Source: Paramylibacter kogurei
Lineage (GTDB): Bacteria; Pseudomonadota; Alphaproteobacteria; Rhodobacterales; Rhodobacteraceae
DNA: 64,000 bases
Reading direction: 5' to 3'
NCBI RefSeq assembly: GCF_002742285.1
Contig: NZ_MDGM01000003.1
Location: 1 to 64,000, forward strand
Both the position numbers and the translations under genes were made by a program. Positions 1-64,000 of this stretch are shown here, piece after piece. The notes beneath the pieces are model-generated. The model ran no database searches, was not told the DNA's origin, and saw only the letters and a program-made list of their open reading frames with translations. The stretch's first letter is position 1; the number at the start of each line of letters is the position of its first letter.

Positions 1-3000
1 CAGATCAATCCGAATAACATTGGAAATTGCAGCGCCAAAATTCATCTTGGCAAATTTACCAGGCGTCAGACGCATCACACGCGGATTTTCCGTGGTCATA
101 CGATACCCGCTTGGCAAACTACGCTCGTCAAGTTTCAATATAAAGTTCGAACCATGCTTGTCAGGCAAAGCAGCACAAGGAACATGATAACGACCAAACT
201 CATCCGTCGTAATCAATACACCACCAACCGTAACAATCCGAACGCCAGCCAAGCCTGGCTCGCCTTGGTTTGTTGCGGGCAGATCGCCGTATTTCCCCGA
301 TGGGTCGTAATCTTGGTTGGTTACGCCGCCACTTGGGCCATCTTGATAACCATTGCCGTTTCGATCATCGAACACTTTGCCGATAACATCGGAACAATCA
401 AACACATGTTCTGGTGTGCGTTTTACGGTGGCACGCGCCACATTCGACAACACATTGCCATTCGCATCGGCGAACCAGGCGCGGTTCGTCATTTCACCCA
501 GTGGCGCGTTTGGCGACACCACACCTTGATAAACAATCGTGATCGTTTGATTTGGTGCAAGGTATAGGCCCGACCACGTCAACGATTGCCCCGATTGTTC
601 AGGTTCCGTCGCTGTGCCATTCAACGTTGCGGTGTTCGGGCGATAGATAATGCCAGTTGGCAAAATATCACGTGCCTGACCATCTGTCACCGAACCACCG
701 TTGGCACCACCTGCGAACGTCAATGTATATGTCACCGTATCGCCAATTTTCACATCACCCGGTGTTGCCGATTTTGTAGCGACAACTGCATCGGGATCTT
801 GCAATGGAATGGCGGCAATTGTCGGGTCATCTTCACCTGGTTGGTTAGGATCATCCGAACTATCATTTACACCAACACCGGATGCATCTGTACCATTTGC
901 ATCCGCTTTGTTGGAAACGGATGTGCTGTCGATATCGGCCTGTGTTAATTCATAAACCGCGCTAAATGTTGCGGATTGTTCGGGTTCCAGATCGGTTAAA
1001 TCTGCGTCGCCATCCAGATCGTCGCCACCAGAAACATAGGCAGGAACAGGAAGCGTTCCTGTACCGCTAAAGTTTGCACTGTTTTCCAAGATAGACAGAT
1101 CGAAAACTGTTGCATTACCGGTGTTTGTAACCACGTAAGTATAGGTGATCGTATCACCGACTTGGTAAATTCCATCGCCACCATCATCAAGCACGGCCGC
1201 TTTTGATAATTCCAATGCAGGTGCGCGTTCCAACGGAACAACTGTTGCATCATCGGTGGTGTTACCATCGGTATCATCACCATCATCAGAAACATCCGAA
1301 ACGCTCACGCCATTTGGCGCTTCGCCTTGTGCGGTGGCACTGTTGGAAATACCCCCCGCGTCAATATCGGCAAGTTGCAGTGTGTATTGCGCGGTATATG
1401 TTGCGATTTCGCCCACCGCCAACGTGCCGTTGGGTGAATCTTGCGTTGCTGAAACAAACGCAGGCGTGGCATCAAGCGCAAGTGGTGTGCCATCTGCACG
1501 GGTTAAATTATCCGTCAGCACAATGTTTGAAAGTGTCACGTTACCTGTGTTCTCAAGTGTGAATTCAAATTCTACCAGTTCGCCCGCAGCCCCGCCAACA
1601 CTTGTCGCAACTTTATCAAGCTCCATCGACGGAACGGCATCGATCACCAATAGTGTTGGATCATCATTGGGATTACCATCACCATCATCGCCATTATCTG
1701 ACACATCGGAAACGGTCGTGCCATTTGGATCGGTACCTGATGCGGTGGCTGTATTTGAAATACCGCCCGCATCAATATCATCTTGGGTTAATTCATATGT
1801 CGCGGAATAGACCCAAGTTTCGGTCACATCCAAAACCCCAGCATTGTCCACATCACCGCTGTCCAAAACAGGGCCAGTGGTAAGTGTTAACGCATCACCA
1901 TCACTGTTGGTTAATGTATCAACCAATGTGATCGTATCCAGATCCACATTGCCCACGTTATTCACAGTAAAGCCAAAGGTCACAATGTCACCAGCCGCAC
2001 CACCCGTTACATTCGTTACGGTTTTTTCGATGTTTATCGCGGGTCCTGCGGGGATCACAAATTCAGTTGGATCATCCGTTGTATTGCCATCGGAATCATC
2101 ACCGTTATCTGATTCATCGCTCACCGGTGCACCGTTGGGATCATCCGCTGTTGCGGTGGCTTTGTTGGAAATACCCCCCGCATTCAGATCATCCTGCGTC
2201 AGCGTGTAATTCGCGCTAAACGTCCATGTTTCACCGACGTCTATCGCATCTGGCGTATCGCTATCACCCGAAACATATTGCAACCCAGGCGCATCAAGCG
2301 CGGTAGAGCTCCCGTCGCTACGTGTCATCACATCTGACATGACAACGTTATCAAGCGTGACGTTGCCTGTATTTTCCACCGTGATGGAATAGGTCAAAAC
2401 ATCACCTACTGATGCACCAGTGGATGACAGTGTTTTTGTCACCTCTAATGCAGGTTCCTGTTCTGGCCCGTCGGTTGTGATGCTGTCGGTTGCATTCACG
2501 GGCGTGTCAAACGGATCGGTGGCGTCAACGTCGGCGGTGTTGGTTAATTCACCTGCATCAACATCGTCTTGGGTGACTGCGTATGGGGTTGAACATGTCA
2601 CCGTATCTGTTGCACCAACCGCGAGGGTTGGGATCACACAGTTAAACGTTGGGATTAACGGGTCGGTCACGGTTACATCTGTCAACGTCACATTACCTGT
2701 GTTTTCCACACTGAACGAATAGGTGATCGTGCTGCCAACCGCGCCAAACGGGCTTGGGCTCGCTGTTTTGATCAGCTCCATTGATGGATCAGCATCGGGC
2801 ATATCCGTTGCGATCGTGTCAGTATCATCAATCGTGGCACCCGTTGGATCAGACCCCGCGGCATCGGCGGTGTTGTTGATCACGCCAGCGTCGATATCAT
2901 CCTGCGTGATGGCGTATGTATCGCTACAGCTTGTATCCGTGGTTTCCACGGGCAGCGTTGCAATGGTACAGCTAAACCCAGCGATCAACGGATCGGTCAC

Positions 3001-6000
3001 GGTCACATTTGTGATCGTTTGGTTGCCTGTGTTTTCCACGCTAAATGTATATGTGATCAAATCACCCACAACCAAATCGGCGGTTGCCTTACCCGCTGGC
3101 AATGCCGCAGATTTCACCAAATCAAGCGACGGGTCAGCATCGGCATCGATGGTCAGATCTACCACGGGAGACACAACATCCGTTGGGTTGTTTGGATCAC
3201 CATATGTGGTTTGTGAATAGGCTTCGTTGGTCACAAACCCCGCATCCAAATCATCCTGTGTCACTGTGTATGGCGCGGTACAGGTAATTGTATCGGCTGG
3301 AATTGATCCATCAGACGAAGCTGCGCGGAAATCAGGATCATCGTCGGTTGCTGTCCAACATGTGATCGTTCCAATCTTGTTGTCCACAATGACGATATCA
3401 TTCACGAATGCCGCGTTACCCGTATTCGTAATCGTGAATTCATAATTCAGTACATCACCAGCGGATGCGAATGTTGTATCTGGTGAAATCTTTTCTGTGG
3501 TCAACGCAGGCGCGGCACCCGATGGTACTGTTGCGCTGTCTGACGGGCTGTCGGTTGTGCCATCGCTTGCACCTGCGACGTTTGTCGCGGAACCCAATTC
3601 CACATCATCAGATGTAACGGTATAGATACCCACACAGGCATATGTTTGCGTTGGGGCAACACCATCCGTTGGGAATGCATCACACGTGATACCGCTTGGG
3701 TCAATCAAGTTATCGCTGATCGTGATCGGTTCTGTAATGGTGACATTACCGTCATTCGTAACCAAGTAATCATATGTTACCGTCGCGCCCACAACGAAAT
3801 CCTCTGGCGCAATTTCACGGGCCGTTTTTTCAAACGCCATAGATGGGTTTTGAATGGCAGGCACGGATTCTGTATCCGTATCATCGGCATCTTCGGTTAC
3901 GGTTGGCTCTGACGCGGTGGCGGAATTATCCACCGAACCTGCATCCAGATCATCCTGTGTTACGGCATATGTGCCCGTACAAATAACGCTGGCATCGGGT
4001 GCCACATCACCCGCTGGGCAAACAACGCTGATTGCGCCACCCGCACCAGATGTGATCGTATCCGCCACACTGAACGGCCCCACCAATGTCACATTACCCG
4101 TGTTGGTAATTTCAAATTCGTAGTTCAGCTCATCAGCCACGGCAGTGAAAGATGAAGCACCGCCCGTTACCTCGATAAACCGTTTATCAAGGCTAATCGA
4201 TGGCTCTGCAGGAATAACCAATACCGTTGGGTCATCATCGCCCAAACCATCGCCATCATCAGACACATCTGAAACCGGGCTTCCTAATGGTGGGCTTGCA
4301 GTTGCGGTTGCTGTGTTCGCAATCCCACCTGCGTCAACATCATCCTGAGTCAGAATATATGACGCGGCATATGTTGCGGTTTCACCGACCTGTATAGTTC
4401 CAGGTCCCGAACCAGCATCAGCGGAAACAAAGTTTGGCCCGCTATTGAGTGTTAAAACAGTCCCATCCGCGCGGGTTAACGTATCGGTTAAACTCGCCCC
4501 AGAAAGCGTCACGTTGCCTGTATTTTCAACAGTGATTTCAAAAGTAACTGTTTCGCCAACTGCAACGGTTGAAGATGTGATGGTTTTTTGCGCTTCCAAA
4601 CTTGGGTTCGATGGCAATGCGGTTGTGTCACTTCCCGCTGCATCGTCCAAATCGCCACCGGCAGGTGTACCAGATGCGGTCACATCATTTTCCACAACGC
4701 CTGCGTCTGCTTCGGCTTGGGTCACCGGAATCGACGTACATGTATAGGTCCAGATTTCTTCAGGTGACAAAATACCATCGGCATTTACATCGGTGCTGTT
4801 GGTCAAAACTGGTGGTGCCGCACATTTTACGTCTGTCAAATTTACGGCAGTAATGGAAACATTACCCGTGTTTTCAACATCAAATGAATAATCAAGCGTA
4901 TCACCCGCAGCCATCGGTGTTGATGTGGATGATTTATCAACCGTCCATGATGGATCGGCAACAACTTCTGTCGAATTCGTACCGATTGCATCGTCCAAAG
5001 TTCCACCAGCAGGTGTACCAGATGCCGTGGCGCTATTGTCCACTTGGCCTGCATCGACCTCTGCTTGAGTAACGGGAATAGATGTACATGTGTAATTCCA
5101 AACTTCATTGGGTGATAAAACCCCGTCACCATCAATGTCACTGCTTGGGATCAAATTGGGCCCAGTTGAACATTTGGCATCTGTCAGGCTCACCGTTGAA
5201 ATCGAAACATTGCCCGTATTTTCAACATCGAATGTGTAATCAAGTGTATCACCCTCTGCCGTTGGAACCGAGCTGGTTGCCTTATCAACTGTCCAAGAAG
5301 GCGTCTGTTCCGGCCCATCGGTTGTGATGCTGTCTGTTGCATTAACGGGCGTGTCAAACGGATCGATGGCGTCAACATCGGCGGTGTTGGTTAATTCACC
5401 TGCATCAACATCGTCTTGGGTGACTGTGTATGGGGTTGAACATGTCACCGTATCTGTTGCACCAACCGCAAGGGTTGGGATCACACAGCTAAACGTTGGG
5501 ATCAACGGGTCGGTCACGGTCACATCTGTCAGCGTCACATTACCTGTGTTTTCCACGCTGAACGAATAGGTGATCGTGCTGCCAACTGCACCAAACGGGC
5601 TTGGGCTCGCTGTTTTGATCAGATCCATTGATGGATTTGCATCGGGCATATCCGTTGCGATGGTATCCGTGTCATCAATCGTGGCACCCGTTGGATCAGA
5701 TCCCGCCGCATCGGCGGTGTTGTTGATCACGCCAGCGTCGATATCATCCTGCGTGATGGCGTATGTATCGCTACAACTTGTATCCGTGGCTTCCACGGGC
5801 AGCGTTGCAATGGTACAGCTGAACCCAGCGATCAACGGATCGGTCACGGTCACATTTGTGATCGTTTGGTTGCCTGTGTTTTCCACGCTAAATGTATATG
5901 TGATCAAATCACCTACAACCAAATCGGCGGTTGCCTTACCCGCTGGTAATGCTGCAGATTTCACCAAATCAAGCGATGGGTCAGCATCGGCATCGATGGT

Positions 6001-9000
6001 CAGATCAACCACGGGAGACACAACATCCGTTGGATTGTTGGGATCGCCATATGTGGTTTGTGAATAGGCTTCGTTGGTGACAGAACCCGCGTCCAGATCA
6101 TCCTGTGTTACCGTGTATGGGGCGGTACAGGTCACGAATTCCGCAGGAATCGTTCCATCAGAAGATTCAGGGCGCAGATCAGGATCGGATGCGGTCGGTG
6201 TCCAGCATGTAATCGTTCCGATTTTGTCATCAACGATTTCAATTTCCCTGCCAAATGTCGCATTGCCCGAATTGGTCACCGTAAATTCGTAGTTCAGAAC
6301 ATCGCCTTCTTGTGCGAATGTTGTATCAGGTGATGATTTTTCTGTAGTCAATGCAGGCTCAGCACCAGAAGGCACGGTTGCGCTGTCTGACGGGCTATCG
6401 GTTGTGCCATCGCTTGCGCTTGCAATATTTGTAACCGATCCAATAATCGCATCGTCAGACGTAACAATGTAATCTGCGGTACAAGTGTAAGTTTGTGTTG
6501 GTGCAATTCCTGTGGCTGGGAATGGGTCACAATTCATATCCGCAGGATCAATACGATTATCAGTAACAATAATTGGATCGACGATGGTTTGGTTGCCATC
6601 GTTGGTAACGACATAATCATAGGTCACCGTTGCTCCAACCACGAAATCCGCAGGGTCGATAAATTGTGCCGTTTTTTCAAACGCCATTGATGGGTTTTGA
6701 ATGGCAGGCACGGATTCTGTATCCGTATCATCGGCATCTTCGGTTACGGTTGGCTCTGACGCGGTGGCGGAATTATCCACCGAACCTGCATCCAGATCAT
6801 CCTGCGTTACCGCATATGTGCCCGTACAAATAACGCTAGCATCGGGCGCCACATCACCCGCAGGACAAACAACGCTGATCGCGCCACCCGCACCAGATGT
6901 GATCGTGTCCGCCACACTGAACGGCCCAGCCAAGGTCACATTACCCGTGTTGGTAATTTCAAATTCATAGTTCAGCTCATCGCCCACAGCGGTAAACGAT
7001 GATGCACCGCCCGTTACTTCAATAAACCGTTTATCAAGACTAATGGATGGCTCTGCCGTTAATGTGGTGGATGCATTAGCGGATGCTGCGGGCGTTTGAT
7101 CCGTGGTGATTGTCGCCGTATTCACAACATCACTGGCGGCATCAAATTCCACAAGCGTCAGATTAAACGTCGCGGTATATTCCCATGTTTCACCAACATC
7201 GATCACGCCATCATTATTCGTGTCACCACCGGATAAAGTTGGGCCACTGGATAATGTAAGCCCATTGCCACCTTGCGTAAGGTCATCTGCAAGGATCGGA
7301 TTTGTAAGTGATGTATTCCCCGTGTTTTCAATGGTGATAGTATAGGTCAGCGTTTCCTGATTAGCAGTTGCAGTAACATCAACCACTTTGTCGATAGTCA
7401 AATCAGGTGATTGGGAAATTGTTGTCGTTGCATCATTCGAAATTTCCGCGGTGTCGCGGCTGGAAAAAGTCGCGTTATTAATAATGTCAGCACCATTATC
7501 AATTTCGTCTTGGGTCACGGCATAGGTAACGCTGTATTCCCATGTTTCATTCACATCAATTTCATTGTCAGAATCATCATCACCAGAGGTTAGCGTTGGA
7601 CCACTCGTAAGTGTCAGCGCATTGCCATCCTGCACCAAATCATCCCCAATTGTGGGGTCAATCAACGAGACATTCCCCGTATTTTCAATCGTGATGGTAT
7701 AGGTCAGCGTACCGGGTGCCGATATGCTGGCAATATCAACAGCTTTATCAATCATTGCATCCGCGTTTTGCGTAATCGTTGTCGTCGCCGCATCAGAAAT
7801 TGTTGGCAATTGGTCGCTGTCAAATGATGCAAGGTTGCTGATATTGCCACCGTCATCAATATTGTCCTGCGTCACCACATAGGTCGCGGTGTATTCCCAC
7901 GTTTCATCGATATCAATGTCACCGTTGCCATCATCACCCGACACCAATGTCGGACCAGAAGCCAACGCATAGGTCGTGGCAGATTGTGTCAATGTGTCAG
8001 ACAGCACTGGCGTTGTCAGTGTGACGTTACCTGTGTTTTCAACCGTAATGGTGTAGGTCAGTGTTCCTTCGGCATCAATGCTCGCGCTATCCACATCTTT
8101 GGTGACAACCGCATTGGGGGTTTGATCGATTGTGGTCGTGGCATCGTCGGACAGTGTCGGCAATTGATCACTATCAAAATCAGCGACGTTGACGATATCG
8201 CCACCGTCATCAATGTTATCCTGCGTCACCACATAGGTCGCGGTGTATTCCCATGTTTCACTTGGGTCGATATCACCATTGCCATCATCACCCGACACTA
8301 ATGTCGGACCAGAAGCCAACGCATATGTCGTGGCGGATTGGGTCAATGTGTCTGACAATACAGGCGTTGTCAGTGTTACGTTACCTGTGTTTTCAACCGT
8401 GATGGTGTAGGTTAACGTTCCTTCGGCATCAATGCTCGCGCTATCCACATCTTTGGTGACAACCGCATTGGGCGTTTGATCAATTGTGGTCGTGGCATCG
8501 TCGGACAGTGTCGGCAATTGGTCACTATCAAAATCAACAGCGTTGACGATATCGCCACCGTCATCAATGTTATCCTGCGTCACCACATAGGTTGCTGTGT
8601 ATTCCCATGTTTCACTTGGGTCGATGTCGCCGTTACCATCATCGCCTGACACCAATGTCGGGCCAGATGACAATGCAAATGTGCCAGCAGATTGTGACAC
8701 TGTGTCGGTGAGCCTGGGTGATGTCAGCGTTACATCGCCAGTATTTTCGACAATAATCGTATAGGTAAGCGTACCAGTTGCATCAATGCTCGCGCTATCC
8801 ACGTCTTTGGTAATGGTGGCGCTTGGTGTTGCTTGGATTTCGGTGGTTGCATCATCAGACTGCGTCGGCAATTGGTCGCTATCGAAATCCACTGTGTTTA
8901 CGATATCACCGCCATCATCAATATTGGCCGCGGTGACATTATACGTCGCCGTATATTCCCACGTTTCATTGGGATCAATTTCACCGTCTCCATCATCACC

Positions 9001-10206
9001 TGACACCAATGTTGGGCCAGATGTCAGTGACAGGGTGTTCGCAGATTGTGTAACGACATCCGTTAAACTTGGCGAGGTTAACGATACATTACCGGTGTTC
9101 TCCACTGTGATGGTATAGGTTAACAAACCTGTTGCTGACACTAACCCGATATCAACCTCTTTGGTCAAAACTGCTTGTGGATCGGCCGCGATGGGTACGG
9201 ATACGGTATCTTCAACAGGAGGAAGCAATCCACCTGTTGGTGTACCAATCAAACTGGCGGTATTATCAACCTGTCCCGCGTCTACTTCGTCTTGTGTGAC
9301 AGGGATCGATTCACAGGTAAATGTATGCGTATCGTTCAACAACAAAATCGCATCACCCGTGATCTGATCAGGTGGTGCCGCACATTTGTCATCGCTCAAA
9401 AGCAACGATGTAATGACCGTGTCACCGATGTTTTCAACCACGAAATCATAAGTAAGCGTTTCACCCGCAACGGTGGGAGTTGATGCCGTTGACTTCACCA
9501 GTGTCATTTGCGGCGCATAGGTATCAACGGTCATCGAAGGAATATAATTCCAACGCATATTACCGCCGCCAGAGTTAAATACATAAAGCTGTACAGATGA
9601 AAGCGGTCCCGTAAACGCGTATGTCGCATTATGCCCGTTGGAACTTCCGCGCATATTTAGCAAAACGTCACCAGCATCAGCCGGCAAAAGCGTAAATTGG
9701 CCAATATTACCAATAGTATTGTTTCCGTTTGGATCCGTACTTATGAAATTTCCAACATCATCAGGCGCAGAGCGATCAATCGACACCACAGCCCCAACTG
9801 GCGAACCTGTCAGTGTCCAAGTCCCTGGCGCCCCCCACGAATATGCATCGCGAACGGCGTTCGGGCCCCCACCAGGGGTCAAACTATTGATATCGGCAAT
9901 GCTAACAGCATCAAATGAAAACGGTGTTGGGGAGTTTGCTGTATCGTAATCTAAGATAATCAGCTCATCATTTTGAACACTATTAATATCCCCAATGCGC
10001 GGCGCTGTTGTATATCGAACAACTTCGTCACTTGCAGGATTAGTCGTAATATCCAAACAGTACAGCCCAGTAATATCACACAGCCGTATCCCATCTGTTA
10101 TCAGGCTTGGTTGATTCAGGGTAACTGGCGTTTGCGCGCGCACCTGATTTGTTGAAGACACCGCCAACAAGAATAAAAATGTCGCGAAAAATTTTGATAA
10201 AACCAT
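1..10206 (-). CDS. Giant secreted DUF11-repeat surface protein (3' end outside window)
   Basis: An uninterrupted minus-strand frame runs from an ATG at 10206 past base 1, about 3,400 codons; I checked the frame at several points along it and saw no stop. The N-terminus MVLSKFFATFLFLLAVSS...VRA-QT is a classic signal peptide. A unique domain (about residues 30-215) is followed by roughly 24 immunoglobulin-like DUF11/conserved-repeat units of about 110-145 residues, each with a core like ENTGNVTL, a segment like YTLTQDDIDAG.ISNTA and often an Asp-rich tail (SDxSDxGDD.DGN) that could bind calcium. At the window edge an SdrD_B-like domain begins (VFDDRNGNGYQDG, GRYHVPC). Such proteins are exported adhesin or envelope proteins in this family; the anchor domain lies outside. 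An alternative GTG start at 10284 has a better ribosome site (AGGGG) but gives two hydrophobic stretches. Function as adhesin is inferred. Confidence 0.85.
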   Translation of the reverse strand, partial: MVLSKFFATFLFLLAVSSTNQVRAQTPVTLNQPSLITDGIRLCDITGLYCLDITTNPASDEVVRYTTAPRIGDINSVQNDELIILDYDTANSPTPFSFDAVSIADINSLTPGGGPNAVRDAYSWGAPGTWTLTGSPVGAVVSIDRSAPDDVGNFISTDPNGNNTIGNIGQFTLLPADAGDVLLNMRGSSNGHNATYAFTGPLSSVQLYVFNSGGGNMRWNYIPSMTVDTYAPQMTLVKSTASTPTVAGETLTYDFVVENIGDTVITSLLLSDDKCAAPPDQITGDAILLLNDTHTFTCESIPVTQDEVDAGQVDNTASLIGTPTGGLLPPVEDTVSVPIAADPQAVLTKEVDIGLVSATGLLTYTITVENTGNVSLTSPSLTDVVTQSANTLSLTSGPTLVSGDDGDGEIDPNETWEYTATYNVTAANIDDGGDIVNTVDFDSDQLPTQSDDATTEIQATPSATITKDVDSASIDATGTLTYTIIVENTGDVTLTSPRLTDTVSQSAGTFALSSGPTLVSGDDGNGDIDPSETWEYTATYVVTQDNIDDGGDIVNAVDFDSDQLPTLSDDATTTIDQTPNAVVTKDVDSASIDAEGTLTYTITVENTGNVTLTTPVLSDTLTQSATTYALASGPTLVSGDDGNGDIDPSETWEYTATYVVTQDNIDDGGDIVNVADFDSDQLPTLSDDATTTIDQTPNAVVTKDVDSASIDAEGTLTYTITVENTGNVTLTTPVLSDTLTQSATTYALASGPTLVSGDDGNGDIDIDETWEYTATYVVTQDNIDDGGNISNLASFDSDQLPTISDAATTTITQNADAMIDKAVDIASISAPGTLTYTITIENTGNVSLIDPTIGDDLVQDGNALTLTSGPTLTSGDDDSDNEIDVNETWEYSVTYAVTQDEIDNGADIINNATFSSRDTAEISNDATTTISQSPDLTIDKVVDVTATANQETLTYTITIENTGNTSLTNPILADDLTQGGNGLTLSSGPTLSGGDTNNDGVIDVGETWEYTATFNLTLVEFDAASDVVNTATITTDQTPAASANASTTLTAEPSISLDKRFIEVTGGASSFTAVGDELNYEFEITNTGNVTLAGPFSVADTITSGAGGAISVVCPAGDVAPDASVICTGTYAVTQDDLDAGSVDNSATASEPTVTEDADDTDTESVPAIQNPSMAFEKTAQFIDPADFVVGATVTYDYVVTNDGNQTIVDPIIVTDNRIDPADMNCDPFPATGIAPTQTYTCTADYIVTSDDAIIGSVTNIASASDGTTDSPSDSATVPSGAEPALTTEKSSPDTTFAQEGDVLNYEFTVTNSGNATFGREIEIVDDKIGTITCWTPTASDPDLRPESSDGTIPAEFVTCTAPYTVTQDDLDAGSVTNEAYSQTTYGDPNNPTDVVSPVVDLTIDADADPSLDLVKSAALPAGKATADLVVGDLITYTFSVENTGNQTITNVTVTDPLIAGFSCTIATLPVEATDTSCSDTYAITQDDIDAGVINNTADAAGSDPTGATIDDTDTIATDMPDANPSMDLIKTASPSPFGAVGSTITYSFSVENTGNVTLTDVTVTDPLIPTFSCVIPTLAVGATDTVTCSTPYTVTQDDVDAGELTNTADVDAIDPFDTPVNATDSITTDGPEQTPSWTVDKATSSVPTAEGDTLDYTFDVENTGNVSISTVSLTDAKCSTGPNLIPSSDIDGDGVLSPNEVWNYTCTSIPVTQAEVDAGQVDNSATASGTPAGGTLDDAIGTNSTEVVADPSWTVDKSSTSTPMAAGDTLDYSFDVENTGNVSITAVNLTDVKCAAPPVLTNSTDVNADGILSPEEIWTYTCTSIPVTQAEADAGVVENDVTASGTPAGGDLDDAAGSDTTALPSNPSLEAQKTITSSTVAVGETVTFEITVENTGNVTLSGASLTDTLTRADGTVLTLNSGPNFVSADAGSGPGTIQVGETATYAASYILTQDDVDAGGIANTATATASPPLGSPVSDVSDDGDGLGDDDPTVLVIPAEPSISLDKRFIEVTGGASSFTAVADELNYEFEITNTGNVTLVGPFSVADTITSGAGGAISVVCPAGDVAPDASVICTGTYAVTQDDLDAGSVDNSATASEPTVTEDADDTDTESVPAIQNPSMAFEKTAREIAPEDFVVGATVTYDYLVTNDGNVTITEPITISDNLIDPSGITCDAFPTDGVAPTQTYACVGIYTVTSDDVELGSATNVAGASDGTTDSPSDSATVPSGAAPALTTEKISPDTTFASAGDVLNYEFTITNTGNAAFVNDIVIVDNKIGTITCWTATDDDPDFRAASSDGSIPADTITCTAPYTVTQDDLDAGFVTNEAYSQTTYGDPNNPTDVVSPVVDLTIDADADPSLDLVKSAALPAGKATADLVVGDLITYTFSVENTGNQTITNVTVTDPLIAGFSCTIATLPVETTDTSCSDTYAITQDDIDAGVINNTADAAGSDPTGATIDDTDTIATDMPDADPSMELIKTASPSPFGAVGSTITYSFSVENTGNVTLTDVTVTDPLIPTFNCVIPTLAVGATDTVTCSTPYAVTQDDVDAGELTNTADVDATDPFDTPVNATDSITTDGPEQEPALEVTKTLSSTGASVGDVLTYSITVENTGNVTLDNVVMSDVMTRSDGSSTALDAPGLQYVSGDSDTPDAIDVGETWTFSANYTLTQDDLNAGGISNKATATADDPNGAPVSDESDNGDDSDGNTTDDPTEFVIPAGPAINIEKTVTNVTGGAAGDIVTFGFTVNNVGNVDLDTITLVDTLTNSDGDALTLTTGPVLDSGDVDNAGVLDVTETWVYSATYELTQDDIDAGGISNTATASGTDPNGTTVSDVSDNGDDGDGNPNDDPTLLVIDAVPSMELDKVATSVGGAAGELVEFEFTLENTGNVTLSNIVLTDNLTRADGTPLALDATPAFVSATQDSPNGTLAVGEIATYTAQYTLQLADIDAGGISNSATAQGEAPNGVSVSDVSDDGDDTDGNTTDDATVVPLERAPALELSKAAVLDDGGDGIYQVGDTITYTYVVTNTGNATVFDLSILENSANFSGTGTLPVPAYVSGGDDLDGDADLTDLEPEQSATFSAVYELTQADIDSTSVSNKADANGTDASGVGVNDSSDDPNQPGEDDPTIAAIPLQDPDAVVATKSATPGDVKIGDTVTYTLTFAGGANGGSVTDGQARDILPTGIIYRPNTATLNGTATEPEQSGQSLTWSGLYLAPNQTITIVYQGVVSPNAPLGEMTNRAWFADANGNVLSNVARATVKRTPEHVFDCSDVIGKVFDDRNGNGYQDGPSGGVTNQDYDPSGKYGDLPATNQGEPGLAGVRIVTVGGVLITTDEFGRYHVPCAALPDKHGSNFILKLDERSLPSGYRMTTENPRVMRLTPGKFAKMNFGAAISNVIRIDL
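2458..4210 (-). repeat. Large internal duplication, copy 1 (pairs with 5305-7057)
   Basis: This block of about five DUF11 units recurs 2,847 bases (949 codons) to the right with very high nucleotide similarity. The match is nearly exact at 2458-3290 and 3835-4210, and clearly diverged at 3290-3835. The offset is constant and a multiple of three, so the reading frame is kept. Confidence 0.8.
5305..7057 (-). repeat. Large internal duplication, copy 2 (pairs with 2458-4210)
   Basis: Second copy of the five-unit block. The same order of diverged repeat types appears in both copies (units with TNTGNVTL, TNDGN.TI and ENTGNQTI cores), so this is a duplication of a block and not independent amplification of single units. 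The middle part has drifted while both flanks stayed almost identical. Confidence 0.8.
7750..9170 (-). repeat. Four near-identical 118-residue tandem repeats
   Basis: Four successive units with a period of 354 bases (measured between matching sites at 8011 and 8365) encode almost the same DUF11 module. The two central units are the most alike, which suggests recent slippage or unequal crossover inside the giant gene. Confidence 0.75.
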
Positions 10207-10900
10207 CCAAAAATGTCGGTGTTCGCACCGTGATGAACTTATCAACAAAACGCCAAACGCAATCAAACAAACTGCTAAAAACACATCAATCCCCTTGATA
10301 CATTGCACAATGCTCCGGTTCCCCTCGAAGCAATGCACATTACAACCCTACCGATAGTAACTGACTACTACAAATTTGAATCAATTGTGGCATTTTTTGG
10401 TTACTCACAAAAATATTAATAAACCGTATGACATTTTTACGATTATTGATCGTAGGCATGGTCGGTAATGACGCGTGTTTCAAAAACTCTATCGGTCGAG
10501 CACTTTTACACAATATTTAACACCAATTCCGTTCGCCAAATTGTTCTGGGAATCGGGGTGATATTGGGGTGTTTCTGAATAATATGACATACTGAGGGCT
10601 ACCAATTTACAGTAGATTTTAGAGGCCAGAAAAAAGCCTCCCAGTCCGCTTTGATTGCAAGAACCTGTTGGGTAGAATGTTCGCCCAAAATTGTCAATTT
10701 GTTACAGGTTCTCATGAGGTGATGGCGGAGACGAAGTCCGCCAAACTATCTATATAAAATACTGTTATTATTAAACTAAATTTTTAAAAATTATTTCTAT
10801 ACCACTATTTATACCTCACAAGATTGATTACTTGCCTAGTCGATTTCAGCAAGCCTGGTCGATCTAAGGTTTTCAATAATTGAAAGCGTTACTTTCGTAG
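10207..10900. other. Non-coding spacer at left end of the putative island
   Basis: I see no gene here. The stretch is AT-rich and holds the upstream region of the giant gene. An inverted repeat GAACCTGT (10671-10678) / ACAGGTTC (10704-10711) lies 11 bases left of the tRNA-derived repeat at 10723. A short GAGGC/GCCTC hairpin sits at about 10622-10640. No clear promoter could be assigned. Confidence 0.6.
10723..10736. repeat. Putative att site: copy of tRNA-Ser 3' end
   Basis: TGGCGGAGACGAAG is an exact 14-base direct repeat of 54304-54317, the CCA end and 3' acceptor/T-arm side of the tRNA-Ser gene. An integrase fragment starts about 165 bases to the right, and a full integrase lies next to the tRNA copy. 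This is the arrangement expected of the distal att site of an element inserted at a tRNA 3' end. The copy is followed by TCCGCC, which can pair with its GGCGGA, so a hairpin is an alternative reading. Confidence 0.6.
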
Positions 10901-11404
10901 CATTTCGACCTGCAACGCGGCGAACTTGTTTTCCAGTGCCTCTATGATATTTTCCACGAGGTTATTTTGGAATGGGCTGCAACGCTAACAGATTTAGGGT
11001 TTAAAGATGATGATGTGTCATTCCCGAGCAATAGACACATGGTGAATAAGAAGGCGTTTCGAGAAAATGTTGGTGTCTCAATCCCAGTTATGGCCACCAC
11101 GCATGCAGTGACCAAAGCTTTTGCAATGGCATGTCGCAATAGCCCAGAAAAAATCACACCGCATTCCGCCAAGCATTCAATCGCCGCCGAGCGCGACCGG
11201 CGTCGGTTAAGCCACGAACAACGCAAAGCCTGGTCTGAAAATATTGGACATGATAACGAAACGATCACGGAGCAATATTACGGAAAACTATCAGATGACC
11301 GCCGCTTTGAGCTACTTGAAGAGGTGCAGGAAGACCAAATCAGTCCACCGTTGAATTTGTCTGATGAAGCGAAAATTGAGATGGCAAACGAATTTTTGAA
11401 ATAG
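10901..11404 (+). pseudogene. Tyrosine integrase, C-terminal fragment
   Basis: The open frame begins right after a stop at 10898-10900 and has no credible start; the first alternative start is a TTG at 10967. It encodes the end of a tyrosine recombinase: an H-x-x-K-H segment (PHSAKHSIAAERDRR), W.ENIGHDNETIT and the presumed catalytic tyrosine in EQYYGKL. The N-terminal core-binding domain and first catalytic arginine are missing, so it is probably inactive. It lies beside the 14-base tRNA-Ser repeat and is best read as the remnant of the recombinase of the island, or of an older element at the same site. Confidence 0.75.
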
Positions 11405-12018
11405 ATGAATGAGAAATTTGGGTAACATTGCGGCATTATGCGAAGCTTCGAATGACAAGTTAATGGCGAATTTGGGCGGGAAGCGGTCATTCGCGGCAAG
11501 GGAGTATGACACCTTATAGGCAGAGAGCGGACTTTGGGCATTTCTAAAACATAGTCAGAGTGGCTTCAAAAGAGTAAAGTTTGAATGAAGATTCTTTGGC
11601 ATGCCAGATATCGAATGGCAGGGTGCTTGCATTCGAAGCTTCTTAATTTTCAAATTACTTTGATTTTTCTGTCGAGAATTACTCCAATTCGTGAGCTGCT
11701 AATTCCATCAGAAATGTGTTTCCTGCTTTACCGCGAGACCAAAGGGTCGCTTCAACCAATCACAGCCATACCTACATTCTTCAATATCATACTCGCAACA
11801 ACATTTTTCATTTCGTGATCAAGGAAATAGCCTTGCGGATCAAAAACAATTGAGTCACTTTCAGGATATGGCTTAAAAATTTAAAGTCCATTTGAACCAG
11901 AATTATTATTTGAACCAGAATTATTAAAAGTGGGCAGAATCCATCTCCCAAAAAATCATAAGTTGGCTTCCAAGTTGTATATCACAATCGTGGATGCCGC
12001 AAAAAAGAGAAGTCTCAA
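11405..12018. other. Intergenic stretch without a supported gene
   Basis: About 600 AT-rich bases between the integrase fragment and the glycan operon. A 77-codon plus-strand frame at 11585-11818 shows no family feature and is not called. The promoter of the glycan operon should lie in the last 150 bases; I could not assign a clear -35/-10 pair. A short tandem repeat at 11890-11925 is listed separately. Confidence 0.6.
11890..11925. repeat. Two tandem copies of an 18-base unit
   Basis: ATTTGAACCAGAATTATT occurs at 11890-11907 and again, without a gap, at 11908-11925, about 95 bases upstream of the glycan operon start. It could be simple slippage or a regulator site in the operon promoter region. 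Confidence 0.8.
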
Positions 12019-12891
12019 ATGAAAAATGCAATTGTAAACAATGCAGATGAACCCGACCCACTTGAGTCCTCAGAACGAGAACGCTCAAACTTCGTGCGCG
12101 ATATTGTGCAGCGGCACGAACTCTCAACAGATGCTTCGTCGGCGTGGCCAGCCTCTACACCAAAACATATTGTGCAATTTTGGGACGACATGCAGCAATT
12201 ACCTGACGATGTAAAAGCTTGTATGAACTCTTGGAGGCAACTCGAGCAAGAGGGATTTGAAATTGAAATATTCGATAGAAACGCTGCAAGCACTTTTATC
12301 CGAACGCACCTTGGGGCGCGTCATGTAGACGCTTTCAACCAGTGCTACCACCCTTCGATGATGTCAGACTACTTTCGATATTCGTACGTGCTCGTCAAAG
12401 GAGGCTTTTATATTGATGCAGACGATGTGTACCACGGTAAGCCAATTGACAATCTTTTTGAAGACGGACGCCTGAAGCTCCAACCCTTCTGCTACGATTT
12501 AATAAAGGCTCAGATGGTTCCAGCAACGGTTTTTACAGAACCAGGAGCTAATCGGCCAGAATGGATATTCTATTTCAATACGACGCCACTTATCGCGCCT
12601 CCAAATCATCCTATAGTTGAAAGAGCGCTTTTGAACGCGACTGTATCTTTGGAAGCCGATAAATCGGATGGCTTACCTGAAGTTCAAGCTGCAACTGGAC
12701 CGGGAAACCTAACTAGATCGATTTTCGAAGTGATTGGTGCAGGTTGCCCATCTGATACTCTAATGGTTTTGCATGATTGGGAACAAATATCTACAAGTCA
12801 GTGGCCACTTAGTTACCGCAACGACTCGAGGAATTGGAGGCTCTCCAATCAGCAGGTGTATAAGGCATCCTCACCGACCGACGCGCAATGA
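12019..12891 (+). CDS. GT32-type glycosyltransferase (DXD sugar-transferase family)
   Basis: 290 residues, predicted cytoplasmic. It shows the Gly_transf_sug/GT32 pattern: a PKHIVQFWDD start motif (about 48-57), a conserved SW (71-72), then SDYFRY (116-121) and GGFYIDADD (128-136), where D133-A-D135 is the DXD metal/nucleotide-sugar site. Members transfer a sugar from a nucleotide sugar to a glycan or lipid acceptor; donor and acceptor cannot be read here. Its stop overlaps the next start (ATGA at 12888-12891), so translation of the three-gene operon is coupled. A purine-rich stretch (AAGAGAAG) precedes the ATG. Assignment to the family is firm; the product of the pathway is unknown. Confidence 0.85.
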   Translation: MKNAIVNNADEPDPLESSERERSNFVRDIVQRHELSTDASSAWPASTPKHIVQFWDDMQQLPDDVKACMNSWRQLEQEGFEIEIFDRNAASTFIRTHLGARHVDAFNQCYHPSMMSDYFRYSYVLVKGGFYIDADDVYHGKPIDNLFEDGRLKLQPFCYDLIKAQMVPATVFTEPGANRPEWIFYFNTTPLIAPPNHPIVERALLNATVSLEADKSDGLPEVQAATGPGNLTRSIFEVIGAGCPSDTLMVLHDWEQISTSQWPLSYRNDSRNWRLSNQQVYKASSPTDAQ

Positions 12892-15116
12892 ATCTTGCAC
12901 GCAAACAGCTGGCTATCCTACGCTTGGCAATTCGCTTAGGACACGGCTTTCGTAAATTTTTACCTAAGCAAAGGGCAAGAGCTTTCGGACACCAGCGGTC
13001 TTTGGCGGTAAAGACTGTTGAAAAAATCTACATAATCAATCTTAATAGAGAGCCAGGTCGATGGTCTCGCATGAAGAAAGAGCTTCGGCGAATTCAAGAT
13101 GCCTTCGGCTACGATCTTTTAAGTCTTTCGGAAAGATGTACTGCTGTCGATGCGAGGGACTTCCTGCAAGATCCGACCAAAAGTGGGGATGTTGACCCTT
13201 TTTACACGTTGGCAGAGCAACTTTTTGTCGAGCCTCAGCCTATGACACTACCAACAAATTTTGAGCTTGAAGCGCCTATCCGAATGAGCCGTGCAGAGGT
13301 AGCTGTTGCCAGATCACACATCGACGTTTGGAGACGAATTGCGCAAGGCGAGGAAGAGCATGTTCTCATCCTGGAGGACGACGTATGGTTTCACACAAGT
13401 TTCGCCCGTCATTTTGATCAAGCTTGGAATGACATTCTTACCAATAGCGAAAGATACAACGGCTTCGACATACTTTATGTTTCATACATGGAAGCGACGA
13501 ATGGTGCTCCAAAGTCCTTTGTTTCGGAAAACGTTTTCAAGCCTGAGCGCGGACTTTGGTACTTGTCAGGGTATGTTCTCTCTCGGCAAGGGGCAAAAAA
13601 ACTTCTTGGATTACTACCTTGTCGTGGTCCAGTCGATCTTTGGATAAATCACCAGTTCGGTGAGATGAAGGTATACGCTACAAAATGCCCCATTGTTCGC
13701 CAACGAACAGATACTGCTTCAACTAATTCATACTCTGTCCTTCCGTCCCTCACTAAGATCGGCGCGATCAACAGCGAGGGCGCAGCCTTATTTAGTGCGT
13801 TTCCTAGTCAAGTGCCTGTTTTTTCATTTGGCCCAGCCAACTCTGGCATTTCGTCCTTGGCAATGGCTTTGTCAATGCTTGGGTATCGATGTTGTAGCGA
13901 TCTCGACGCGCTTCCAAACGAAGAGATGAAACAACTTTGTAGTGGGAGTTCGGATCGAGTATTTGACGCGTACGTCAACATTGGGTGCCTCGAACCAATG
14001 GTCGGGGATCTCCGCATGAAGTATCCCGACGCCAAGTTCATAATAACGGTCTGTCGCAACAGCCGTAGTGGGCGAAGCATACAAGACATTTTAGCTAATC
14101 TCGATGGCGCGGACGTGATCGAGTTTGACACCGAAAACGTCAATGCATGGCGGATTCTCTGTGAGCACCTCAGGTGTGTCCCACCATTTTGTGCATTCCC
14201 AAGATTGGAAGATCTGGGCAAAAGGCACTTAGTTGAAGCAGGAAATGAACCATCTGTCTCTCATGAACAAGCACTACCCAAGTGGGATTCATCGCCCTGG
14301 GTTGTTGAAAATGATTCCCGCAGATGGTCAGGTATTCAGATCGATCCACAGACCGAAACAGGCAAAAAAGACAACGCTTCTATTGATGATAGTTCTGATC
14401 AGTTCAACCTGACAACTTGGTCACCGCGGTCAGACACATTTACCGGAAATTTGGCCTTGTTCCGCCCTGAAAACGTTACCCGCCTTGGTGTCGAAGGCGT
14501 AACGTTACAAGTCAAACGAGAAGAGTTGCGTGTTCGAGAATACAGTGCAGGAGCGATAACCAGTGATGCTGAATATCTTTATGGGAAGTTCGAAGCAACT
14601 TTTCAGGCTTCTGACGTTCCGGGAGTAATCACAGGGTTCTTTCTTCACCGTAACTCGCCACATCAAGAAATTGACATCGAAATTGCTGGCAATGCGCCCA
14701 ATCGCCTTATTGTCAATGTCTTTTACAATCCAGGAGATGACGGTGCCAAGTTTGATTACGGATACCGGGGTTCTCCAAGGCATATCGAACTTGGGTTCGA
14801 CGCTTCCAAAGGGATGCACCATTATGCTATCGAATGGACCCCGCATGAGATTCTGTGGACGGTTGATGATCGGCTAGTACATCGACGTGTGCTTTGGAAT
14901 CCAACCCCGATTCCCCATTTGCCTATGAAATTACATTGCAACACTTGGCCTACTCGGTCGCCTAAACTTGCAGGACAGCTCGCCCTACAACGGCTTCCTA
15001 CCAAGACCTCGGTACTCTCGATCCAAGTCCACCAGTGCCGGCAAATATTATTAAAAAAAGAGACCGAGACTCTCAAAAACTCTACTCTTTCAGCTAACTG
15101 TGGAGCCTCAAAATGA
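12888..15116 (+). CDS. Fusion: GT25 glycosyltransferase + sulfotransferase-like + GH16 domain
   Basis: 742 residues with three recognisable parts. Residues about 45-270 are a GT25 (LPS-type) glycosyltransferase: IYIINLNREPGRW, SRAEVAVARSH and ILEDDV (161-166). Residues about 310-440 resemble a Sulfotransfer_4-type PAPS fold: FSFGPANSGISSLAMAL...LGY in the P-loop place and YPDAKFIITVCRN in the 3'-phosphate site, but the usual P-loop Arg/Lys is missing, so sulfotransfer is uncertain. Residues about 505-715 are a GH16 beta-jellyroll with the catalytic pattern E594-I-D596-I-E598. No signal peptide is visible, odd for a GH16 hydrolase, so the domain may act as an intracellular transglycosylase, editing enzyme or binding module. 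Both ends overlap neighbours by 4 bases (ATGA). Confidence 0.8.
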   Translation: MNLARKQLAILRLAIRLGHGFRKFLPKQRARAFGHQRSLAVKTVEKIYIINLNREPGRWSRMKKELRRIQDAFGYDLLSLSERCTAVDARDFLQDPTKSGDVDPFYTLAEQLFVEPQPMTLPTNFELEAPIRMSRAEVAVARSHIDVWRRIAQGEEEHVLILEDDVWFHTSFARHFDQAWNDILTNSERYNGFDILYVSYMEATNGAPKSFVSENVFKPERGLWYLSGYVLSRQGAKKLLGLLPCRGPVDLWINHQFGEMKVYATKCPIVRQRTDTASTNSYSVLPSLTKIGAINSEGAALFSAFPSQVPVFSFGPANSGISSLAMALSMLGYRCCSDLDALPNEEMKQLCSGSSDRVFDAYVNIGCLEPMVGDLRMKYPDAKFIITVCRNSRSGRSIQDILANLDGADVIEFDTENVNAWRILCEHLRCVPPFCAFPRLEDLGKRHLVEAGNEPSVSHEQALPKWDSSPWVVENDSRRWSGIQIDPQTETGKKDNASIDDSSDQFNLTTWSPRSDTFTGNLALFRPENVTRLGVEGVTLQVKREELRVREYSAGAITSDAEYLYGKFEATFQASDVPGVITGFFLHRNSPHQEIDIEIAGNAPNRLIVNVFYNPGDDGAKFDYGYRGSPRHIELGFDASKGMHHYAIEWTPHEILWTVDDRLVHRRVLWNPTPIPHLPMKLHCNTWPTRSPKLAGQLALQRLPTKTSVLSIQVHQCRQILLKKETETLKNSTLSANCGASK

Positions 15117-16726
15117 AAATCTTATCTTACAACCCAGGCCACGATGGCGCATTTGCATACATCAAAAACGGCTGCTTGATCTTCTCGATCGAAGCTGAAA
15201 AAAACTCCAAATACCGTCATTCGATAGTATCTGTGCCAGATGCTTTCGACGCCCTTGCCGAGCTTGAAGAAGCTCCTGACGTTCTTTGTCAAGGAGGCTG
15301 GTGGCCTAGTGACTCTCTACGAGAAAAGGAGGTTGTCGCAGGCTATCGAGAAAGCGATTACGGGACAGTAAGTTTGAGTAAAAAACGTTTTTTGGGAAAG
15401 ACCATCGACTTCTTTTCTTCGTCCCATGAGCGATCACATCTCTTATGCGCGTTTGGGATGTCCGACCTACCCAAAGGAACACCGTGTTATGCCTTGCTTT
15501 GGGAAGGCGTAATCGGAGCATTCTATGAGATCGATGCCGAACTTAATATTACAAAGATATCAGAAGTGTTACCAGAGCCTGGCCATCGCTATGCGCTGCT
15601 TTATGCATTAGCGGACCCAACTTTCGACAAGAGCACCGCTGAGTACTCCCGCTTGTCCGACGCAGGAAAACTGATGGCGCTTGCTTCCTTTTCGAAGAGA
15701 AATCGACCGACGAGCGAGGAAGAGAGAATTTTGTCGTTCTTGTTTCAGGACTGTGAGCATCTAAAGGTCCGGGACTGTGAAGCTCTGAAAACACTGCGTC
15801 ACTATAATGTAGGGTTGGAGGATCAAGAGTTTCGAAGTTTTGCGGGCATATTCAGTGATCGTCTGTTCGACCGTTTTGCACAGTTCGCAGAGAACAATTT
15901 GAAGAGAGGAATGCCGTTGTTAATCGTGGGAGGTTGTGGGCTTAACTGCGATTGGAACACCAAGTGGAAAGACTCAGGACTTTTTAGCCATATTTTCGTC
16001 CCTCCGGTCGCCAATGATGCGGGTTCTGCAATTGGCACCGCCATTGACGCCCAGTTCCACCTCACCGGTGAACCAAAGATTGAGTGGGACGTATACTCTG
16101 GACAACATTTTGTTTTGGAAGATGGAGCGGATAGTGCTGAATTTGATGTATTGGAGCCGAATGTTGCGACGGTTGCTGAGCTATTGGCCAATGATTTGAT
16201 TCTGGGATGGGTAAACGGTCGTTACGAAATTGGTCCACGCGCTCTTGGCAACCGGTCCATCTTAGCAGCACCATTTAGCGCCAGTACGAAAGAGAGACTG
16301 AACGTTATTAAGCAGAGGGAGCAGTTTCGACCGATTGCTCCCATTTGCTTGGAAGACGATGCTAAAAAATGGTTTGGTTGTTCTCAGCCGAGTCCTTTCA
16401 TGCTTTTTACCTACCGGTCCTCAACAACTGAGCTTTCAGCGGTTACTCACGTGAATCAGACTGCTCGAATTCAAACGGTATCAAAGCGATGTAACGTTCG
16501 TATGTACGAGTTACTGACTGCGTTTAAAGACCTAACGGGATATGGAGTGCTGTGTAACACTTCTTTGAATTTCAAAACTAAAGGTTTCATCAACACGATG
16601 TCAGATCTTTCGACATACACATTACAGCATCAACTTGATGGGTTCGTGATCGATGGGCGGATACACTTGCGGAAAAAGTCATCGCGATACCAGACATACT
16701 TACGTGAACACTGTCGACAACGTTGA
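15113..16726 (+). CDS. NodU/CmcH/TobZ-type O-carbamoyltransferase
   Basis: 537 residues. The N-terminal Kae1/ASKHA-like domain starts MKILSYNPGHDGAFAYI, with the His-Asp of the metal/carbamoyl-adenylate site at H10-D11. The C-terminal carbamoyltransferase domain carries EIGPRALGNRSI, a REQFRPIAPI motif and NTSLNFK, all typical of the family. Such enzymes use carbamoyl phosphate and ATP to carbamoylate a hydroxyl of a sugar or natural product. The start overlaps the stop of the fusion gene (ATGA, 15113-15116), so it very probably decorates the glycan made by the two upstream transferases. The exact substrate is unknown. Confidence 0.88.
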   Translation: MKILSYNPGHDGAFAYIKNGCLIFSIEAEKNSKYRHSIVSVPDAFDALAELEEAPDVLCQGGWWPSDSLREKEVVAGYRESDYGTVSLSKKRFLGKTIDFFSSSHERSHLLCAFGMSDLPKGTPCYALLWEGVIGAFYEIDAELNITKISEVLPEPGHRYALLYALADPTFDKSTAEYSRLSDAGKLMALASFSKRNRPTSEEERILSFLFQDCEHLKVRDCEALKTLRHYNVGLEDQEFRSFAGIFSDRLFDRFAQFAENNLKRGMPLLIVGGCGLNCDWNTKWKDSGLFSHIFVPPVANDAGSAIGTAIDAQFHLTGEPKIEWDVYSGQHFVLEDGADSAEFDVLEPNVATVAELLANDLILGWVNGRYEIGPRALGNRSILAAPFSASTKERLNVIKQREQFRPIAPICLEDDAKKWFGCSQPSPFMLFTYRSSTTELSAVTHVNQTARIQTVSKRCNVRMYELLTAFKDLTGYGVLCNTSLNFKTKGFINTMSDLSTYTLQHQLDGFVIDGRIHLRKKSSRYQTYLREHCRQR

Positions 16727-17166
16727 AGTCGCTCTCGGTAGGTTGGCTTCTGCGCTCCCACGCAACAATTTCAAAACTGCTCTCGAACTTCGAGTATGGT
16801 GTCCAGGCTCGTTGATTGAGAAGAAAGGGTGAGAAGTTGCCGTTCTTAATGTCAGCTAATGGGATTTTCCGAATGTCCAGTTTCGGGCAATTGGCAAGAC
16901 ACGAAGGTCGTGCCCGGAACGGCAGGTAAGGGCCGTTCGCTGCGGCTGACACAAAGGGCGGAAAGCGGAAGTTCGCTGCACTCGCAAGCTATCGAGCGGC
17001 CACCAGCGCAAGCGGACATTGGCTTCGGGCATGTACCCTCACACAAGGGCTTTATGTGCATTTAGTAATTTCAACAGCTAACAGATGAAAAAGCTTCCGT
17101 TATTAACCCGATACTTGTAGCCTATCAATTTTGGAAACCATATTTGCAAGAGAGATTAACACTGTG
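16727..17166. other. Intergenic stretch, no supported gene
   Basis: About 440 bases between the carbamoyltransferase and the ATPase. The middle (about 16860-17065) is visibly richer in GC than its flanks and has open frames on both strands, but neither shows a family pattern. It looks like non-coding scrap at the junction of two imported modules. No terminator hairpin with a T tract was found. Confidence 0.5.
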
Positions 17167-19800
17167 ATGTCGGACAGCGCGAGTATAGAAAGCAGCGACG
17201 ATACTGTCCCTAAACGTATCTTAGCTTGGTCAGAGAGCCGTCCGCTATGGCAACGCGATGCGCTGCGCGGCATTGTCCAGAACGGTTATCCGGACGAAGA
17301 GGCGATAGCGGAGTTACTGGCGCTCTGCAAAAAAGAGCATGGCGATCCGATGGTTGTGCAGGTGGCTAACCCACTTACGAAGGAGCATCTGCCGGTTGAT
17401 CCCGGTGCGGGCGAGTCTATTTCTTTGTCCAGCATCTCAGGTGTTTCGGGTGTAAACCAGCTTGCAACCGGCCAGACGCTGAATTTTGAGGAGGCTGGCC
17501 TGACCATTCTTTACGGACAGAACGGCACTGGAAAATCCGGCTATACGAGGATTCTCAAGAATGCTTGCCGCTCACGCCATGCTGGGGCGATCATGCCCGA
17601 TGTTTACAGCTCTTCCCCAATGGGAACAGCAAAAGCCGCACTGAAAATCACTCGTACCGATGGCTCATTGGAAACCCTCGCGTGGGAAGATGGCTACGAA
17701 GCTGCCGAGGCGCTTTCGGCCATCACTGTCTTTGACCGCGAGGCGGCTTCGGTACATGTTCAGAAGAAGAATGAGGTTTGGTTTCGACCCTTCGGCCTCG
17801 ATATTCCGGATGACCTAGCCGGTGTGTGTCAGGAAATCAGAGCACGCCTGACGACCGAAAAAGAAACATTGGAAAAAAAGCGCAACTCCGTTTTCGCCAA
17901 TCCAATCTGGTCGAGCCGCTCTGCGCTCGGCAAAGCCCTTTCTTCGCTTCGTCATGATACCGATATCGCGGCCATAAAGCCCAAGACACCCTTTTCGGAT
18001 GCGGACGAAGCGCGCCTGACTAAGCTCCAAGCCGATCTCGCTCAAGACCCCGCTGTGGCGGCTAAAGCTCAGCGCGACTACGCGATCCAGCTCGATCAAC
18101 TAAAATCCTATTTGAAGCGGATCGAGCAGACGCTAAATGACGAGGCCATTCAGGCGCTTCATTCTACAAAGAAGAGTGCTGACGACATGCGGACGGCCGC
18201 CAACACGGCAGCGCATGAGGCGTTTTCCGGGTTGGCGTGTGAGGGCGTTGGTGAAACCGTCTGGCGGACCCTCTGGGAATCCGCAAGGTCATATTCGCGA
18301 GTGGCGAAGGAAGCTGGGGCGGCGTTTCCACCACCGCAAGGGGATATCTGTGTTCTGTGCCATCAAGAGATCGACGAGCCCACCGCCGCGCGGATGCTTG
18401 GCTTTGAAGACTTCATCAAGAAGGACACAGAAACCAAGGCGGCAGAGGCCGAACGCGTCTTCAAGGAAGTAGAGCAAAAAATCCGCGCTGTTGCTATCCA
18501 CGTCAACAAGGTCTCTGCCGCCTATCGGAGTTTGAAAGCTGGTAACTTTACGCTCGCTAGGCAAGTGCTGAGATTCATCGCGCTCGCGCGCGGTGTGCAG
18601 GTACAGACGCTTGCACAGCTCTCCGGCCAAGAGGTTCCAAACTTGTTGGCTTTGCCTGAATCTGTCGCGGAGGCCGTAAACACCGAAGCCGCGCAGACCC
18701 GCGCATATGCGGCTTCTCTCGATGATGCATCCGGCGGCGAAGCACGGGAAGCCGTGCTGAACGAACAGGCCGATTTGCAGGATCGGAAACAAAGTCACGA
18801 GCTGCTGGATATTGCGAAAACAGAGATCGCGAGGCTCGCAGAGCTAAAGCTCATTGAAGACTGCTTGCGCGACACCGCCACCACGGCGATCACGCGTCTC
18901 GGGAACGAAATTGCCGACAATCTGATCACGCCTCGTATGCGCGACCGGTTTCAACAAGAGATCGTCGCGCTGGCTGGTAATCGCGTTCGGGTCGAGGTCG
19001 TGCGCTCGGGGGGCAAATTCGGTTCACCGCAATACGAGGTGAAGCTCTATGCCAACCCCAAGGCCAAGGTCCATGATGTGCTCAGCGAGGGCGAGCAGAC
19101 GTGTGTGGCGTTGGCCTCATACCTTACCGAACTAGCAAATGCATCGCATACATCGGCGCTTGTGTTCGATGATCCGGTTTCATCACTCGATCATCGCTGG
19201 CGCTCAAAAGTAGCCAAGCGCCTGGCAAAGGAAGCCGGCGTGCGGCAGGTTATCGTGTTCACGCATGACATGATCTTCGTAAACGATCTGGCACAGCTGG
19301 CTGCGGAGCGAAATACGCCGACTACGCTGGCGCATCTCACACGCGGACAGGATGTCGTCGGCATCGTTAACAAGGATTTGCCGTGGACTGCCTCTAGTAT
19401 TCGAGACCGGATTGACAAACTTGAAAAAGAAGCCCGTGCCGCAAAGCGCTTGTTCGAGGAGAATGACGACGAGGGCTACAAAATCGCAGTATCATCGCTC
19501 TACAGTCGATTGCGGGCGACTTGGGAACGGGCGCTAGAGGACACCGTATTTGCCAATGTTGTAATGCGTCATCGCGATTACATTGACACCAAAAATTTGA
19601 AACGTGTCACAGCTTTAGAAAAGTCCGATGTGCAAACTTTCCAAAATGGGTTCAAAAAGTGCTGTGACTTCGTCGATGCACATGATCCTTCCCGTGGCCA
19701 TGATCCCGAACCACCGGAGCCATTCGAAGTCATGGCCGACATTATGTTGTTGAAAGACTGGTCTGCAGAATTAAGGAGTAAGATGAATGGGGCCACTTGA
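17167..19800 (+). CDS. AAA_13-type ATPase with zinc-hook motif (PrrC/RloC-like architecture)
   Basis: 877 residues from ATG 17167; a TTG at 17131 would add 12. The ATPase is of the split SMC/Rad50 kind: Walker A GQNGTGKS (117-124), coiled-coil-like helices, CVLCHQ (395-400) in the middle as a possible zinc hook, then the ABC signature LSEGEQ (639-644), Walker B ALVFDDPVSSLDH (664-676) and an H-loop FTHD (698-701). The N-terminal AWSESRPLWQRDALR segment is common to a family of uncharacterised ATPases. The architecture recalls RloC/PrrC anticodon nucleases, but I do not recognise their nuclease motif in the C-terminal 175 residues. It stands alone at the left of a defence-type block, so a role against phage or foreign DNA is inferred, not shown. 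Confidence 0.75.
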   Translation: MSDSASIESSDDTVPKRILAWSESRPLWQRDALRGIVQNGYPDEEAIAELLALCKKEHGDPMVVQVANPLTKEHLPVDPGAGESISLSSISGVSGVNQLATGQTLNFEEAGLTILYGQNGTGKSGYTRILKNACRSRHAGAIMPDVYSSSPMGTAKAALKITRTDGSLETLAWEDGYEAAEALSAITVFDREAASVHVQKKNEVWFRPFGLDIPDDLAGVCQEIRARLTTEKETLEKKRNSVFANPIWSSRSALGKALSSLRHDTDIAAIKPKTPFSDADEARLTKLQADLAQDPAVAAKAQRDYAIQLDQLKSYLKRIEQTLNDEAIQALHSTKKSADDMRTAANTAAHEAFSGLACEGVGETVWRTLWESARSYSRVAKEAGAAFPPPQGDICVLCHQEIDEPTAARMLGFEDFIKKDTETKAAEAERVFKEVEQKIRAVAIHVNKVSAAYRSLKAGNFTLARQVLRFIALARGVQVQTLAQLSGQEVPNLLALPESVAEAVNTEAAQTRAYAASLDDASGGEAREAVLNEQADLQDRKQSHELLDIAKTEIARLAELKLIEDCLRDTATTAITRLGNEIADNLITPRMRDRFQQEIVALAGNRVRVEVVRSGGKFGSPQYEVKLYANPKAKVHDVLSEGEQTCVALASYLTELANASHTSALVFDDPVSSLDHRWRSKVAKRLAKEAGVRQVIVFTHDMIFVNDLAQLAAERNTPTTLAHLTRGQDVVGIVNKDLPWTASSIRDRIDKLEKEARAAKRLFEENDDEGYKIAVSSLYSRLRATWERALEDTVFANVVMRHRDYIDTKNLKRVTALEKSDVQTFQNGFKKCCDFVDAHDPSRGHDPEPPEPFEVMADIMLLKDWSAELRSKMNGAT

Positions 19801-20098
19801 AACCACACTTGCAAGTACTGTCGGGAAGACGACTACGGTATTTGGTTGCCGCACATTCGATTTTATACCGAAAGTATGCTGTGGGATGAGCGAATGGCCG
19901 GTTGTGTAAATCCGCGCCGAGGAGTGGCGACAAGCAGACCAGGTCGGGTCCGGGACGTACATTATGCGAATACCCGCAAGCGCCTAAGATATGCGTCGAC
20001 AAAATTGAGGTATGTTTTTCGACGACGGGTTACTAGTGACCATGATAAGTAGAATTAGGCCCTAAAGAATTTTTATCAACGAGAACTGAGACACACGA
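19801..20098. other. Spacer between two ATPase genes
   Basis: About 300 bases without a supported gene. It separates the zinc-hook ATPase from the Septu-like pair, which argues that they are independent units with separate promoters. No clear terminator or promoter could be assigned. Confidence 0.5.
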
Positions 20099-21670
20099 TT
20101 GCAACACGAACAGCGAAAGACTGGCTTTCATCTGATTTCCTTTCAGACAAAGTCCACCCACATACCGTTATTTACAAACGAAGATTTCGAGCCTGGAGCA
20201 AAGGCGTCGGTAATAATTGGGCCAAACGGATCGGGTAAAAGCCATGCCCTTGCCGCCCTCGCAAACGAGTTGACCAATATTCATCGCATCTACAGAAACA
20301 AGTACCGCGAACCCGACGGGCCAAAGCCATCAAAACGGTTGCGTATTCTGGAAACTCAGGACGAGCTGCCCGGTCTTTTCCCGCATGAAAATAAAGAGGC
20401 GCTTAACGAGGCTGATGTCGATGCGCGCATTATGTACGCATTGGACGGCGATGTTTGGGAAGTGAGCAGATATGGCCGAGAGATCAAAGTCCGTTTGAAC
20501 GAACGCTCGGTTGGGCTTGAGAACCTACAGTTTGCCGACCGTGTGTTGGCACTCGCCCATTTGCCATTAGACAAGTTCAGATTTGCTCAAAGAGCAGACG
20601 AACAATTCTACAGATATCTCGGTCTTCGCCAATCTAACAACATGACAACGACCGGTGCCCTCTCTACGCAAGCGCTGATAAGTTTTCTTGAGGCCATGGA
20701 TAGGCCAAGCTGGAACAGTTTCAGAGTTGATTGGCTGGAACGCCTTGAACTGGCTTCGCCGTTTTACATAGGCCTTGATTTTCGAATGTCAGAACTTCTT
20801 AAAGCGAGCCAAGAAGGGGAATTCCTCAAAATTGGTCTCGATTATCTGGAACGACGGCAAGGTTCAGCGCGGTTTAGGGTTACTAGTGCGAATCAAGATT
20901 GGCATGATCAGCTGGTTGAACTCTGGCCCTTTGTAAAAGCTATTAGACCCATCCTTCAGTTTGGAGAAACGACGAGAGGGCGCAAGGGAGAGCATCTTGT
21001 TCCGATCACGCCGCCAGTTCTTGGCATGGATGTGTCTTATTCAGAAATTGCGCGATATTTGCTCCTTGGACGAAAGCTACAGCTGTTCGGACAAATGCGC
21101 CTTCTTTTTACCAAAGGTGATGAGATCGTGGCTTTCGATGATTTGAGTTCTGGGGAGCAACATATCTTGAGCACCACATCGCAATTGCTTGCCAATTTGG
21201 GCGAACGCTCCGTTGTCCTCATTGATGAGCCGGAGATAAGTCTGCACCCTGATTGGCAACGCCAATACATTCCCTCGCTCCTCAACACGTTCACGGAAAG
21301 CCCAGAAACTCACGCTGTCATCGCCACGCATTCCCACTTTCTGGTTTCAGATGTTGAGGAAACAACCGGGTCGCTGACAGTTGCGAATGCAAATATGGGT
21401 CACTTCGATTCGTTTGATGGAGATGTTTTTGGTCGATCTGCAGACAATATTCTCTACAGGGTGTTTGGCCTAGGATCAGCCGGCAACCGCTACGTTGAAC
21501 ATGATCTCGCAACAGCCCTGAAGATGATCTCCGGAACAGAAGATGCGGACTTGGATAGACTCCGAGAGATCAACGAACGGCTTCGACCATTGGCTTCACA
21601 CGATAATGCGGCGCTTCGCGAAATTTTGGGTTCAATCAAGGTCTATCTTGAAAGGGAAACTGATGCTTAA
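20099..21670 (+). CDS. ptuA: AAA ATPase, Septu-like PtuA
   Basis: 523 residues from a TTG start at 20099; no in-frame ATG lies near, so the start is uncertain. Walker A is GPNGSGKS (41-48). The ABC-type signature LSSGEQ is near residue 350, Walker B LIDEPEISLHPDWQ near 373-387 and an ATHSHFLVSD H-loop near 415. The order and the SLHPDWQ motif are those of OLD/RecF-like ATPases, with no TOPRIM nuclease following. The next gene is an HNH nuclease whose start lies inside this gene's end (8-base overlap). An ATPase of this kind followed by a small HNH protein is the Septu (PtuA-PtuB) antiphage arrangement; a retron reverse transcriptase is absent. Family call firm, system call likely. Confidence 0.75.
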   Translation: MQHEQRKTGFHLISFQTKSTHIPLFTNEDFEPGAKASVIIGPNGSGKSHALAALANELTNIHRIYRNKYREPDGPKPSKRLRILETQDELPGLFPHENKEALNEADVDARIMYALDGDVWEVSRYGREIKVRLNERSVGLENLQFADRVLALAHLPLDKFRFAQRADEQFYRYLGLRQSNNMTTTGALSTQALISFLEAMDRPSWNSFRVDWLERLELASPFYIGLDFRMSELLKASQEGEFLKIGLDYLERRQGSARFRVTSANQDWHDQLVELWPFVKAIRPILQFGETTRGRKGEHLVPITPPVLGMDVSYSEIARYLLLGRKLQLFGQMRLLFTKGDEIVAFDDLSSGEQHILSTTSQLLANLGERSVVLIDEPEISLHPDWQRQYIPSLLNTFTESPETHAVIATHSHFLVSDVEETTGSLTVANANMGHFDSFDGDVFGRSADNILYRVFGLGSAGNRYVEHDLATALKMISGTEDADLDRLREINERLRPLASHDNAALREILGSIKVYLERETDA

Positions 21671-22265
21671 CCTTCAAGCTTGCGCAACAGTAGATTTGAA
21701 TGTCCTGGATGAACTACAGGCCGTTGATGACGACGCTAAGAAAGCTGAATGGTCCCGGCAAACCAATTCCGTAAAAGCATTCAAAAAAGCGGTCATGGAT
21801 CATGGAATGGCTGAACAGGACAGCAAGTGCGTGTGGTGCGAGTCAAAGCTTGGTTTGGAGGCGAGGCGTAGCGCACATCGAGATCATATCGCGCCCAAAG
21901 AACACTATAGGAAGTGGACCTTTCTGCCCGCCAACATTGCGGTCGCTTGTGAGGCTTGCAATGGTTTCACGGTCAAATCCGATCTCGACACTATTGCGGT
22001 CGAAGCACCCAACTATGAGGAATGTGATTTTCGGGTTGTTCACCCTTATTTAGACAATCCTGTAGAACACATTGAATTTGTTCAAGAGGAAAAGAAAGTT
22101 GTAATGGTCGGTCTTTCGGTTAAGGGTTGTTGGACCATAAAAAACCTTCAACTTGATGGTACGGCCGCCACGGCGCGTAGAGCGTTTGATAGAATATTGG
22201 AAGACAATGGCTTATCGAATGATCAACGAGAACTAATTAACCAAGCGATGGCGAGTCTACTTTAG
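21663..22265 (+). CDS. ptuB: HNH endonuclease, Septu-like PtuB
   Basis: 200 residues. The start is the ATG at 21663, inside the last codons of the ATPase gene; an upstream extension of the frame to 21543 would overlap the ATPase by more than 120 bases and is not favoured. The HNH/zinc fold is clear: CVWC (56-59), AHRDHIAPK (71-79) with the general-base histidine, and CEAC-N-G-F (96-102). The downstream half shows no other motif. Tight coupling to the ATPase implies one complex, as in PtuAB, where the ATPase controls a DNA-cleaving HNH subunit. It could also be a more general ATPase/HNH two-gene restriction pair. Confidence 0.78.
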   Translation: MLNLQACATVDLNVLDELQAVDDDAKKAEWSRQTNSVKAFKKAVMDHGMAEQDSKCVWCESKLGLEARRSAHRDHIAPKEHYRKWTFLPANIAVACEACNGFTVKSDLDTIAVEAPNYEECDFRVVHPYLDNPVEHIEFVQEEKKVVMVGLSVKGCWTIKNLQLDGTAATARRAFDRILEDNGLSNDQRELINQAMASLL

Positions 22266-22569
22266 CAACTTGAGAATGTGTAGTCCGACTTCTGCTCACT
22301 AGCGGATTGTACCTTCCGTGATTTAGCCCCACGCCGAGTGCTCGTTCACCCACGTATGCCTGGATTAACGTTGCCATGATGGTCTGCGCGCACGAAGTTC
22401 CTGCCCTGATTATAGTGCGTAGCCATAACCGAGCTAAAGCCTTTGCTCGAGCTTGTGAAATGGTTCTGTTAACGAGTAGTTAAAAGCTAAGGACGCGCTG
22501 CAATGTCTGCTATGCAGGTCACAACTGCAGAATTTGAACACTCCAACGAGTGTCCGGTTTGGGCCGTTA
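22266..22569. other. Convergent spacer between ptuB and the McrA-like gene
   Basis: About 300 bases between converging genes. I see no open frame of note and no strong hairpin followed by a T run; both transcripts must end here or run into each other. Confidence 0.5.
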
Positions 22570-23709
22570 TCACCCTTCAAGCTCATGAAGAATTTTCTTT
22601 AGTTTTTCATTAAGCTTTTCGCCATTCTCGCCAAAATGAATTTCTCTATGAACACTAGGACATATTGCACCTACCCACCTAGGATGGTCAGGCCCATTAT
22701 CAGACATTTGTCTGGTATGATGTGCTTCGAGATATGGTGAGCCATCTTTGCGTTTGAAGGGAGCAGGTTTGCCGGTGAGTTCACATACGCCATTTGCTCT
22801 AGCAAAAACGTAATCCTTAACGGCCTTACTACGTTTTCTGTACTCCTTTGGAGCTGATTTCCATGAACTTTTATTGGTGGCTTTACCCGCCTGAATAGCT
22901 TTCTGTTTCAACTCCTCCAGAGTTTTCCCTTTGGGAGGCACATACTCAACAGCACCAAATTCTGAAACATGTGCGTTCTCTTTCGGAACCAAATGAAACC
23001 GTACAATTTTCCGAGTGGCTCCGTCCCGATCCGGACCTTCAACCTCATCCCAAGATTGGCAAGCTAGCTTTCCACGAAATATATAGGGCTTACCTTTTCC
23101 AGTAGCTTCAAAAAGTAAAATCTCTTTGCCTTGTTCGGTGTGCTCAAGAATAGCCTTATTACCACCGGACATTTCCATATCGCCCACCTGCCCTTCACCA
23201 GTATACAGAAAAACACCATTGTCTTGCCACCCATCCTCGTAACCAAACTCAGCGCCCGATTTGCCTGTAAAAATGAAAACATAAGGCTGGTTTGCCGGGG
23301 TCGATATCCCGCCCTGTTGCTGTCCTCCGAATATTCGGTGAATGTCATCCTGGCGGGAGTAATTCTGACCGATTTCGAAATTAGCCAACTTATTGATATG
23401 CACAATTTCATATCCAAAATGCTCCATCGCAGGAGCAAAAGTAAGTGATTTGGGATTAAAGTTCGAGATGCCAGCTCTAATTTGAGCCATTCTCGCTACT
23501 GCCTTCATTGGTAAATGCTCATCGCCTACCTTGATAAAATAGCTTCGCGCCCCTTTCGTACCCTCACCGGTTTTGGCTTGAAGAATTCGGTTAGCATAGG
23601 CCGGGTACTTTTTTGGTGTTATCTCAAAATACGATTCTATCTCATCTTCAAGACTACCTTTAGTTAAAGTTGCAATCAGCTTTTCAAGGTTCGTTTGTAT
23701 CGTCGACAT
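22570..23709 (-). CDS. McrA-like type IV restriction endonuclease (SRA-like + HNH)
   Basis: 379 residues. The middle part (about 113-242) begins IGQNYSRQDDIHRIFGG and contains FGYEDGW, FLYTGEGQVGDMEM and a KEILLFEA strand, the pattern of the SRA-like domain of the ScoMcrA group that reads modified DNA bases. The C-terminal part is an HNH nuclease: C309 with LEAHH (327-331) and ICPSVHREIH (349-358), supplying the zinc/metal and catalytic histidines. The N-terminal 110 residues are an unassigned domain. It should cut DNA with modified cytosine or another modification, excluding modified phage DNA; the modification recognised cannot be read. It is the only minus-strand gene in the defence block, so it has its own promoter near 23710-23800. 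Confidence 0.8.
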   Translation of the reverse strand: MSTIQTNLEKLIATLTKGSLEDEIESYFEITPKKYPAYANRILQAKTGEGTKGARSYFIKVGDEHLPMKAVARMAQIRAGISNFNPKSLTFAPAMEHFGYEIVHINKLANFEIGQNYSRQDDIHRIFGGQQQGGISTPANQPYVFIFTGKSGAEFGYEDGWQDNGVFLYTGEGQVGDMEMSGGNKAILEHTEQGKEILLFEATGKGKPYIFRGKLACQSWDEVEGPDRDGATRKIVRFHLVPKENAHVSEFGAVEYVPPKGKTLEELKQKAIQAGKATNKSSWKSAPKEYRKRSKAVKDYVFARANGVCELTGKPAPFKRKDGSPYLEAHHTRQMSDNGPDHPRWVGAICPSVHREIHFGENGEKLNEKLKKILHELEG

Positions 23710-24215
23710 AAATCAGTGCTTTCAATAGAATAAGTCAATAACCACCAGCAAACATGTTGCTTCACAAGCTGTCAATAAATGATCGAATTTGAACCAATCA
23801 GCCTGATATAATACTGCTTAGCTTCGCTTCTGCCGCCAACTTCTGCCTTTGGCATACCAGCCATGCGTTACGAGATGTGTGCCGTCAGCACTATGAGACA
23901 ACAGGTAATGTTTTGCTAAGCTAGAGTTTTTGGTTCATCGTAATCCAAGGAAGGATATAAGATGAGAACGAGAACAGGGCCGAATGGATCGGCTGATAAA
24001 CATGTTAAAGAGATTAAGCGCAAAACCCGCACTATCGACAAACTAATATGTGCACAAATATCATAGGCACCATTAAAAACAGCACTTTGCGCGCGCGTTA
24101 TTTATTACTGAAGACATTATCAGATTCGACCCCGAATTAAGCCCCACTTTGTTCCCTTGCTGTGCAACCAAAGAGGTCTTAAGCTCGGGACAAATAATAG
24201 TAAAAGACAGTGTTT
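23710..24215. other. Divergent intergenic region with transposase remnant
   Basis: About 500 bases between the divergent McrA-like and helicase genes. Apart from the transposase scrap at 23962-24066 no gene is supported. It must hold both promoters; I could not define them. Confidence 0.5.
23962..24066 (+). pseudogene. N-terminal scrap of an IS3-type transposase OrfA
   Basis: A 34-codon frame starts MRTRTGPNGSADKHVKEI and goes on KRKTR before diverging and stopping. The RTGP.GSADK.V..I...TRK pattern is, from memory, the start of OrfA of certain IS3-family transposases. Nothing of the helix-turn-helix or the OrfB integrase core follows. It is probably a decayed insertion sequence end between the McrA-like gene and the helicase. 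Confidence 0.5.
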
Positions 24216-27200
24216 ATGGCGCTTTTCAACCCCTTAAGATCAAAGAACGAAAACATAAGACCTCTGCTTGAAAGATGTCTCTCCGTTGATCTCGAAGTGA
24301 ATCCCAAAACCTCAGAAATCTTTGACATGGCTGCGGTGCGGTTTGGCGACGACACTGCTGTCGTAACCCCGAAGGGCGTACTTAAGCAATCACTTGACCA
24401 ACTCGAGAAAGAGTTGGGGAAAACGCTCCACGTCATAGGCCATAATATTCTGCGACATGATATCGAACACCTGTTAGCCGCGCGCCCGCGCCTAGCTGCG
24501 AAAATGGTCGCACCCATCGATACGCTCTGGCTCAATCCGCTGGCTTTCCCCCGCAACCCTTACCATCACCTCGTAAAGCACTACCATGATGGGCGCTTGC
24601 AGTCAGGGCATGTGAACGATCCCGAGCTTGATGCAAGGCTGGTGTTTCAGATCCTAGAAAACCAAATCGAAGCGCTGACTGAACTAAATGTGCAATCACC
24701 TGATATGCTCCTTGCATATCATTATCTAGGGACCCGAATAGATCGAGCAGATGGATTTGATGCCGTGTTCAGAGAAGTTCGCCAAGCAACCAATCCCAGT
24801 CGCGTTGATGCATTCGCTGCAATCACATCGCTTTTGAAAGGGCAAGCTTGCGAAAAGCAGGTACCAGGGGTTCTCGATAAGCTAACTGATCCGCGGATGG
24901 CTTGGCCGCTGGCCTACGCGATTTCCTGGATTTCGGTGTCGGGTGGAGAGTCCGTGATGCCACCGTGGGTTCGAACATCCTTCCCAGAATCTGCCATGCT
25001 CGTACGTGAACTGCGAGACACCAAATGCGGTAACAGCGCCTGCAATTGGTGTGCCAATATGAATAACCCAGTCAGCGCTCTTAAGAAATGGTTCGGCTTT
25101 GAAAGTTTCCGTCCCCAACCGGTCAACAGCGACGGTAACTCGCTGCAAGAGGTCATCGTTTCTGAGGCGATGAACCACGCAAATGTGTTGGGTATTTTGC
25201 CCACTGGCACAGGAAAGTCCGTTTGTTATCAAATTCCGGCGCTGAGCCTTTATGAGAAGACTGGAGCACTTACGGTGGTTATTTCCCCTTTAGTGGCGCT
25301 CATGGCCGACCAGGTCCAAGGGATGGAACGTGCAGGAATTTCCTCTGCTGTAACGATCAATGGAATGCTCTCAATGCCGGAACGACAAGAGGCCCTAAAT
25401 CGGGTTCGGATGGGGCAAGCGGCCATTCTTTTGATCTCCCCTGAGCAGTTACGCAGCCTTTCCATCCGATCAGTTTTGGCGCAGCGCGAAGTTGGGATTT
25501 GGGTATTGGACGAGGCGCACTGTGTCTCGAAATGGGGGCACGATTTTCGTCCTGACTATCGCTACATAGGGCGCTTTATCCGTGAATTTTCGGGCAATAT
25601 AGCACCTGCGCCAGTGATGTGCTTAACAGCCACGGCCAAGCCCGAAGTCGTGCATGACATCACGAAGCATTTCCGTGAACGACTGGGGGTAGAGCTTGGC
25701 CTGTTCGATGGTGGGGCAACGAGAACTAACCTGACATTTACCGTGCAACCAACAGGCAAGGAAAGCAAGCTTGCGGACATTCTGACAGCGATTCAAGAGC
25801 ACCTTCCTGCGGGTGACACGTCTGGGGCTGTAATTTACTGCGCGACCCGAAAGGAAACCGAACGTGTCGCCGTATTTCTGAAACACCAGGGGCTCGCGGC
25901 AGAACATTTCCATGCTGGATTAACGGCAGATGACAAGCACATTGTGCAAGAACGGTTTCGTGTCGGAGAGCTAAGGGTAATTGCGGCCACCAACGCCTTT
26001 GGAATGGGCATAGACAAGCCTGATATTCGACTGGTTATTCATGCGGACATTCCTGGCTCGTTGGAAAACTACTTACAAGAAGCAGGGCGAGCTGGTCGTG
26101 ATCGGGCACCCGCTGAATGTGTGTTGCTGTATCACACTGACGACGTAGAACGCCAGTTCAACCTCTGTGCACGCTCCCGTCTCGATCGCCACGAAATAGG
26201 AGCTATCTTAAAAGCGCTTAGACGCATGGACGAACACACGCGAAACAGCGGAACAGTAGTCGCAACGCCGGGCGAGATTGTGCTCGAAGAGAAAGACCGT
26301 GAGTTTGTTCGAGACAGCGCGACCGACGACACACGTGTAAAAACGGCAGTATCATGGCTAGAGGAGGCAACCCTCGTCTCGCGTGAAGAAAATCGCGTTC
26401 AGGTGTTCCCGTCATCGCTCATGGTGCGCACCATTGACGACGCCGCACAACGCTTGAACGGGGCGGAGATAACACAAACACGACGCAATCAGCTTTTGAA
26501 TATTGTGCGTCATATCATGAACACACAGCCCGATCAGGGCATTTCTACTGACGAGTTGACCGGCATAAGTGGGCTATCGCATCGCGAGCTTAGCAAAGCG
26601 ATGGCGGACCTTGAGACATTTAATGTTGCGCGAAACGACATTGCCATAACGGTTTCCGTGCACATCGGTGTGGAAAACCAATCGCGCGATCGCATCAAGC
26701 GCGCTATACAACTTGAAAAGGCACTCATTGCCAAGCTGCGTGAATTCGCCCCAGAAGCAGAAATCGGTGATGCTGCTTCATTGGATTTGTCAGCCGCTAG
26801 CCAAGTGTTGCGCGACGAAGGTCATGGAGATGCAATCCCCCATGTCCTTGATCGTGTTTTACGCAGCATCGAAAGGGATGGGCGCGACAGTGATGGTGGC
26901 AGGGGCAATATTCGCCTACGAAAACTATCGAACAAAACGCTTGAAGTAGTACTGCAGCGTTCGTGGCGGATTGTAGAGCATACTGCCTCTATTCGTTGGT
27001 TGGCGGCTGAAAAGCTTCTCGAAGTATTGATCGACAACGCACCCTCTGGCGCCCGCGGTAAAGACATTCAGGTCGACACAACTGTTGGCGAACTCTTGGC
27101 TGTGCTGAGGGGCGATACAATTATAAAATCATCCGGCGTGAAAGACATGACAAAACTCATGGAACGCTCGCTTTTGTGGCTTCATGAACAAAAAGTGGTA

Positions 27201-29357
27201 ACACTGGGGAAGGGTTTATCCGTATTCCGCTCGGCTATGACCATCTATCTGAAATCTGGCCGTAGTGGATTTACTAAAAAAGATTTCTTACCTTTAGAGG
27301 AACACTACCGCGAGCAAACGATCCAAACTCATGTGATGTCAGCCTATGCCGAAAGAGGTCTTGAGCATATCGAAGAGGCAAAGCGCCTTTCTGAGGACTA
27401 CTTCACGCTGGATCAAGATCGGTTTTTGCAACGTTGGATGCCCGGACGCAGCGTTGAAATGCGCCGCCAAACCACAGGAAAAGCTTGGAAAAAGATTGTA
27501 GAGGATTTGGGTAACCCCGTTCAACAAGAGATCGTTGCAGATGAGCGCGAAGAGACCAATGTTCTCGTTCTTGCGGGGCCAGGTTCTGGAAAAACACGGA
27601 TCCTTGTGCACCGTATAGCCTACCTACTGCGCGTAAAACGTGAGGATCCTCGCGACATCCTCGTCCTCACTTATAATCGCCATGCCGCGGCAGAGATCCG
27701 TGCCCGTCTGCGTCATCTTGTCGGTGAGGATGCATCTCGCGTGACCGTCTCAACTTGTCATGCCCTAGCGATGCGCTTAGTCGGCGCGAGTTTTTCTGGT
27801 GCCGTGTCCGAAGAACGCGACTTTGATGGCATTATCATGGATGCAGTCCACCAGATTAACGGCGACGGCTTAAGCCGTTCTGAGGCGGAGGCGCAGCGTG
27901 AAGCTCTCATTCAGGGATACCGCTGGATTCTTGTAGATGAATACCAAGACATTGGCCCTGAGGAATACGCATTGATCGCAGCGGTGGCGGGACGCTCGTT
28001 AGATGATCCGGACCAACGGCTAAGCCTTTTTGCGGTGGGCGACGATGACCAGAACATCTATGCCTTTGCGGGCGCTTCGATCTCTTTCATTCGCCAGTTT
28101 GAAGCAGACTACCGCGCTAAGCCTAAGTTTCTGGTCGAGAACTATCGTTCGACCCGCTTCATTATTGATGCATCCAATCAAGTCATCGAAGCTTCTAAAG
28201 GCCGCATGAAAGCAGGGCATGAGATCACCGTGGACAAACTGCGTAGTCTCGATCCTGGTGGTGGTGCAATGGCGCAATATGATCCGGTTGGCCAAGGGCG
28301 CGTACAGTTTCTTGACGGCCCAGATGACGAGGTAGCGCAAGCTGTAATCGCTGTTGATGAGCTCGTAAGGATGTCGCGACTAGATCCCAATTTTTCATGG
28401 TCTCGTACAGCAATCATTTCACGTGATTGGCGCAGACTTAGCGCTGTGCGTGCCTACGCCGAAGAGCTTGAGCTTCCAGTTGAAATGGCTAACGAGAAAC
28501 TCCCTAGTGTCTGGCGCTTACGTGAGATGCAACAACTTGTTGCAGGCTTACGCAAACGCCCCGTTGCGATGCTAACAATCCAAGACATTCTGGATGTTCT
28601 CAATGAACAAAACTCTAGCCGTTGGGTAGATATTCTTGCCGAGGGGATTGCTGACCTTGCAAGAGATTTAGGGAAAAAATCTATTCCAGCGCTCGACGCC
28701 ATAGAGTGGCTTGCGGAATGGTCGAAAGATGTGCGACGCGTGCAAAGGGGGCTACTTCTGCTCACTGCGCACCGCTCCAAGGGGCTCGAGTTTGACCATG
28801 TGGTGATCCTTGATGGAGGTTGGGAAGCCCTTTCGGAGGGTGAGGACGGCGAAGCGCCACGTCGCCTCTTCTATGTCGCAATGACACGTGCGCGCCTGAG
28901 CCTATCGGTGGTCACGAGAGGCGAACACGCATTCGTACTTGCTGACTCTGAAAGCGAAATGCTGCGAAAGGTCGAAATGCCCAGCCGCATGGATCTGCCT
29001 AACCCCGATTGGTATCAAGTGCCCGACTTGGCGACGGTCGACCTGTCCTACGCTGGCCGTTTGCCTGCGGATAATCCAACTCATGCTGCCATATCCAATG
29101 CTAAAATCGATGATCCTGTAACGCTAGAACGACGTGACGGGAAATGGTTGGTCATGGATCAAAACCGTCGCCCCCTTTGTCGCATGGCTAAAAACTGGAG
29201 TCCCCCCGATAGCTCATCATTGGTATCGGGTAAGATTGGCGCAATTGTTAGGTGGAGAAAGACCGATAATGACGAGCGTTACCATCGCTATATCAAACGA
29301 GACGAATGGGAAACGATCCTGCCCGAACTTGTATTCCGTAAGCACGGGCTGTGCTAA
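24216..29357 (+). CDS. Exonuclease-RecQ-UvrD fusion helicase
   Basis: About 1,713 residues from ATG 24216; a GTG at 24210 is an alternative. The N-terminus is a DnaQ/RNase T-like 3'-5' exonuclease: D-x-E in SVDLEVNP (near 25-27), GHNILRHD and PELDARL in the later motif positions. A Cys cluster (CGNSACNWC) leads into a RecQ helicase: ILPTGTGKS (near 330), LDEAHCVSKWGHDFRPDY (near 430) and QEAGRAGRDR (near 622). A second superfamily-1 helicase of UvrD/Rep type follows: LAGPGSGKT (near 1120), VDEYQDIGPEE (near 1240), GDDDQNIYAFAG (near 1275), HRSKGLEFDHV (near 1520) and YVAMTRAR (near 1553). Both motors appear intact. The unusual combination beside restriction genes suggests DNA processing in defence; a repair role is the alternative. 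Confidence 0.88.
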   Translation: MALFNPLRSKNENIRPLLERCLSVDLEVNPKTSEIFDMAAVRFGDDTAVVTPKGVLKQSLDQLEKELGKTLHVIGHNILRHDIEHLLAARPRLAAKMVAPIDTLWLNPLAFPRNPYHHLVKHYHDGRLQSGHVNDPELDARLVFQILENQIEALTELNVQSPDMLLAYHYLGTRIDRADGFDAVFREVRQATNPSRVDAFAAITSLLKGQACEKQVPGVLDKLTDPRMAWPLAYAISWISVSGGESVMPPWVRTSFPESAMLVRELRDTKCGNSACNWCANMNNPVSALKKWFGFESFRPQPVNSDGNSLQEVIVSEAMNHANVLGILPTGTGKSVCYQIPALSLYEKTGALTVVISPLVALMADQVQGMERAGISSAVTINGMLSMPERQEALNRVRMGQAAILLISPEQLRSLSIRSVLAQREVGIWVLDEAHCVSKWGHDFRPDYRYIGRFIREFSGNIAPAPVMCLTATAKPEVVHDITKHFRERLGVELGLFDGGATRTNLTFTVQPTGKESKLADILTAIQEHLPAGDTSGAVIYCATRKETERVAVFLKHQGLAAEHFHAGLTADDKHIVQERFRVGELRVIAATNAFGMGIDKPDIRLVIHADIPGSLENYLQEAGRAGRDRAPAECVLLYHTDDVERQFNLCARSRLDRHEIGAILKALRRMDEHTRNSGTVVATPGEIVLEEKDREFVRDSATDDTRVKTAVSWLEEATLVSREENRVQVFPSSLMVRTIDDAAQRLNGAEITQTRRNQLLNIVRHIMNTQPDQGISTDELTGISGLSHRELSKAMADLETFNVARNDIAITVSVHIGVENQSRDRIKRAIQLEKALIAKLREFAPEAEIGDAASLDLSAASQVLRDEGHGDAIPHVLDRVLRSIERDGRDSDGGRGNIRLRKLSNKTLEVVLQRSWRIVEHTASIRWLAAEKLLEVLIDNAPSGARGKDIQVDTTVGELLAVLRGDTIIKSSGVKDMTKLMERSLLWLHEQKVVTLGKGLSVFRSAMTIYLKSGRSGFTKKDFLPLEEHYREQTIQTHVMSAYAERGLEHIEEAKRLSEDYFTLDQDRFLQRWMPGRSVEMRRQTTGKAWKKIVEDLGNPVQQEIVADEREETNVLVLAGPGSGKTRILVHRIAYLLRVKREDPRDILVLTYNRHAAAEIRARLRHLVGEDASRVTVSTCHALAMRLVGASFSGAVSEERDFDGIIMDAVHQINGDGLSRSEAEAQREALIQGYRWILVDEYQDIGPEEYALIAAVAGRSLDDPDQRLSLFAVGDDDQNIYAFAGASISFIRQFEADYRAKPKFLVENYRSTRFIIDASNQVIEASKGRMKAGHEITVDKLRSLDPGGGAMAQYDPVGQGRVQFLDGPDDEVAQAVIAVDELVRMSRLDPNFSWSRTAIISRDWRRLSAVRAYAEELELPVEMANEKLPSVWRLREMQQLVAGLRKRPVAMLTIQDILDVLNEQNSSRWVDILAEGIADLARDLGKKSIPALDAIEWLAEWSKDVRRVQRGLLLLTAHRSKGLEFDHVVILDGGWEALSEGEDGEAPRRLFYVAMTRARLSLSVVTRGEHAFVLADSESEMLRKVEMPSRMDLPNPDWYQVPDLATVDLSYAGRLPADNPTHAAISNAKIDDPVTLERRDGKWLVMDQNRRPLCRMAKNWSPPDSSSLVSGKIGAIVRWRKTDNDERYHRYIKRDEWETILPELVFRKHGLC

Positions 29358-29454
29358 TGTCACACTGACGGGATTGTAACATCTACACAGTTCTGGCTCT
29401 CTTCGTTGTCATATAAATTATAAATTTATTTGTCGAAGGTAGGAGAATCTAAAA

Positions 29455-29478
29455 GAGGCCAAGCTTTCACTTGGCCTC
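29455..29478 (-). terminator. Terminator hairpin between helicase and TRAP operon
   Basis: A perfect 9-bp stem GAGGCCAAG/CTTGGCCTC with a 6-base loop, followed by TTTT when read on the minus strand and TTTGTT on the plus strand. It lies between converging genes and can end the TRAP operon and probably also the helicase transcript. Confidence 0.8.
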
Positions 29479-29505
29479 TTTGTTGCAACGAAATTGCCAT
29501 TTCGT

Positions 29506-30510
29506 TTATTTAGCAGCAATCGCAGCATTCATAATTTCTGTTGCTTCTTCAAGCCATTCTGCACCACCAATATCGGCTGCAAAACTTGGCCACAGGGCTT
29601 TTGCCGCTTCTTGCCATTTTGCTTCATCTTCTGGAGCACCGCTTAGCGTCATGCCAAGCTCGACAAGTTTTACTTTGGCAGCCTCTGTTTCTGCTGCTGA
29701 AACTTCGCGTTCATACATCGCAGCCTCTTCACCAGCTTTGTTCAAGGCGGCTTGCAAGTCTTCTGGCAAGCCTTGATAAAACCGCTCGGACACAATGATT
29801 GGGCCAGACCAAATCAGGTAGTGTACTTCTGTAATGTATTTCTGAACTTCGTAGAACTTAGAAGAAATAGCGGTCGTATATGGGTTTTCCTGACCATCAA
29901 TAACGCCTTGCTGTAACGCAGGAAACACCTCAGCCCAAGCCATTGGGATAGGATCTAAACCCCAAGATTTAAACGTCTCGATAGCAATGTTGTTCTTGGA
30001 GACACGAACCTTCAAGCCTTGCAGATCTTCTAGTGTTTTTACTTCACGCTCACCATTGGTAAGTACGCGAAAGCCTTTCTCAAAATAACCCAAAACACGC
30101 ACGCCAGCCTCACCTGGAAGACGTTCGTTCAACGGCTCTTTCAATGCATCCATCGCAGCGTGTGCATCTTCGTTTGACGTAAATGCATAAGGGAGCATCA
30201 TTACACCAACCGAAGGCGCAAGAGGCACAAGGTTACCTGTATATAGAATTTCAGATTCAATTGAACCCATGCGCAACGATTGTGCAACTTCTTGTTCAGA
30301 ACCCAGCTGGTTCGATGGGAAAATCTGAACATCGATACGGCCATCAGAGTATTTTTCAACGAGCTCTTCAAATTTTAGCGCACCCTTGTGTGTTGGGTTA
30401 TTTTCATTGTCACCGTGGCTTAGGCGCATTGTGAAATCCGCCGCTGCGACCGGCAATGCGACGCTCAATGCGATCGCTGCAGTGGTAAGTGTTTTCGTGA
30501 ATAGTTTCAT
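29506..30510 (-). CDS. dctP: TRAP transporter solute-binding protein (DctP family)
   Basis: 334 residues with a signal peptide (MKLFTKTLTTAAIALSVALP, cleavage near AAA-DF), so periplasmic. The DctP signature is present: LQGLKVRVSKN, with the arginine that binds a substrate carboxylate, and FPALQQGVIDGQENP. It delivers an organic acid to the DctQM permease encoded just upstream in the same transcript. The neighbours, an UxuB-like and an L-idonate/gulonate-dehydrogenase-like enzyme, suggest a hexonate such as L-gulonate or L-idonate as ligand; that is inference. Last gene of a five-gene minus operon, followed by a strong terminator. Confidence 0.92.
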   Translation of the reverse strand: MKLFTKTLTTAAIALSVALPVAAADFTMRLSHGDNENNPTHKGALKFEELVEKYSDGRIDVQIFPSNQLGSEQEVAQSLRMGSIESEILYTGNLVPLAPSVGVMMLPYAFTSNEDAHAAMDALKEPLNERLPGEAGVRVLGYFEKGFRVLTNGEREVKTLEDLQGLKVRVSKNNIAIETFKSWGLDPIPMAWAEVFPALQQGVIDGQENPYTTAISSKFYEVQKYITEVHYLIWSGPIIVSERFYQGLPEDLQAALNKAGEEAAMYEREVSAAETEAAKVKLVELGMTLSGAPEDEAKWQEAAKALWPSFAADIGGAEWLEEATEIMNAAIAAK

Positions 30511-30531
30511 AGTGGTTTCCTCCGATTAAAA

Positions 30532-31824
30532 CTAATTGATGAAGCCCATCATTCTGGGCAACCAAAGCGTGAGCGCGGGTACAAAGGCGACAAGCACCAT
30601 CACCGCAATCTCAGCACAAAGAAATGGGATCGAGGCCTTGGAAACCTTTTCGACGGTGGTTTCTCCGATCTCTGAAGCAACAAATAGATTGACCCCGAGC
30701 GGTGGCGTTGAATAGCCAATCTCGCAGGCAATAACAAAAATAATGCCGAACTGAATGGGATCGATCCCAACATTTACAACAACAGGCAAAAGAAGCGGTG
30801 TCAGAATAATAATCTGCGTCAACGTCTCCATCCACATGCCAATAAAAACCAACATTAACAGGACCAGCAAGATCAACATTGTTGGATCTGAAATAGCATC
30901 GATCAGATAACCCGACACGGCTTGTGGTATCTGAAACATCGATAACATACGTCCAATGATACGCCCCGTAACAAGAACAAGCATAACTGTACCTGTGATA
31001 CGAACGGCATAGACAACCGCATCAATGAATAACCCAACGCGAATTTCGCGATAGATGAATATTCCAACAAACAGCGCATAAAGAACGGCTACTACTGACG
31101 CTTCAGTCACTGTAAATACGCCCGTATAGATACCGCCAAGGATAATGATGGGCGCAGCGAGTGCCCATTTGGCTTCCCATGCGGCTTTTTTGATATGTGT
31201 AAGGTTGCGTTCCTTCACATCGCCAGATGTGTAGCCTCGGCGCACCGAAATTAAACGACTTGTCCCCCACAAAGCAACCGCTAACAAAAGCCCCGGAATA
31301 ACACCGGCTACGAACAAAGCACTAATCGATGTTTCAGACGTAATACCATAAATAATCATCGGAATTGATGGCGGGATAACCACCCCAATGCCACCCGCAG
31401 ACGAAGTGATGGCTGCGCCAAATCCCTTGTCGTAACCATCTTTAATCATGGCAGGAATCATGATTGACCCAATCGCCGCAGTGGTCGCAGGCCCTGAGCC
31501 TGAAATTGCCGCGAAAAACGTACATGCCACAATTGTCACAGTTGCAAGGCCACCAGGCGCCGGGCCCACAATCGCGCGGCTGAATCCAATCAAGCGATGG
31601 GTAAGCCCGCCTTTTTCCATCAACGTGCCGGCCAAAATAAACATTGGGACGGCAATAATTGTGAATTCATCGACTGCTGAATAAGCAGTTTGGACAAGAT
31701 AGGACATTGGCATATTTGCAGCAGTCATCGACAATACTGCAGCCAATCCAATGGAAATACCAACTGGTACTCCAATTAGAAGCAAGACCACAAAAGATAG
31801 CGCCATTAATAGTGTTGGATCCAT
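30532..31824 (-). CDS. dctM: TRAP transporter large permease (DctM family)
   Basis: 430 residues, strongly hydrophobic with about 12 membrane segments (start MDPTLLMALSFVVLLLIGVP). Family motifs include GSGPATTAAIGSIMIPAM and GVVIPPSIPMIIYG. It is the sodium-coupled channel subunit that moves the acid handed over by the binding protein. It lies 6 bases after dctQ and 21 before dctP, so the three subunits are co-transcribed. Confidence 0.93.
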   Translation of the reverse strand: MDPTLLMALSFVVLLLIGVPVGISIGLAAVLSMTAANMPMSYLVQTAYSAVDEFTIIAVPMFILAGTLMEKGGLTHRLIGFSRAIVGPAPGGLATVTIVACTFFAAISGSGPATTAAIGSIMIPAMIKDGYDKGFGAAITSSAGGIGVVIPPSIPMIIYGITSETSISALFVAGVIPGLLLAVALWGTSRLISVRRGYTSGDVKERNLTHIKKAAWEAKWALAAPIIILGGIYTGVFTVTEASVVAVLYALFVGIFIYREIRVGLFIDAVVYAVRITGTVMLVLVTGRIIGRMLSMFQIPQAVSGYLIDAISDPTMLILLVLLMLVFIGMWMETLTQIIILTPLLLPVVVNVGIDPIQFGIIFVIACEIGYSTPPLGVNLFVASEIGETTVEKVSKASIPFLCAEIAVMVLVAFVPALTLWLPRMMGFIN

Positions 31825-31830
31825 TTGGTA

Positions 31831-32328
31831 TTACTCCCCGATCCGAGTGTCGACGGGGCCTTCGCCCGTTTGCCAACGGCGCACCATTACTTGGATAATC
31901 CGAAATGACATAAACGCGAAACCCAGAGGCACAATCATTTGCACCCAAACCAAATTGATACCTGTCGTTTGCGAAATGTATGGGAATTCAAACATCGATA
32001 CGGTGAAATGGTAGCCATGCCAGATCACCACAGCATTGAAGACAAGCCATAAAAAATCGGCAAGCGTCAGCATTAACAATCGTGCTTTTTTGGGAAGGAG
32101 ATCCAAATGAAGAGACACGCGTATGTGGCGATCGCTTTCTGCGGCAATGATAAAACCAAAGTACACAGCCCAAACAAAAGCAAAGCGGCTCACCTCTTCG
32201 AGCCAGCTGAAAGAGCGCCCCATTCCAAAACGCGCAATCACTTGAAATCCAAGTAATGCGACCACAATTGTCATAAGGATTGCACCAAGCCATTCTTCTG
32301 GCGTGCGACCTCCTAGATATTTACGCAT
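31831..32328 (-). CDS. dctQ: TRAP transporter small permease (DctQ family)
   Basis: 165 residues with four membrane helices. The conserved WLEEVSRFAFVWAVYFG segment and the ESDRHIRV loop are typical of DctQ, which forms the membrane complex with DctM. Its start overlaps the end of the UxuB-like gene by 8 bases, showing that enzyme and transporter genes form one transcript. Confidence 0.92.
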   Translation of the reverse strand: MRKYLGGRTPEEWLGAILMTIVVALLGFQVIARFGMGRSFSWLEEVSRFAFVWAVYFGFIIAAESDRHIRVSLHLDLLPKKARLLMLTLADFLWLVFNAVVIWHGYHFTVSMFEFPYISQTTGINLVWVQMIVPLGFAFMSFRIIQVMVRRWQTGEGPVDTRIGE

Positions 32329-33760
32329 TTACATGCTCCTTTGAGAATTTTCGGATCTGCGCCAAGCGCTCTACCGCTGTCGCACCAGAAAAGATATTTA
32401 CCCATTTTGTCGTCAAGGCAGCGAAATTAGCATCTTCGCGTACGCGCTCAGGCCAAATCGGCAATGCAAGAAATGCATTTGCGAGATCAGAGTGACTGGA
32501 TTCGTGGCGCTTTCGCAGCATCGCTAGTTGGCTTGCCATCGGGTCGGTCGTTACGACGCCGTTTTCATCGGCAGACGTATCACCCGCCATAATAGCCCAC
32601 CCCGCGATGACCATTGCTTGGGCTTCCGCATTGTGACCGCTGTTCAACAAATCCGCTGCAGGTGCACCAATTCGTTGTGGCAGCTTAAAACTCGCGTCAC
32701 TTGCGATTTGGTTGAGAGGATGATGGATGGTTGGATTTTGCAAACGCTTCAAACTAATGCGTCCGTATTTTTCAAGGTTTTCACCATTCGGACATATCAA
32801 TGTCGACGCCTGTGATTCCAAAAATACATCAGCCCAAATTTGCAGATCTTTGTTATTCGATGCACCGTCAGAACTATTAAATCCACATAAGCGGCCAAGC
32901 TCCGCATAGGCAGACTGAAGTCCGTTTAACATGCGGTGTTTCATATGTTCGTATGGCGCTAAATTATCCACGATCTGCGCACCTGCTAGCTCAAAACCTG
33001 GTCGGTTCGACGCAAACTTGTTTTCCATCACCCATTGGCGAAATGGCTCAGCCACGACGCCCAGCGCGTCTTTGCCTCCACAAGCCTTTTCAAGTTTCAC
33101 ACGGCTCGTATCTGACATTGCAGGAACAATACGATCCACCATCGACGTTGGAAATGTAACGCTGTCATCAAGCCAAGCCAATGAATCTGGAAATACTTGT
33201 TCCATATAGGCGCGCACAACAGAACCGAGCAAAATACCATTGTCCGCAACGTTGTCGCAGCTCGCGAGGGTTATGGGATTTCCATATGCCCGACGCCGCT
33301 GATCCAACATTAAGGCAAGATATCCAATCGCTGTTTTTGGGTTGGTTGGGAATGCGATGTCTGCACTTACTTTGTCAGGGTCTAATTCTGTGCTTCCTGC
33401 GCGATGACAGTACCCTTTTTCGGTTATCGTCAATGTTGCAAAGTCAATGTCCGACCAATCAAAACCTGCGGCACTATCTGCATCAAGAACACGCATCAAC
33501 GTCCCAACTTCTCGACAAGATGCCAGATTTCCATCATCCGTCAGTACAGAATAACTTGCGCCTTGTGCTTCATGTAATTCTGAAATGTTAGGCGGCGTTA
33601 AGTTGATGCCAACAACACCCCAATTTTTACTGTCTTCAGAGTTTAATCGTGCCAGATCATCATAATATACCTGTTGGTGTGCGCGATGAAACGCGCCTAC
33701 CCCGATATGGGCGGCGCGTAGCTCAAGTTGGGCGCGATCATATGAAATCTTCGAATTCAT
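32321..33760 (-). CDS. uxuB: Mannitol dehydrogenase family oxidoreductase, UxuB-like (D-fructuronate reductase)
   Basis: 479 residues, normal for the polyol-specific long-chain dehydrogenases. The N-terminal NAD fold has HIGVGAFHRAHQ. The catalytic domain has LASCDNVADNG and KLRMLNG-like motifs (KHRMLNG), the lysine being the usual catalytic residue. UxuB reduces D-fructuronate to D-mannonate with NADH. Coupled to a zinc dehydrogenase that could make D-fructuronate from L-gulonate, this gives a short L-gulonate to D-mannonate route; the D-mannonate dehydratase would have to lie elsewhere. Other hexonate or hexitol substrates are possible. It overlaps the upstream dehydrogenase by 4 bases. Confidence 0.82.
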   Translation of the reverse strand: MNSKISYDRAQLELRAAHIGVGAFHRAHQQVYYDDLARLNSEDSKNWGVVGINLTPPNISELHEAQGASYSVLTDDGNLASCREVGTLMRVLDADSAAGFDWSDIDFATLTITEKGYCHRAGSTELDPDKVSADIAFPTNPKTAIGYLALMLDQRRRAYGNPITLASCDNVADNGILLGSVVRAYMEQVFPDSLAWLDDSVTFPTSMVDRIVPAMSDTSRVKLEKACGGKDALGVVAEPFRQWVMENKFASNRPGFELAGAQIVDNLAPYEHMKHRMLNGLQSAYAELGRLCGFNSSDGASNNKDLQIWADVFLESQASTLICPNGENLEKYGRISLKRLQNPTIHHPLNQIASDASFKLPQRIGAPAADLLNSGHNAEAQAMVIAGWAIMAGDTSADENGVVTTDPMASQLAMLRKRHESSHSDLANAFLALPIWPERVREDANFAALTTKWVNIFSGATAVERLAQIRKFSKEHVNA

Positions 33761-34788
33761 TCGAAATGCACCATGACCTTCAACGTTTCGGATTTTTCTA
33801 ACGCACGGGCAAAAACAGCGTCTGGATCTGCAATATTCATATCCGCAGAGATCATAGGGCGCAGGTCAACTTCACCTGTCGTAATTTGACGAACTGCCTC
33901 CGCAAACTCATCGATAAACCGATAAGTTCCGTGCAAGGTGATTTCGCGTGTTAAAAGCTTATTCAAATCAACAGGAGCTTGAGGAGGTAAAAAACCAACC
34001 TGCACGACAGTCCCACGAGGTTTAGTCGCCGCAATCGCTGAATTTAAAGCGGACGGTGCACCGGATGCTTCGAATACAACATCGCAAATAGGGGTATCGG
34101 TTAATTTGCGCATCTCATCGATGTCTGCAGCATTGTAAACCGCGTCAGCACCAAGACCCTTGGATCGTTCAAGTGCCTCAGGTGCAATATCAGAAATGAA
34201 TATCCGCTCTGCTCCCGCTGCACGAGCCGCAACTGCACACATTTGACCAATCACACCGGCACCAGTGACAAGAACTGTGGCGCCCTTCACTTCACCTGCC
34301 ATTGCCACAGCATGAAGAGCAACGGCGTATGGTTCAGCCATCGCGACATGGCGCAAATCTGCATCGCTTGGAAGCTTGATACATTGCCGCGCCTCGACAA
34401 CGAGCTCACTCGCAAACCCACCGTTGCAATGAGGGAAATGTGCAGCGCTGCCCATGAATGACATATCGGTACATAAATTGGTTAGATCACGCTGACAGTA
34501 TTCGCATTCAAGGCATGGCAATGCCGGTGTCACGGCAACCTTATCACCAAGCGCAAAACCCTCAACACCATCACCCAAACCTGCAATCGCCGCAGAAAAT
34601 TCATGTCCCAAAATCATCGGTTCGCGTAGGATCGAATCCCCCACGCGCCCATGTTGAAAATAATGAATGTCGGAACCGCACACGCCACCATAGGCGAACG
34701 ATAACGCTACTTGACCCGCCTGCGGAACAGGCGTTTCAACGTCTTCAACACGGACTTGTCCAGCCCCATGAATAACACATGCTTTCAA
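33757..34788 (-). CDS. Zinc-dependent L-idonate/L-gulonate 5-dehydrogenase-like enzyme
   Basis: 343 residues from a TTG start at 34788, chosen because GGGAGG lies 7 bases upstream; the frame is open further to 34821 without such a site. It is a medium-chain zinc alcohol dehydrogenase: GGVCGSDIHYFQHG and GHEFSA at the catalytic zinc, the four-cysteine structural zinc lobe CLECEYCQRDLTNLC, and VTGAGVIGQMCAV in the NAD fold. FMGSAAHFPHCNGGFAS resembles L-idonate 5-dehydrogenase and sorbitol dehydrogenase relatives. With the UxuB-like partner, oxidation of L-gulonate to D-fructuronate is the most coherent reaction. First gene of the minus operon, divergent from the RpiR regulator. Confidence 0.82.
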   Translation of the reverse strand: MKACVIHGAGQVRVEDVETPVPQAGQVALSFAYGGVCGSDIHYFQHGRVGDSILREPMILGHEFSAAIAGLGDGVEGFALGDKVAVTPALPCLECEYCQRDLTNLCTDMSFMGSAAHFPHCNGGFASELVVEARQCIKLPSDADLRHVAMAEPYAVALHAVAMAGEVKGATVLVTGAGVIGQMCAVAARAAGAERIFISDIAPEALERSKGLGADAVYNAADIDEMRKLTDTPICDVVFEASGAPSALNSAIAATKPRGTVVQVGFLPPQAPVDLNKLLTREITLHGTYRFIDEFAEAVRQITTGEVDLRPMISADMNIADPDAVFARALEKSETLKVMVHFE

Positions 34789-34868
34789 GTTACATCCTCC
34801 CGTAGTGCATGAACTTAACACTTGATGTTTGTCGTTTTAGAACATACATTTCAAGATGCAGTCAAGAT

Positions 34869-34882
34869 GGAATATTAATTCT
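34869..34882. promoter_or_regulatory. Candidate IolR/RpiR operator
   Basis: GGAATATTAATTCT fits GGAA-N6-TTCC, the site I recall for the RpiR-type IolR of Sinorhizobium, with one mismatch. It sits in the divergent region between the dehydrogenase operon and the regulator gene, 36 bases before the regulator start, a natural place for autoregulation. Confidence 0.4.
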
Positions 34883-34917
34883 AAATCAGATTGCACCGAT
34901 GAAAGGGAGGTTCATAA

Positions 34918-35763
34918 GTGGAAAACGAGAAAGAAATTTCTGCGCCTGCAGCTGACTTCGCGGCATTGCGCGAAGAGATTGCCACGTCGTACAACGATTT
35001 AAGCAATCGGTTGGAACTTATCGCCGACTTTGCACTTCGCGATCCTTCAAGTTTCGCCCTTCGCACCACTGCTGAATTAGGGGAAGACATTGGCGTCGCT
35101 CCTTCTGCAATTATTCGTTTCGCAAAACATTTTCGCTTTTCTGGTTTCTCAGAAATGCAGGCTATTTTTCGCGCAGAGCTGCAAGCAAGCTCATCGTCGT
35201 ATCAAGATCGAATTAAAAACCTTGAGAAACACGGAGCCGCATGTGGAACCTCAGAAATGACCGAGAGATTCGTTGACGCAGGCATCGCGTCACTTCGCGA
35301 ATTGCAACATTCCGCCCCGGTAGAGAAAATAGAAAAAGCTGCTCAGTTACTTGCGGATGCGCGCATCGTGCATGTGCTGGCGCAAAAACGAACATTCACA
35401 GCGGCTACCTATCTTACGTATAATCTCTCGCGCCTGGATGTTCCTGCTAACCTTCTTGACGGCGCGGGTGGCACGCTTGAACAACAAATGACGCTCGTTG
35501 GTCCAGAAGATACAGTGGTCGCGATTTCATTCAATCCCAGCGCCGAAGAGACAATAACCGCTTTTGAACGCGCGCGCGCAACGGGTGCAAGAACCATTGC
35601 AATTACTGATCTTGCGCGTGCGCCGTTTACCAACGCCGACAGTTGGTTTCAAATTTCAGAAGCAAGCGTCGATGGCTTTCGCTCACTCAACGCAACAATT
35701 TCGCTTGCGCTCATTCTCGCAATTCGTGCGGGAACAATTTGCGCAGAAAATACACAAAACTAG
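34918..35763 (+). CDS. iolR: RpiR/MurR-family regulator, probably IolR
   Basis: 281 residues from a GTG start preceded by GGGAGG. The N-terminal helix-turn-helix (about residues 40-85) carries TAELGEDIGVAPSAIIRFAKHFRFSGF, as in RpiR proteins (written here as motif spans TAELGEDIGV and SAIIRFAKHF). The C-terminal SIS domain (about 125-270) would bind a phosphosugar. In alphaproteobacteria an RpiR-type IolR normally precedes iolC, as here (13-base gap). It is also divergent from the gulonate-like operon and may control either or both. DNA-binding role firm, effector unknown. Confidence 0.82.
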   Translation: MENEKEISAPAADFAALREEIATSYNDLSNRLELIADFALRDPSSFALRTTAELGEDIGVAPSAIIRFAKHFRFSGFSEMQAIFRAELQASSSSYQDRIKNLEKHGAACGTSEMTERFVDAGIASLRELQHSAPVEKIEKAAQLLADARIVHVLAQKRTFTAATYLTYNLSRLDVPANLLDGAGGTLEQQMTLVGPEDTVVAISFNPSAEETITAFERARATGARTIAITDLARAPFTNADSWFQISEASVDGFRSLNATISLALILAIRAGTICAENTQN

Positions 35764-35776
35764 ACTGAGACAATAA

Positions 35777-37699
35777 ATGACAAACCAACAAAACCCCAAA
35801 AAATACGACATTATTACCATCGGACGGACCTGTGCGGACCTTTACGCTGACCAAGTTGGTTGTCGCATGGAAGATGCGCGTAGTTTTTCCAAATATATTG
35901 GTGGGTGCCCGACAAATATCGCCGTAGGAGGAGCACGCCTTGGTCTTAAAACTGCGCTTCTCAGTCGTGTTGGAGACGATCAAATTGGGCGCTTTGTCAC
36001 CGAAACGCTGATAGCTGAAGGTGTTGAGACTAAAGGCCTTGCAATTGACCCCGATCGACTGACCGCGCTCGCATTTTTGGGAATAGAAGATGATCGAAAC
36101 TTCCCTTTGCTGTTTGTGCGTACGGACTGCGCAGATTCCGCACTTAGTGAAGACGACATCAATCCAGAATTTATCAAATCTGCAAAAGCTATTGTTGTCA
36201 CTGGCACACATTTTTCCCAACCTCATCTCGAAGCAGCAAGCTTCAAAGCAATTAACATTGGGAAAGATGCTGGCTCCAAAATCGTTTTTGATATCGATTA
36301 TCGCCCCAATCTTTGGGGTTTGTTAGGCGCGGGAGAAGGCGATGTAAGATTTGTCGCGAATGAAGCCGTCACCAAACGCGTCCAAACAATCCTTCCGCAC
36401 TGTGATGTCATCGTGGGAACTGATGAAGAAGTGCATATCGCCGGTGGCTCAACTGACACACGTGAGGCCTTGGTAAACATTCGAAAAGTTTCCGACGCCA
36501 TGATCGTTTTGAAAACAGGTCCCAAAGGTTGTCTTGTGTTCCCAAGTGAAATTCCAGAAAATTTGGACGATGGTATTTCCTCTCAAGGATTCCCAGTAGA
36601 AGTGTTCAACGTTCTCGGTGCGGGTGACGGTTTCATGGCGGGGTTTCTACGCGGTTATGTACGGGACCTACCACTCGAAGAATGCTGTCGAATCGCCAAT
36701 GCTTGCGGTGCCCTGGCGGTATCACGCCATGGCTGCGCTCCCGCATATCCAAGTTGGGAAGAATTAGAGTTCTTCCTTGAACGTGGAGTAGTCAATCCAC
36801 GGCTTCGTGAAGATGCAGATCTCGAACACGTTCATTGGGCGACCAATCGTCGAGGTCACTGGGATAACGTCTGCGCCTTCGCGATCGATCACAGAATGCA
36901 ACTTGAAGCAATGGCGAGCGACGCGGGTGCTGACCCATCTCGTATAGAAGAATTCAAAAACCTCGCGCTGGACACAATGATTTCGTCACGCAGCGAAGGT
37001 ATGATGCTCGGCACGCTCCTTGATACGACATATGGACGCCAGGCATTATTTCGCGCGGAAAAAGAAGGGCTTTGGATTGGGCGGCCGGTTGAAAAACCTG
37101 GTTCCCTCCCACTCGTGTTCGAAGGTGCGGCATCACTCGGTGCAGAGGTTAATTCTTGGCCAGATGATCATGTCATCAAGTGTCTGGTATTTTACAACCC
37201 AGACGATCCGCTCGATTTACGCCGCACACAGCTTGACCAATTGCACCGCCTTGCATCAGCGGCGCGCCTGTCTCGCCACGAGTATTTGATTGAAATAATC
37301 CACACTGAGACTGGAAAAATGGGAGACACTGCAACTTCGATAGCTATGCAGCAAATGTACGATGACGGCTTGCGCCCAGATTGGTGGAAACTACCAGATC
37401 AAACAAATTCTGGCTGGGAAGACGTCGGGAAAGTAATTCGAGACAACGACCAGTGGTGTCGTGGTGTTCTAATGTTAGGCCTTGATGCACCAATAGATAC
37501 GGTAGTCGATAGCATCTCACGTGCCAGCCAGCAGCCTTTCGTACGTGGGTTTGCAGTTGGTCGGACTATTTTTGGCGAGGCTGCGCGTGCTTGGCTGGCG
37601 AATGAAATTGATGACCTTGCCGCCCAAGCGTTGATGAAGAAAAATTTCGATATACTAATCCAAAGCTGGGTACAGGCCCGTCAAACACTAGCAGCGTAA
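35777..37699 (+). CDS. iolC: IolC: 5-dehydro-2-deoxygluconokinase with DUF2090 domain
   Basis: 640 residues. The N-terminal PfkB kinase (about 1-330) shows IGRTCADLYADQVG, KYIGGCPTNIAVG and the C-terminal anion-hole motif VLGAGDGFMAGF. The rest (about 345-640) is a DUF2090 domain (for example KCLVFYNPDDP, RHEYLIEII), the layout of the proteobacterial IolC that is annotated as bifunctional kinase/aldolase. It phosphorylates 5-dehydro-2-deoxygluconate in myo-inositol catabolism. It follows the regulator by 13 bases and is co-transcribed with it. The usual iolD, iolE, iolB, iolG and iolA are not in the window, so the gene is an orphan or the cluster is split. Confidence 0.9.
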   Translation: MTNQQNPKKYDIITIGRTCADLYADQVGCRMEDARSFSKYIGGCPTNIAVGGARLGLKTALLSRVGDDQIGRFVTETLIAEGVETKGLAIDPDRLTALAFLGIEDDRNFPLLFVRTDCADSALSEDDINPEFIKSAKAIVVTGTHFSQPHLEAASFKAINIGKDAGSKIVFDIDYRPNLWGLLGAGEGDVRFVANEAVTKRVQTILPHCDVIVGTDEEVHIAGGSTDTREALVNIRKVSDAMIVLKTGPKGCLVFPSEIPENLDDGISSQGFPVEVFNVLGAGDGFMAGFLRGYVRDLPLEECCRIANACGALAVSRHGCAPAYPSWEELEFFLERGVVNPRLREDADLEHVHWATNRRGHWDNVCAFAIDHRMQLEAMASDAGADPSRIEEFKNLALDTMISSRSEGMMLGTLLDTTYGRQALFRAEKEGLWIGRPVEKPGSLPLVFEGAASLGAEVNSWPDDHVIKCLVFYNPDDPLDLRRTQLDQLHRLASAARLSRHEYLIEIIHTETGKMGDTATSIAMQQMYDDGLRPDWWKLPDQTNSGWEDVGKVIRDNDQWCRGVLMLGLDAPIDTVVDSISRASQQPFVRGFAVGRTIFGEAARAWLANEIDDLAAQALMKKNFDILIQSWVQARQTLAA

Positions 37700-37716
37700 T
37701 AATTGCACCAAACAAG

Positions 37717-37757
37717 CACCTATCAAACGAAGGTCATCGAGATCACTTTGATAGGTG
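37717..37757. other. Inverted repeat after iolC
   Basis: CACCTATCAAA (37717-37727) and TTTGATAGGTG (37747-37757) form a perfect 11-bp inverted repeat with a 19-base loop, between the convergent ends of iolC and the amidohydrolase gene. No proper T tract follows on the plus strand (TAAAA), so it may be a weak bidirectional terminator or an mRNA-stabilising hairpin. Confidence 0.65.
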
Positions 37758-37843
37758 TAAAATGATCGACGACCAAGCGCTTCTCGAACAAATGGCTTTA
37801 GCTTTCAAAAGCACAAATTTTTCATTTGCTTGCTACAAACCGA

Positions 37844-38722
37844 TCAAAGCCCGTATACTTGCTTAGCGGTTTTATAGAACAGTTGATCTCTGTCGCCTTC
37901 AGCGTCAGCAGATGTCACATCCATAAAACCAGAGTAAATAGTATCAAAAGAACCGCAAAGACCATCTACAGGGAAATTTGACGCAAACATCGCGCGCTCA
38001 GGGCCAAATGTATTTATGCAAAACCGAATAATGTCTTTATTGTCGGCGATGGACCACGCACGCTCGGGTAATCCAAGTCCTGATATCTTCACATAGGTTT
38101 GGGGTAACGCAGCAAACTCAGTCATGGCGGCACGCCAACCAGCAAGACCCTCTGCGGAACGATCAGACGGTAATCCCGCATGATTTAAAACGATTTTGGT
38201 TTCGGGTGCGAGTTGTGCCATATCAATGGCTTCGTTCAGATGCCACCAAGGTGTCTGCAGGTCAAAAATCAATCCGCTATCCGCGAGACGACAAAAACCT
38301 TCGCGAAACGCCTTGTCCATCATACCGCCCACAGCACCACCCGGCCTGTCATTAAACCTTGGCTTGTGCCTCACCGAACGCACGATAGGCAGGGCTTGAT
38401 AGGCTGCTAACAACTCAACAATATTGTCGCTATCCAACCAAGCTTGTGCAACATGCGCCGCTGGTCGCCCAGTCTCGTCATGTTGTCGTTGCATCCAAAT
38501 TGCCTCACCCGTTGGATCCGCTGGATCCCATTCACCTTCCATGGTCACTGTCGCGACAACGTCCCAATCTTGGGTAACGACGTCATATTCAGAATTCATA
38601 AACTTATCGCAAATGGATGAATAGTCGCCATAGCGAAAAGGGATCATCGGCTTATCCCTTAACCACGGATGATAATTTGCGCTCGGATCCCAGTAATGAT
38701 GATGTGCATCAATAATTTTCAT
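37844..38722 (-). CDS. Amidohydrolase, sugar-acid lactonase-like (COG3618)
   Basis: 292 residues. It begins IIDAHHHYWDPSANYHPWL, the metal-binding HxH strand of the amidohydrolase family that includes L-fucono- and L-rhamnono-lactonases. Further family residues are LNHAGLPSD and ASNFPVDG near the C-terminus. It probably opens an aldonolactone to the acid that the RhmD-like dehydratase of the same operon uses. The start overlaps tctA by 4 bases. Last gene of the eleven-gene operon. Lactonase activity is inferred from family and context. Confidence 0.78.
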   Translation of the reverse strand: MKIIDAHHHYWDPSANYHPWLRDKPMIPFRYGDYSSICDKFMNSEYDVVTQDWDVVATVTMEGEWDPADPTGEAIWMQRQHDETGRPAAHVAQAWLDSDNIVELLAAYQALPIVRSVRHKPRFNDRPGGAVGGMMDKAFREGFCRLADSGLIFDLQTPWWHLNEAIDMAQLAPETKIVLNHAGLPSDRSAEGLAGWRAAMTEFAALPQTYVKISGLGLPERAWSIADNKDIIRFCINTFGPERAMFASNFPVDGLCGSFDTIYSGFMDVTSADAEGDRDQLFYKTAKQVYGL

Positions 38723-40209
38723 GTTCGCACCCCTTTAATTTTACGACGTCGCCAAACACCAAACACCGGAAATATCCAAACAAACAAAACGCATACTCCC
38801 AGAAAAGCTGCGACGGGGCGAGAGAAAAATATCGCAATATCTCCTTGCGATTTCAGCATTGATGTCACAAAATTAAATTCTAACATCCCTCCCAAAACTA
38901 AGCCTAAAATTGCTGGGGCTATTGGGATTTCGTTTTCTTCAAACAGCCAACCAACAATACCGAACACAAGCATCGTGAGCACTCCGAACGCAGTGTTATT
39001 GATCGCATAACTTCCCACAATACAGCAGGCCAAGACAACAGGGGCGAAATAGGCTGGTGGAATACGTAACAAGTGACGAGATGCCTTGATGATTGCCCAA
39101 CCGAATGGGATTAACAATAAATTAGCCATCAAAAATGCGAAGAAGATTGCATAAACCAACTCAGGCGTTTTAACAAAAATGATTGGACCAGGCTCAAGAC
39201 CTTTGAGATACAAGACACCGATCACTATAGCCGTGATACTATCACCCGGAATTCCAAATACTAATGTTGGAACCCAAGCTCCCGATAACGCTCCATTGTT
39301 CGCAGCGCCCGCCTCTATCAATCCTTCATCATGTCCTTTTCCAAATTTTTCTGGCGTTTTCGAGCGTCGCTTCGCGATCGCGTAGGCAACCCAAGCTGCA
39401 ATGTCAGCTCCTGCGCCGGGTAGAGCGCCAATCACCGAGCCGGTTAAACCACCTCGCAAGAGATTGCGCCAACGCTTACGCATTGCAGTCCCAAGTCCGC
39501 GAAACACAGGCCCCATGGTTGGGGGCTCTTGCTTTGTAGCGCGCGCAGTGATGTTTCGCAAAACCTCAGGTAAAGCGAACATACCGATCATCGCCGGGAT
39601 AAAACTGACGCCACCTGTCAGCTCGATTGATCCAAATGTAAATCGTGGTTGCCCCGCGACCGCATCGATTCCAATAGTGGCAACCCAGAGACCGAACAAG
39701 AGCGACAAGACGCCTTTGATCTTCGAGCCCGCTGAAATGATCGCCGCGCAACTCAGCCCTAATAAAGCCAACCAAAAATACTCAACTGAAGAGAAGTTAG
39801 TGGCAAACCGCGCTAAAATTGGCGCAGCTGTCATCAACAGCAAAACACCGATTACGCCCCCGACACACGCCGATATCATACTTAGTCCCAATGCATACTC
39901 AGGGCGACCAGACTTGGATATAGCATGCCCATCATCCACATAAGCGGCAGACGCAGGGGTACCTGGTATGCGCAAAAGTGTGCCGGGTATGTCACCAGAA
40001 AATATCGCCATGGCAGCCAGAGCCGCGATCGCAGATATAGCGGGAACTGGATCCATAAAAAACGTAATCGGAACCAAAAGAGCCACCCCCATAACAGCGG
40101 TGAGCCCTGGGATCGCGCCAATGATAATTCCCAGAAAGCTAGCAACAACGATTGTTACGATCACCTCTGGTTGCGTTACGAGTACGAACGCTTCGGCTAT
40201 CGCGCTCAT
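38719..40209 (-). CDS. tctA: Tripartite tricarboxylate transporter permease TctA
   Basis: 496 residues with about 11-12 membrane helices. Typical TctA motifs are GIIIGAIPGLTAVMG near the N-terminus, GDIPGTLLRIPGTPASAAY and GALPGAGADIAAW. It is the large membrane subunit of a TTT importer driven by an ion gradient. It overlaps tctB and the amidohydrolase by 4 bases each. Confidence 0.93.
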   Translation of the reverse strand: MSAIAEAFVLVTQPEVIVTIVVASFLGIIIGAIPGLTAVMGVALLVPITFFMDPVPAISAIAALAAMAIFSGDIPGTLLRIPGTPASAAYVDDGHAISKSGRPEYALGLSMISACVGGVIGVLLLMTAAPILARFATNFSSVEYFWLALLGLSCAAIISAGSKIKGVLSLLFGLWVATIGIDAVAGQPRFTFGSIELTGGVSFIPAMIGMFALPEVLRNITARATKQEPPTMGPVFRGLGTAMRKRWRNLLRGGLTGSVIGALPGAGADIAAWVAYAIAKRRSKTPEKFGKGHDEGLIEAGAANNGALSGAWVPTLVFGIPGDSITAIVIGVLYLKGLEPGPIIFVKTPELVYAIFFAFLMANLLLIPFGWAIIKASRHLLRIPPAYFAPVVLACCIVGSYAINNTAFGVLTMLVFGIVGWLFEENEIPIAPAILGLVLGGMLEFNFVTSMLKSQGDIAIFFSRPVAAFLGVCVLFVWIFPVFGVWRRRKIKGVRT

Positions 40210-40664
40210 GTCAGTACACTTTCAATAAGACCATAGGAAAGAGGCACGCGCAAAAGCTTGCCAAATACAAAGAACAAGATGAACGACATCACGACCCCAG
40301 TGGCAATAGAAGGCCAGAGTCGCCCTTCGGCGAGCATTGCCAGCGCCGCGATTAAACATGCTGTTGTCAAGATAAAGCCGAGTGCTGGTGATATAATCAC
40401 CCAAATTACGATGGCTGCTAATGCCGCAAGTACCTGCAAACCAGAACGACCCTTTAAAATTTCATTCACTTGAAACAATGCACCATTGGCCCCAGTCACC
40501 GTTTGTACGAACCCTGTCAAAATCAACGCGACGCCGAGAATGCGCGGAAAGAAAGCAGAGCCAAACTGTTGCCCGGGAATTTCTCGAAATTCAAGAGTTC
40601 CGGCAATCACGCCTAGCCCACCTAGGATGGTAAGCCCACCAATAATGCGGTCATTTATTTTCAT
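40206..40664 (-). CDS. tctB: Tripartite tricarboxylate transporter small subunit TctB
   Basis: 152 residues from ATG 40664 (MKINDRIIGGLTILGG); the frame is open up to 40730 but the added residues look non-coding and would overlap tctC. Four hydrophobic helices, with the DRIIGG and PRILG motifs typical of TctB, the small membrane partner of TctA. No strong ribosome site is visible, so translation may depend on coupling to tctC. Confidence 0.85.
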   Translation of the reverse strand: MKINDRIIGGLTILGGLGVIAGTLEFREIPGQQFGSAFFPRILGVALILTGFVQTVTGANGALFQVNEILKGRSGLQVLAALAAIVIWVIISPALGFILTTACLIAALAMLAEGRLWPSIATGVVMSFILFFVFGKLLRVPLSYGLIESVLT

Positions 40665-40713
40665 AAGAATAATGAGCGCCAAACCATAATGATATACTTT
40701 GGCACCCCTCCCT

Positions 40714-41673
40714 TTACTTTGCCAAACCAAGATCAGTCAGAAGCGATTTGGCCTCAGATGCAAACCCCTTGGCAAAAGTGGTGAAGTTTTCTGAACCATC
40801 AAAAACTGGGGTAATGCCTCTTTGCGCCAGCGCTTCTTGCACAGCCGTTGATGCATGAGCTTTTTTGGCAGCGGTTTCAATTTTAACTTTGATGTCTTCG
40901 GGCAGACCAGCAGGTGCACACAAAGAGAACCAATTGCTCATAGACCAATCAACCCCACTTTCTTTTAATGTTGGCAAATCTGGAAACGCCGGCGAGCGTT
41001 CATCGGCCATAATTGCGAGCATTTTGACCTCGCCTGCGCTTGCTAGCGCGCGCGCCTCGATCGGTGATCCACTGAATATCGAAATGCCATCAGCAACAAG
41101 ATCCTGAAGTGCAGGAGCACCCCCTTGTGACGGGATAAACTGCACTGTATTTACATCACCACCAGCGGATTTCATCATGCCCGCAATCGCCATATGCCAT
41201 GGCCCACCGAGACCTGAACCAGAAGCACTTAACCCCCCTTTTTTCGCCGCATCAACGACTTCTTGAACGGAATTATATGGACTATCCGCAGAAACAGTTA
41301 CACCTGCTGGAATTTCCGCAAGCCGTGATACCAAATCAAAGCTTTCAGGTGTGATCGGAGCAAGGCCAATCGTGTCAAAATAGGTTATTTCAGAAGTACA
41401 CGCTCCCAACGTATAACCATCAGCACGTGAATGTGTAATCGCTGAATGCCCCACAACACCAGAGCCACCTGTACGATTAACCACGTTTATCGGTTGCCCC
41501 AAAGCCTCCTCAAAACCAACTGCGAATATACGTATAATAGTATCGGTACCGCCACCTGCCCCCCACGGCACAATGACCGTGACAGGACGTTCGGGGTATT
41601 CAGCCAATACAGGGTTTGTCCCAAATGCTGCAAACGCAGCGACAGCGGAAAGTGTTAGCGTTGATAGTTTCAT
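40714..41673 (-). CDS. tctC: Tripartite tricarboxylate transporter receptor TctC (Bug family)
   Basis: 319 residues. ATG 41673 is chosen because GGAGGAGG lies just upstream and the product then starts with a signal peptide (MKLSTLTLSAVAAFAAFG...LAEYPERP). The Bug fold shows PVTVIVPWGAGGGTD, NVVNRTGGSGVVG and an FDLVSRL strand. It captures an organic acid in the periplasm for TctAB. In this operon it is a second receptor besides a TRAP DctP, so two chemically related substrates, or one substrate at two affinities, may be taken up. Confidence 0.9.
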   Translation of the reverse strand: MKLSTLTLSAVAAFAAFGTNPVLAEYPERPVTVIVPWGAGGGTDTIIRIFAVGFEEALGQPINVVNRTGGSGVVGHSAITHSRADGYTLGACTSEITYFDTIGLAPITPESFDLVSRLAEIPAGVTVSADSPYNSVQEVVDAAKKGGLSASGSGLGGPWHMAIAGMMKSAGGDVNTVQFIPSQGGAPALQDLVADGISIFSGSPIEARALASAGEVKMLAIMADERSPAFPDLPTLKESGVDWSMSNWFSLCAPAGLPEDIKVKIETAAKKAHASTAVQEALAQRGITPVFDGSENFTTFAKGFASEAKSLLTDLGLAK

Positions 41674-41733
41674 GATTTCCTCCTCCAAGGTAAATTTTTT
41701 GCGACGCAAAGATTTCCCCTGCGTCGCCATTTG

Positions 41734-43266
41734 TTAAGTCGTGCTAGGCATCAAAGCATTTGGAATGTTTTGAAAACAGACTGGACGTAAAAACCGTCTG
41801 ATCGCCATCGTCCCAACTGATGTTGCACCAAAGTTTGTTGATGCTGGATACGGTCCGCCATGAACCATCGTGTCACAAACCTCGACACCCGTTGGGAAAT
41901 TATTGGCCAATATGCGTCCTGCTTTTCGCTCAAGTATAGGCATCAGACATCGACCAAGGTCAGCATCTGCGTCATCGAGGTGCAGCGTACAGGTCAATTG
42001 CCCCTCAAGGCTTTTTGCGACGGCTATCATTTCATCTTCATCTGCGACGCGAACTACTAGTCCAAGTGGGCCGAAAACCTCTTCGCCAAGCTCTGTATTT
42101 GCTAACCACGCCTTACCTGTTGTTGCATAAAGATTTGGTTTAGCACTACGCTTAGCTGACGCGGTGCTCAACAGCGTTTGCACTTCTGACGATCCCGCGA
42201 CACGGTCCCTACCCTTTTCGTATGCGACCGCGATCCCGTCGGTGAGCATGGTCTGCGCATCAACACCGTTTAGCGCGGACACAGATTCAGAAATGAAAGA
42301 GTCAGCACCATCGCTATCAATCACAACAGCTATCCCGGGGTTAGTGCAAAATTGACCCGCTCCCATTGTTAGCGATCCAGCCCAACCTTTTGCCAGCGCT
42401 TCGCCACGGGTGGACAACGCCATTGGCAACAAGAACATTGGATTAACAGAACCAAGCTCACCGAAAAATGGAATAGGTTCTGGACGCTGTGCACAAAGAT
42501 CAAACAACGCACGCCCACCTGCCAATGATCCTGTAAATCCAACAGCTTTGATAAGCGGGTGCTGAACCAAAGCTTGACCTGCTTCAAGTGTGCCGCCTTG
42601 AACCAGTGAAAACGTACCTGGATGCAAATCGCATGATTTGATTGCTGCGTGAATTGCCTCTGCGATGATTTCGCCCGTACCAGGATGTGCACCATGCCCC
42701 TTTACAACCACAGGGCAACCGGCCGCAAAAGCGGCCGCTGTATCGCCACCAGCAGTGGAAAACGCTAATGGAAAGTTCGACGCACCAAACACCGCGACAG
42801 GACCAATCGGCCGCTGGATCATTTTCATATCGGGACGTGGCATTGGTTGACGATCAGGTAGTGCCACATCGTGACGTTGATCAAGGTAATCGCCTTTTAA
42901 AATGTGTTCGGCGAACATTCGCAACTGACCAGTCGTACGCCCGCGCTCACCTTGCAAGCGACCCTCTGGTAGACCTGTTTCTCGTGTGCCAATTTCAGTA
43001 ATTTCATTGGCGCGCTTCTCGATTTCATCTGCAATCGCATTCAAAAATGCAGCACGTTCGACACGGCTTGAATAACCGAAGGTCCAAAACGCCTCCTCTG
43101 CCGCGACACACGCACTTTCAATATGTTCTGGAGTACCTACAGAAAAAGAATGCGCTTCACCATGTGCGGGCTCCGATAAAAACATGGCCTCTCCAGCTAC
43201 CCATTCGCCTGCAATCAGATGTTTTCCGTGGGGTTTGAATGATGTGCCTTTCCCAGTCAAAGTCAT
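41734..43266 (-). CDS. 2,5-dioxovalerate (alpha-ketoglutarate semialdehyde) dehydrogenase
   Basis: 510 residues of the aldehyde dehydrogenase superfamily in the NADP-linked KGSADH subgroup. It has FGASNFPLAFSTAGGDTA, the cofactor strand CPVVVKGHGAHPGTG, GFTGSLAGGRAL, the general-base glutamate in FFGELGSVNP and the nucleophile in GAGQFCTNPG. The last step of non-phosphorylating pentonate catabolism is oxidation of 2-oxoglutarate semialdehyde to 2-oxoglutarate. One base separates it from the upstream dehydratase gene, matching the order of steps in the pathway. Confidence 0.86.
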   Translation of the reverse strand: MTLTGKGTSFKPHGKHLIAGEWVAGEAMFLSEPAHGEAHSFSVGTPEHIESACVAAEEAFWTFGYSSRVERAAFLNAIADEIEKRANEITEIGTRETGLPEGRLQGERGRTTGQLRMFAEHILKGDYLDQRHDVALPDRQPMPRPDMKMIQRPIGPVAVFGASNFPLAFSTAGGDTAAAFAAGCPVVVKGHGAHPGTGEIIAEAIHAAIKSCDLHPGTFSLVQGGTLEAGQALVQHPLIKAVGFTGSLAGGRALFDLCAQRPEPIPFFGELGSVNPMFLLPMALSTRGEALAKGWAGSLTMGAGQFCTNPGIAVVIDSDGADSFISESVSALNGVDAQTMLTDGIAVAYEKGRDRVAGSSEVQTLLSTASAKRSAKPNLYATTGKAWLANTELGEEVFGPLGLVVRVADEDEMIAVAKSLEGQLTCTLHLDDADADLGRCLMPILERKAGRILANNFPTGVEVCDTMVHGGPYPASTNFGATSVGTMAIRRFLRPVCFQNIPNALMPSTT

Positions 43267-43267
43267 A

Positions 43268-44182
43268 TTATTTTCCCCATTTCAAGACAAGTGGATCAAG
43301 TGGTTGTAAAAGGGTTATCAACCGTGAGCGCGTATCAGGATGAAGCGGTTCCATTGGGTGGCGACAGAATTCGGATTTAATCACGCCACCTTCGACCATT
43401 GCCGCCTTGCAGGAACGCCACAGGCATTGGCGGTTTTCGTGATTGATCGCCATGGCAACGCGCCCATAAGCCGCCGTTGCACCCTGCATATCACCCGCGC
43501 GGTGCAAATCGATCACTGGTTTGATTTGATCAACGATCATCCCAGATGTCATCGCACCCGTAGCACCTGCATCCAAATCGGCCAGCAATGTAATGCCTTC
43601 TTCACCGTCAAATGGGCCCTCGATTGCATCACCACCTTCTGCGATGAGTGCACGCAATTTATTGGCCGCAAATGGGCATTCGATTTTGAACAGTTTCACC
43701 ATTTCAATTTCGCGCGCCATTTTCACCAATAACGGCACAGGCAGATCAACGCCAGACATTGGCGCATCTTGGATCATGATCGGAATACCAACAGCCCCCA
43801 CCGCAGCGAACTGTTCATAGGTTTGGGTTGGATTGCCGCGCAATGTTGCCCCATGATAGGGAGGCATAATCATCACGATATCCGCGCCCAGATCCTTGGC
43901 CAGTTGCGCGCGTTCCACGGCGATTTGTGTGGCGAAATGGCTGACCGTGACAATCATTTTCACGCGTCCAGCAACATGTTCAAGACACAAACGTGTCAAG
44001 ATTTCGCGCTCCGCATCAGAGATCAAAAACTGTTCGGAAAAATTGGCCAGAATACAGATACCATCTGCACCCTGATCAATCAAACAATCCAGAACACGTT
44101 TCATCCCATCCAGATCAAGCGTGCCATCGGGGTTAAATGGCGTTGGCGCAACGGGCCAAATACCTTGGTACATTGGATTCAT
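43268..44182 (-). CDS. 2-keto-3-deoxy-L-pentonate dehydratase-like, DapA superfamily
   Basis: 304 residues, a TIM barrel of the DHDPS/NAL family. PVAPTPFNPDGTLD opens the barrel. The Schiff-base lysine is expected at about K166 in LFKIECP, and GPFDGEEGI replaces the usual GGxxGI segment. The closest recognised type is L-2-keto-3-deoxyarabonate dehydratase, which gives 2-oxoglutarate semialdehyde; an aldolase cannot be excluded. The next gene oxidises that semialdehyde, which favours the dehydratase. It lies 3 bases after the RhmD-like gene. Confidence 0.8.
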   Translation of the reverse strand: MNPMYQGIWPVAPTPFNPDGTLDLDGMKRVLDCLIDQGADGICILANFSEQFLISDAEREILTRLCLEHVAGRVKMIVTVSHFATQIAVERAQLAKDLGADIVMIMPPYHGATLRGNPTQTYEQFAAVGAVGIPIMIQDAPMSGVDLPVPLLVKMAREIEMVKLFKIECPFAANKLRALIAEGGDAIEGPFDGEEGITLLADLDAGATGAMTSGMIVDQIKPVIDLHRAGDMQGATAAYGRVAMAINHENRQCLWRSCKAAMVEGGVIKSEFCRHPMEPLHPDTRSRLITLLQPLDPLVLKWGK

Positions 44183-44185
44183 GAT

Positions 44186-45361
44186 CTATTCCTCGATGTC
44201 AAAGTTATGGAGGTGTTTATCGCTGATGGTGATGCCCAAACCTGGGATGTTGTCATCCAGATCAAGGAAGCCATCCACGGCCTCTGGGTCGCCTTCAAAG
44301 ATATAGTAGAACAGCTCGTTACCGACCTCGACATCGAACACAGGGAAATATTCGCTGATTGGGCAATTCGCATTCGCCATGGTCAGATGGTAATTGTGCA
44401 TCTGGCCTGCGTGGGGAATGACGGGGATTTGATGCGCCTCTGCAATCGCATTGATTTTTTGTGCCGCAGTAATGCCGCCAACACGATTGGTGTCATATTG
44501 CAAAACGCTGACAGCTTTTTTCTCGATCAGCTCTTTGCAACCGATGATCGAAAATTCATGTTCGCCACCCGAAATTGGTACGCTGCCCATCGCGTTCAAT
44601 TCGGCGTAACCTGCAACATCATCGGCGATCACGGGCTCTTCTAACCAGCGCGGTTCGAATTTTTCCAATTTGGGCAACATGCGTTTGGTGTAATCCAAAT
44701 TCCAACCCATGTAGCATTCAAGCATCAGATCAACATCATAGCCCAACACTTCGCGCATCGCTTCGACACGCTTGAGGTTTTCGCGCATGCCTTTCATGCC
44801 ATCCTTGGGGCCATAACCAAAACGCGTTTTATACCCTTGGTAACCGTTTTTCTTGGCTTCTTCTGCTTCGGCTTGCATGGATTCAATCGAACCTGCGTAA
44901 AGCTTAGAATAATAGACAGGGATTTTTTCTTTGGTACGCCCACCCAGCAATTTGAACACGGGTTTATCAACCAGTTTGCCCATCAAATCCCAGATCGCCA
45001 GATCAATGGCGGAAATGGCGGTCATGCCAATCCCTTTGCGCCCCCAAGCGTGGGTACGACGATACATTTTTTCCCAAAGATAGGCATAATCAAACGGGTC
45101 TTCGCCAATCACAAGGGGCGCATACCAATCATCAATCGCCTTTTTCACAACGGATGGCGCAAGGGCGGCATTACCGATCCCAATTGTGCCATCATCGGTT
45201 TCAATTTCAACGGTCAACCATTGGTGAAACCGAAATGATGACATCGCATCGCCCTTGGTCCAAAGCGTATCAGACGCATTTGTGCAAAAATTCCCCGTAG
45301 GCGGAACCGTTGGCCCCTTCCAATTCCAAACGCGCGTGCGTACCGATTTAATCTTGGTCAT
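44186..45361 (-). CDS. rhmD: Enolase-superfamily acid-sugar dehydratase, RhmD-like
   Basis: 391 residues. It carries the hallmarks of the L-rhamnonate dehydratase group: [32 protein letters not shown] and KLLGGR, then the metal ligands in [15 protein letters not shown] and GGEHE, and the late catalytic histidine in [12 protein letters not shown]. RhmD-type enzymes dehydrate L-rhamnonate and relatives such as L-lyxonate and L-mannonate. As the next two genes fit a five-carbon 2-keto-3-deoxy acid, L-lyxonate or another L-pentonate is as likely as L-rhamnonate. Fifth gene of the minus operon; 15 bases after pdxA2. Confidence 0.83.
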
Positions 45362-45376
45362 TCATTTATTCCTTTT

Positions 45377-46393
45377 TTAATTTGCAGCACGTTCAGCGCG
45401 ATGATTTTGAGCCATACGGACAAGAAGATTAAACGCTTGTAATGTGGCGCCCACGTTGGCTTTGTTAAGTCCCGCAATGTCGAAAGCAGTGCCATGCGCT
45501 GGTGTGGCTACGGGGATCGGGAGGCCACCAGCAACCGTAACGCCACGATCAAAACCCATGAGTTTAATCGCAATCTGTCCTTGGTCATGGTACATTGTGA
45601 CAACAGCATCCACTTCTCCGCGCTGCGCCTTTAAAAAAACTGTGTCAGAAGGCCAAGGACCGGAGACATTTTTTTGTTTTGCGCGCACGGACTCGATAAC
45701 AGGTTGTAGAATATCAATTTCTTCGCGCCCGAATTTACCGTTGTCTCCTGCATGTGGATTAAGTGCGGCAACAGCAATATGTGGTCGCATTTTACCAGCC
45801 CGTTTAAGCGTTTCTTCGGCAAGCCCTATAGCCCGCTCCACGCCTTCCCCAGTGATTTTTTCTGCTACATCACGTAGACCAATATGACTGGTCACGCGCG
45901 TGGTCATAAGGTCATCCAAAACATTAATTTCGCTATGATAACCTTCGAAGTTCAAATAGCGCGCCATATAGCGATGTTCATCTTCGGCATTCAATCCAGC
46001 GCTGGTCAAGGCAGCCTTGTTGAACGGTCCAAACAACACACCATCAACGTCACCAGCCATCGCAAGATCAAGCGCTTTATCTAAGCAGCGTAAACTCGAT
46101 GTTCCACCTGCGACGGTAACCTCGGATATTTTAACATCTATGGGATCAATCGTGTCCATCGAAAGCCACGACAGACCAGATGACTTGCCCACGTCGGCCT
46201 CTTCAATTTGTGAAAGATCAACATTCAAGTCAGCCTGACTTGCGCCTTGTTCCCATATATGTGCATCTCCGATCAAAACGATATCAGCAGCTTCACAAAC
46301 ACCTTCTTCGTTTAACAACTTAGCAATTAACTCTGGTCCAATCCCCGATGGATCCCCTGGAATAATTGCGATGCGTGGTTTCAATTTTGTCAT
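45377..46393 (-). CDS. pdxA2: PdxA-family 4-phospho-acid dehydrogenase (PdxA2-like)
   Basis: 338 residues from ATG 46393, whose ATGA overlaps the stop of dctM; the longer open frame to 46501 lies inside dctM. It starts RIAIIPGDPSGIGPELIAK, with zinc-site histidines in DEHRYMARYLN, ALNPHAGDNGKFG and TMYHDQGQIAIKL. In a catabolic operon this is probably the PdxA2 type, acting on 4-phosphorylated erythronate or threonate, and not pyridoxal synthesis. The DUF1537 kinase that normally makes its substrate is missing from the operon, so its role here is unclear. Confidence 0.85.
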   Translation of the reverse strand: MTKLKPRIAIIPGDPSGIGPELIAKLLNEEGVCEAADIVLIGDAHIWEQGASQADLNVDLSQIEEADVGKSSGLSWLSMDTIDPIDVKISEVTVAGGTSSLRCLDKALDLAMAGDVDGVLFGPFNKAALTSAGLNAEDEHRYMARYLNFEGYHSEINVLDDLMTTRVTSHIGLRDVAEKITGEGVERAIGLAEETLKRAGKMRPHIAVAALNPHAGDNGKFGREEIDILQPVIESVRAKQKNVSGPWPSDTVFLKAQRGEVDAVVTMYHDQGQIAIKLMGFDRGVTVAGGLPIPVATPAHGTAFDIAGLNKANVGATLQAFNLLVRMAQNHRAERAAN

Positions 46394-47670
46394 TGGAAGT
46401 ACCCTGTTAGTGCGAGTGAAACTTGAGGTACGTAGGTAACCAGCAAGAGAATAAAAGCGAGAACACCGATGAATGGCAAGTTGGTGCGAGACGTTTCCCA
46501 AATGCCAGCTTTAGCAATCGAGCAAGATGTGATCAGAACCGATGCAACCGGCGGTGTTTGTTGGCCAATCGCAAGGTTGAGCGTAACCATAATGCCAAAA
46601 TGGATTGGATCGATCCCAACTGCATTTACCAACGGCATCACGACAGGTACGACCAAGATGATTGCAGCTGCCCCATGAAGGAACATCCCCAAAACCAACA
46701 AAAGCAAATTCAAAAGTGCGAGTACAATTAATGGGTTTGTAGTTAGTTCAGTGATTTGCTGCGCCAACTGCTGTGGCACCTGTGCCTGAGTAAGGAATAA
46801 GCCCAGCGCGGCAGATGTCGCCACAAGCAACATGACGACACCCGTTTGGCTGACACCTTCCAACATTACCTTGCGCAGTCGCGATACATCGAGGTCGCGA
46901 TAGATGAATATACCGATAACGAGTGCAGCAAGCACAGCCAAACCAGCACCTTCAGTCGCGGTAACAACACCAGAAAAAATACCACCAAGAATGATAACTG
47001 GCATCATTAACGCCCAGATAGCTTCCTTGAAAGAACGCCAAATATGGCAAAGATCAAAACCTTCAGCACGCGGCAGATCATAGCGAACAGCAAGCATGTA
47101 GGTGACCGCCATAAGCAACACGCCCCCCAACACGCCAGGTACAATACCCGCGATGAACAGCTTGAGCACAGAAACTTCGGCAATCGCACCATAAAGGATC
47201 ATAGGGATAGATGGCGGTATAATAATTGCAAGTGACGCCGATGAAGAAGTAATCGCGGCCGCCAGTGTGCGTGAATATCCACGCTTCTTCATCTCAGGAA
47301 TTAAAACGGTACCTGTCGCAGCAACATCCGCCACTGCAGAGCCGGAAATTTCGGCAAAAACCATAGAAACACCGATATTTACCATACCAAGCCCACCGCG
47401 TACAAAACCGATCAGCGCAGTAACAAAATTAATCAGGCGCACAGATATACCCGATGTATTCATCAGATTACCTGCAAGAATAAACAGCGGAATTGCGATC
47501 AGTGGAAACGAGGTTGATCCAGAATATAAAGCAATCGCCATATCATAGAGCGTCGCACCGCCTGGTGTGAGCAAAAGGCCACCCATGGCAACGATCCCGA
47601 TTGCAACTGCGATGGGCACGTTGATCAAAATTAATCCTATCAAAGCCAAAGTCGTAAATAGTAATATCAT
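46390..47670 (-). CDS. dctM: TRAP transporter large permease (DctM family), second system
   Basis: 426 residues, about 12 membrane helices. Motifs GSAVADVAATGTVLIPEM and ASLAIIIPPSIPMILYGA are those of DctM. It overlaps dctQ (4 bases) and pdxA2 (ATGA), giving strict coupling of transporter and enzyme genes. It forms the import channel for the acid captured by the DctP at 48295-49272. Confidence 0.93.
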   Translation of the reverse strand: MILLFTTLALIGLILINVPIAVAIGIVAMGGLLLTPGGATLYDMAIALYSGSTSFPLIAIPLFILAGNLMNTSGISVRLINFVTALIGFVRGGLGMVNIGVSMVFAEISGSAVADVAATGTVLIPEMKKRGYSRTLAAAITSSSASLAIIIPPSIPMILYGAIAEVSVLKLFIAGIVPGVLGGVLLMAVTYMLAVRYDLPRAEGFDLCHIWRSFKEAIWALMMPVIILGGIFSGVVTATEGAGLAVLAALVIGIFIYRDLDVSRLRKVMLEGVSQTGVVMLLVATSAALGLFLTQAQVPQQLAQQITELTTNPLIVLALLNLLLLVLGMFLHGAAAIILVVPVVMPLVNAVGIDPIHFGIMVTLNLAIGQQTPPVASVLITSCSIAKAGIWETSRTNLPFIGVLAFILLLVTYVPQVSLALTGYFQ

Positions 47671-48230
47671 TTTGGTTCGTCCTTTGACGTCGCGGCTACG
47701 TTTTCACGTTCAGCATCTGCGATGGCTTGTTCAATCTCCGCATGATCGACATCTATCCCCGCAGCTGCGTTGCGCAATGCGCGGGGCATAGTCAGAAAGG
47801 TACCGATAATCATGAGCACTGCAGTTATTGGAATAACGGATTGGACGATGTCCAAGCTCATCCAACGAATGCTTAACAGAGAGTCCCATTTGGCCACTGC
47901 CAGCACCGCGTTTCCATACCATGCAACAACTGCCAGAAAAGCGATGACCAAAAATTCAGAAAATATAGCTAACGCAACTGCAGCACGTTTGGGGAGCGCA
48001 GTTACAATGCCACCAAAGCTCATATGCTGGCGCAAGAAAAGCGCATAAGTTGCACCAAAATAAGTCAGCCATGCAAGCAATACGCTCGCGATTTCATCAT
48101 ACCATGACGGTGACGCCCCCAAATAACGCATGGTCGTTGCGTAAACGACAGACAGCGCCAATGCGATCAGAAGTGCAAGACATATCGTCTCTATGAACCA
48201 CAACAGCCCTTTTTCAATTTTCGCAATCAC
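47667..48230 (-). CDS. dctQ: TRAP transporter small permease (DctQ family), second system
   Basis: 187 residues with four hydrophobic helices and the SPSWYDEIASVLLAWLTYFG segment typical of DctQ, followed by a charged C-terminal tail of about 35 residues. It pairs with the DctM encoded next. A gap of 64 bases separates it from dctP. Confidence 0.9.
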   Translation of the reverse strand: MIAKIEKGLLWFIETICLALLIALALSVVYATTMRYLGASPSWYDEIASVLLAWLTYFGATYALFLRQHMSFGGIVTALPKRAAVALAIFSEFLVIAFLAVVAWYGNAVLAVAKWDSLLSIRWMSLDIVQSVIPITAVLMIIGTFLTMPRALRNAAAGIDVDHAEIEQAIADAERENVAATSKDEPK

Positions 48231-48294
48231 TGCAAAACCTCCCTACTATTGGAAAATGCGGCCGGCGTTAGCCGGCCAACACATCTACGATGAC

Positions 48295-49272
48295 CTATTC
48301 GGCCAACTCTTGGGCGCGTTTCACTAAGGCTTCGCTACCCTCAACTGCTTCGGCAAATGCCGCATAGATGGGCGCGGATGCTTCGATGAAGGCCTTTTTG
48401 TCAGCCTGGTTAACTTCAACACCTGCGGCCTTGACCTTCTCTACAAGATCATTGTCAGCAGCTTCACCCTGAGCCAGAGACCAATCTTGAATAGAGGCCG
48501 CGACATCGATCGCAGAAGATTGAACATCCTCTGGTAGTTCATTCCAGTCATTCAAACCGCTCGTCAAATAGGTCGGCGAATAAACATGTCCTGTTAAGCT
48601 GAGGTATTTCTGCACTTCTTGAAAGTTTGCCCCCGTAATGTTGGTCAACGGATTTTCCTGTCCGTCCATTGTACCTGTCTGCAAAGCAACAAAAACTTCT
48701 GAAAATGACATCGGCGTCGGGTTAGCACCCCACTCCTTAAACATAGACACACGCCACTCAGAAGACGGCGTTCGGATTTTCAGCCCCTCCAAATCAGCAG
48801 GCGTATTGATCGGCCGCGTGTTGTTGGTAATTTGACGAAATCCATTTTCCCACGTCGATAAAACTTTCAAACCAGCAGTTTCAGCTTTTGGCGCAAGATC
48901 GCTTTGTACGATTTCAGCGTCGATCGCCTTAAGATGTTTGCGATCTTGCACAAGGAACGGCATGTCAAACAACGCAAATTCTGGCGCTACATTTGTCATG
49001 ATCGATGAAACCAAAGTAAACTGCACAGTACCAAGGCGCAGCTTTTGCAGCAGTTCCTTTTCATCACCCAACTGCCCGTCTGCATAAAACTCCACGGTGT
49101 GCGCATCACCAAGCTTGGCCTGGAGATCTTCTGCGAACTTGGAAGCACTGCGTCCCTGAAGGCTGTTTGAAGCAGCCCCAACAGCAACAATATAAGTTTC
49201 TGCGGCCACTGGCGCAGCGGCAAGCACAAGTGTCGACAGACTAGCGAAGACGCCATTGCGAATAGTTTTCAT
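48295..49272 (-). CDS. dctP: TRAP transporter solute-binding protein (DctP family), second system
   Basis: 325 residues from ATG 49272, preceded by GGGAGAGAGG; the frame extends upstream to 49389 but over promoter-like AT-rich sequence. Signal peptide MKTIRNGVFASLSTLVLAAA...VAAETY. Family motifs are LEGLKIRTPSSEWR, with the carboxylate-binding arginine, and FVALQTGTMDGQENP. First gene of the eleven-gene operon, divergent from the GntR regulator, so it should be the most strongly expressed and is the best place to learn the substrate. Confidence 0.92.
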   Translation of the reverse strand: MKTIRNGVFASLSTLVLAAAPVAAETYIVAVGAASNSLQGRSASKFAEDLQAKLGDAHTVEFYADGQLGDEKELLQKLRLGTVQFTLVSSIMTNVAPEFALFDMPFLVQDRKHLKAIDAEIVQSDLAPKAETAGLKVLSTWENGFRQITNNTRPINTPADLEGLKIRTPSSEWRVSMFKEWGANPTPMSFSEVFVALQTGTMDGQENPLTNITGANFQEVQKYLSLTGHVYSPTYLTSGLNDWNELPEDVQSSAIDVAASIQDWSLAQGEAADNDLVEKVKAAGVEVNQADKKAFIEASAPIYAAFAEAVEGSEALVKRAQELAE

Positions 49273-49303
49273 AATATTTTCCTCTCTCCCTTTTGCAAAT
49301 AAC

Positions 49304-49337
49304 ATTTTGTATATTTGCATCATGTATTTTGTATACA
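49304..49337. promoter_or_regulatory. Candidate GntR operator: two ATTTTGTATA repeats
   Basis: ATTTTGTATA occurs at 49304-49313 and 49326-49335, 22 bases apart (about two helical turns). The right copy is part of the palindrome TGTATACA (49330-49337). The pair lies between the divergent dctP operon and the GntR/FCD regulator gene, where an autoregulated FCD repressor would bind. Confidence 0.5.
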
Positions 49338-49429
49338 CAGCAAAATATCGACTATCAAGAAAATTTTGGATATTGTATTCAAAAGCCAAACTGACTACCT
49401 AAAAGTCCGAAAAACAAAGAGAGTTATCA

Positions 49430-50083
49430 ATGGGATCATCTATCGCGATTATTAACCGCTCACTGCACGACCAAGTGGCGAGCCGTATACGCGACCTCAT
49501 TATTGAGGGAAGTTTAGAGCCGGGGAGCCGAATCGACGAATTGCAAATGCTCGAAGAATTAGGTGTATCGCGCACCCCCTTCCGAGAAGCGCTTCGCACT
49601 CTTGCCGCGGAAGGCTTGGTAATCGTTAGACCCTCGAAAGGAAGCATTGTTCGAAAGCTTACCCAAGAAGACGTATTTTCAATGCTTGAGGTACTTGGAA
49701 GCCTTGAAAAACTTGCGGGCGAACTCGCTTGTGAGCGAGCAAGTGACAAAGAAGTCGAAGCTATGGTTCAGTTGCACGAGAGCATGATGGAGTGTTACCG
49801 CACCCAAGATCGAATGCCTTACTACAAAATGAATCAGGAATTTCACTCTCGGTTAGCGGAGCTTTCAAAAAATGAAACTCTTCAAGAAATGCAGTCTAAC
49901 ATTCAGGCTAGGCTGAAACGCATTCGCTATATTGGAAGTCAGACACCCGAATCTTGGGCTGGCGCAGTCGCTGACCACGAAGAGATGATCCTTGCGCTAA
50001 AAGGTAGAGATGCCACACGATTGGGCAAAGCAATGGTCGCCCATCTGAAGAAGACATGGGATCGCGTAAAAGACGGTATATAG
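49430..50083 (+). CDS. GntR-family (FCD subgroup) transcriptional regulator
   Basis: 217 residues. The winged helix (about 12-75) has SLHDQVASRIRDLIIEGSLE and ELGVSRTPFREALRTLAAEG. The C-terminal FCD helical bundle (about 85-210) carries the metal/ligand histidines in NQEFHSRL and DHEEM. Such proteins usually repress sugar-acid operons and release DNA on binding the acid. It is divergent from the eleven-gene operon, which it very probably controls. Confidence 0.88.
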   Translation: MGSSIAIINRSLHDQVASRIRDLIIEGSLEPGSRIDELQMLEELGVSRTPFREALRTLAAEGLVIVRPSKGSIVRKLTQEDVFSMLEVLGSLEKLAGELACERASDKEVEAMVQLHESMMECYRTQDRMPYYKMNQEFHSRLAELSKNETLQEMQSNIQARLKRIRYIGSQTPESWAGAVADHEEMILALKGRDATRLGKAMVAHLKKTWDRVKDGI

Positions 50084-50140
50084 AAAATGGCTGCAAAGTT
50101 ATACGTACACAAATCTAAATTTTCCATTTTACAGTCTAGT

Positions 50141-51211
50141 TCAGTTCTTCTTTTTCCGCCCTATCTCATGCACTAATTGAATTTGCTGCTCTGGCGTTAA
50201 GTGAAGGTACGAACTTGTTGTGGTCTTTATTTCTGTATGACCTAAATTAAGAGATGCTGCCTTTAACTGGTCTTGTCGTTGCGTATTCTCGGCAACCCAT
50301 TTTGTGATTGTACGGCGAATACTATGTGGGCCATGGCTCTCACCAATTGCCAATGTAAACGCGTTGGAAATTACCCGACTAGGTTGCCCAGGCCCTTTGT
50401 AGAACTCGTTTGAAATAATTTCCCATTTACCTTTAGAGAAATACTTCGATGCTTTGGTTGTCGGGAAAAGCGGATCCGCGTCATTAAATTCTTTTTCCCG
50501 TAATAGGTATTTCCGCCATGCCTTGATTTCTTTCTCATAAATTTTGTCGATTGGAAAAAAACCAGATATGAAAGTTTTCGAATTTTTAGTTCTGCTGTCT
50601 GAACCGCATTGCATAACAAAGCCACCCGCCAAGTTTAAATGCCGAATTTGCAATGTGACAAGTGCATCGATGCGCGCACCTGTAAGCATCAGCATCGCAA
50701 ACATTGCACGATCACGCATCTGTGCTTCTGTTTCCTTTGGCATGCGATCAAAAGCAACGCGACACTCAATGATCGATGGCTGACCCTTTTTAAGCTTTGC
50801 CCGCGCTGCGCGTAGATCTTTTCGGTTCACGCTCAGATACTGAATATCTGTTATGCGAATACGGCTCTTATATCCTGGCTGAGAATGAAGCCAGATCAGG
50901 AATTTTTTCAGATGGTTTAATTCACTTACAACCGTGGTTAATGCTCGTTGCTTTCCCGTTCGCGCATTTTTGTAAGCCAATGCTTGATCAACATATTTGA
51001 TCGCAACGGATGCCGAGAAGGTCTTAATGGAAGCCTTCCCGAGGAAATCGGCTAGCTTGTCAATGTTCGCCAAGCGACGATCAATCGTTGTAGTGCTGAG
51101 GCCTTGTGCACGGCGCAGGTGGCATTCATATTTGCGCTTTAATTGATGTATTTCGACAAAGCTTGTCGAGGCCGGTGGCGTATTGTTTGAAATTCGCGGA
51201 TAAGATGCCAT
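50141..51211 (-). CDS. Tyrosine recombinase/phage-type integrase (first of two)
   Basis: 356 residues. An N-terminal SAM-like core-binding domain (about 20-120) is followed by a catalytic domain with all active residues in place: LTGARIDALVTL (Arg I), HSIRRTI (His-x-x-Arg) and LGHTEIKTTTSSYLHL (His and Tyr). It therefore looks functional. Two small DNA-binding genes lie upstream on the same strand, as in mobile-element modules. A second integrase of another type lies 1.8 kb away, so two elements may be nested at this tRNA. Confidence 0.87.
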   Translation of the reverse strand: MASYPRISNNTPPASTSFVEIHQLKRKYECHLRRAQGLSTTTIDRRLANIDKLADFLGKASIKTFSASVAIKYVDQALAYKNARTGKQRALTTVVSELNHLKKFLIWLHSQPGYKSRIRITDIQYLSVNRKDLRAARAKLKKGQPSIIECRVAFDRMPKETEAQMRDRAMFAMLMLTGARIDALVTLQIRHLNLAGGFVMQCGSDSRTKNSKTFISGFFPIDKIYEKEIKAWRKYLLREKEFNDADPLFPTTKASKYFSKGKWEIISNEFYKGPGQPSRVISNAFTLAIGESHGPHSIRRTITKWVAENTQRQDQLKAASLNLGHTEIKTTTSSYLHLTPEQQIQLVHEIGRKKKN

Positions 51212-51275
51212 TCTTAGTTCCTTCTAGGTAAGTAAATGTTAGTTCGTTTGATTCAACGGATTCTAACCATCGGCA

Positions 51276-51668
51276 TTAAAAGCCGTAGTCTTTCATCAGC
51301 TGTGCGTTCAGGCTTTTTCGAAGTTCCCCACCGCAGCTCGAGCAGTTTGCATGCAGGAGTTTCACACCAGTCTTGGTGTCATGGAGCGAGAGAGAGCCTT
51401 CAACGGGTTTCACCGCGCATTTACACCTTAGACAATACACGTAGCCTTTTGGGACATGCACACGTTTCTTTGCGCGTTTTTCAATAAGGAATCTCTTTAG
51501 ATCTGCGCCAAGAATCAAATGCTGCGGTTCTTTGGTTATAAGCGGGAGGCCATCTTCTGCCACCCAGCGACGAACCGAATTTTTGTTCGCTTGAATGACA
51601 CGGCTCGCCTCTTCATAAGTATATGAGTGCCGCTCTTTGATTTGACGGATTTTGAAATTTTTGGTCAT
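51276..51668 (-). CDS. Small HTH protein with zinc ribbon, integrase-associated
   Basis: 130 residues. The first half is a MerR/AlpA-type helix-turn-helix (SYTYEEASRVIQANKNSVRRWVAE region, with RWV and LP as wing start). The second half is a zinc ribbon: CLRCKC at about 79-84 and NCSSCGG at about 108-114. It overlaps the upstream small gene by 4 bases and precedes the integrase. It may be an excisionase or directionality factor; this is inferred from position. Confidence 0.7.
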   Translation of the reverse strand: MTKNFKIRQIKERHSYTYEEASRVIQANKNSVRRWVAEDGLPLITKEPQHLILGADLKRFLIEKRAKKRVHVPKGYVYCLRCKCAVKPVEGSLSLHDTKTGVKLLHANCSSCGGELRKSLNAQLMKDYGF

Positions 51669-51970
51669 TTCACGCCTCCCAAGTGTTTGGTTGGCGAAAT
51701 TTCGGACACGTCGGATTGGGTTGATACTTTTTGCGATGCAGCACTTCTTGCACCAAACTCTTCCAGATTTTGACGTTCTGGATCAATACGGCAAGCATTC
51801 GCCCAAGCGTTCAGATCGGTTCCACGATATATGATTTTGCGCCCAAGTTTATAAAATGCCGGGCCCATATTTTTGTGGCGCCATTGCGCAAGCTTGTCGC
51901 GATCGCCGATTAATTCAAGCTCGGGATCACCCAGCACATAGTTTCGATTGTCTTCAAATAGATTGGTCAT
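51665..51970 (-). CDS. Small AlpA-like DNA-binding protein
   Basis: 101 residues. A LAQWRHKNMGPAFYKLGRKI segment followed by YRGTDLNAWANA is the usual form of a phage-type AlpA/excisionase helix-turn-helix, where a helix-turn-helix is followed by a loop and the last helix of a DNA-binding domain. The C-terminal 35 residues look unstructured. It is translationally coupled (4-base overlap) to the zinc-ribbon gene that follows. Confidence 0.65.
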   Translation of the reverse strand: MTNLFEDNRNYVLGDPELELIGDRDKLAQWRHKNMGPAFYKLGRKIIYRGTDLNAWANACRIDPERQNLEEFGARSAASQKVSTQSDVSEISPTKHLGGVK

Positions 51971-52093
51971 TCTGCGATGCCTCCACGTTCATTTCGGTGA
52001 GTGGAGGTTCAATCAGAATTTTAAGTCAGCACCAGACTGGCAAAACGGTCAAAACCCAAATTGGGAGTTTTGACCGAAGAAATATCGTCTAAA

Positions 52094-52957
52094 TCACCCC
52101 TTAAGAATGATTTTTTGCAACTGAAGCGCACGTCTTATGGTGCGATCTGAGTAGTTGTTCCCAGTCACTTTTTCAATTTCGCTAAGAACGGTTTTCCAGC
52201 CAGCATCCTCGCGCCCGTTTGGAAAAACAATGTTAAAATCGCGCAATGCACTCTCAATCTTAGAGGGACGACCCATCTTAAGTTTTTCGCCCTTAACTTT
52301 ATGAATGAACGTACTATCTTTTAGCACACGCCCGCGCCATACATCCGCATCTTCCTCCGAAAGGCAAAGCGAACGGCCGCCAAATGTTTCAACAATCTTG
52401 GACAAATAATGTTCATCCATTACATCTATATGCCAAGGTGGGAGCGTATCCGGAATAATATAGCGACCACGTTCGAACGCAAAAGGAAGCGTGTGATATG
52501 CATATGAAGCGGCGGCAAAATTGTTCCCTTTTGGATATTTTCGCTCCCAAATACCTTCATTCCAAGCCTTTGAATCAAGCGGATCAATCTTAACAAAATT
52601 ATTTGAACCCATTTTGTGCAACCAGTACCCATCTTCACCCGCTTCAGTGGGATCCATAGCAACAAAGTAACTTTCAATTGCACTCATTTTTGTAAAAATG
52701 TTTGAATGTCCCTGATCAACTTCGATCAACAGGTTTGCAACCTGTCCGTTTGTATCCGCGACACTTGCAGAAAAAGACTTAAACGATGCAAGGAAAACAT
52801 CTTCGCAATAGTCATCAGGCGAACCATAGACTTCTGCGATCGTGAGTCTTCCTGTTTGCGCTTCATCAAGTATAAATTGAATAAGCGTCGCACGATGTTT
52901 TTGAGAAAATTCATTCCAAAGCTCTGCAATCGTAACATAACCAACGGGACAAAACAT
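52094..52957 (-). CDS. Uncharacterised protein of the integrase module
   Basis: 287 residues, family not recognised. It starts MFCPVGYVTIAELWNEF, which resembles the beginning of a group of alphaproteobacterial proteins of unknown role. The middle is mixed alpha/beta without a catalytic pattern I can name. The end (WKTVLSEIEKVTGNNYSDRT then IRRALQ) has the look of a helix-turn-helix. It lies 7 bases after the tRNA-proximal integrase and is probably co-transcribed with it. A regulator or accessory gene of the mobile element is a guess. Confidence 0.6.
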   Translation of the reverse strand: MFCPVGYVTIAELWNEFSQKHRATLIQFILDEAQTGRLTIAEVYGSPDDYCEDVFLASFKSFSASVADTNGQVANLLIEVDQGHSNIFTKMSAIESYFVAMDPTEAGEDGYWLHKMGSNNFVKIDPLDSKAWNEGIWERKYPKGNNFAAASYAYHTLPFAFERGRYIIPDTLPPWHIDVMDEHYLSKIVETFGGRSLCLSEEDADVWRGRVLKDSTFIHKVKGEKLKMGRPSKIESALRDFNIVFPNGREDAGWKTVLSEIEKVTGNNYSDRTIRRALQLQKIILKG

Positions 52958-52964
52958 CTGCTCT

Positions 52965-54152
52965 TTATTCCTTCTTTGATTTGCAATCAGATGAGACGAA
53001 CTGCGACCATTCTCCCATCAACACCCTGCGCCGTTCCAAAAGATCAGATCGGGCATAGGCACGTTCAACATCTGAGCCTACTTTATGCGCCAATGACATT
53101 TCCGCAACCTCTCTGGGTGCATTTGCAACCTCTGACGCCCAATCACGGAATGTGGAACGGAACCCGTGGACGGTGACGCCCTCGATCTTCATGCGCCGTA
53201 ACAGCATCAACATAGACATGTTTGATAACGGCTTGTTTCGCTTCTGCCCCTCAAACACATATTCCGACTGCATCGCTTGCAACGGTTCAATGATTTTCAG
53301 CATTTCATCTGTGAGCGGAACGCGGTGTTCTTCGCCTGTTTTCATCCGTTCAGCGGGGCAAGTCCAAAGCTTTGCCTCTAAATCAATCTCTGCCCAGCGC
53401 ATCCCCAAAACCTCTGACGTGCGCGACCCTGTGAGGCAAGTAAACATCAACGCGTTGGCTGCCATAGCGCTGCGACTTCTTAGATCGGCATAAAACGCGG
53501 GTACGTCCTGCCATGCCATTGCCTTGTGATGTTTGGGCTTGGCTTTTACCTTGGGCAAGACTTGTGCGTCTTTAATTGCTGTGATCGGATTTTCCCCATC
53601 GCGGAACCCTTTGGATTTTGCCACATCCAAAACAACCTTCATACGCTGGGCTAATCGTTTGGCGGTTTCGTGTTTCTCTGTCCAGATTGGGGCAAGGCAC
53701 ATCAACACCTCTGGCTGTCCAATGCTATCAACAGGCATCCTCCCGATCTTGGGAAAGGCATAATCGCGCAAGGTGTTAATCCATTGCTGCCCGTGTTTGG
53801 GGTTTTTCCATGTTGGCAAACGGTCAATATGCACTTGCTGGGCGATTTCTGCGAATGTCGGTATTTCGCGTTTGGCATTGAAACGTGGGTTTAACCCCTG
53901 CTTTGCCATGCGCCGATATTCCAATGCGCGTTCTCTGGCTTGATTCAGCGTGACAATATCCGCACCACCCAAACCAAAATCCGTGCGAAGCGGTGCACCT
54001 GTCTTGCCCTTTTGCCCCTTTACGACAACACGCACAATCCAGCGCCGCGCCCCAGAGGCATCAACCACAAGATAAAGCCCATTGCCATCACCATGACGCC
54101 CAGCGCCAAGATTCTCCACCAGCTTCTTTGTAAGTTTTCCTGATATCGCCAT
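52965..54152 (-). CDS. intA: P4-type tyrosine integrase next to tRNA-Ser
   Basis: 395 residues. The N-terminal DUF4102 arm-binding domain (about 1-90) has DGNGLYLVVDASGARRW. The catalytic domain has LTGSRTSEVLGMRW (Arg I), HGFRSTFRDW (His-x-x-Arg) and SLAHKVGSDVERAYAR (His and Tyr). All active residues are present. It begins 151 bases from the 3' end of tRNA-Ser and reads away from it. P4-type integrases insert at tRNA 3' ends, so this is the best candidate for the enzyme that placed the island whose far end is the 14-base copy at 10723. Confidence 0.92.
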   Translation of the reverse strand: MAISGKLTKKLVENLGAGRHGDGNGLYLVVDASGARRWIVRVVVKGQKGKTGAPLRTDFGLGGADIVTLNQARERALEYRRMAKQGLNPRFNAKREIPTFAEIAQQVHIDRLPTWKNPKHGQQWINTLRDYAFPKIGRMPVDSIGQPEVLMCLAPIWTEKHETAKRLAQRMKVVLDVAKSKGFRDGENPITAIKDAQVLPKVKAKPKHHKAMAWQDVPAFYADLRSRSAMAANALMFTCLTGSRTSEVLGMRWAEIDLEAKLWTCPAERMKTGEEHRVPLTDEMLKIIEPLQAMQSEYVFEGQKRNKPLSNMSMLMLLRRMKIEGVTVHGFRSTFRDWASEVANAPREVAEMSLAHKVGSDVERAYARSDLLERRRVLMGEWSQFVSSDCKSKKE

Positions 54153-54303
54153 TCAAAACATACCACATTCTATACCACCCAAGGTAACGATATGAGCATA
54201 ACTGAACAAAAGCCAGTAAAAAGATAAATTGCAATAATAGCTATATTTTAAAGGGCCCAAAGCCACCCAAAGCAATGTTTCGAAACTGATGAAAAAGGTA
54301 TGG

Positions 54304-54317
54304 TGGCGGAGACGAAG
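54304..54317. repeat. Putative att site within tRNA-Ser 3' end
   Basis: TGGCGGAGACGAAG, an exact direct copy of 10723-10736, at the tRNA end facing the P4-type integrase gene. Together the copies bracket 43.6 kb. Confidence 0.6.
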
Positions 54318-54396
54318 GGATTCGAACCCTCGAGACAGCTACAAACCGCCTACTCCCTTAGCAGGGGAGCGCCTTCGACCACTCGGCCACGTCTCC
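54304..54396 (-). tRNA. tRNA-Ser (anticodon GCU)
   Basis: 93 nt including an encoded CCA. The acceptor stem GGAGACG (5') pairs with CGTCTCC (3'), followed by discriminator G and CCA. The anticodon stem CTCCC/GGGAG holds the loop CTGCTAA with anticodon GCT. A long variable arm, as in serine tRNAs, precedes the T arm GAGGGTTCGAATCCCTTC. Its last 14 bases are repeated exactly at 10723-10736. Confidence 0.95.
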
Positions 54397-54502
54397 GCTG
54401 GTGGGTTTATCGGCCTGTGTGTGGGAAAACAAGGGCAAAATCGAGGGGTGTCAAAAAACTTTGACGCGCAGTTGGCCTTGAAAATTTCATCGCAAAAAAT
54501 AA

Positions 54503-54533
54503 AAAACGGCGCAGAAGGTTCCTACGCCGTTTT
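54503..54533 (-). terminator. Rho-independent terminator of xsc
   Basis: Read on the minus strand, AAAACGGCG and CGCCGTTTT form a 9-bp stem with a 13-base loop, followed by a long T-rich run (TTATTTTTT). It lies 26 bases after the xsc stop. Confidence 0.88.
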
Positions 54534-54558
54534 CCAAATTTAATATACTGGCAACAAA

Positions 54559-56328
54559 CTATTTTTGCGGCCGCATATCTGCAGCATCGATGCCAGCCAC
54601 AACAACCGGCGCTTTCATCGCATCGCGACGGAATGGTTCACCAAGCTCTTTATTCAATAGCACTTCGATAAATGTGGTTTTACCTGCCTTTTGATCTTTG
54701 ATGGCTTGATCCAATTTATCCGTTAGATCATCCATTGATGATGCCTGCACACCAACCAATCCGCATGCCTGAGCGATGGCGGCATATGACACGCTTTCGT
54801 CCAGCTCGGTACCAACGAAGTTATCTGCGTACCACAAGGTCGTGTTGCGTTTTTCCGCGCCCCATTGATAATTGCGGAAAATGACCATGGTGATTGCAGG
54901 CCAATCACCGCGACCCACGGCCGTCATTTCATTCATTGAAATGCCAAATGCGCCATCGCCTGCGAACCCAACAACGGGCGTATCTGGGCAAGCAATTTTT
55001 GCACCCGCAATAGCAGGAAATCCATATCCACAAGGGCCAAACAATCCTGGGGCCAGATATTTACGCCCTTCTTCGAATGAAGGATAGGCATTACCGATCG
55101 CACAGTTGTTGCCAATGTCGGATGAAATGATCGCATCCTTTGGCAGCGCTTTTTGGATTGCACGCCACGCCATGCGCGGGGACATGTGATCAGGTTTATC
55201 GGCGCGCGCGCGCTCGTTCCATGTGGTGCCTGGATCATCGTCTTCGTGATCCATTGATGTCAGCTCTTGCGCCCAGGCTGATTTCGTTTTTGCAATTGTT
55301 GCTTTGCGCTCATCGCGCCCTGCGTCGCCGGCATCATCCGAAAGCTGTGCCAAGATATCTTGGGCAACCTTTTTCGCATCACCAACAATACCAACTGTGA
55401 CGGGTTTGGTCAGGCCAATGCGATCAGGATTCAAATCAACCTGAATGATTTTCGCCTTTGTTGGCCAGTAATCAATCCCATAACCCGGCAGCGTTGAAAA
55501 CGGGTTCAAACGTGTGCCCAGCGCCAAAACAACATCAGCCTGTGAAATCAATTCCATACCCGCCTTTGAACCATTGTAACCCAATGGCCCTGCGAACAAC
55601 GGGTGTGAGCCTGGGAACGCATCATTGTGTTGATAACCACAACATACCGGCGCATCGAGCCGTTCTGCCAATGCCATTGAATCAGGAATAGCACCAGCCA
55701 ACACAACCCCCGCCCCATTTAGGATCACAGGGTTTTTAGCACCAGAGAGCAAATTTGCCGCTTCGGCCACTGCCGCAGCACCCCCAGCAGGGCGTTCAAA
55801 TTCAACGATAGCAGGTAGATCAATATCGATAACTTGCGTCCAATAATCACGTGGCACGTTAATTTGCGCGGGTGCGGATGCACGTTTCGCTTGCAAGATC
55901 ACACGGTTCAACACCTCTGCGATACGTGTTGGATCGCGCACTTCTTCTTGATAGGCAACCATGTCTTCGAACAGTTTCATTTGCTCGACCTCTTGGAAAC
56001 CACCTTGCCCGATCGTTTTATTCGCTGCTTGCGGTGTGACCAACAACAATGGGGTGTGGTTCCAATATGCGGTTTTCACGGGTGTCACAAAATTGGTGAT
56101 ACCTGGGCCGTTTTGCGCAACCATCATCGACATTTTGCCAGATGCGCGCGTGTAACCATCCGCCATCATGCCGCCGTTACATTCATGCGCCACATCCCAA
56201 AATTTAATCCCTGCCTTTGGGAACAAATCCGAAATTGGCATCATTGCAGAACCAATAATCCCAAAAGCATTATCGATGCCGTGCATTTGCAGAACCTTAA
56301 CAAAGGCTTCTTCTGTGGTCATTTTCAT
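54559..56328 (-). CDS. xsc: Sulfoacetaldehyde acetyltransferase
   Basis: 589 residues from ATG 56328, chosen for the AAGGGAG site upstream; the frame goes on to 56349. A ThDP-dependent enzyme: TTEEAFVKVLQMHGI and the catalytic glutamate in AHECNGGMMADGY near the N-terminus; the cofactor motif GDGAFGISMNEMTAV...NYQWGAEKRN near the C-terminus. The sequence matches Xsc, which turns sulfoacetaldehyde and phosphate into acetyl phosphate and sulfite at the end of taurine and other C2-sulfonate degradation. Partners such as pta, tauA or tpa are not in the window. It lies just outside the island, on the core side of tRNA-Ser. Confidence 0.9.
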   Translation of the reverse strand: MKMTTEEAFVKVLQMHGIDNAFGIIGSAMMPISDLFPKAGIKFWDVAHECNGGMMADGYTRASGKMSMMVAQNGPGITNFVTPVKTAYWNHTPLLLVTPQAANKTIGQGGFQEVEQMKLFEDMVAYQEEVRDPTRIAEVLNRVILQAKRASAPAQINVPRDYWTQVIDIDLPAIVEFERPAGGAAAVAEAANLLSGAKNPVILNGAGVVLAGAIPDSMALAERLDAPVCCGYQHNDAFPGSHPLFAGPLGYNGSKAGMELISQADVVLALGTRLNPFSTLPGYGIDYWPTKAKIIQVDLNPDRIGLTKPVTVGIVGDAKKVAQDILAQLSDDAGDAGRDERKATIAKTKSAWAQELTSMDHEDDDPGTTWNERARADKPDHMSPRMAWRAIQKALPKDAIISSDIGNNCAIGNAYPSFEEGRKYLAPGLFGPCGYGFPAIAGAKIACPDTPVVGFAGDGAFGISMNEMTAVGRGDWPAITMVIFRNYQWGAEKRNTTLWYADNFVGTELDESVSYAAIAQACGLVGVQASSMDDLTDKLDQAIKDQKAGKTTFIEVLLNKELGEPFRRDAMKAPVVVAGIDAADMRPQK

Positions 56329-56449
56329 GTGGCGACTCCCTTTGGCCATGAATAGCGTTGCGCATAGATAATCGCGCAGATGGCACGGCGTCTAGCGCGA
56401 CGTGCATCGTTTCAATTTGTCGAAGACAGATTTTGGAAATGTGAACGGG

Positions 56450-57328
56450 CTACTGGGCGAACATTGCGCGAGAATATCCTTGGACATATAATAACCCCGT
56501 CAGATCCGCGAAATTGAGGCGCGTGTTGCATTGTGCAGCAACGGCAGGCTTTGCATGAAGTGCCACACCGCGCCCTGCCAATTTCAACATGCCCAAATCA
56601 TTGGCACCATCGCCCACGGCGATCACATCATCTGGAGTTAATCCAAGGCGTTTGGTGATATCATTTAACGCATCCACCTTTGCCTCGCGCCCTAATATTG
56701 GCGTCCCCGTTTCACCCGTCAACTTGCCATCCTTTTGGATCAGCGTATTCGCACGGTTTTCATCAAAGCCAAGCGTTTGTGCAACCGCAGATGTGAAATC
56801 GGTAAACCCACCTGATACCAGCGCGGCATACCCCCCATTGGCACGCATGGTTGCGAGCAATTCATGCCCACCGGATGTCAATGTAATGCGTTCCTTCAAA
56901 ACCTGTTGAATGACCGTTGCATCCAAACCCTTGAGCAATCCAACACGTTCACGAAGCGCATCTTCGAAATCCAATTCGCCGTTCATTGCGCGGGCAGTTA
57001 TTTCAACCACCCGTTCACCGACGCCCGCAACATCGGCGAGTTCATCGATACATTCCTGTTCGATCATGGTGCTGTCCATATCCGCCAACAAAACCTTTTT
57101 GCGCCGTCCTGTTGCTGGTTGGATCACCAGATCGGCGCGATTGCTCTGCGCCAATTCCCAAGCATCATCAAAATCATCTGGTTCTGCGTTCAATGGGATA
57201 TCGGCGGCAATACCAGCGGCCAACCATTCAAAGTGTTCGCCACCCAATGCATGCGCAATATCTGCGGCGATTCCACCCGTTAGATGTTTATCCTCTGGAT
57301 GAGCGATCAGCGTGGCAACAAACGTCAT
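56450..57328 (-). CDS. serB: Phosphoserine phosphatase
   Basis: 292 residues. The HAD core starts at about residue 78 with VLLADMDSTMIEQE (nucleophile and acid aspartates), then LVSGGFTDF (second motif) and AVGDGANDLGML (metal aspartates), with a lysine in the third motif region; the N-terminal 75 residues form the ACT-like part seen in this SerB type. It catalyses the last step of serine synthesis. Divergent from serC-serA, so the whole pathway sits within 4 kb. Confidence 0.93.
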   Translation of the reverse strand: MTFVATLIAHPEDKHLTGGIAADIAHALGGEHFEWLAAGIAADIPLNAEPDDFDDAWELAQSNRADLVIQPATGRRKKVLLADMDSTMIEQECIDELADVAGVGERVVEITARAMNGELDFEDALRERVGLLKGLDATVIQQVLKERITLTSGGHELLATMRANGGYAALVSGGFTDFTSAVAQTLGFDENRANTLIQKDGKLTGETGTPILGREAKVDALNDITKRLGLTPDDVIAVGDGANDLGMLKLAGRGVALHAKPAVAAQCNTRLNFADLTGLLYVQGYSRAMFAQ

Positions 57329-57404
57329 TTAAATTTCCTATCGTAAACATGATGCACAGAATTCAGCATTGTTATGCGGAATTTTCAGCAAAACGCCAGA
57401 GTTG

Positions 57405-57490
57405 ATGATTGCATAGCGGCAGTTTTCCCCATATTTCCGACAGCGGGACACCCTTCCCCAACGAAGGGCATTTTATCTGTAAGGATACAC
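57405..57490 (+). ncRNA. serC leader-like RNA element
   Basis: The leader ahead of serC contains GCGGGACACCCTTCCCCAAC and GAAGGGC, in which CCCTT and AAGGG form a hairpin shortly before the ribosome site AAGGA. From memory this matches the conserved serC motif found upstream of serC in alphaproteobacteria, thought to regulate translation of serC-serA. Ligand and exact limits are unknown. Confidence 0.6.
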
Positions 57491-57493
57491 ATA

Positions 57494-58654
57494 ATGACAA
57501 ATACAAAACCGGACATCCGTCCGAACAATCCCCAATTTTCTTCTGGTCCATGCACCAAACCGTCCACTTGGACCTTGGATGCGCTATCTGATGCGGCACT
57601 TGGCCGATCACATCGCGCCGCCGTTGGCAAAGACAAATTGTTAGCCGCCATCGAAACCACACGCGAAGTATTAAACATTCCTACCGATTATAAAATCGGT
57701 ATCGTTCCTGCATCTGATACAGGTGCGGTTGAAATGGCGATGTGGAACCTGTTGGGTGCGCGCGGTGTTGATATGCTATCATGGGAAAGCTTTGGTTCTG
57801 GTTGGGTTACAGATGTTGTAAAACAGCTTAAACTCGACAATGTGAACCATCTGCATGCGGATTACGGTCAACTTCCCGATCTAAACACCATCAATTTTGA
57901 CAATGATGTTGTATTCACATGGAACGGCACAACATCAGGTGTGCGTGTGCCAAACGGTGATTTCATACCAGCCAATCGTGATGGCCTTACAATCTGCGAT
58001 GCAACCTCCGCTGCATTCGCCCAAGAATTGCCTTGGGATAAATTGGACGTAACAACTTTTAGCTGGCAAAAGGTTCTGGGCGGCGAAGCGGCGCATGGAA
58101 TGATTATCCTGTCTCCACGCGCAGTTGTACGTCTGGAAACATATGCGCCCGCTTGGCCATTGCCAAAAATTTTCCGCCTGACCAAAGCTGGTAAATTGAT
58201 CGATGGTATTTTCAAAGGTGCCACAATCAACACGCCATCAATGCTGGCGGTAGAGGATTATTTATTCGCACTTGATTGGGCAAAATCCATTGGTGGTAAC
58301 GCTGGCCTGATCAAACGCGCGGATGCGAATTTGCAAGTGCTTGCCGATTTCGTCGCCAAAAATGATTGGATTGATTTTTTGGCAGATGATGCAGACACGG
58401 TTTCAAACACGTCTGTTTGTTTGAAAATCACCGATCCACGCGTTGCTGCGTTGGACGCTGATGCACAGGCCGCATTTGCCAAAGGTTTGGCAAAACTTTT
58501 GGAAACCGAAGGTGTTGCATATGACATTGGTTCATACCGCGATGCGCCGGCTGGTTTGCGTATCTGGACAGGTGGCACCGTGGAAAATTCCGATCTTGTC
58601 GCGCTGACACCTTGGTTGAACTGGGCGTTTGAAACGCAAATCGCAACTCTTTAA
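57494..58654 (+). CDS. serC: Phosphoserine aminotransferase
   Basis: 386 residues from ATG 57494, 9 bases after AAGGA; an open frame continues upstream to 57374 but through the RNA leader. PLP-dependent class V aminotransferase: [38 protein letters not shown] and the PLP lysine in [15 protein letters not shown]. This is the longer SerC form of alphaproteobacteria. It converts 3-phosphohydroxypyruvate and glutamate into phosphoserine. Followed after 56 bases by serA. Confidence 0.94.
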
Positions 58655-58710
58655 TTCTTTTGCTGGCCGAATTGGCCAGCTTCCCGATATATCATTCAAA
58701 GGAGGCTGAA

Positions 58711-60300
58711 ATGCCTAAAGTACTCGTATCTGACAAACTGTCTGAAACCGCCGTTCAAATTTTCCGTGACAATGGAATCGAAGTTGATTTCGAACCGGCA
58801 CTGGGCAAAGACAAAGACGCCCTCTTGGCCAAAATCGGCGAATATGATGGTCTTGCCATTCGTTCCGCAACCAAAGTAACCGACAAATTATTGGCCGCTG
58901 CAACAAACCTAAAGGTCATTGGTCGCGCTGGTATTGGTGTGGACAATGTTGATTTGAAAGCTGCATCGCAAAAAGGTGTGATCGTGATGAACACGCCATT
59001 TGGTAACATGATCACAACCGCAGAACACGCCATCGCGATGATGTTCGCCGTTGCACGTCAAATCCCAGAAGCATCCGCATCAACACATGCTGGTAAATGG
59101 GAAAAGTCTAAATTTATGGGTGTTGAGCTGACCAATAAAACCTTGGGTCTTGTTGGTGCGGGTAACATTGGTTCAATCGTTGCATCACGTGCGCTTGGCC
59201 TCAAGATGAAAGTCTTGGCATATGATCCGTTTTTGTCAGAAGATCGCGCCAAAGAAATGGGCGTGACCAAGGTTGAATTGGATGAATTGCTGGGCAAGGC
59301 GGATTTTATCACGCTACACGTTCCAAAAACCGAACAAACCGCAAATATGATCACCGCCGAAGCGATCGCAAAAATGAAACCAGGTGTGCGCATCATTAAC
59401 TGTGCGCGTGGTGGTTTGGTTGACGAGGACGCCTTGGCAGAAGCGTTGAAATCAGGCCACGTTGCTGGCGCTGCGTTTGACGTGTTTGCCGTTGAACCCG
59501 CAACCGAAAGCCCATTGTTCAACCTGCCAAACGTTGTAGTCACGCCGCATTTGGGTGCCGCCACAACAGAGGCACAGGAAAACGTGGCCTTGCAAGTCGC
59601 CGAACAGATCAGCGATTATTTGAACAATGGCGCAGTGACCAATGCGATAAACATGCCATCAATCACTGCGGAAGAGGCACCAATCTTGGGCCCATTCGTG
59701 AAATTGGCAAGCCATCTTGGTGCATTCGTTGGTCAAATGACAACCGATCCAATTGAATCCATCAACATCACCTATGATGGTAAAGTTGCAGAGATGAACA
59801 CCAAGGCGCTTGGCTCTGCTGCAATCGCCGGTGTGATGAGCGCACAAAACCCAGATGTGAACATGGTGTCCGCACCCGTGATCGCAGCTGATCGCGGCAT
59901 TCAGGTGTCATCCACCACACAAGAAAAATCTGGTGTTTTTGACAGCTATATCAAACTGACCGTGAAAACCGCAGATCGCGAGCGTTCAATCGCGGGTACT
60001 GTGTTCAGCGACGGCAAACCACGTTTCATTCAGATCAAAGGCATCAATATCGACGCCGAAGTTGGTTCGCACATGCTTTACACAACCAACAAAGACGTAC
60101 CGGGCATCATCGGGACATTGGGTCAAACAATGGGTGAAAATGGGGTGAATATCGCAAACTTTACTCTTGGCCGTTCAAACGTTGGCGAAGATGCCATTGC
60201 GTTGCTTTATTTGGACGAAGCACCAAATGAAACAGCCTTGGCCAAGTTAAAGGCAACTGGTCTATTCCAATCCATCAGCCCGCTGAAATTCGATATCTAA
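58711..60300 (+). CDS. serA: D-3-phosphoglycerate dehydrogenase
   Basis: 529 residues from ATG 58711 with a strong AAAGGAGG site. The long SerA type: catalytic domain split around the NAD fold (GLVGAGNIGSIVASRA), catalytic Arg in NCARGGLVDEDAL, Glu in FAVEPATESPLF and His in TPHLGAATTEA; then an intervening domain (about 330-450) and a C-terminal ACT domain (about 455-529) with VPGIIGTLGQ and GVNIANFTLGR, the usual place for serine feedback inhibition. Co-transcribed with serC and ended by a strong terminator. Confidence 0.95.
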   Translation: MPKVLVSDKLSETAVQIFRDNGIEVDFEPALGKDKDALLAKIGEYDGLAIRSATKVTDKLLAAATNLKVIGRAGIGVDNVDLKAASQKGVIVMNTPFGNMITTAEHAIAMMFAVARQIPEASASTHAGKWEKSKFMGVELTNKTLGLVGAGNIGSIVASRALGLKMKVLAYDPFLSEDRAKEMGVTKVELDELLGKADFITLHVPKTEQTANMITAEAIAKMKPGVRIINCARGGLVDEDALAEALKSGHVAGAAFDVFAVEPATESPLFNLPNVVVTPHLGAATTEAQENVALQVAEQISDYLNNGAVTNAINMPSITAEEAPILGPFVKLASHLGAFVGQMTTDPIESINITYDGKVAEMNTKALGSAAIAGVMSAQNPDVNMVSAPVIAADRGIQVSSTTQEKSGVFDSYIKLTVKTADRERSIAGTVFSDGKPRFIQIKGINIDAEVGSHMLYTTNKDVPGIIGTLGQTMGENGVNIANFTLGRSNVGEDAIALLYLDEAPNETALAKLKATGLFQSISPLKFDI

Positions 60301-60319
60301 ACGATACATATAAATAAAC

Positions 60320-60346
60320 AAAAGGCAGCCAATTGGCTGCCTTTTT
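60320..60346 (+). terminator. Rho-independent terminator of serCA
   Basis: AAAAGGCAGCCAATTGGCTG with the closing CC and TTTTT: a perfect 9-bp palindromic stem (60324-60341) flanked by A and T runs, so it works in both directions between convergent serA and the HAD gene. Confidence 0.92.
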
Positions 60347-60367
60347 CGTTTCTTACAATTTATTGAA

Positions 60368-61024
60368 TTATTCAGAAACACCCATAAGTTCAAACGCGAT
60401 TTCGGGAATTTCTTCTGGATGGCCTGCCAGCATATCAGCCTCTGCCATATGCAATTCGCCCTCTTCACCGTAACCCCACAATGCGCCGATTACAGGTATG
60501 TCATTGTTTTTTGCACCAAACACATCGTGGCGCCGATCGCCAACCATGACACAACGCGCAGGATCTGCACCGGTTTCATCCAGCGCATATTGCAATAGTT
60601 GCGTTTTATCGGACATCGACCCGTCAAGCTCTGATCCAAACAAACGTTCGATATGTGCGTGAATTCCAAAATGTTCGATGATCTCTTGGGCAAACACATG
60701 TGGTTTGGATGTCGCCATATGAATGGTCACATCAACGCGGTGCAGCGCATCAAACATTTCGCCAATGCCATCATAAGGTTCCGCATCATACATGCCATCG
60801 GCGGTATATTTTTCGCGGTATAATTCCATCGCATGGCCAACATTGCCACCTTCACCCAGCAACAAATGGAAACTTTCGTGTAATGGCGGGCCGATGCACC
60901 ATTCCAGTTCATCGGCTGTTGGTACCTCAGCACCGACTTCGGTCAGGGCGTATTGGATGGAACTGGTAATCCCAACCTTGGGATCAATCAACGTGCCGTC
61001 CAAATCAAAGAACATTGTGAACAT
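60368..61024 (-). CDS. HAD phosphatase, phosphoglycolate phosphatase-like
   Basis: 218 residues. FFDLDGTLIDPKVGI supplies the two catalytic aspartates, MATSKPH the second motif, and MVGDRRHDVFGAKNN the metal-binding acids. A helical cap lies at about 15-85. The family includes Gph and pyrophosphatase-like enzymes; the substrate is not defined. The gene lies convergent to serA and 24 bases after the next upstream gene. Confidence 0.83.
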   Translation of the reverse strand: MFTMFFDLDGTLIDPKVGITSSIQYALTEVGAEVPTADELEWCIGPPLHESFHLLLGEGGNVGHAMELYREKYTADGMYDAEPYDGIGEMFDALHRVDVTIHMATSKPHVFAQEIIEHFGIHAHIERLFGSELDGSMSDKTQLLQYALDETGADPARCVMVGDRRHDVFGAKNNDIPVIGALWGYGEEGELHMAEADMLAGHPEEIPEIAFELMGVSE

Positions 61025-61048
61025 GTCATTTCCTCTGCCCGTGGGCGA

Positions 61049-61414
61049 TCAGTGGGTCACGGTATCCATGGACTGACCTTCAAAAAATGGGGTCAGTTGA
61101 TAAACAACAACCGAATTTTGATCCAATGCCTGTTGCATCAATTCGCGTTCTTCGTCGTTAATATCGTGCCCCATTTCAAGGCGTTCATCCAATGTGCCAT
61201 AACCCGTCACATCAAGTGGTGCCAGATCTGCCTGTTTCAAAACAGCCACGGTTTCACGTACAGCCTCTGCTTCGTCCACACCAGAGGCAAAGCACATCAA
61301 CGCACCGCCCGTCGCGCCCTTGGGCAGGCCATCGTTTTCGTTGCGCCCAACCTCAACCAGCAAGGTAAAAACCAGTTGGGGGCGTTTCGCTTTTTTGGGT
61401 TTTTTATCTGTCAT
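61049..61414 (-). CDS. Conserved hypothetical protein
   Basis: 121 residues from ATG 61414 (MTDKKPKKAKRPQLVF); an in-frame ATG at 61432 is less likely. No signal peptide or membrane helix. A lysine-rich start is followed by an alpha/beta part with GALMCFASGVDEAEAVRET and a C-terminal FEGQSM. Family not recognised. It lies between the HAD phosphatase and the thioredoxin gene on the same strand. Confidence 0.75.
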   Translation of the reverse strand: MTDKKPKKAKRPQLVFTLLVEVGRNENDGLPKGATGGALMCFASGVDEAEAVRETVAVLKQADLAPLDVTGYGTLDERLEMGHDINDEERELMQQALDQNSVVVYQLTPFFEGQSMDTVTH

Positions 61415-61453
61415 ATTGCTCGGTATAGCCAAGCAATCAAACAGTGTGAAGTG

Positions 61454-61867
61454 CTATGATGTTGCGGCGGCTAATCCTGCATCCATCAAAGCCTTGATCA
61501 TACGATGCGATGCAGCGGCAACCACGCGGCCAAGTTCATCATCACCCTTCAATACGATCAATGTTGAACGACGCGGAATACCACGATCCGTGGAAACAGG
61601 GGCATTTGCAAATTGATCATAATCCACCCGCACAAACATAATGTGTTTATCATATTCGGGGTTTTCCGAGCGAATACGTTCAATCATTCGCTCTTGGGCG
61701 GCACAGGTTGAACACCAATCTGTCGCATAATCCACGAATACGGTTTTTCCGTCCGCCAATGCCTGTTTTATCAATCCATCTTGATAGGCAATAAACTCGC
61801 TGGCGAACCCCGCCAAAGGTAGTGCTGTTACGGCGGCAGTTGTCACAAGAAAATGTCGGCGATTCAT
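61454..61867 (-). CDS. Exported thioredoxin-family protein
   Basis: 137 residues. The N-terminus MNRRHFLVTTAAVTALPLAG has twin arginines before a hydrophobic stretch, a likely Tat or Sec signal. The redox site is WCSTC (about 52-56), with the cis-proline region near GIPRRSTL. It lies 18 bases after a ccdA-type gene on the same strand, whose product passes electrons across the membrane, so it is probably the periplasmic reductant fed by that protein. Confidence 0.87.
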   Translation of the reverse strand: MNRRHFLVTTAAVTALPLAGFASEFIAYQDGLIKQALADGKTVFVDYATDWCSTCAAQERMIERIRSENPEYDKHIMFVRVDYDQFANAPVSTDRGIPRRSTLIVLKGDDELGRVVAAASHRMIKALMDAGLAAATS

Positions 61868-61885
61868 GATAATCCCTTTCGGTGG

Positions 61886-62599
61886 TTATAGAGCAATAGA
61901 TAAATCCTGGAGCCAATATGGCAAGACATTGAGCGCCCAACGCTCAATAATGTGATGAATTTTGAAAAATAACATCAGGCCAACAAGGATGAAAACCACA
62001 CCCAAAATCGGTTTGGATTTTTCGGCCAGTCCGCGCAATGATTGCGCACGCTTGCGCATCAGGTTTTGCCCACCAATGCCAATTCCAATGATTAATGTTG
62101 AAACACCCAAGGCGAAAAACACCATTATCAAAAAGGCCCAAAATAGGCTCTCACCTTGGCTGGCCAGCGCAATTGCCCCACCAAGCGTTGGCCCGATACA
62201 AGGTGACCAAACCGCACCCAGCAACAAGCCCCCGATAAACTGTCCACGCAATCCAGCGCTCCCAACAGTGTCAATCGCATGATCCGCACCAGTGGAAACA
62301 CCCGCCATGGCGCGTTCAAATCGTAAATTCAATGCAGGGGTTAAAATTATCAAACCAAACAAGACCATCATCACGGCGCCAATTTGCGCCAAACGATCTG
62401 GTGTTAATCCAACGCTACGCCCAAGGGTTGCGACAAACATTCCAAACCCGACAAACGCAAGCGACATGCCAAGGGCAAGCGCAAGCGGCCCACGCTTGTC
62501 CGCATTCAATGCCGTCGCCAAAACAATGGGAAGCACGGGCAAAACACATGGGTTAATCAGGGTGAGCATCCCTGCGATGTATGCGAAAATCAATTCCAT
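61886..62599 (-). CDS. ccdA: CcdA/DsbD-type membrane electron transporter
   Basis: 237 residues with six membrane helices and the two reactive cysteines in INPCVLPVLP (about 16-25) and WSPCIGPTLGG (about 130-140). It moves reducing equivalents from cytoplasmic thioredoxin to periplasmic thiol proteins, for cytochrome c maturation or protein repair. Partner of the exported thioredoxin that follows. Confidence 0.92.
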   Translation of the reverse strand: MELIFAYIAGMLTLINPCVLPVLPIVLATALNADKRGPLALALGMSLAFVGFGMFVATLGRSVGLTPDRLAQIGAVMMVLFGLIILTPALNLRFERAMAGVSTGADHAIDTVGSAGLRGQFIGGLLLGAVWSPCIGPTLGGAIALASQGESLFWAFLIMVFFALGVSTLIIGIGIGGQNLMRKRAQSLRGLAEKSKPILGVVFILVGLMLFFKIHHIIERWALNVLPYWLQDLSIAL

Positions 62600-62685
62600 A
62601 TCATATGATTACGATTTGCAACGGCGCGAAACAATTAACGATTTTAATTTCTAAAATCACTTGCCCGTCAGCAATGTTTCAAGAA

Positions 62686-63264
62686 TTAGCGCATGCGCCG
62701 CACGGTTGGGGTTGGATCGGTCGGTTTCTTATTTTTGCGCTGCGTTTTATTAATCGATACCCGCAACGCGGTTTTTGCGTTTTTTTCATCCCGAATGGGG
62801 CGTTTTTCAAGTTCAGATTTTGTTGAAATCTTTATCGTGGTTCGGGGTATTTTCGCCGCTCGATTTTTACGATGTTCACGTTGAACTTTTGCCAAAGCTT
62901 GATTGGTTTCGCGATTTTCACGAGACGAAAAAAACCAAGTTAGAAAAAACATAATCGGCAAAATCGGTGTAAATAGTGCGAAAAAGAATGGGGCAAATAC
63001 GCCTTTGGTTCGATATTGTTTTGTCACTGTGGCCAAAACCATCCAGAGTGCGAATGGAACAAAAAATAACAACCCCATGGAGGCCATTGCAATCACTTCT
63101 GATTGTTGGCCAGACCCAACAGCAATCAGCGCAACAGGTGCCACCAACACCATTACCAAAGTAACGAGCCGAGAAATAAATTCACCGTTCGTTATAACGC
63201 CAAATGGCGACATCCATTCAAGGAGGCCGCCACCGTTAATATTTGATTGGTTTTTATCTTGCAT
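62686..63264 (-). CDS. Conserved hypothetical membrane protein
   Basis: 192 residues from ATG 63264. Three hydrophobic segments (about 30-50, 57-78 and 90-112) are followed by a strongly basic, Lys/Arg-rich cytoplasmic tail of about 75 residues (ending TPTVRRMR). Family not recognised. It lies 5 bases after dapD on the same strand and is probably co-transcribed with it. Confidence 0.7.
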   Translation of the reverse strand: MQDKNQSNINGGGLLEWMSPFGVITNGEFISRLVTLVMVLVAPVALIAVGSGQQSEVIAMASMGLLFFVPFALWMVLATVTKQYRTKGVFAPFFFALFTPILPIMFFLTWFFSSRENRETNQALAKVQREHRKNRAAKIPRTTIKISTKSELEKRPIRDEKNAKTALRVSINKTQRKNKKPTDPTPTVRRMR

Positions 63265-63269
63265 CAAGA

Positions 63270-64000
63270 TCAATCACGCAGCAATTCATTAATGCTGGTT
63301 TTTGATCGTGTTTTTGCATCTACTTTTTTCACAATCACGGCACAGTACAAATGCACGCCACCTTTTGATGGCATTGAACCGGCAACCACAACGGAACCTG
63401 CGGGAACTTCGCCATAGGTGACTTCGCCTGTTTCACGATCAAGGATTTTTGTTGATTGGCCGATGAACACACCCATGCCCAAAACCGAACCTTCGCGCAC
63501 GATACAACCCTCAACAACCTCGGAACGCGCACCGATGAAACAGTTGTCTTCGATAATGGTTGGCCCAGCTTGCATTGGTTCCAATACGCCACCAATTCCA
63601 ACGCCACCAGACAGGTGAACATTCTTGCCGATTTGTGCGCATGATCCAACTGTTGCCCATGTATCAACCATTGTGCCGCTGTCGACATATGCGCCCAAAT
63701 TCACAAAAGATGGCATCAATACCACACCTGGCGCGATATAGGCCGAGCGGCGCACAACGCAATTTGGCACAGCGCGAAAACCAGCGCTGGTAAATTCATC
63801 AGCGCCCCAGCCTTTGAATTTTGAATCAACCTTATCCCACCATGTGCCATCCTGTGGGCCACCGTTTTGGATTTCCATGTCTTTAACGCGAAAGCCAAGC
63901 AATACTGCCTTTTTGGCCCATTGGTTCACATGCCATTTACCGCTTTCGGTTGGTTCCGCAACGCGCAGTGAACCGCTGTCCAATGCATTCAGTGTTTCTT
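63270..64000 (-). CDS. dapD: Tetrahydrodipicolinate N-succinyltransferase (5' end outside window)
   Basis: The frame is open to the right edge of the window and lacks its start. It contains the left-handed beta-helix hexapeptide repeats (for example [20 protein letters not shown] and [16 protein letters not shown]) and the active-site region of DapD ([12 protein letters not shown]), and ends ...[10 protein letters not shown]. The enzyme acts in lysine/diaminopimelate synthesis. About 243 residues are present, so roughly 30 N-terminal residues are missing. Confidence 0.92.

Follow-up and report, generated by a model that had tools for sequence, protein, structure and literature searches.

A mobile cassette of glycosyltransferase, glycan hydrolase and carbamoyltransferase genes in a tRNA-Ser island of Paramylibacter kogurei

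Three genes for glycan-active enzymes lie end to end in the 64,000 nucleotides of contig NZ_MDGM01000003.1 of Paramylibacter kogurei that were analyzed here (the window), and they raise the question of whether they form a unit of their own, how such a unit travels and what it may do for its carrier. An earlier note on this DNA had read the genes as a translationally coupled operon for a decorated surface glycan or signal, situated in an island and possibly undescribed. The reading frames and the coupling were found as that note described them: ATGA overlaps join both gene pairs of the trio (12019-16726). The features of the trio are the following, MID being the label used for the fusion protein encoded by the middle gene.

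12019..12891, + strand: gene 1, GT32-type glycosyltransferase, 290 aa (PF04488, 28.6 bits against a cut-off of 23)
Residues 133-136 of gene 1, + strand: DxDD motif of GT32 in the 290-aa ORF
12888..15116, + strand: gene 2 (MID), 742 aa, fusion of GT25, a sulfotransferase-like segment and GH16 (Pfam, full-length relatives)
12888..12968, + strand: basic amphipathic helix at the N-terminus of MID, residues 1-27, a possible membrane dock
13023..13637, + strand: GT25 domain of MID, residues 46-250, with E163-D164-D165 (PF01755)
13818..14054, + strand: sulfotransferase-like segment of MID, residues 311-389 (PF17784, below cut-off)
14517..14969, + strand: GH16 domain of MID, residues 544-694 (PF00722)
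14667..14681, + strand: GH16 motif EIDIE of MID, residues 594-598
15113..16726, + strand: gene 3, NodU/TobZ-type O-carbamoyltransferase, 537 aa (PF16861, PF02543)

The trio and its protein domains

Pfam scores above the cut-offs confirmed the two glycosyltransferase domains, the GH16 fold and the carbamoyltransferase named in the earlier note. Gene 1 belongs to GT32 by its PF04488 score together with a DxD motif; D133, D135, D136 and the TGPG at 226-229 were invariant across the 20 aligned rows, and the best solved relative by sequence was an Och1-type mannosyltransferase (E 5e-7). The GT25 part of MID (PF01755, 53.9 bits against 24) includes the acidic motif EDD (E163-D165), which was invariant in 21 rows and also in a divergent set of eight MID sequences, and its best solved relatives by sequence were procollagen galactosyltransferases. 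The GH16 part (PF00722, 102.6 bits against 22) includes ExDxE, of which E594, D596 and E598, presumably with catalytic roles, did not vary among the 21 rows or in that divergent set; its profile matched lichenases (E 5e-25). L033, which is near-identical to L038, as well as L056 and L058 were left out of the alignments, and L036 and L059 additionally out of those of the carbamoyltransferase.

The sulfate step suggested in the earlier note was not supported. PF17784 (Sulfotransfer_4) scored 21.5 against a cut-off of 22.8 and matched only at model positions 2-98 of 215. A GxxxSGxSSL-like (P-loop-like) motif in this segment is kept in close relatives, and no sulfate step is claimed because the motif has changed or disappeared in L047, L048 and L057 and the segment varies freely after residue 385.

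Gene 3 was placed in the carbamoyltransferase superfamily of NodU and TobZ by PF16861 (186.3 bits against 27) and PF02543 (75.4 against 24), and by sequence its best solved relatives were GdmN, TobZ and the decarbamoylnovobiocin carbamoyltransferase. The NCBIfam equivalog for NodU, which has a cut-off of 1000 bits, gave it 263.8 bits, and at the level of protein family the analogy to Nod-factor decoration is thus unsupported. NodA (PF02474) had no match in the own genome, but neither had it in any of the 14 control genomes, so that its absence says nothing about the analogy.

All three proteins look cytosolic, as judged from their sequences. No transmembrane segment was consistent across the rows (19-residue Kyte-Doolittle maxima ≤1.73), and maxima above 1.6 occurred only in the single rows L039, L059, L047 and L048. 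The basic amphipathic helix at the N-terminus of MID was present in 24/24 rows, duplicates included; in all of them the highest hydrophobic moment among the first 12 windows ranked at percentile 0.96-1.00 within the protein, and residues 1-40 had a net charge of +4 to +10. The structure predictions were poor (mean pLDDT 56.2 for GT32 and 53.3 for MID), and the models were left out of the interpretation.

The trio is a real, discrete unit. When genome_contigs (84,980 species genomes) was searched for close MID relatives, 14 loci were obtained, and in 14/14 the three genes were adjacent and their order unchanged, so the reservation that they might occur together nowhere else fails. The hosts were Leisingera, Loktanella, Cereibacter, Rhizobium, Caulobacter, two Sphingomonas, Acidovorax, Pseudacidovorax, Rheinheimera and four bins. 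Across these loci the identity to the window was 60-69% for MID, 66-79% for GT32 and 73-83% for the carbamoyltransferase, the most conserved of the trio, of which L036 has a short form (442 aa). No ORF outside the trio was common to more than two of the 14 loci. Among the 18 records with the order GT32-MID-NodU (the window, L028-L041, L045, L059 and L060) the overlap between GT32 and MID was 4 nt in 18/18, and that between MID and NodU 4 nt in 15/18, 32 nt in L040 and L045 and absent from L039. The main clades of quick GT32 and MID trees agree by eye. The own genome, searched at E 0.001, held one MID, one such carbamoyltransferase and a single weak second relative of the GT32.

In agreement with the expectation of an undescribed system, no description of the trio was found in the literature searched, a scope without bioRxiv and most subscription papers, and none of the three proteins matched a family among the PADLOC models (2023 database, E 0.01).

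The island, the carriers and the variants of the cassette

Beyond what the earlier note had claimed, the unit proved to be mobile, its carbamoyltransferase dispensable and several of its copies to lie near anti-phage genes. Its placement of the cassette within an island was borne out: the cassette opens a 43.6-kb tRNA-Ser island (10723-54317) with the following features.

10723..10736, no strand assigned: left att-like 14-bp direct repeat of the island, with an exact copy at 54304
10967..11404, + strand: possible C-terminal remnant of a tyrosine integrase, 145 aa (tentative, by eye; no significant Pfam match)
17131..19800, + strand: PDC-S06 candidate defence ATPase (PADLOC PDLC04891, 1e-202)
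20099..21670, + strand: Septu PtuA (PADLOC, 2e-72)
21543..22265, + strand: Septu PtuB (HNH) (PADLOC, 8e-29)
22570..23709, - strand: type IV restriction enzyme-like (PADLOC mREase_IV, 3e-16)
24210..29357, + strand: 1715-aa protein with two helicase-like parts (PADLOC DpdF 1e-113 and GajB 3e-53, in separate stretches)
52965..54152, - strand: integrase-like gene, 395 aa, beside the tRNA (tyrosine recombinase by eye)
54304..54396, - strand: tRNA-Ser (GCT), target of the island (ARAGORN; same tRNA in L142)
54304-54317: right 14-bp repeat, the 3' end of tRNA-Ser and an exact copy of the left repeat

The order from the left is thus the cassette near the left end, PDC-S06, PtuA with PtuB, the type IV restriction-like gene and the large helicase-like protein. 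The 14-bp repeat has two copies only on this strand of the window, even when two mismatches are allowed. L142, a genome of the same genus, has a single copy of it and the same tRNA, and no more than about 0.63 kb separates the sequences there that match window positions 10391 and 53220. Since L142 retains a match to part of the integrase gene, the site is nearly, not fully, empty.

The cassette is mobile: the unit of about 4.8 kb was present in a phage contig, in plasmids, beside Tn7-type genes and in a tRNA island. Three close copies, in L037 (a Sphingomonas scaffold), L041 (Sphingomonas, with TniQ and a Mu/Tn7-type transposase next to it) and L060 (a P2-type phage contig), are 87-90% identical in DNA along about 4.8 kb, and the compared stretches have no other sequence in common. 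The identity begins about 110-200 bp ahead of GT32 and stops at most 21 bp from the end of the carbamoyltransferase gene, on which side the L060 contig itself ends. L029 and L030 are 85% identical in the cassette DNA with a single further match of 209 bp outside it. The identity of L040 and L045 is 92%, these two being comparable downstream only, with the L045 record starting inside GT32. On the L060 contig the cassette follows a portal gene and a methyltransferase gene and lies near terminase, scaffold and capsid genes, with PHROG names assigned to the ORFs by inference; we take this gene order to be P2-type.

Among the plasmids with the cassette are an IncC plasmid of Citrobacter and others from Rhizorhabdus and Sphingobium, and a two-gene form is present also in an integrative element of E. 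coli. MID had no match in the phage records. Besides the own genome, full-length MID was present in 1/389 sampled genomes of the order and in 0/397 other genomes of the phylum sample. The tree gives no sign of transfer between classes, the rows from named genomes grouping by class, and mobility therefore rests on context and patchiness.

GT32 and MID look like the core of the cassette and the carbamoyltransferase like a frequent, optional third gene, because the distant pairs of Klebsiella, Aliarcobacter and E. coli are without it. GT32 and MID, whole or partial, were together in every case examined, these including eight of the nine plasmid records that MID matched at E 1e-20 (H55 left out) and 3/4 of the E. 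coli matches. The pair was present in 4/5426 E. coli genomes, two of the four being records of one strain, and no carbamoyltransferase is annotated within 15-18 kb of it; nor did the DNA of the Citrobacter carbamoyltransferase match among the E. coli genomes. The carbamoyltransferase gene was likewise not found in the examined stretches of the Klebsiella and Aliarcobacter plasmids and of L100. It comes first in the plasmids of R. leguminosarum and Sphingobium and is divergent in L099 and L102. In pSWIT02 it is split by an insertion sequence, and in one Aliarcobacter butzleri plasmid the GT32 is broken. The carbamoyltransferases of the cassettes are 59-83% identical to that of the window, and those with 45-50% identity (L049, L051-L054) have no GT32 or MID in the examined stretches. 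L103 is a counter-example, its carbamoyltransferase being 62% identical and GT32 and MID absent from its stretch, which stops at the contig end.

Defence genes near the copies

The association of the cassette with defence genes is suggestive, not proven. Gabija genes directly adjoin L031, GajA there matching the first part of the model only, and in L100 they are situated beyond two other genes. The Aliarcobacter copies L057 and L058 have an annotated Shedu at a distance of about 1.7 kb, and L058 also has an annotated Lit at about 5 kb. Next to L099 is a Peptidase_U49 gene, presumably of the Lit family. The pSWIT02 copy is flanked by PDC-S06, AbiD and DUF1814, GmrSD domains are present near L045 (N domain only) and L047, and the E. 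coli pair has ABC-three-component genes 8-12 kb upstream. Several loci, L030, L036 and L039 among them, have no recognised defence neighbour, and L040 has a weak TIR match only (2.5e-11).

Counted by PADLOC only and among the matches listed, clear systems were present in 5/22 cassette loci (the window, L031, L057, L059 and L100) against at most 2/19 control regions, a difference without significance (Fisher p-value 0.27). A wider count, in which Pfam and annotation were used for the cases only, gave 9/24 against 2/19 among the matches listed (p-value 0.046). Both counts were assigned by hand from the scan results. The PADLOC scan of the flanks at E 1e-20 included 160 proteins of 20 cassette loci (161 ORFs were found and one resistance gene dropped) and 195 proteins of 19 control regions, leaving out ORFs longer than 1500 aa, shorter than 150 aa or running off an end, and the case results are the best 25 of 30 and the best 25 of 46 families. 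Matches were obtained in the case and control sets alike. The models mad3 and Mko matched five and two proteins of one control set and were considered generic or false.

The IstB of L045 was read as DrmD by PADLOC, which is a false match, and a match to RtcR is no proof of defence. Case matches to Orf5, HEC-06 and RmrA and control matches to RT and Cas1 were without assignment to a locus.

Possible function and comparison with known systems

The explanation that we consider best, and to which we give about an even chance of being right, is that the cassette may be mobile phage-exclusion cargo, acting via a glycan that is produced on the inner side of the inner membrane. The proteins would stay cytosolic and dock at the inner membrane through the basic amphipathic helix of MID. 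GT32 and GT25 would add sugars to an acceptor, GH16 would trim or transfer the chain and the third enzyme would O-carbamoylate it. The product would then serve the carrier element by phage exclusion, most likely as an altered envelope glycan that phages need and less likely by an intracellular action. Phage exclusion is suggested because a conserved set of transferases, hydrolase and carbamoyltransferase, which look cytosolic and membrane-docking, rides elements that compete with phages; the defence genes near several copies and the place of the L060 copy beyond the portal gene also speak for it. Against this reading, other cargo rides mobile elements too, several loci are without a recognised defence neighbour, the PADLOC-only difference from the control regions is not significant and the proteins match no PADLOC model. 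The envelope route fits the putative membrane dock of MID and has counterparts in the literature. For a phage of Pseudomonas syringae pv. porri, Tn5 mutants of a carbamoyltransferase gene appear in an appendix table as potentially connected with infection (PMC7216180), and WapO is named as a putative carbamoyltransferase decorating the LPS core of Pseudomonas (PMC8005017).

The WapO parallel speaks also for the main rival, an ordinary, horizontally acquired cassette for the decoration of a surface glycan (LPS, capsule or EPS) with no special anti-phage role, which seems somewhat unlikely to us. The GT25 and capsule/sugar-transferase families are named for enzymes of LPS and capsule, L038 lies upstream of apparent O-antigen genes (by eye) and L029 adjoins a second GH16 gene. 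However, genes for a polymerase, a flippase or a lipid carrier are not recurrent companions of the unit in the 14 loci, the neighbours vary from locus to locus, the proteins have no consistent transmembrane segment, and a GH16 protein with no evident export signal is ill-suited to an extracellular polymer. Also Sphingomonas, Sphingobium and Rhizorhabdus carry the cassette although sphingomonads are not known to have LPS. The unit does not qualify as a capsule or O-antigen locus, Wzx/Wzy, export and lipid-carrier genes not being part of it, and the self-contained surface glycan proposed in the earlier note is unsupported, given the same absence of polymerase, flippase, export gene and consistent transmembrane segment.

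An anti-phage system acting inside the cell, by modifying a phage or host macromolecule or by making a soluble carbamoylated oligosaccharide after infection, would suit the cytosolic appearance of the three proteins, a hydrolase-transferase fusion that could both make and turn over a product, the protein-modifying procollagen galactosyltransferases among the relatives of GT25 and the defence neighbourhoods at several loci. We regard it as improbable, as the unit is without a sensor or effector gene, the amphipathic helix of MID points to the membrane and no precedent was found in the literature searched. Less probable still is that the cassette is a small biosynthetic one whose product is a carbamoylated oligosaccharide with the role of an antibiotic or signal: the best solved relatives of gene 3 tailor antibiotics, yet genes for export, resistance or activation do not recur beside the unit in the 14 loci.

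It is conceivable, if rather doubtful, that the cassette stands for a new kind of immunity, a mobile system of two or three genes with a transferase-hydrolase fusion that would build and carbamoylate a glycan on the inner side of the membrane, and that would be common to phages, plasmids, integrative elements and also chromosomal islands in Alpha-, Beta-, Gamma- and Epsilonproteobacteria. Most anti-phage systems known so far act by cleaving nucleic acid, exhausting metabolites or killing the cell, and the sugar cassettes known from prophages depend on membrane transferases. If true, a compact, apparently soluble and self-travelling glycan-building unit would add a chemical route to immunity or surface variation, its setting being near Gabija, Septu, Shedu and Lit-type genes. 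The versions in E. coli chromosomes and in plasmids of Klebsiella, Citrobacter and Aliarcobacter make the idea testable in the laboratory.

Of the known systems, prophage serotype-conversion cassettes of the gtrABC type, consisting of a flippase and membrane transferases, are similar in being mobile, phage-borne and of few genes, with glycosyltransferases altering (here putatively) the sensitivity to phages. They differ in their membrane flippase, whereas the proteins of the present cassette look soluble and include a GH16 fusion and a carbamoyltransferase. In P2-like phages the cos-proximal region from gpA to the portal gene gpQ is an anti-phage hotspot of small, swappable systems, holding old and tin in P2 (PMC9122126, section 10). 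The cassette of L060 is on the same side of the portal gene, a likeness that concerns the portal border alone; no system of the make-up of the trio is named in that section, and "glycos" is absent from the main text of the article. Gene 3 belongs to the same superfamily as the O-carbamoyltransferases WapO, NodU and TobZ (PF16861, PF02543), but it is not a NodU equivalog, and its relatives at 45-50% identity stand without GT32 and MID in the examined stretches. MID has the domain families and signature residues of bacterial GT25 and of lichenase-type GH16 and differs from both in lacking an evident export signal and in fusing the two via a sulfotransferase-like segment that scores below the threshold.

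Other large proteins of the window

The window begins with a giant repeat protein of more than 3440 aa (positions 1-10338, minus strand), the reading frame of which is open at the contig end. Among the genomes searched, a counterpart 88% identical to its N-terminal part was present in one of the 32 other genomes of the same genus. Further along, a 1715-aa protein (24210-29357) combines two helicase parts, one DpdF-like and the other GajB/UvrD-like, and is possibly an undescribed fused defence helicase.

Surroundings of the cassette and of the GT32+MID pair

Multiubiquitin and ThiF-type genes, a possible ubiquitin-like conjugation system, lie near the cassette of the Sphingobium plasmid (L048, 2497-4941), and a 1245-aa protein with a CHAT domain is encoded near that of the Sphingomonas scaffold (L037, 4327-8064). 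In E. coli (L139-L141), the GT32+MID pair shares one chromosomal region with VirB-type conjugation genes, ABC-three-component genes and ArdC.

Carbamoyltransferase genes on other plasmids

A truncated cassette-type carbamoyltransferase (76% identity across 73% of the protein) is surrounded by insertion sequences on a Sinorhizobium sojae plasmid (L050, 6031-7179), perhaps as a decayed cassette; two S. fredii plasmids score equally for it. What appears to be a small biosynthetic cluster lies on the Salmonella plasmid pSA20083530.2 (L049, 7995-13532): the annotated neighbours of its NodU-like carbamoyltransferase gene are thymidylate synthase, inosine/xanthosine triphosphatase, amidohydrolase and an MFS transporter.
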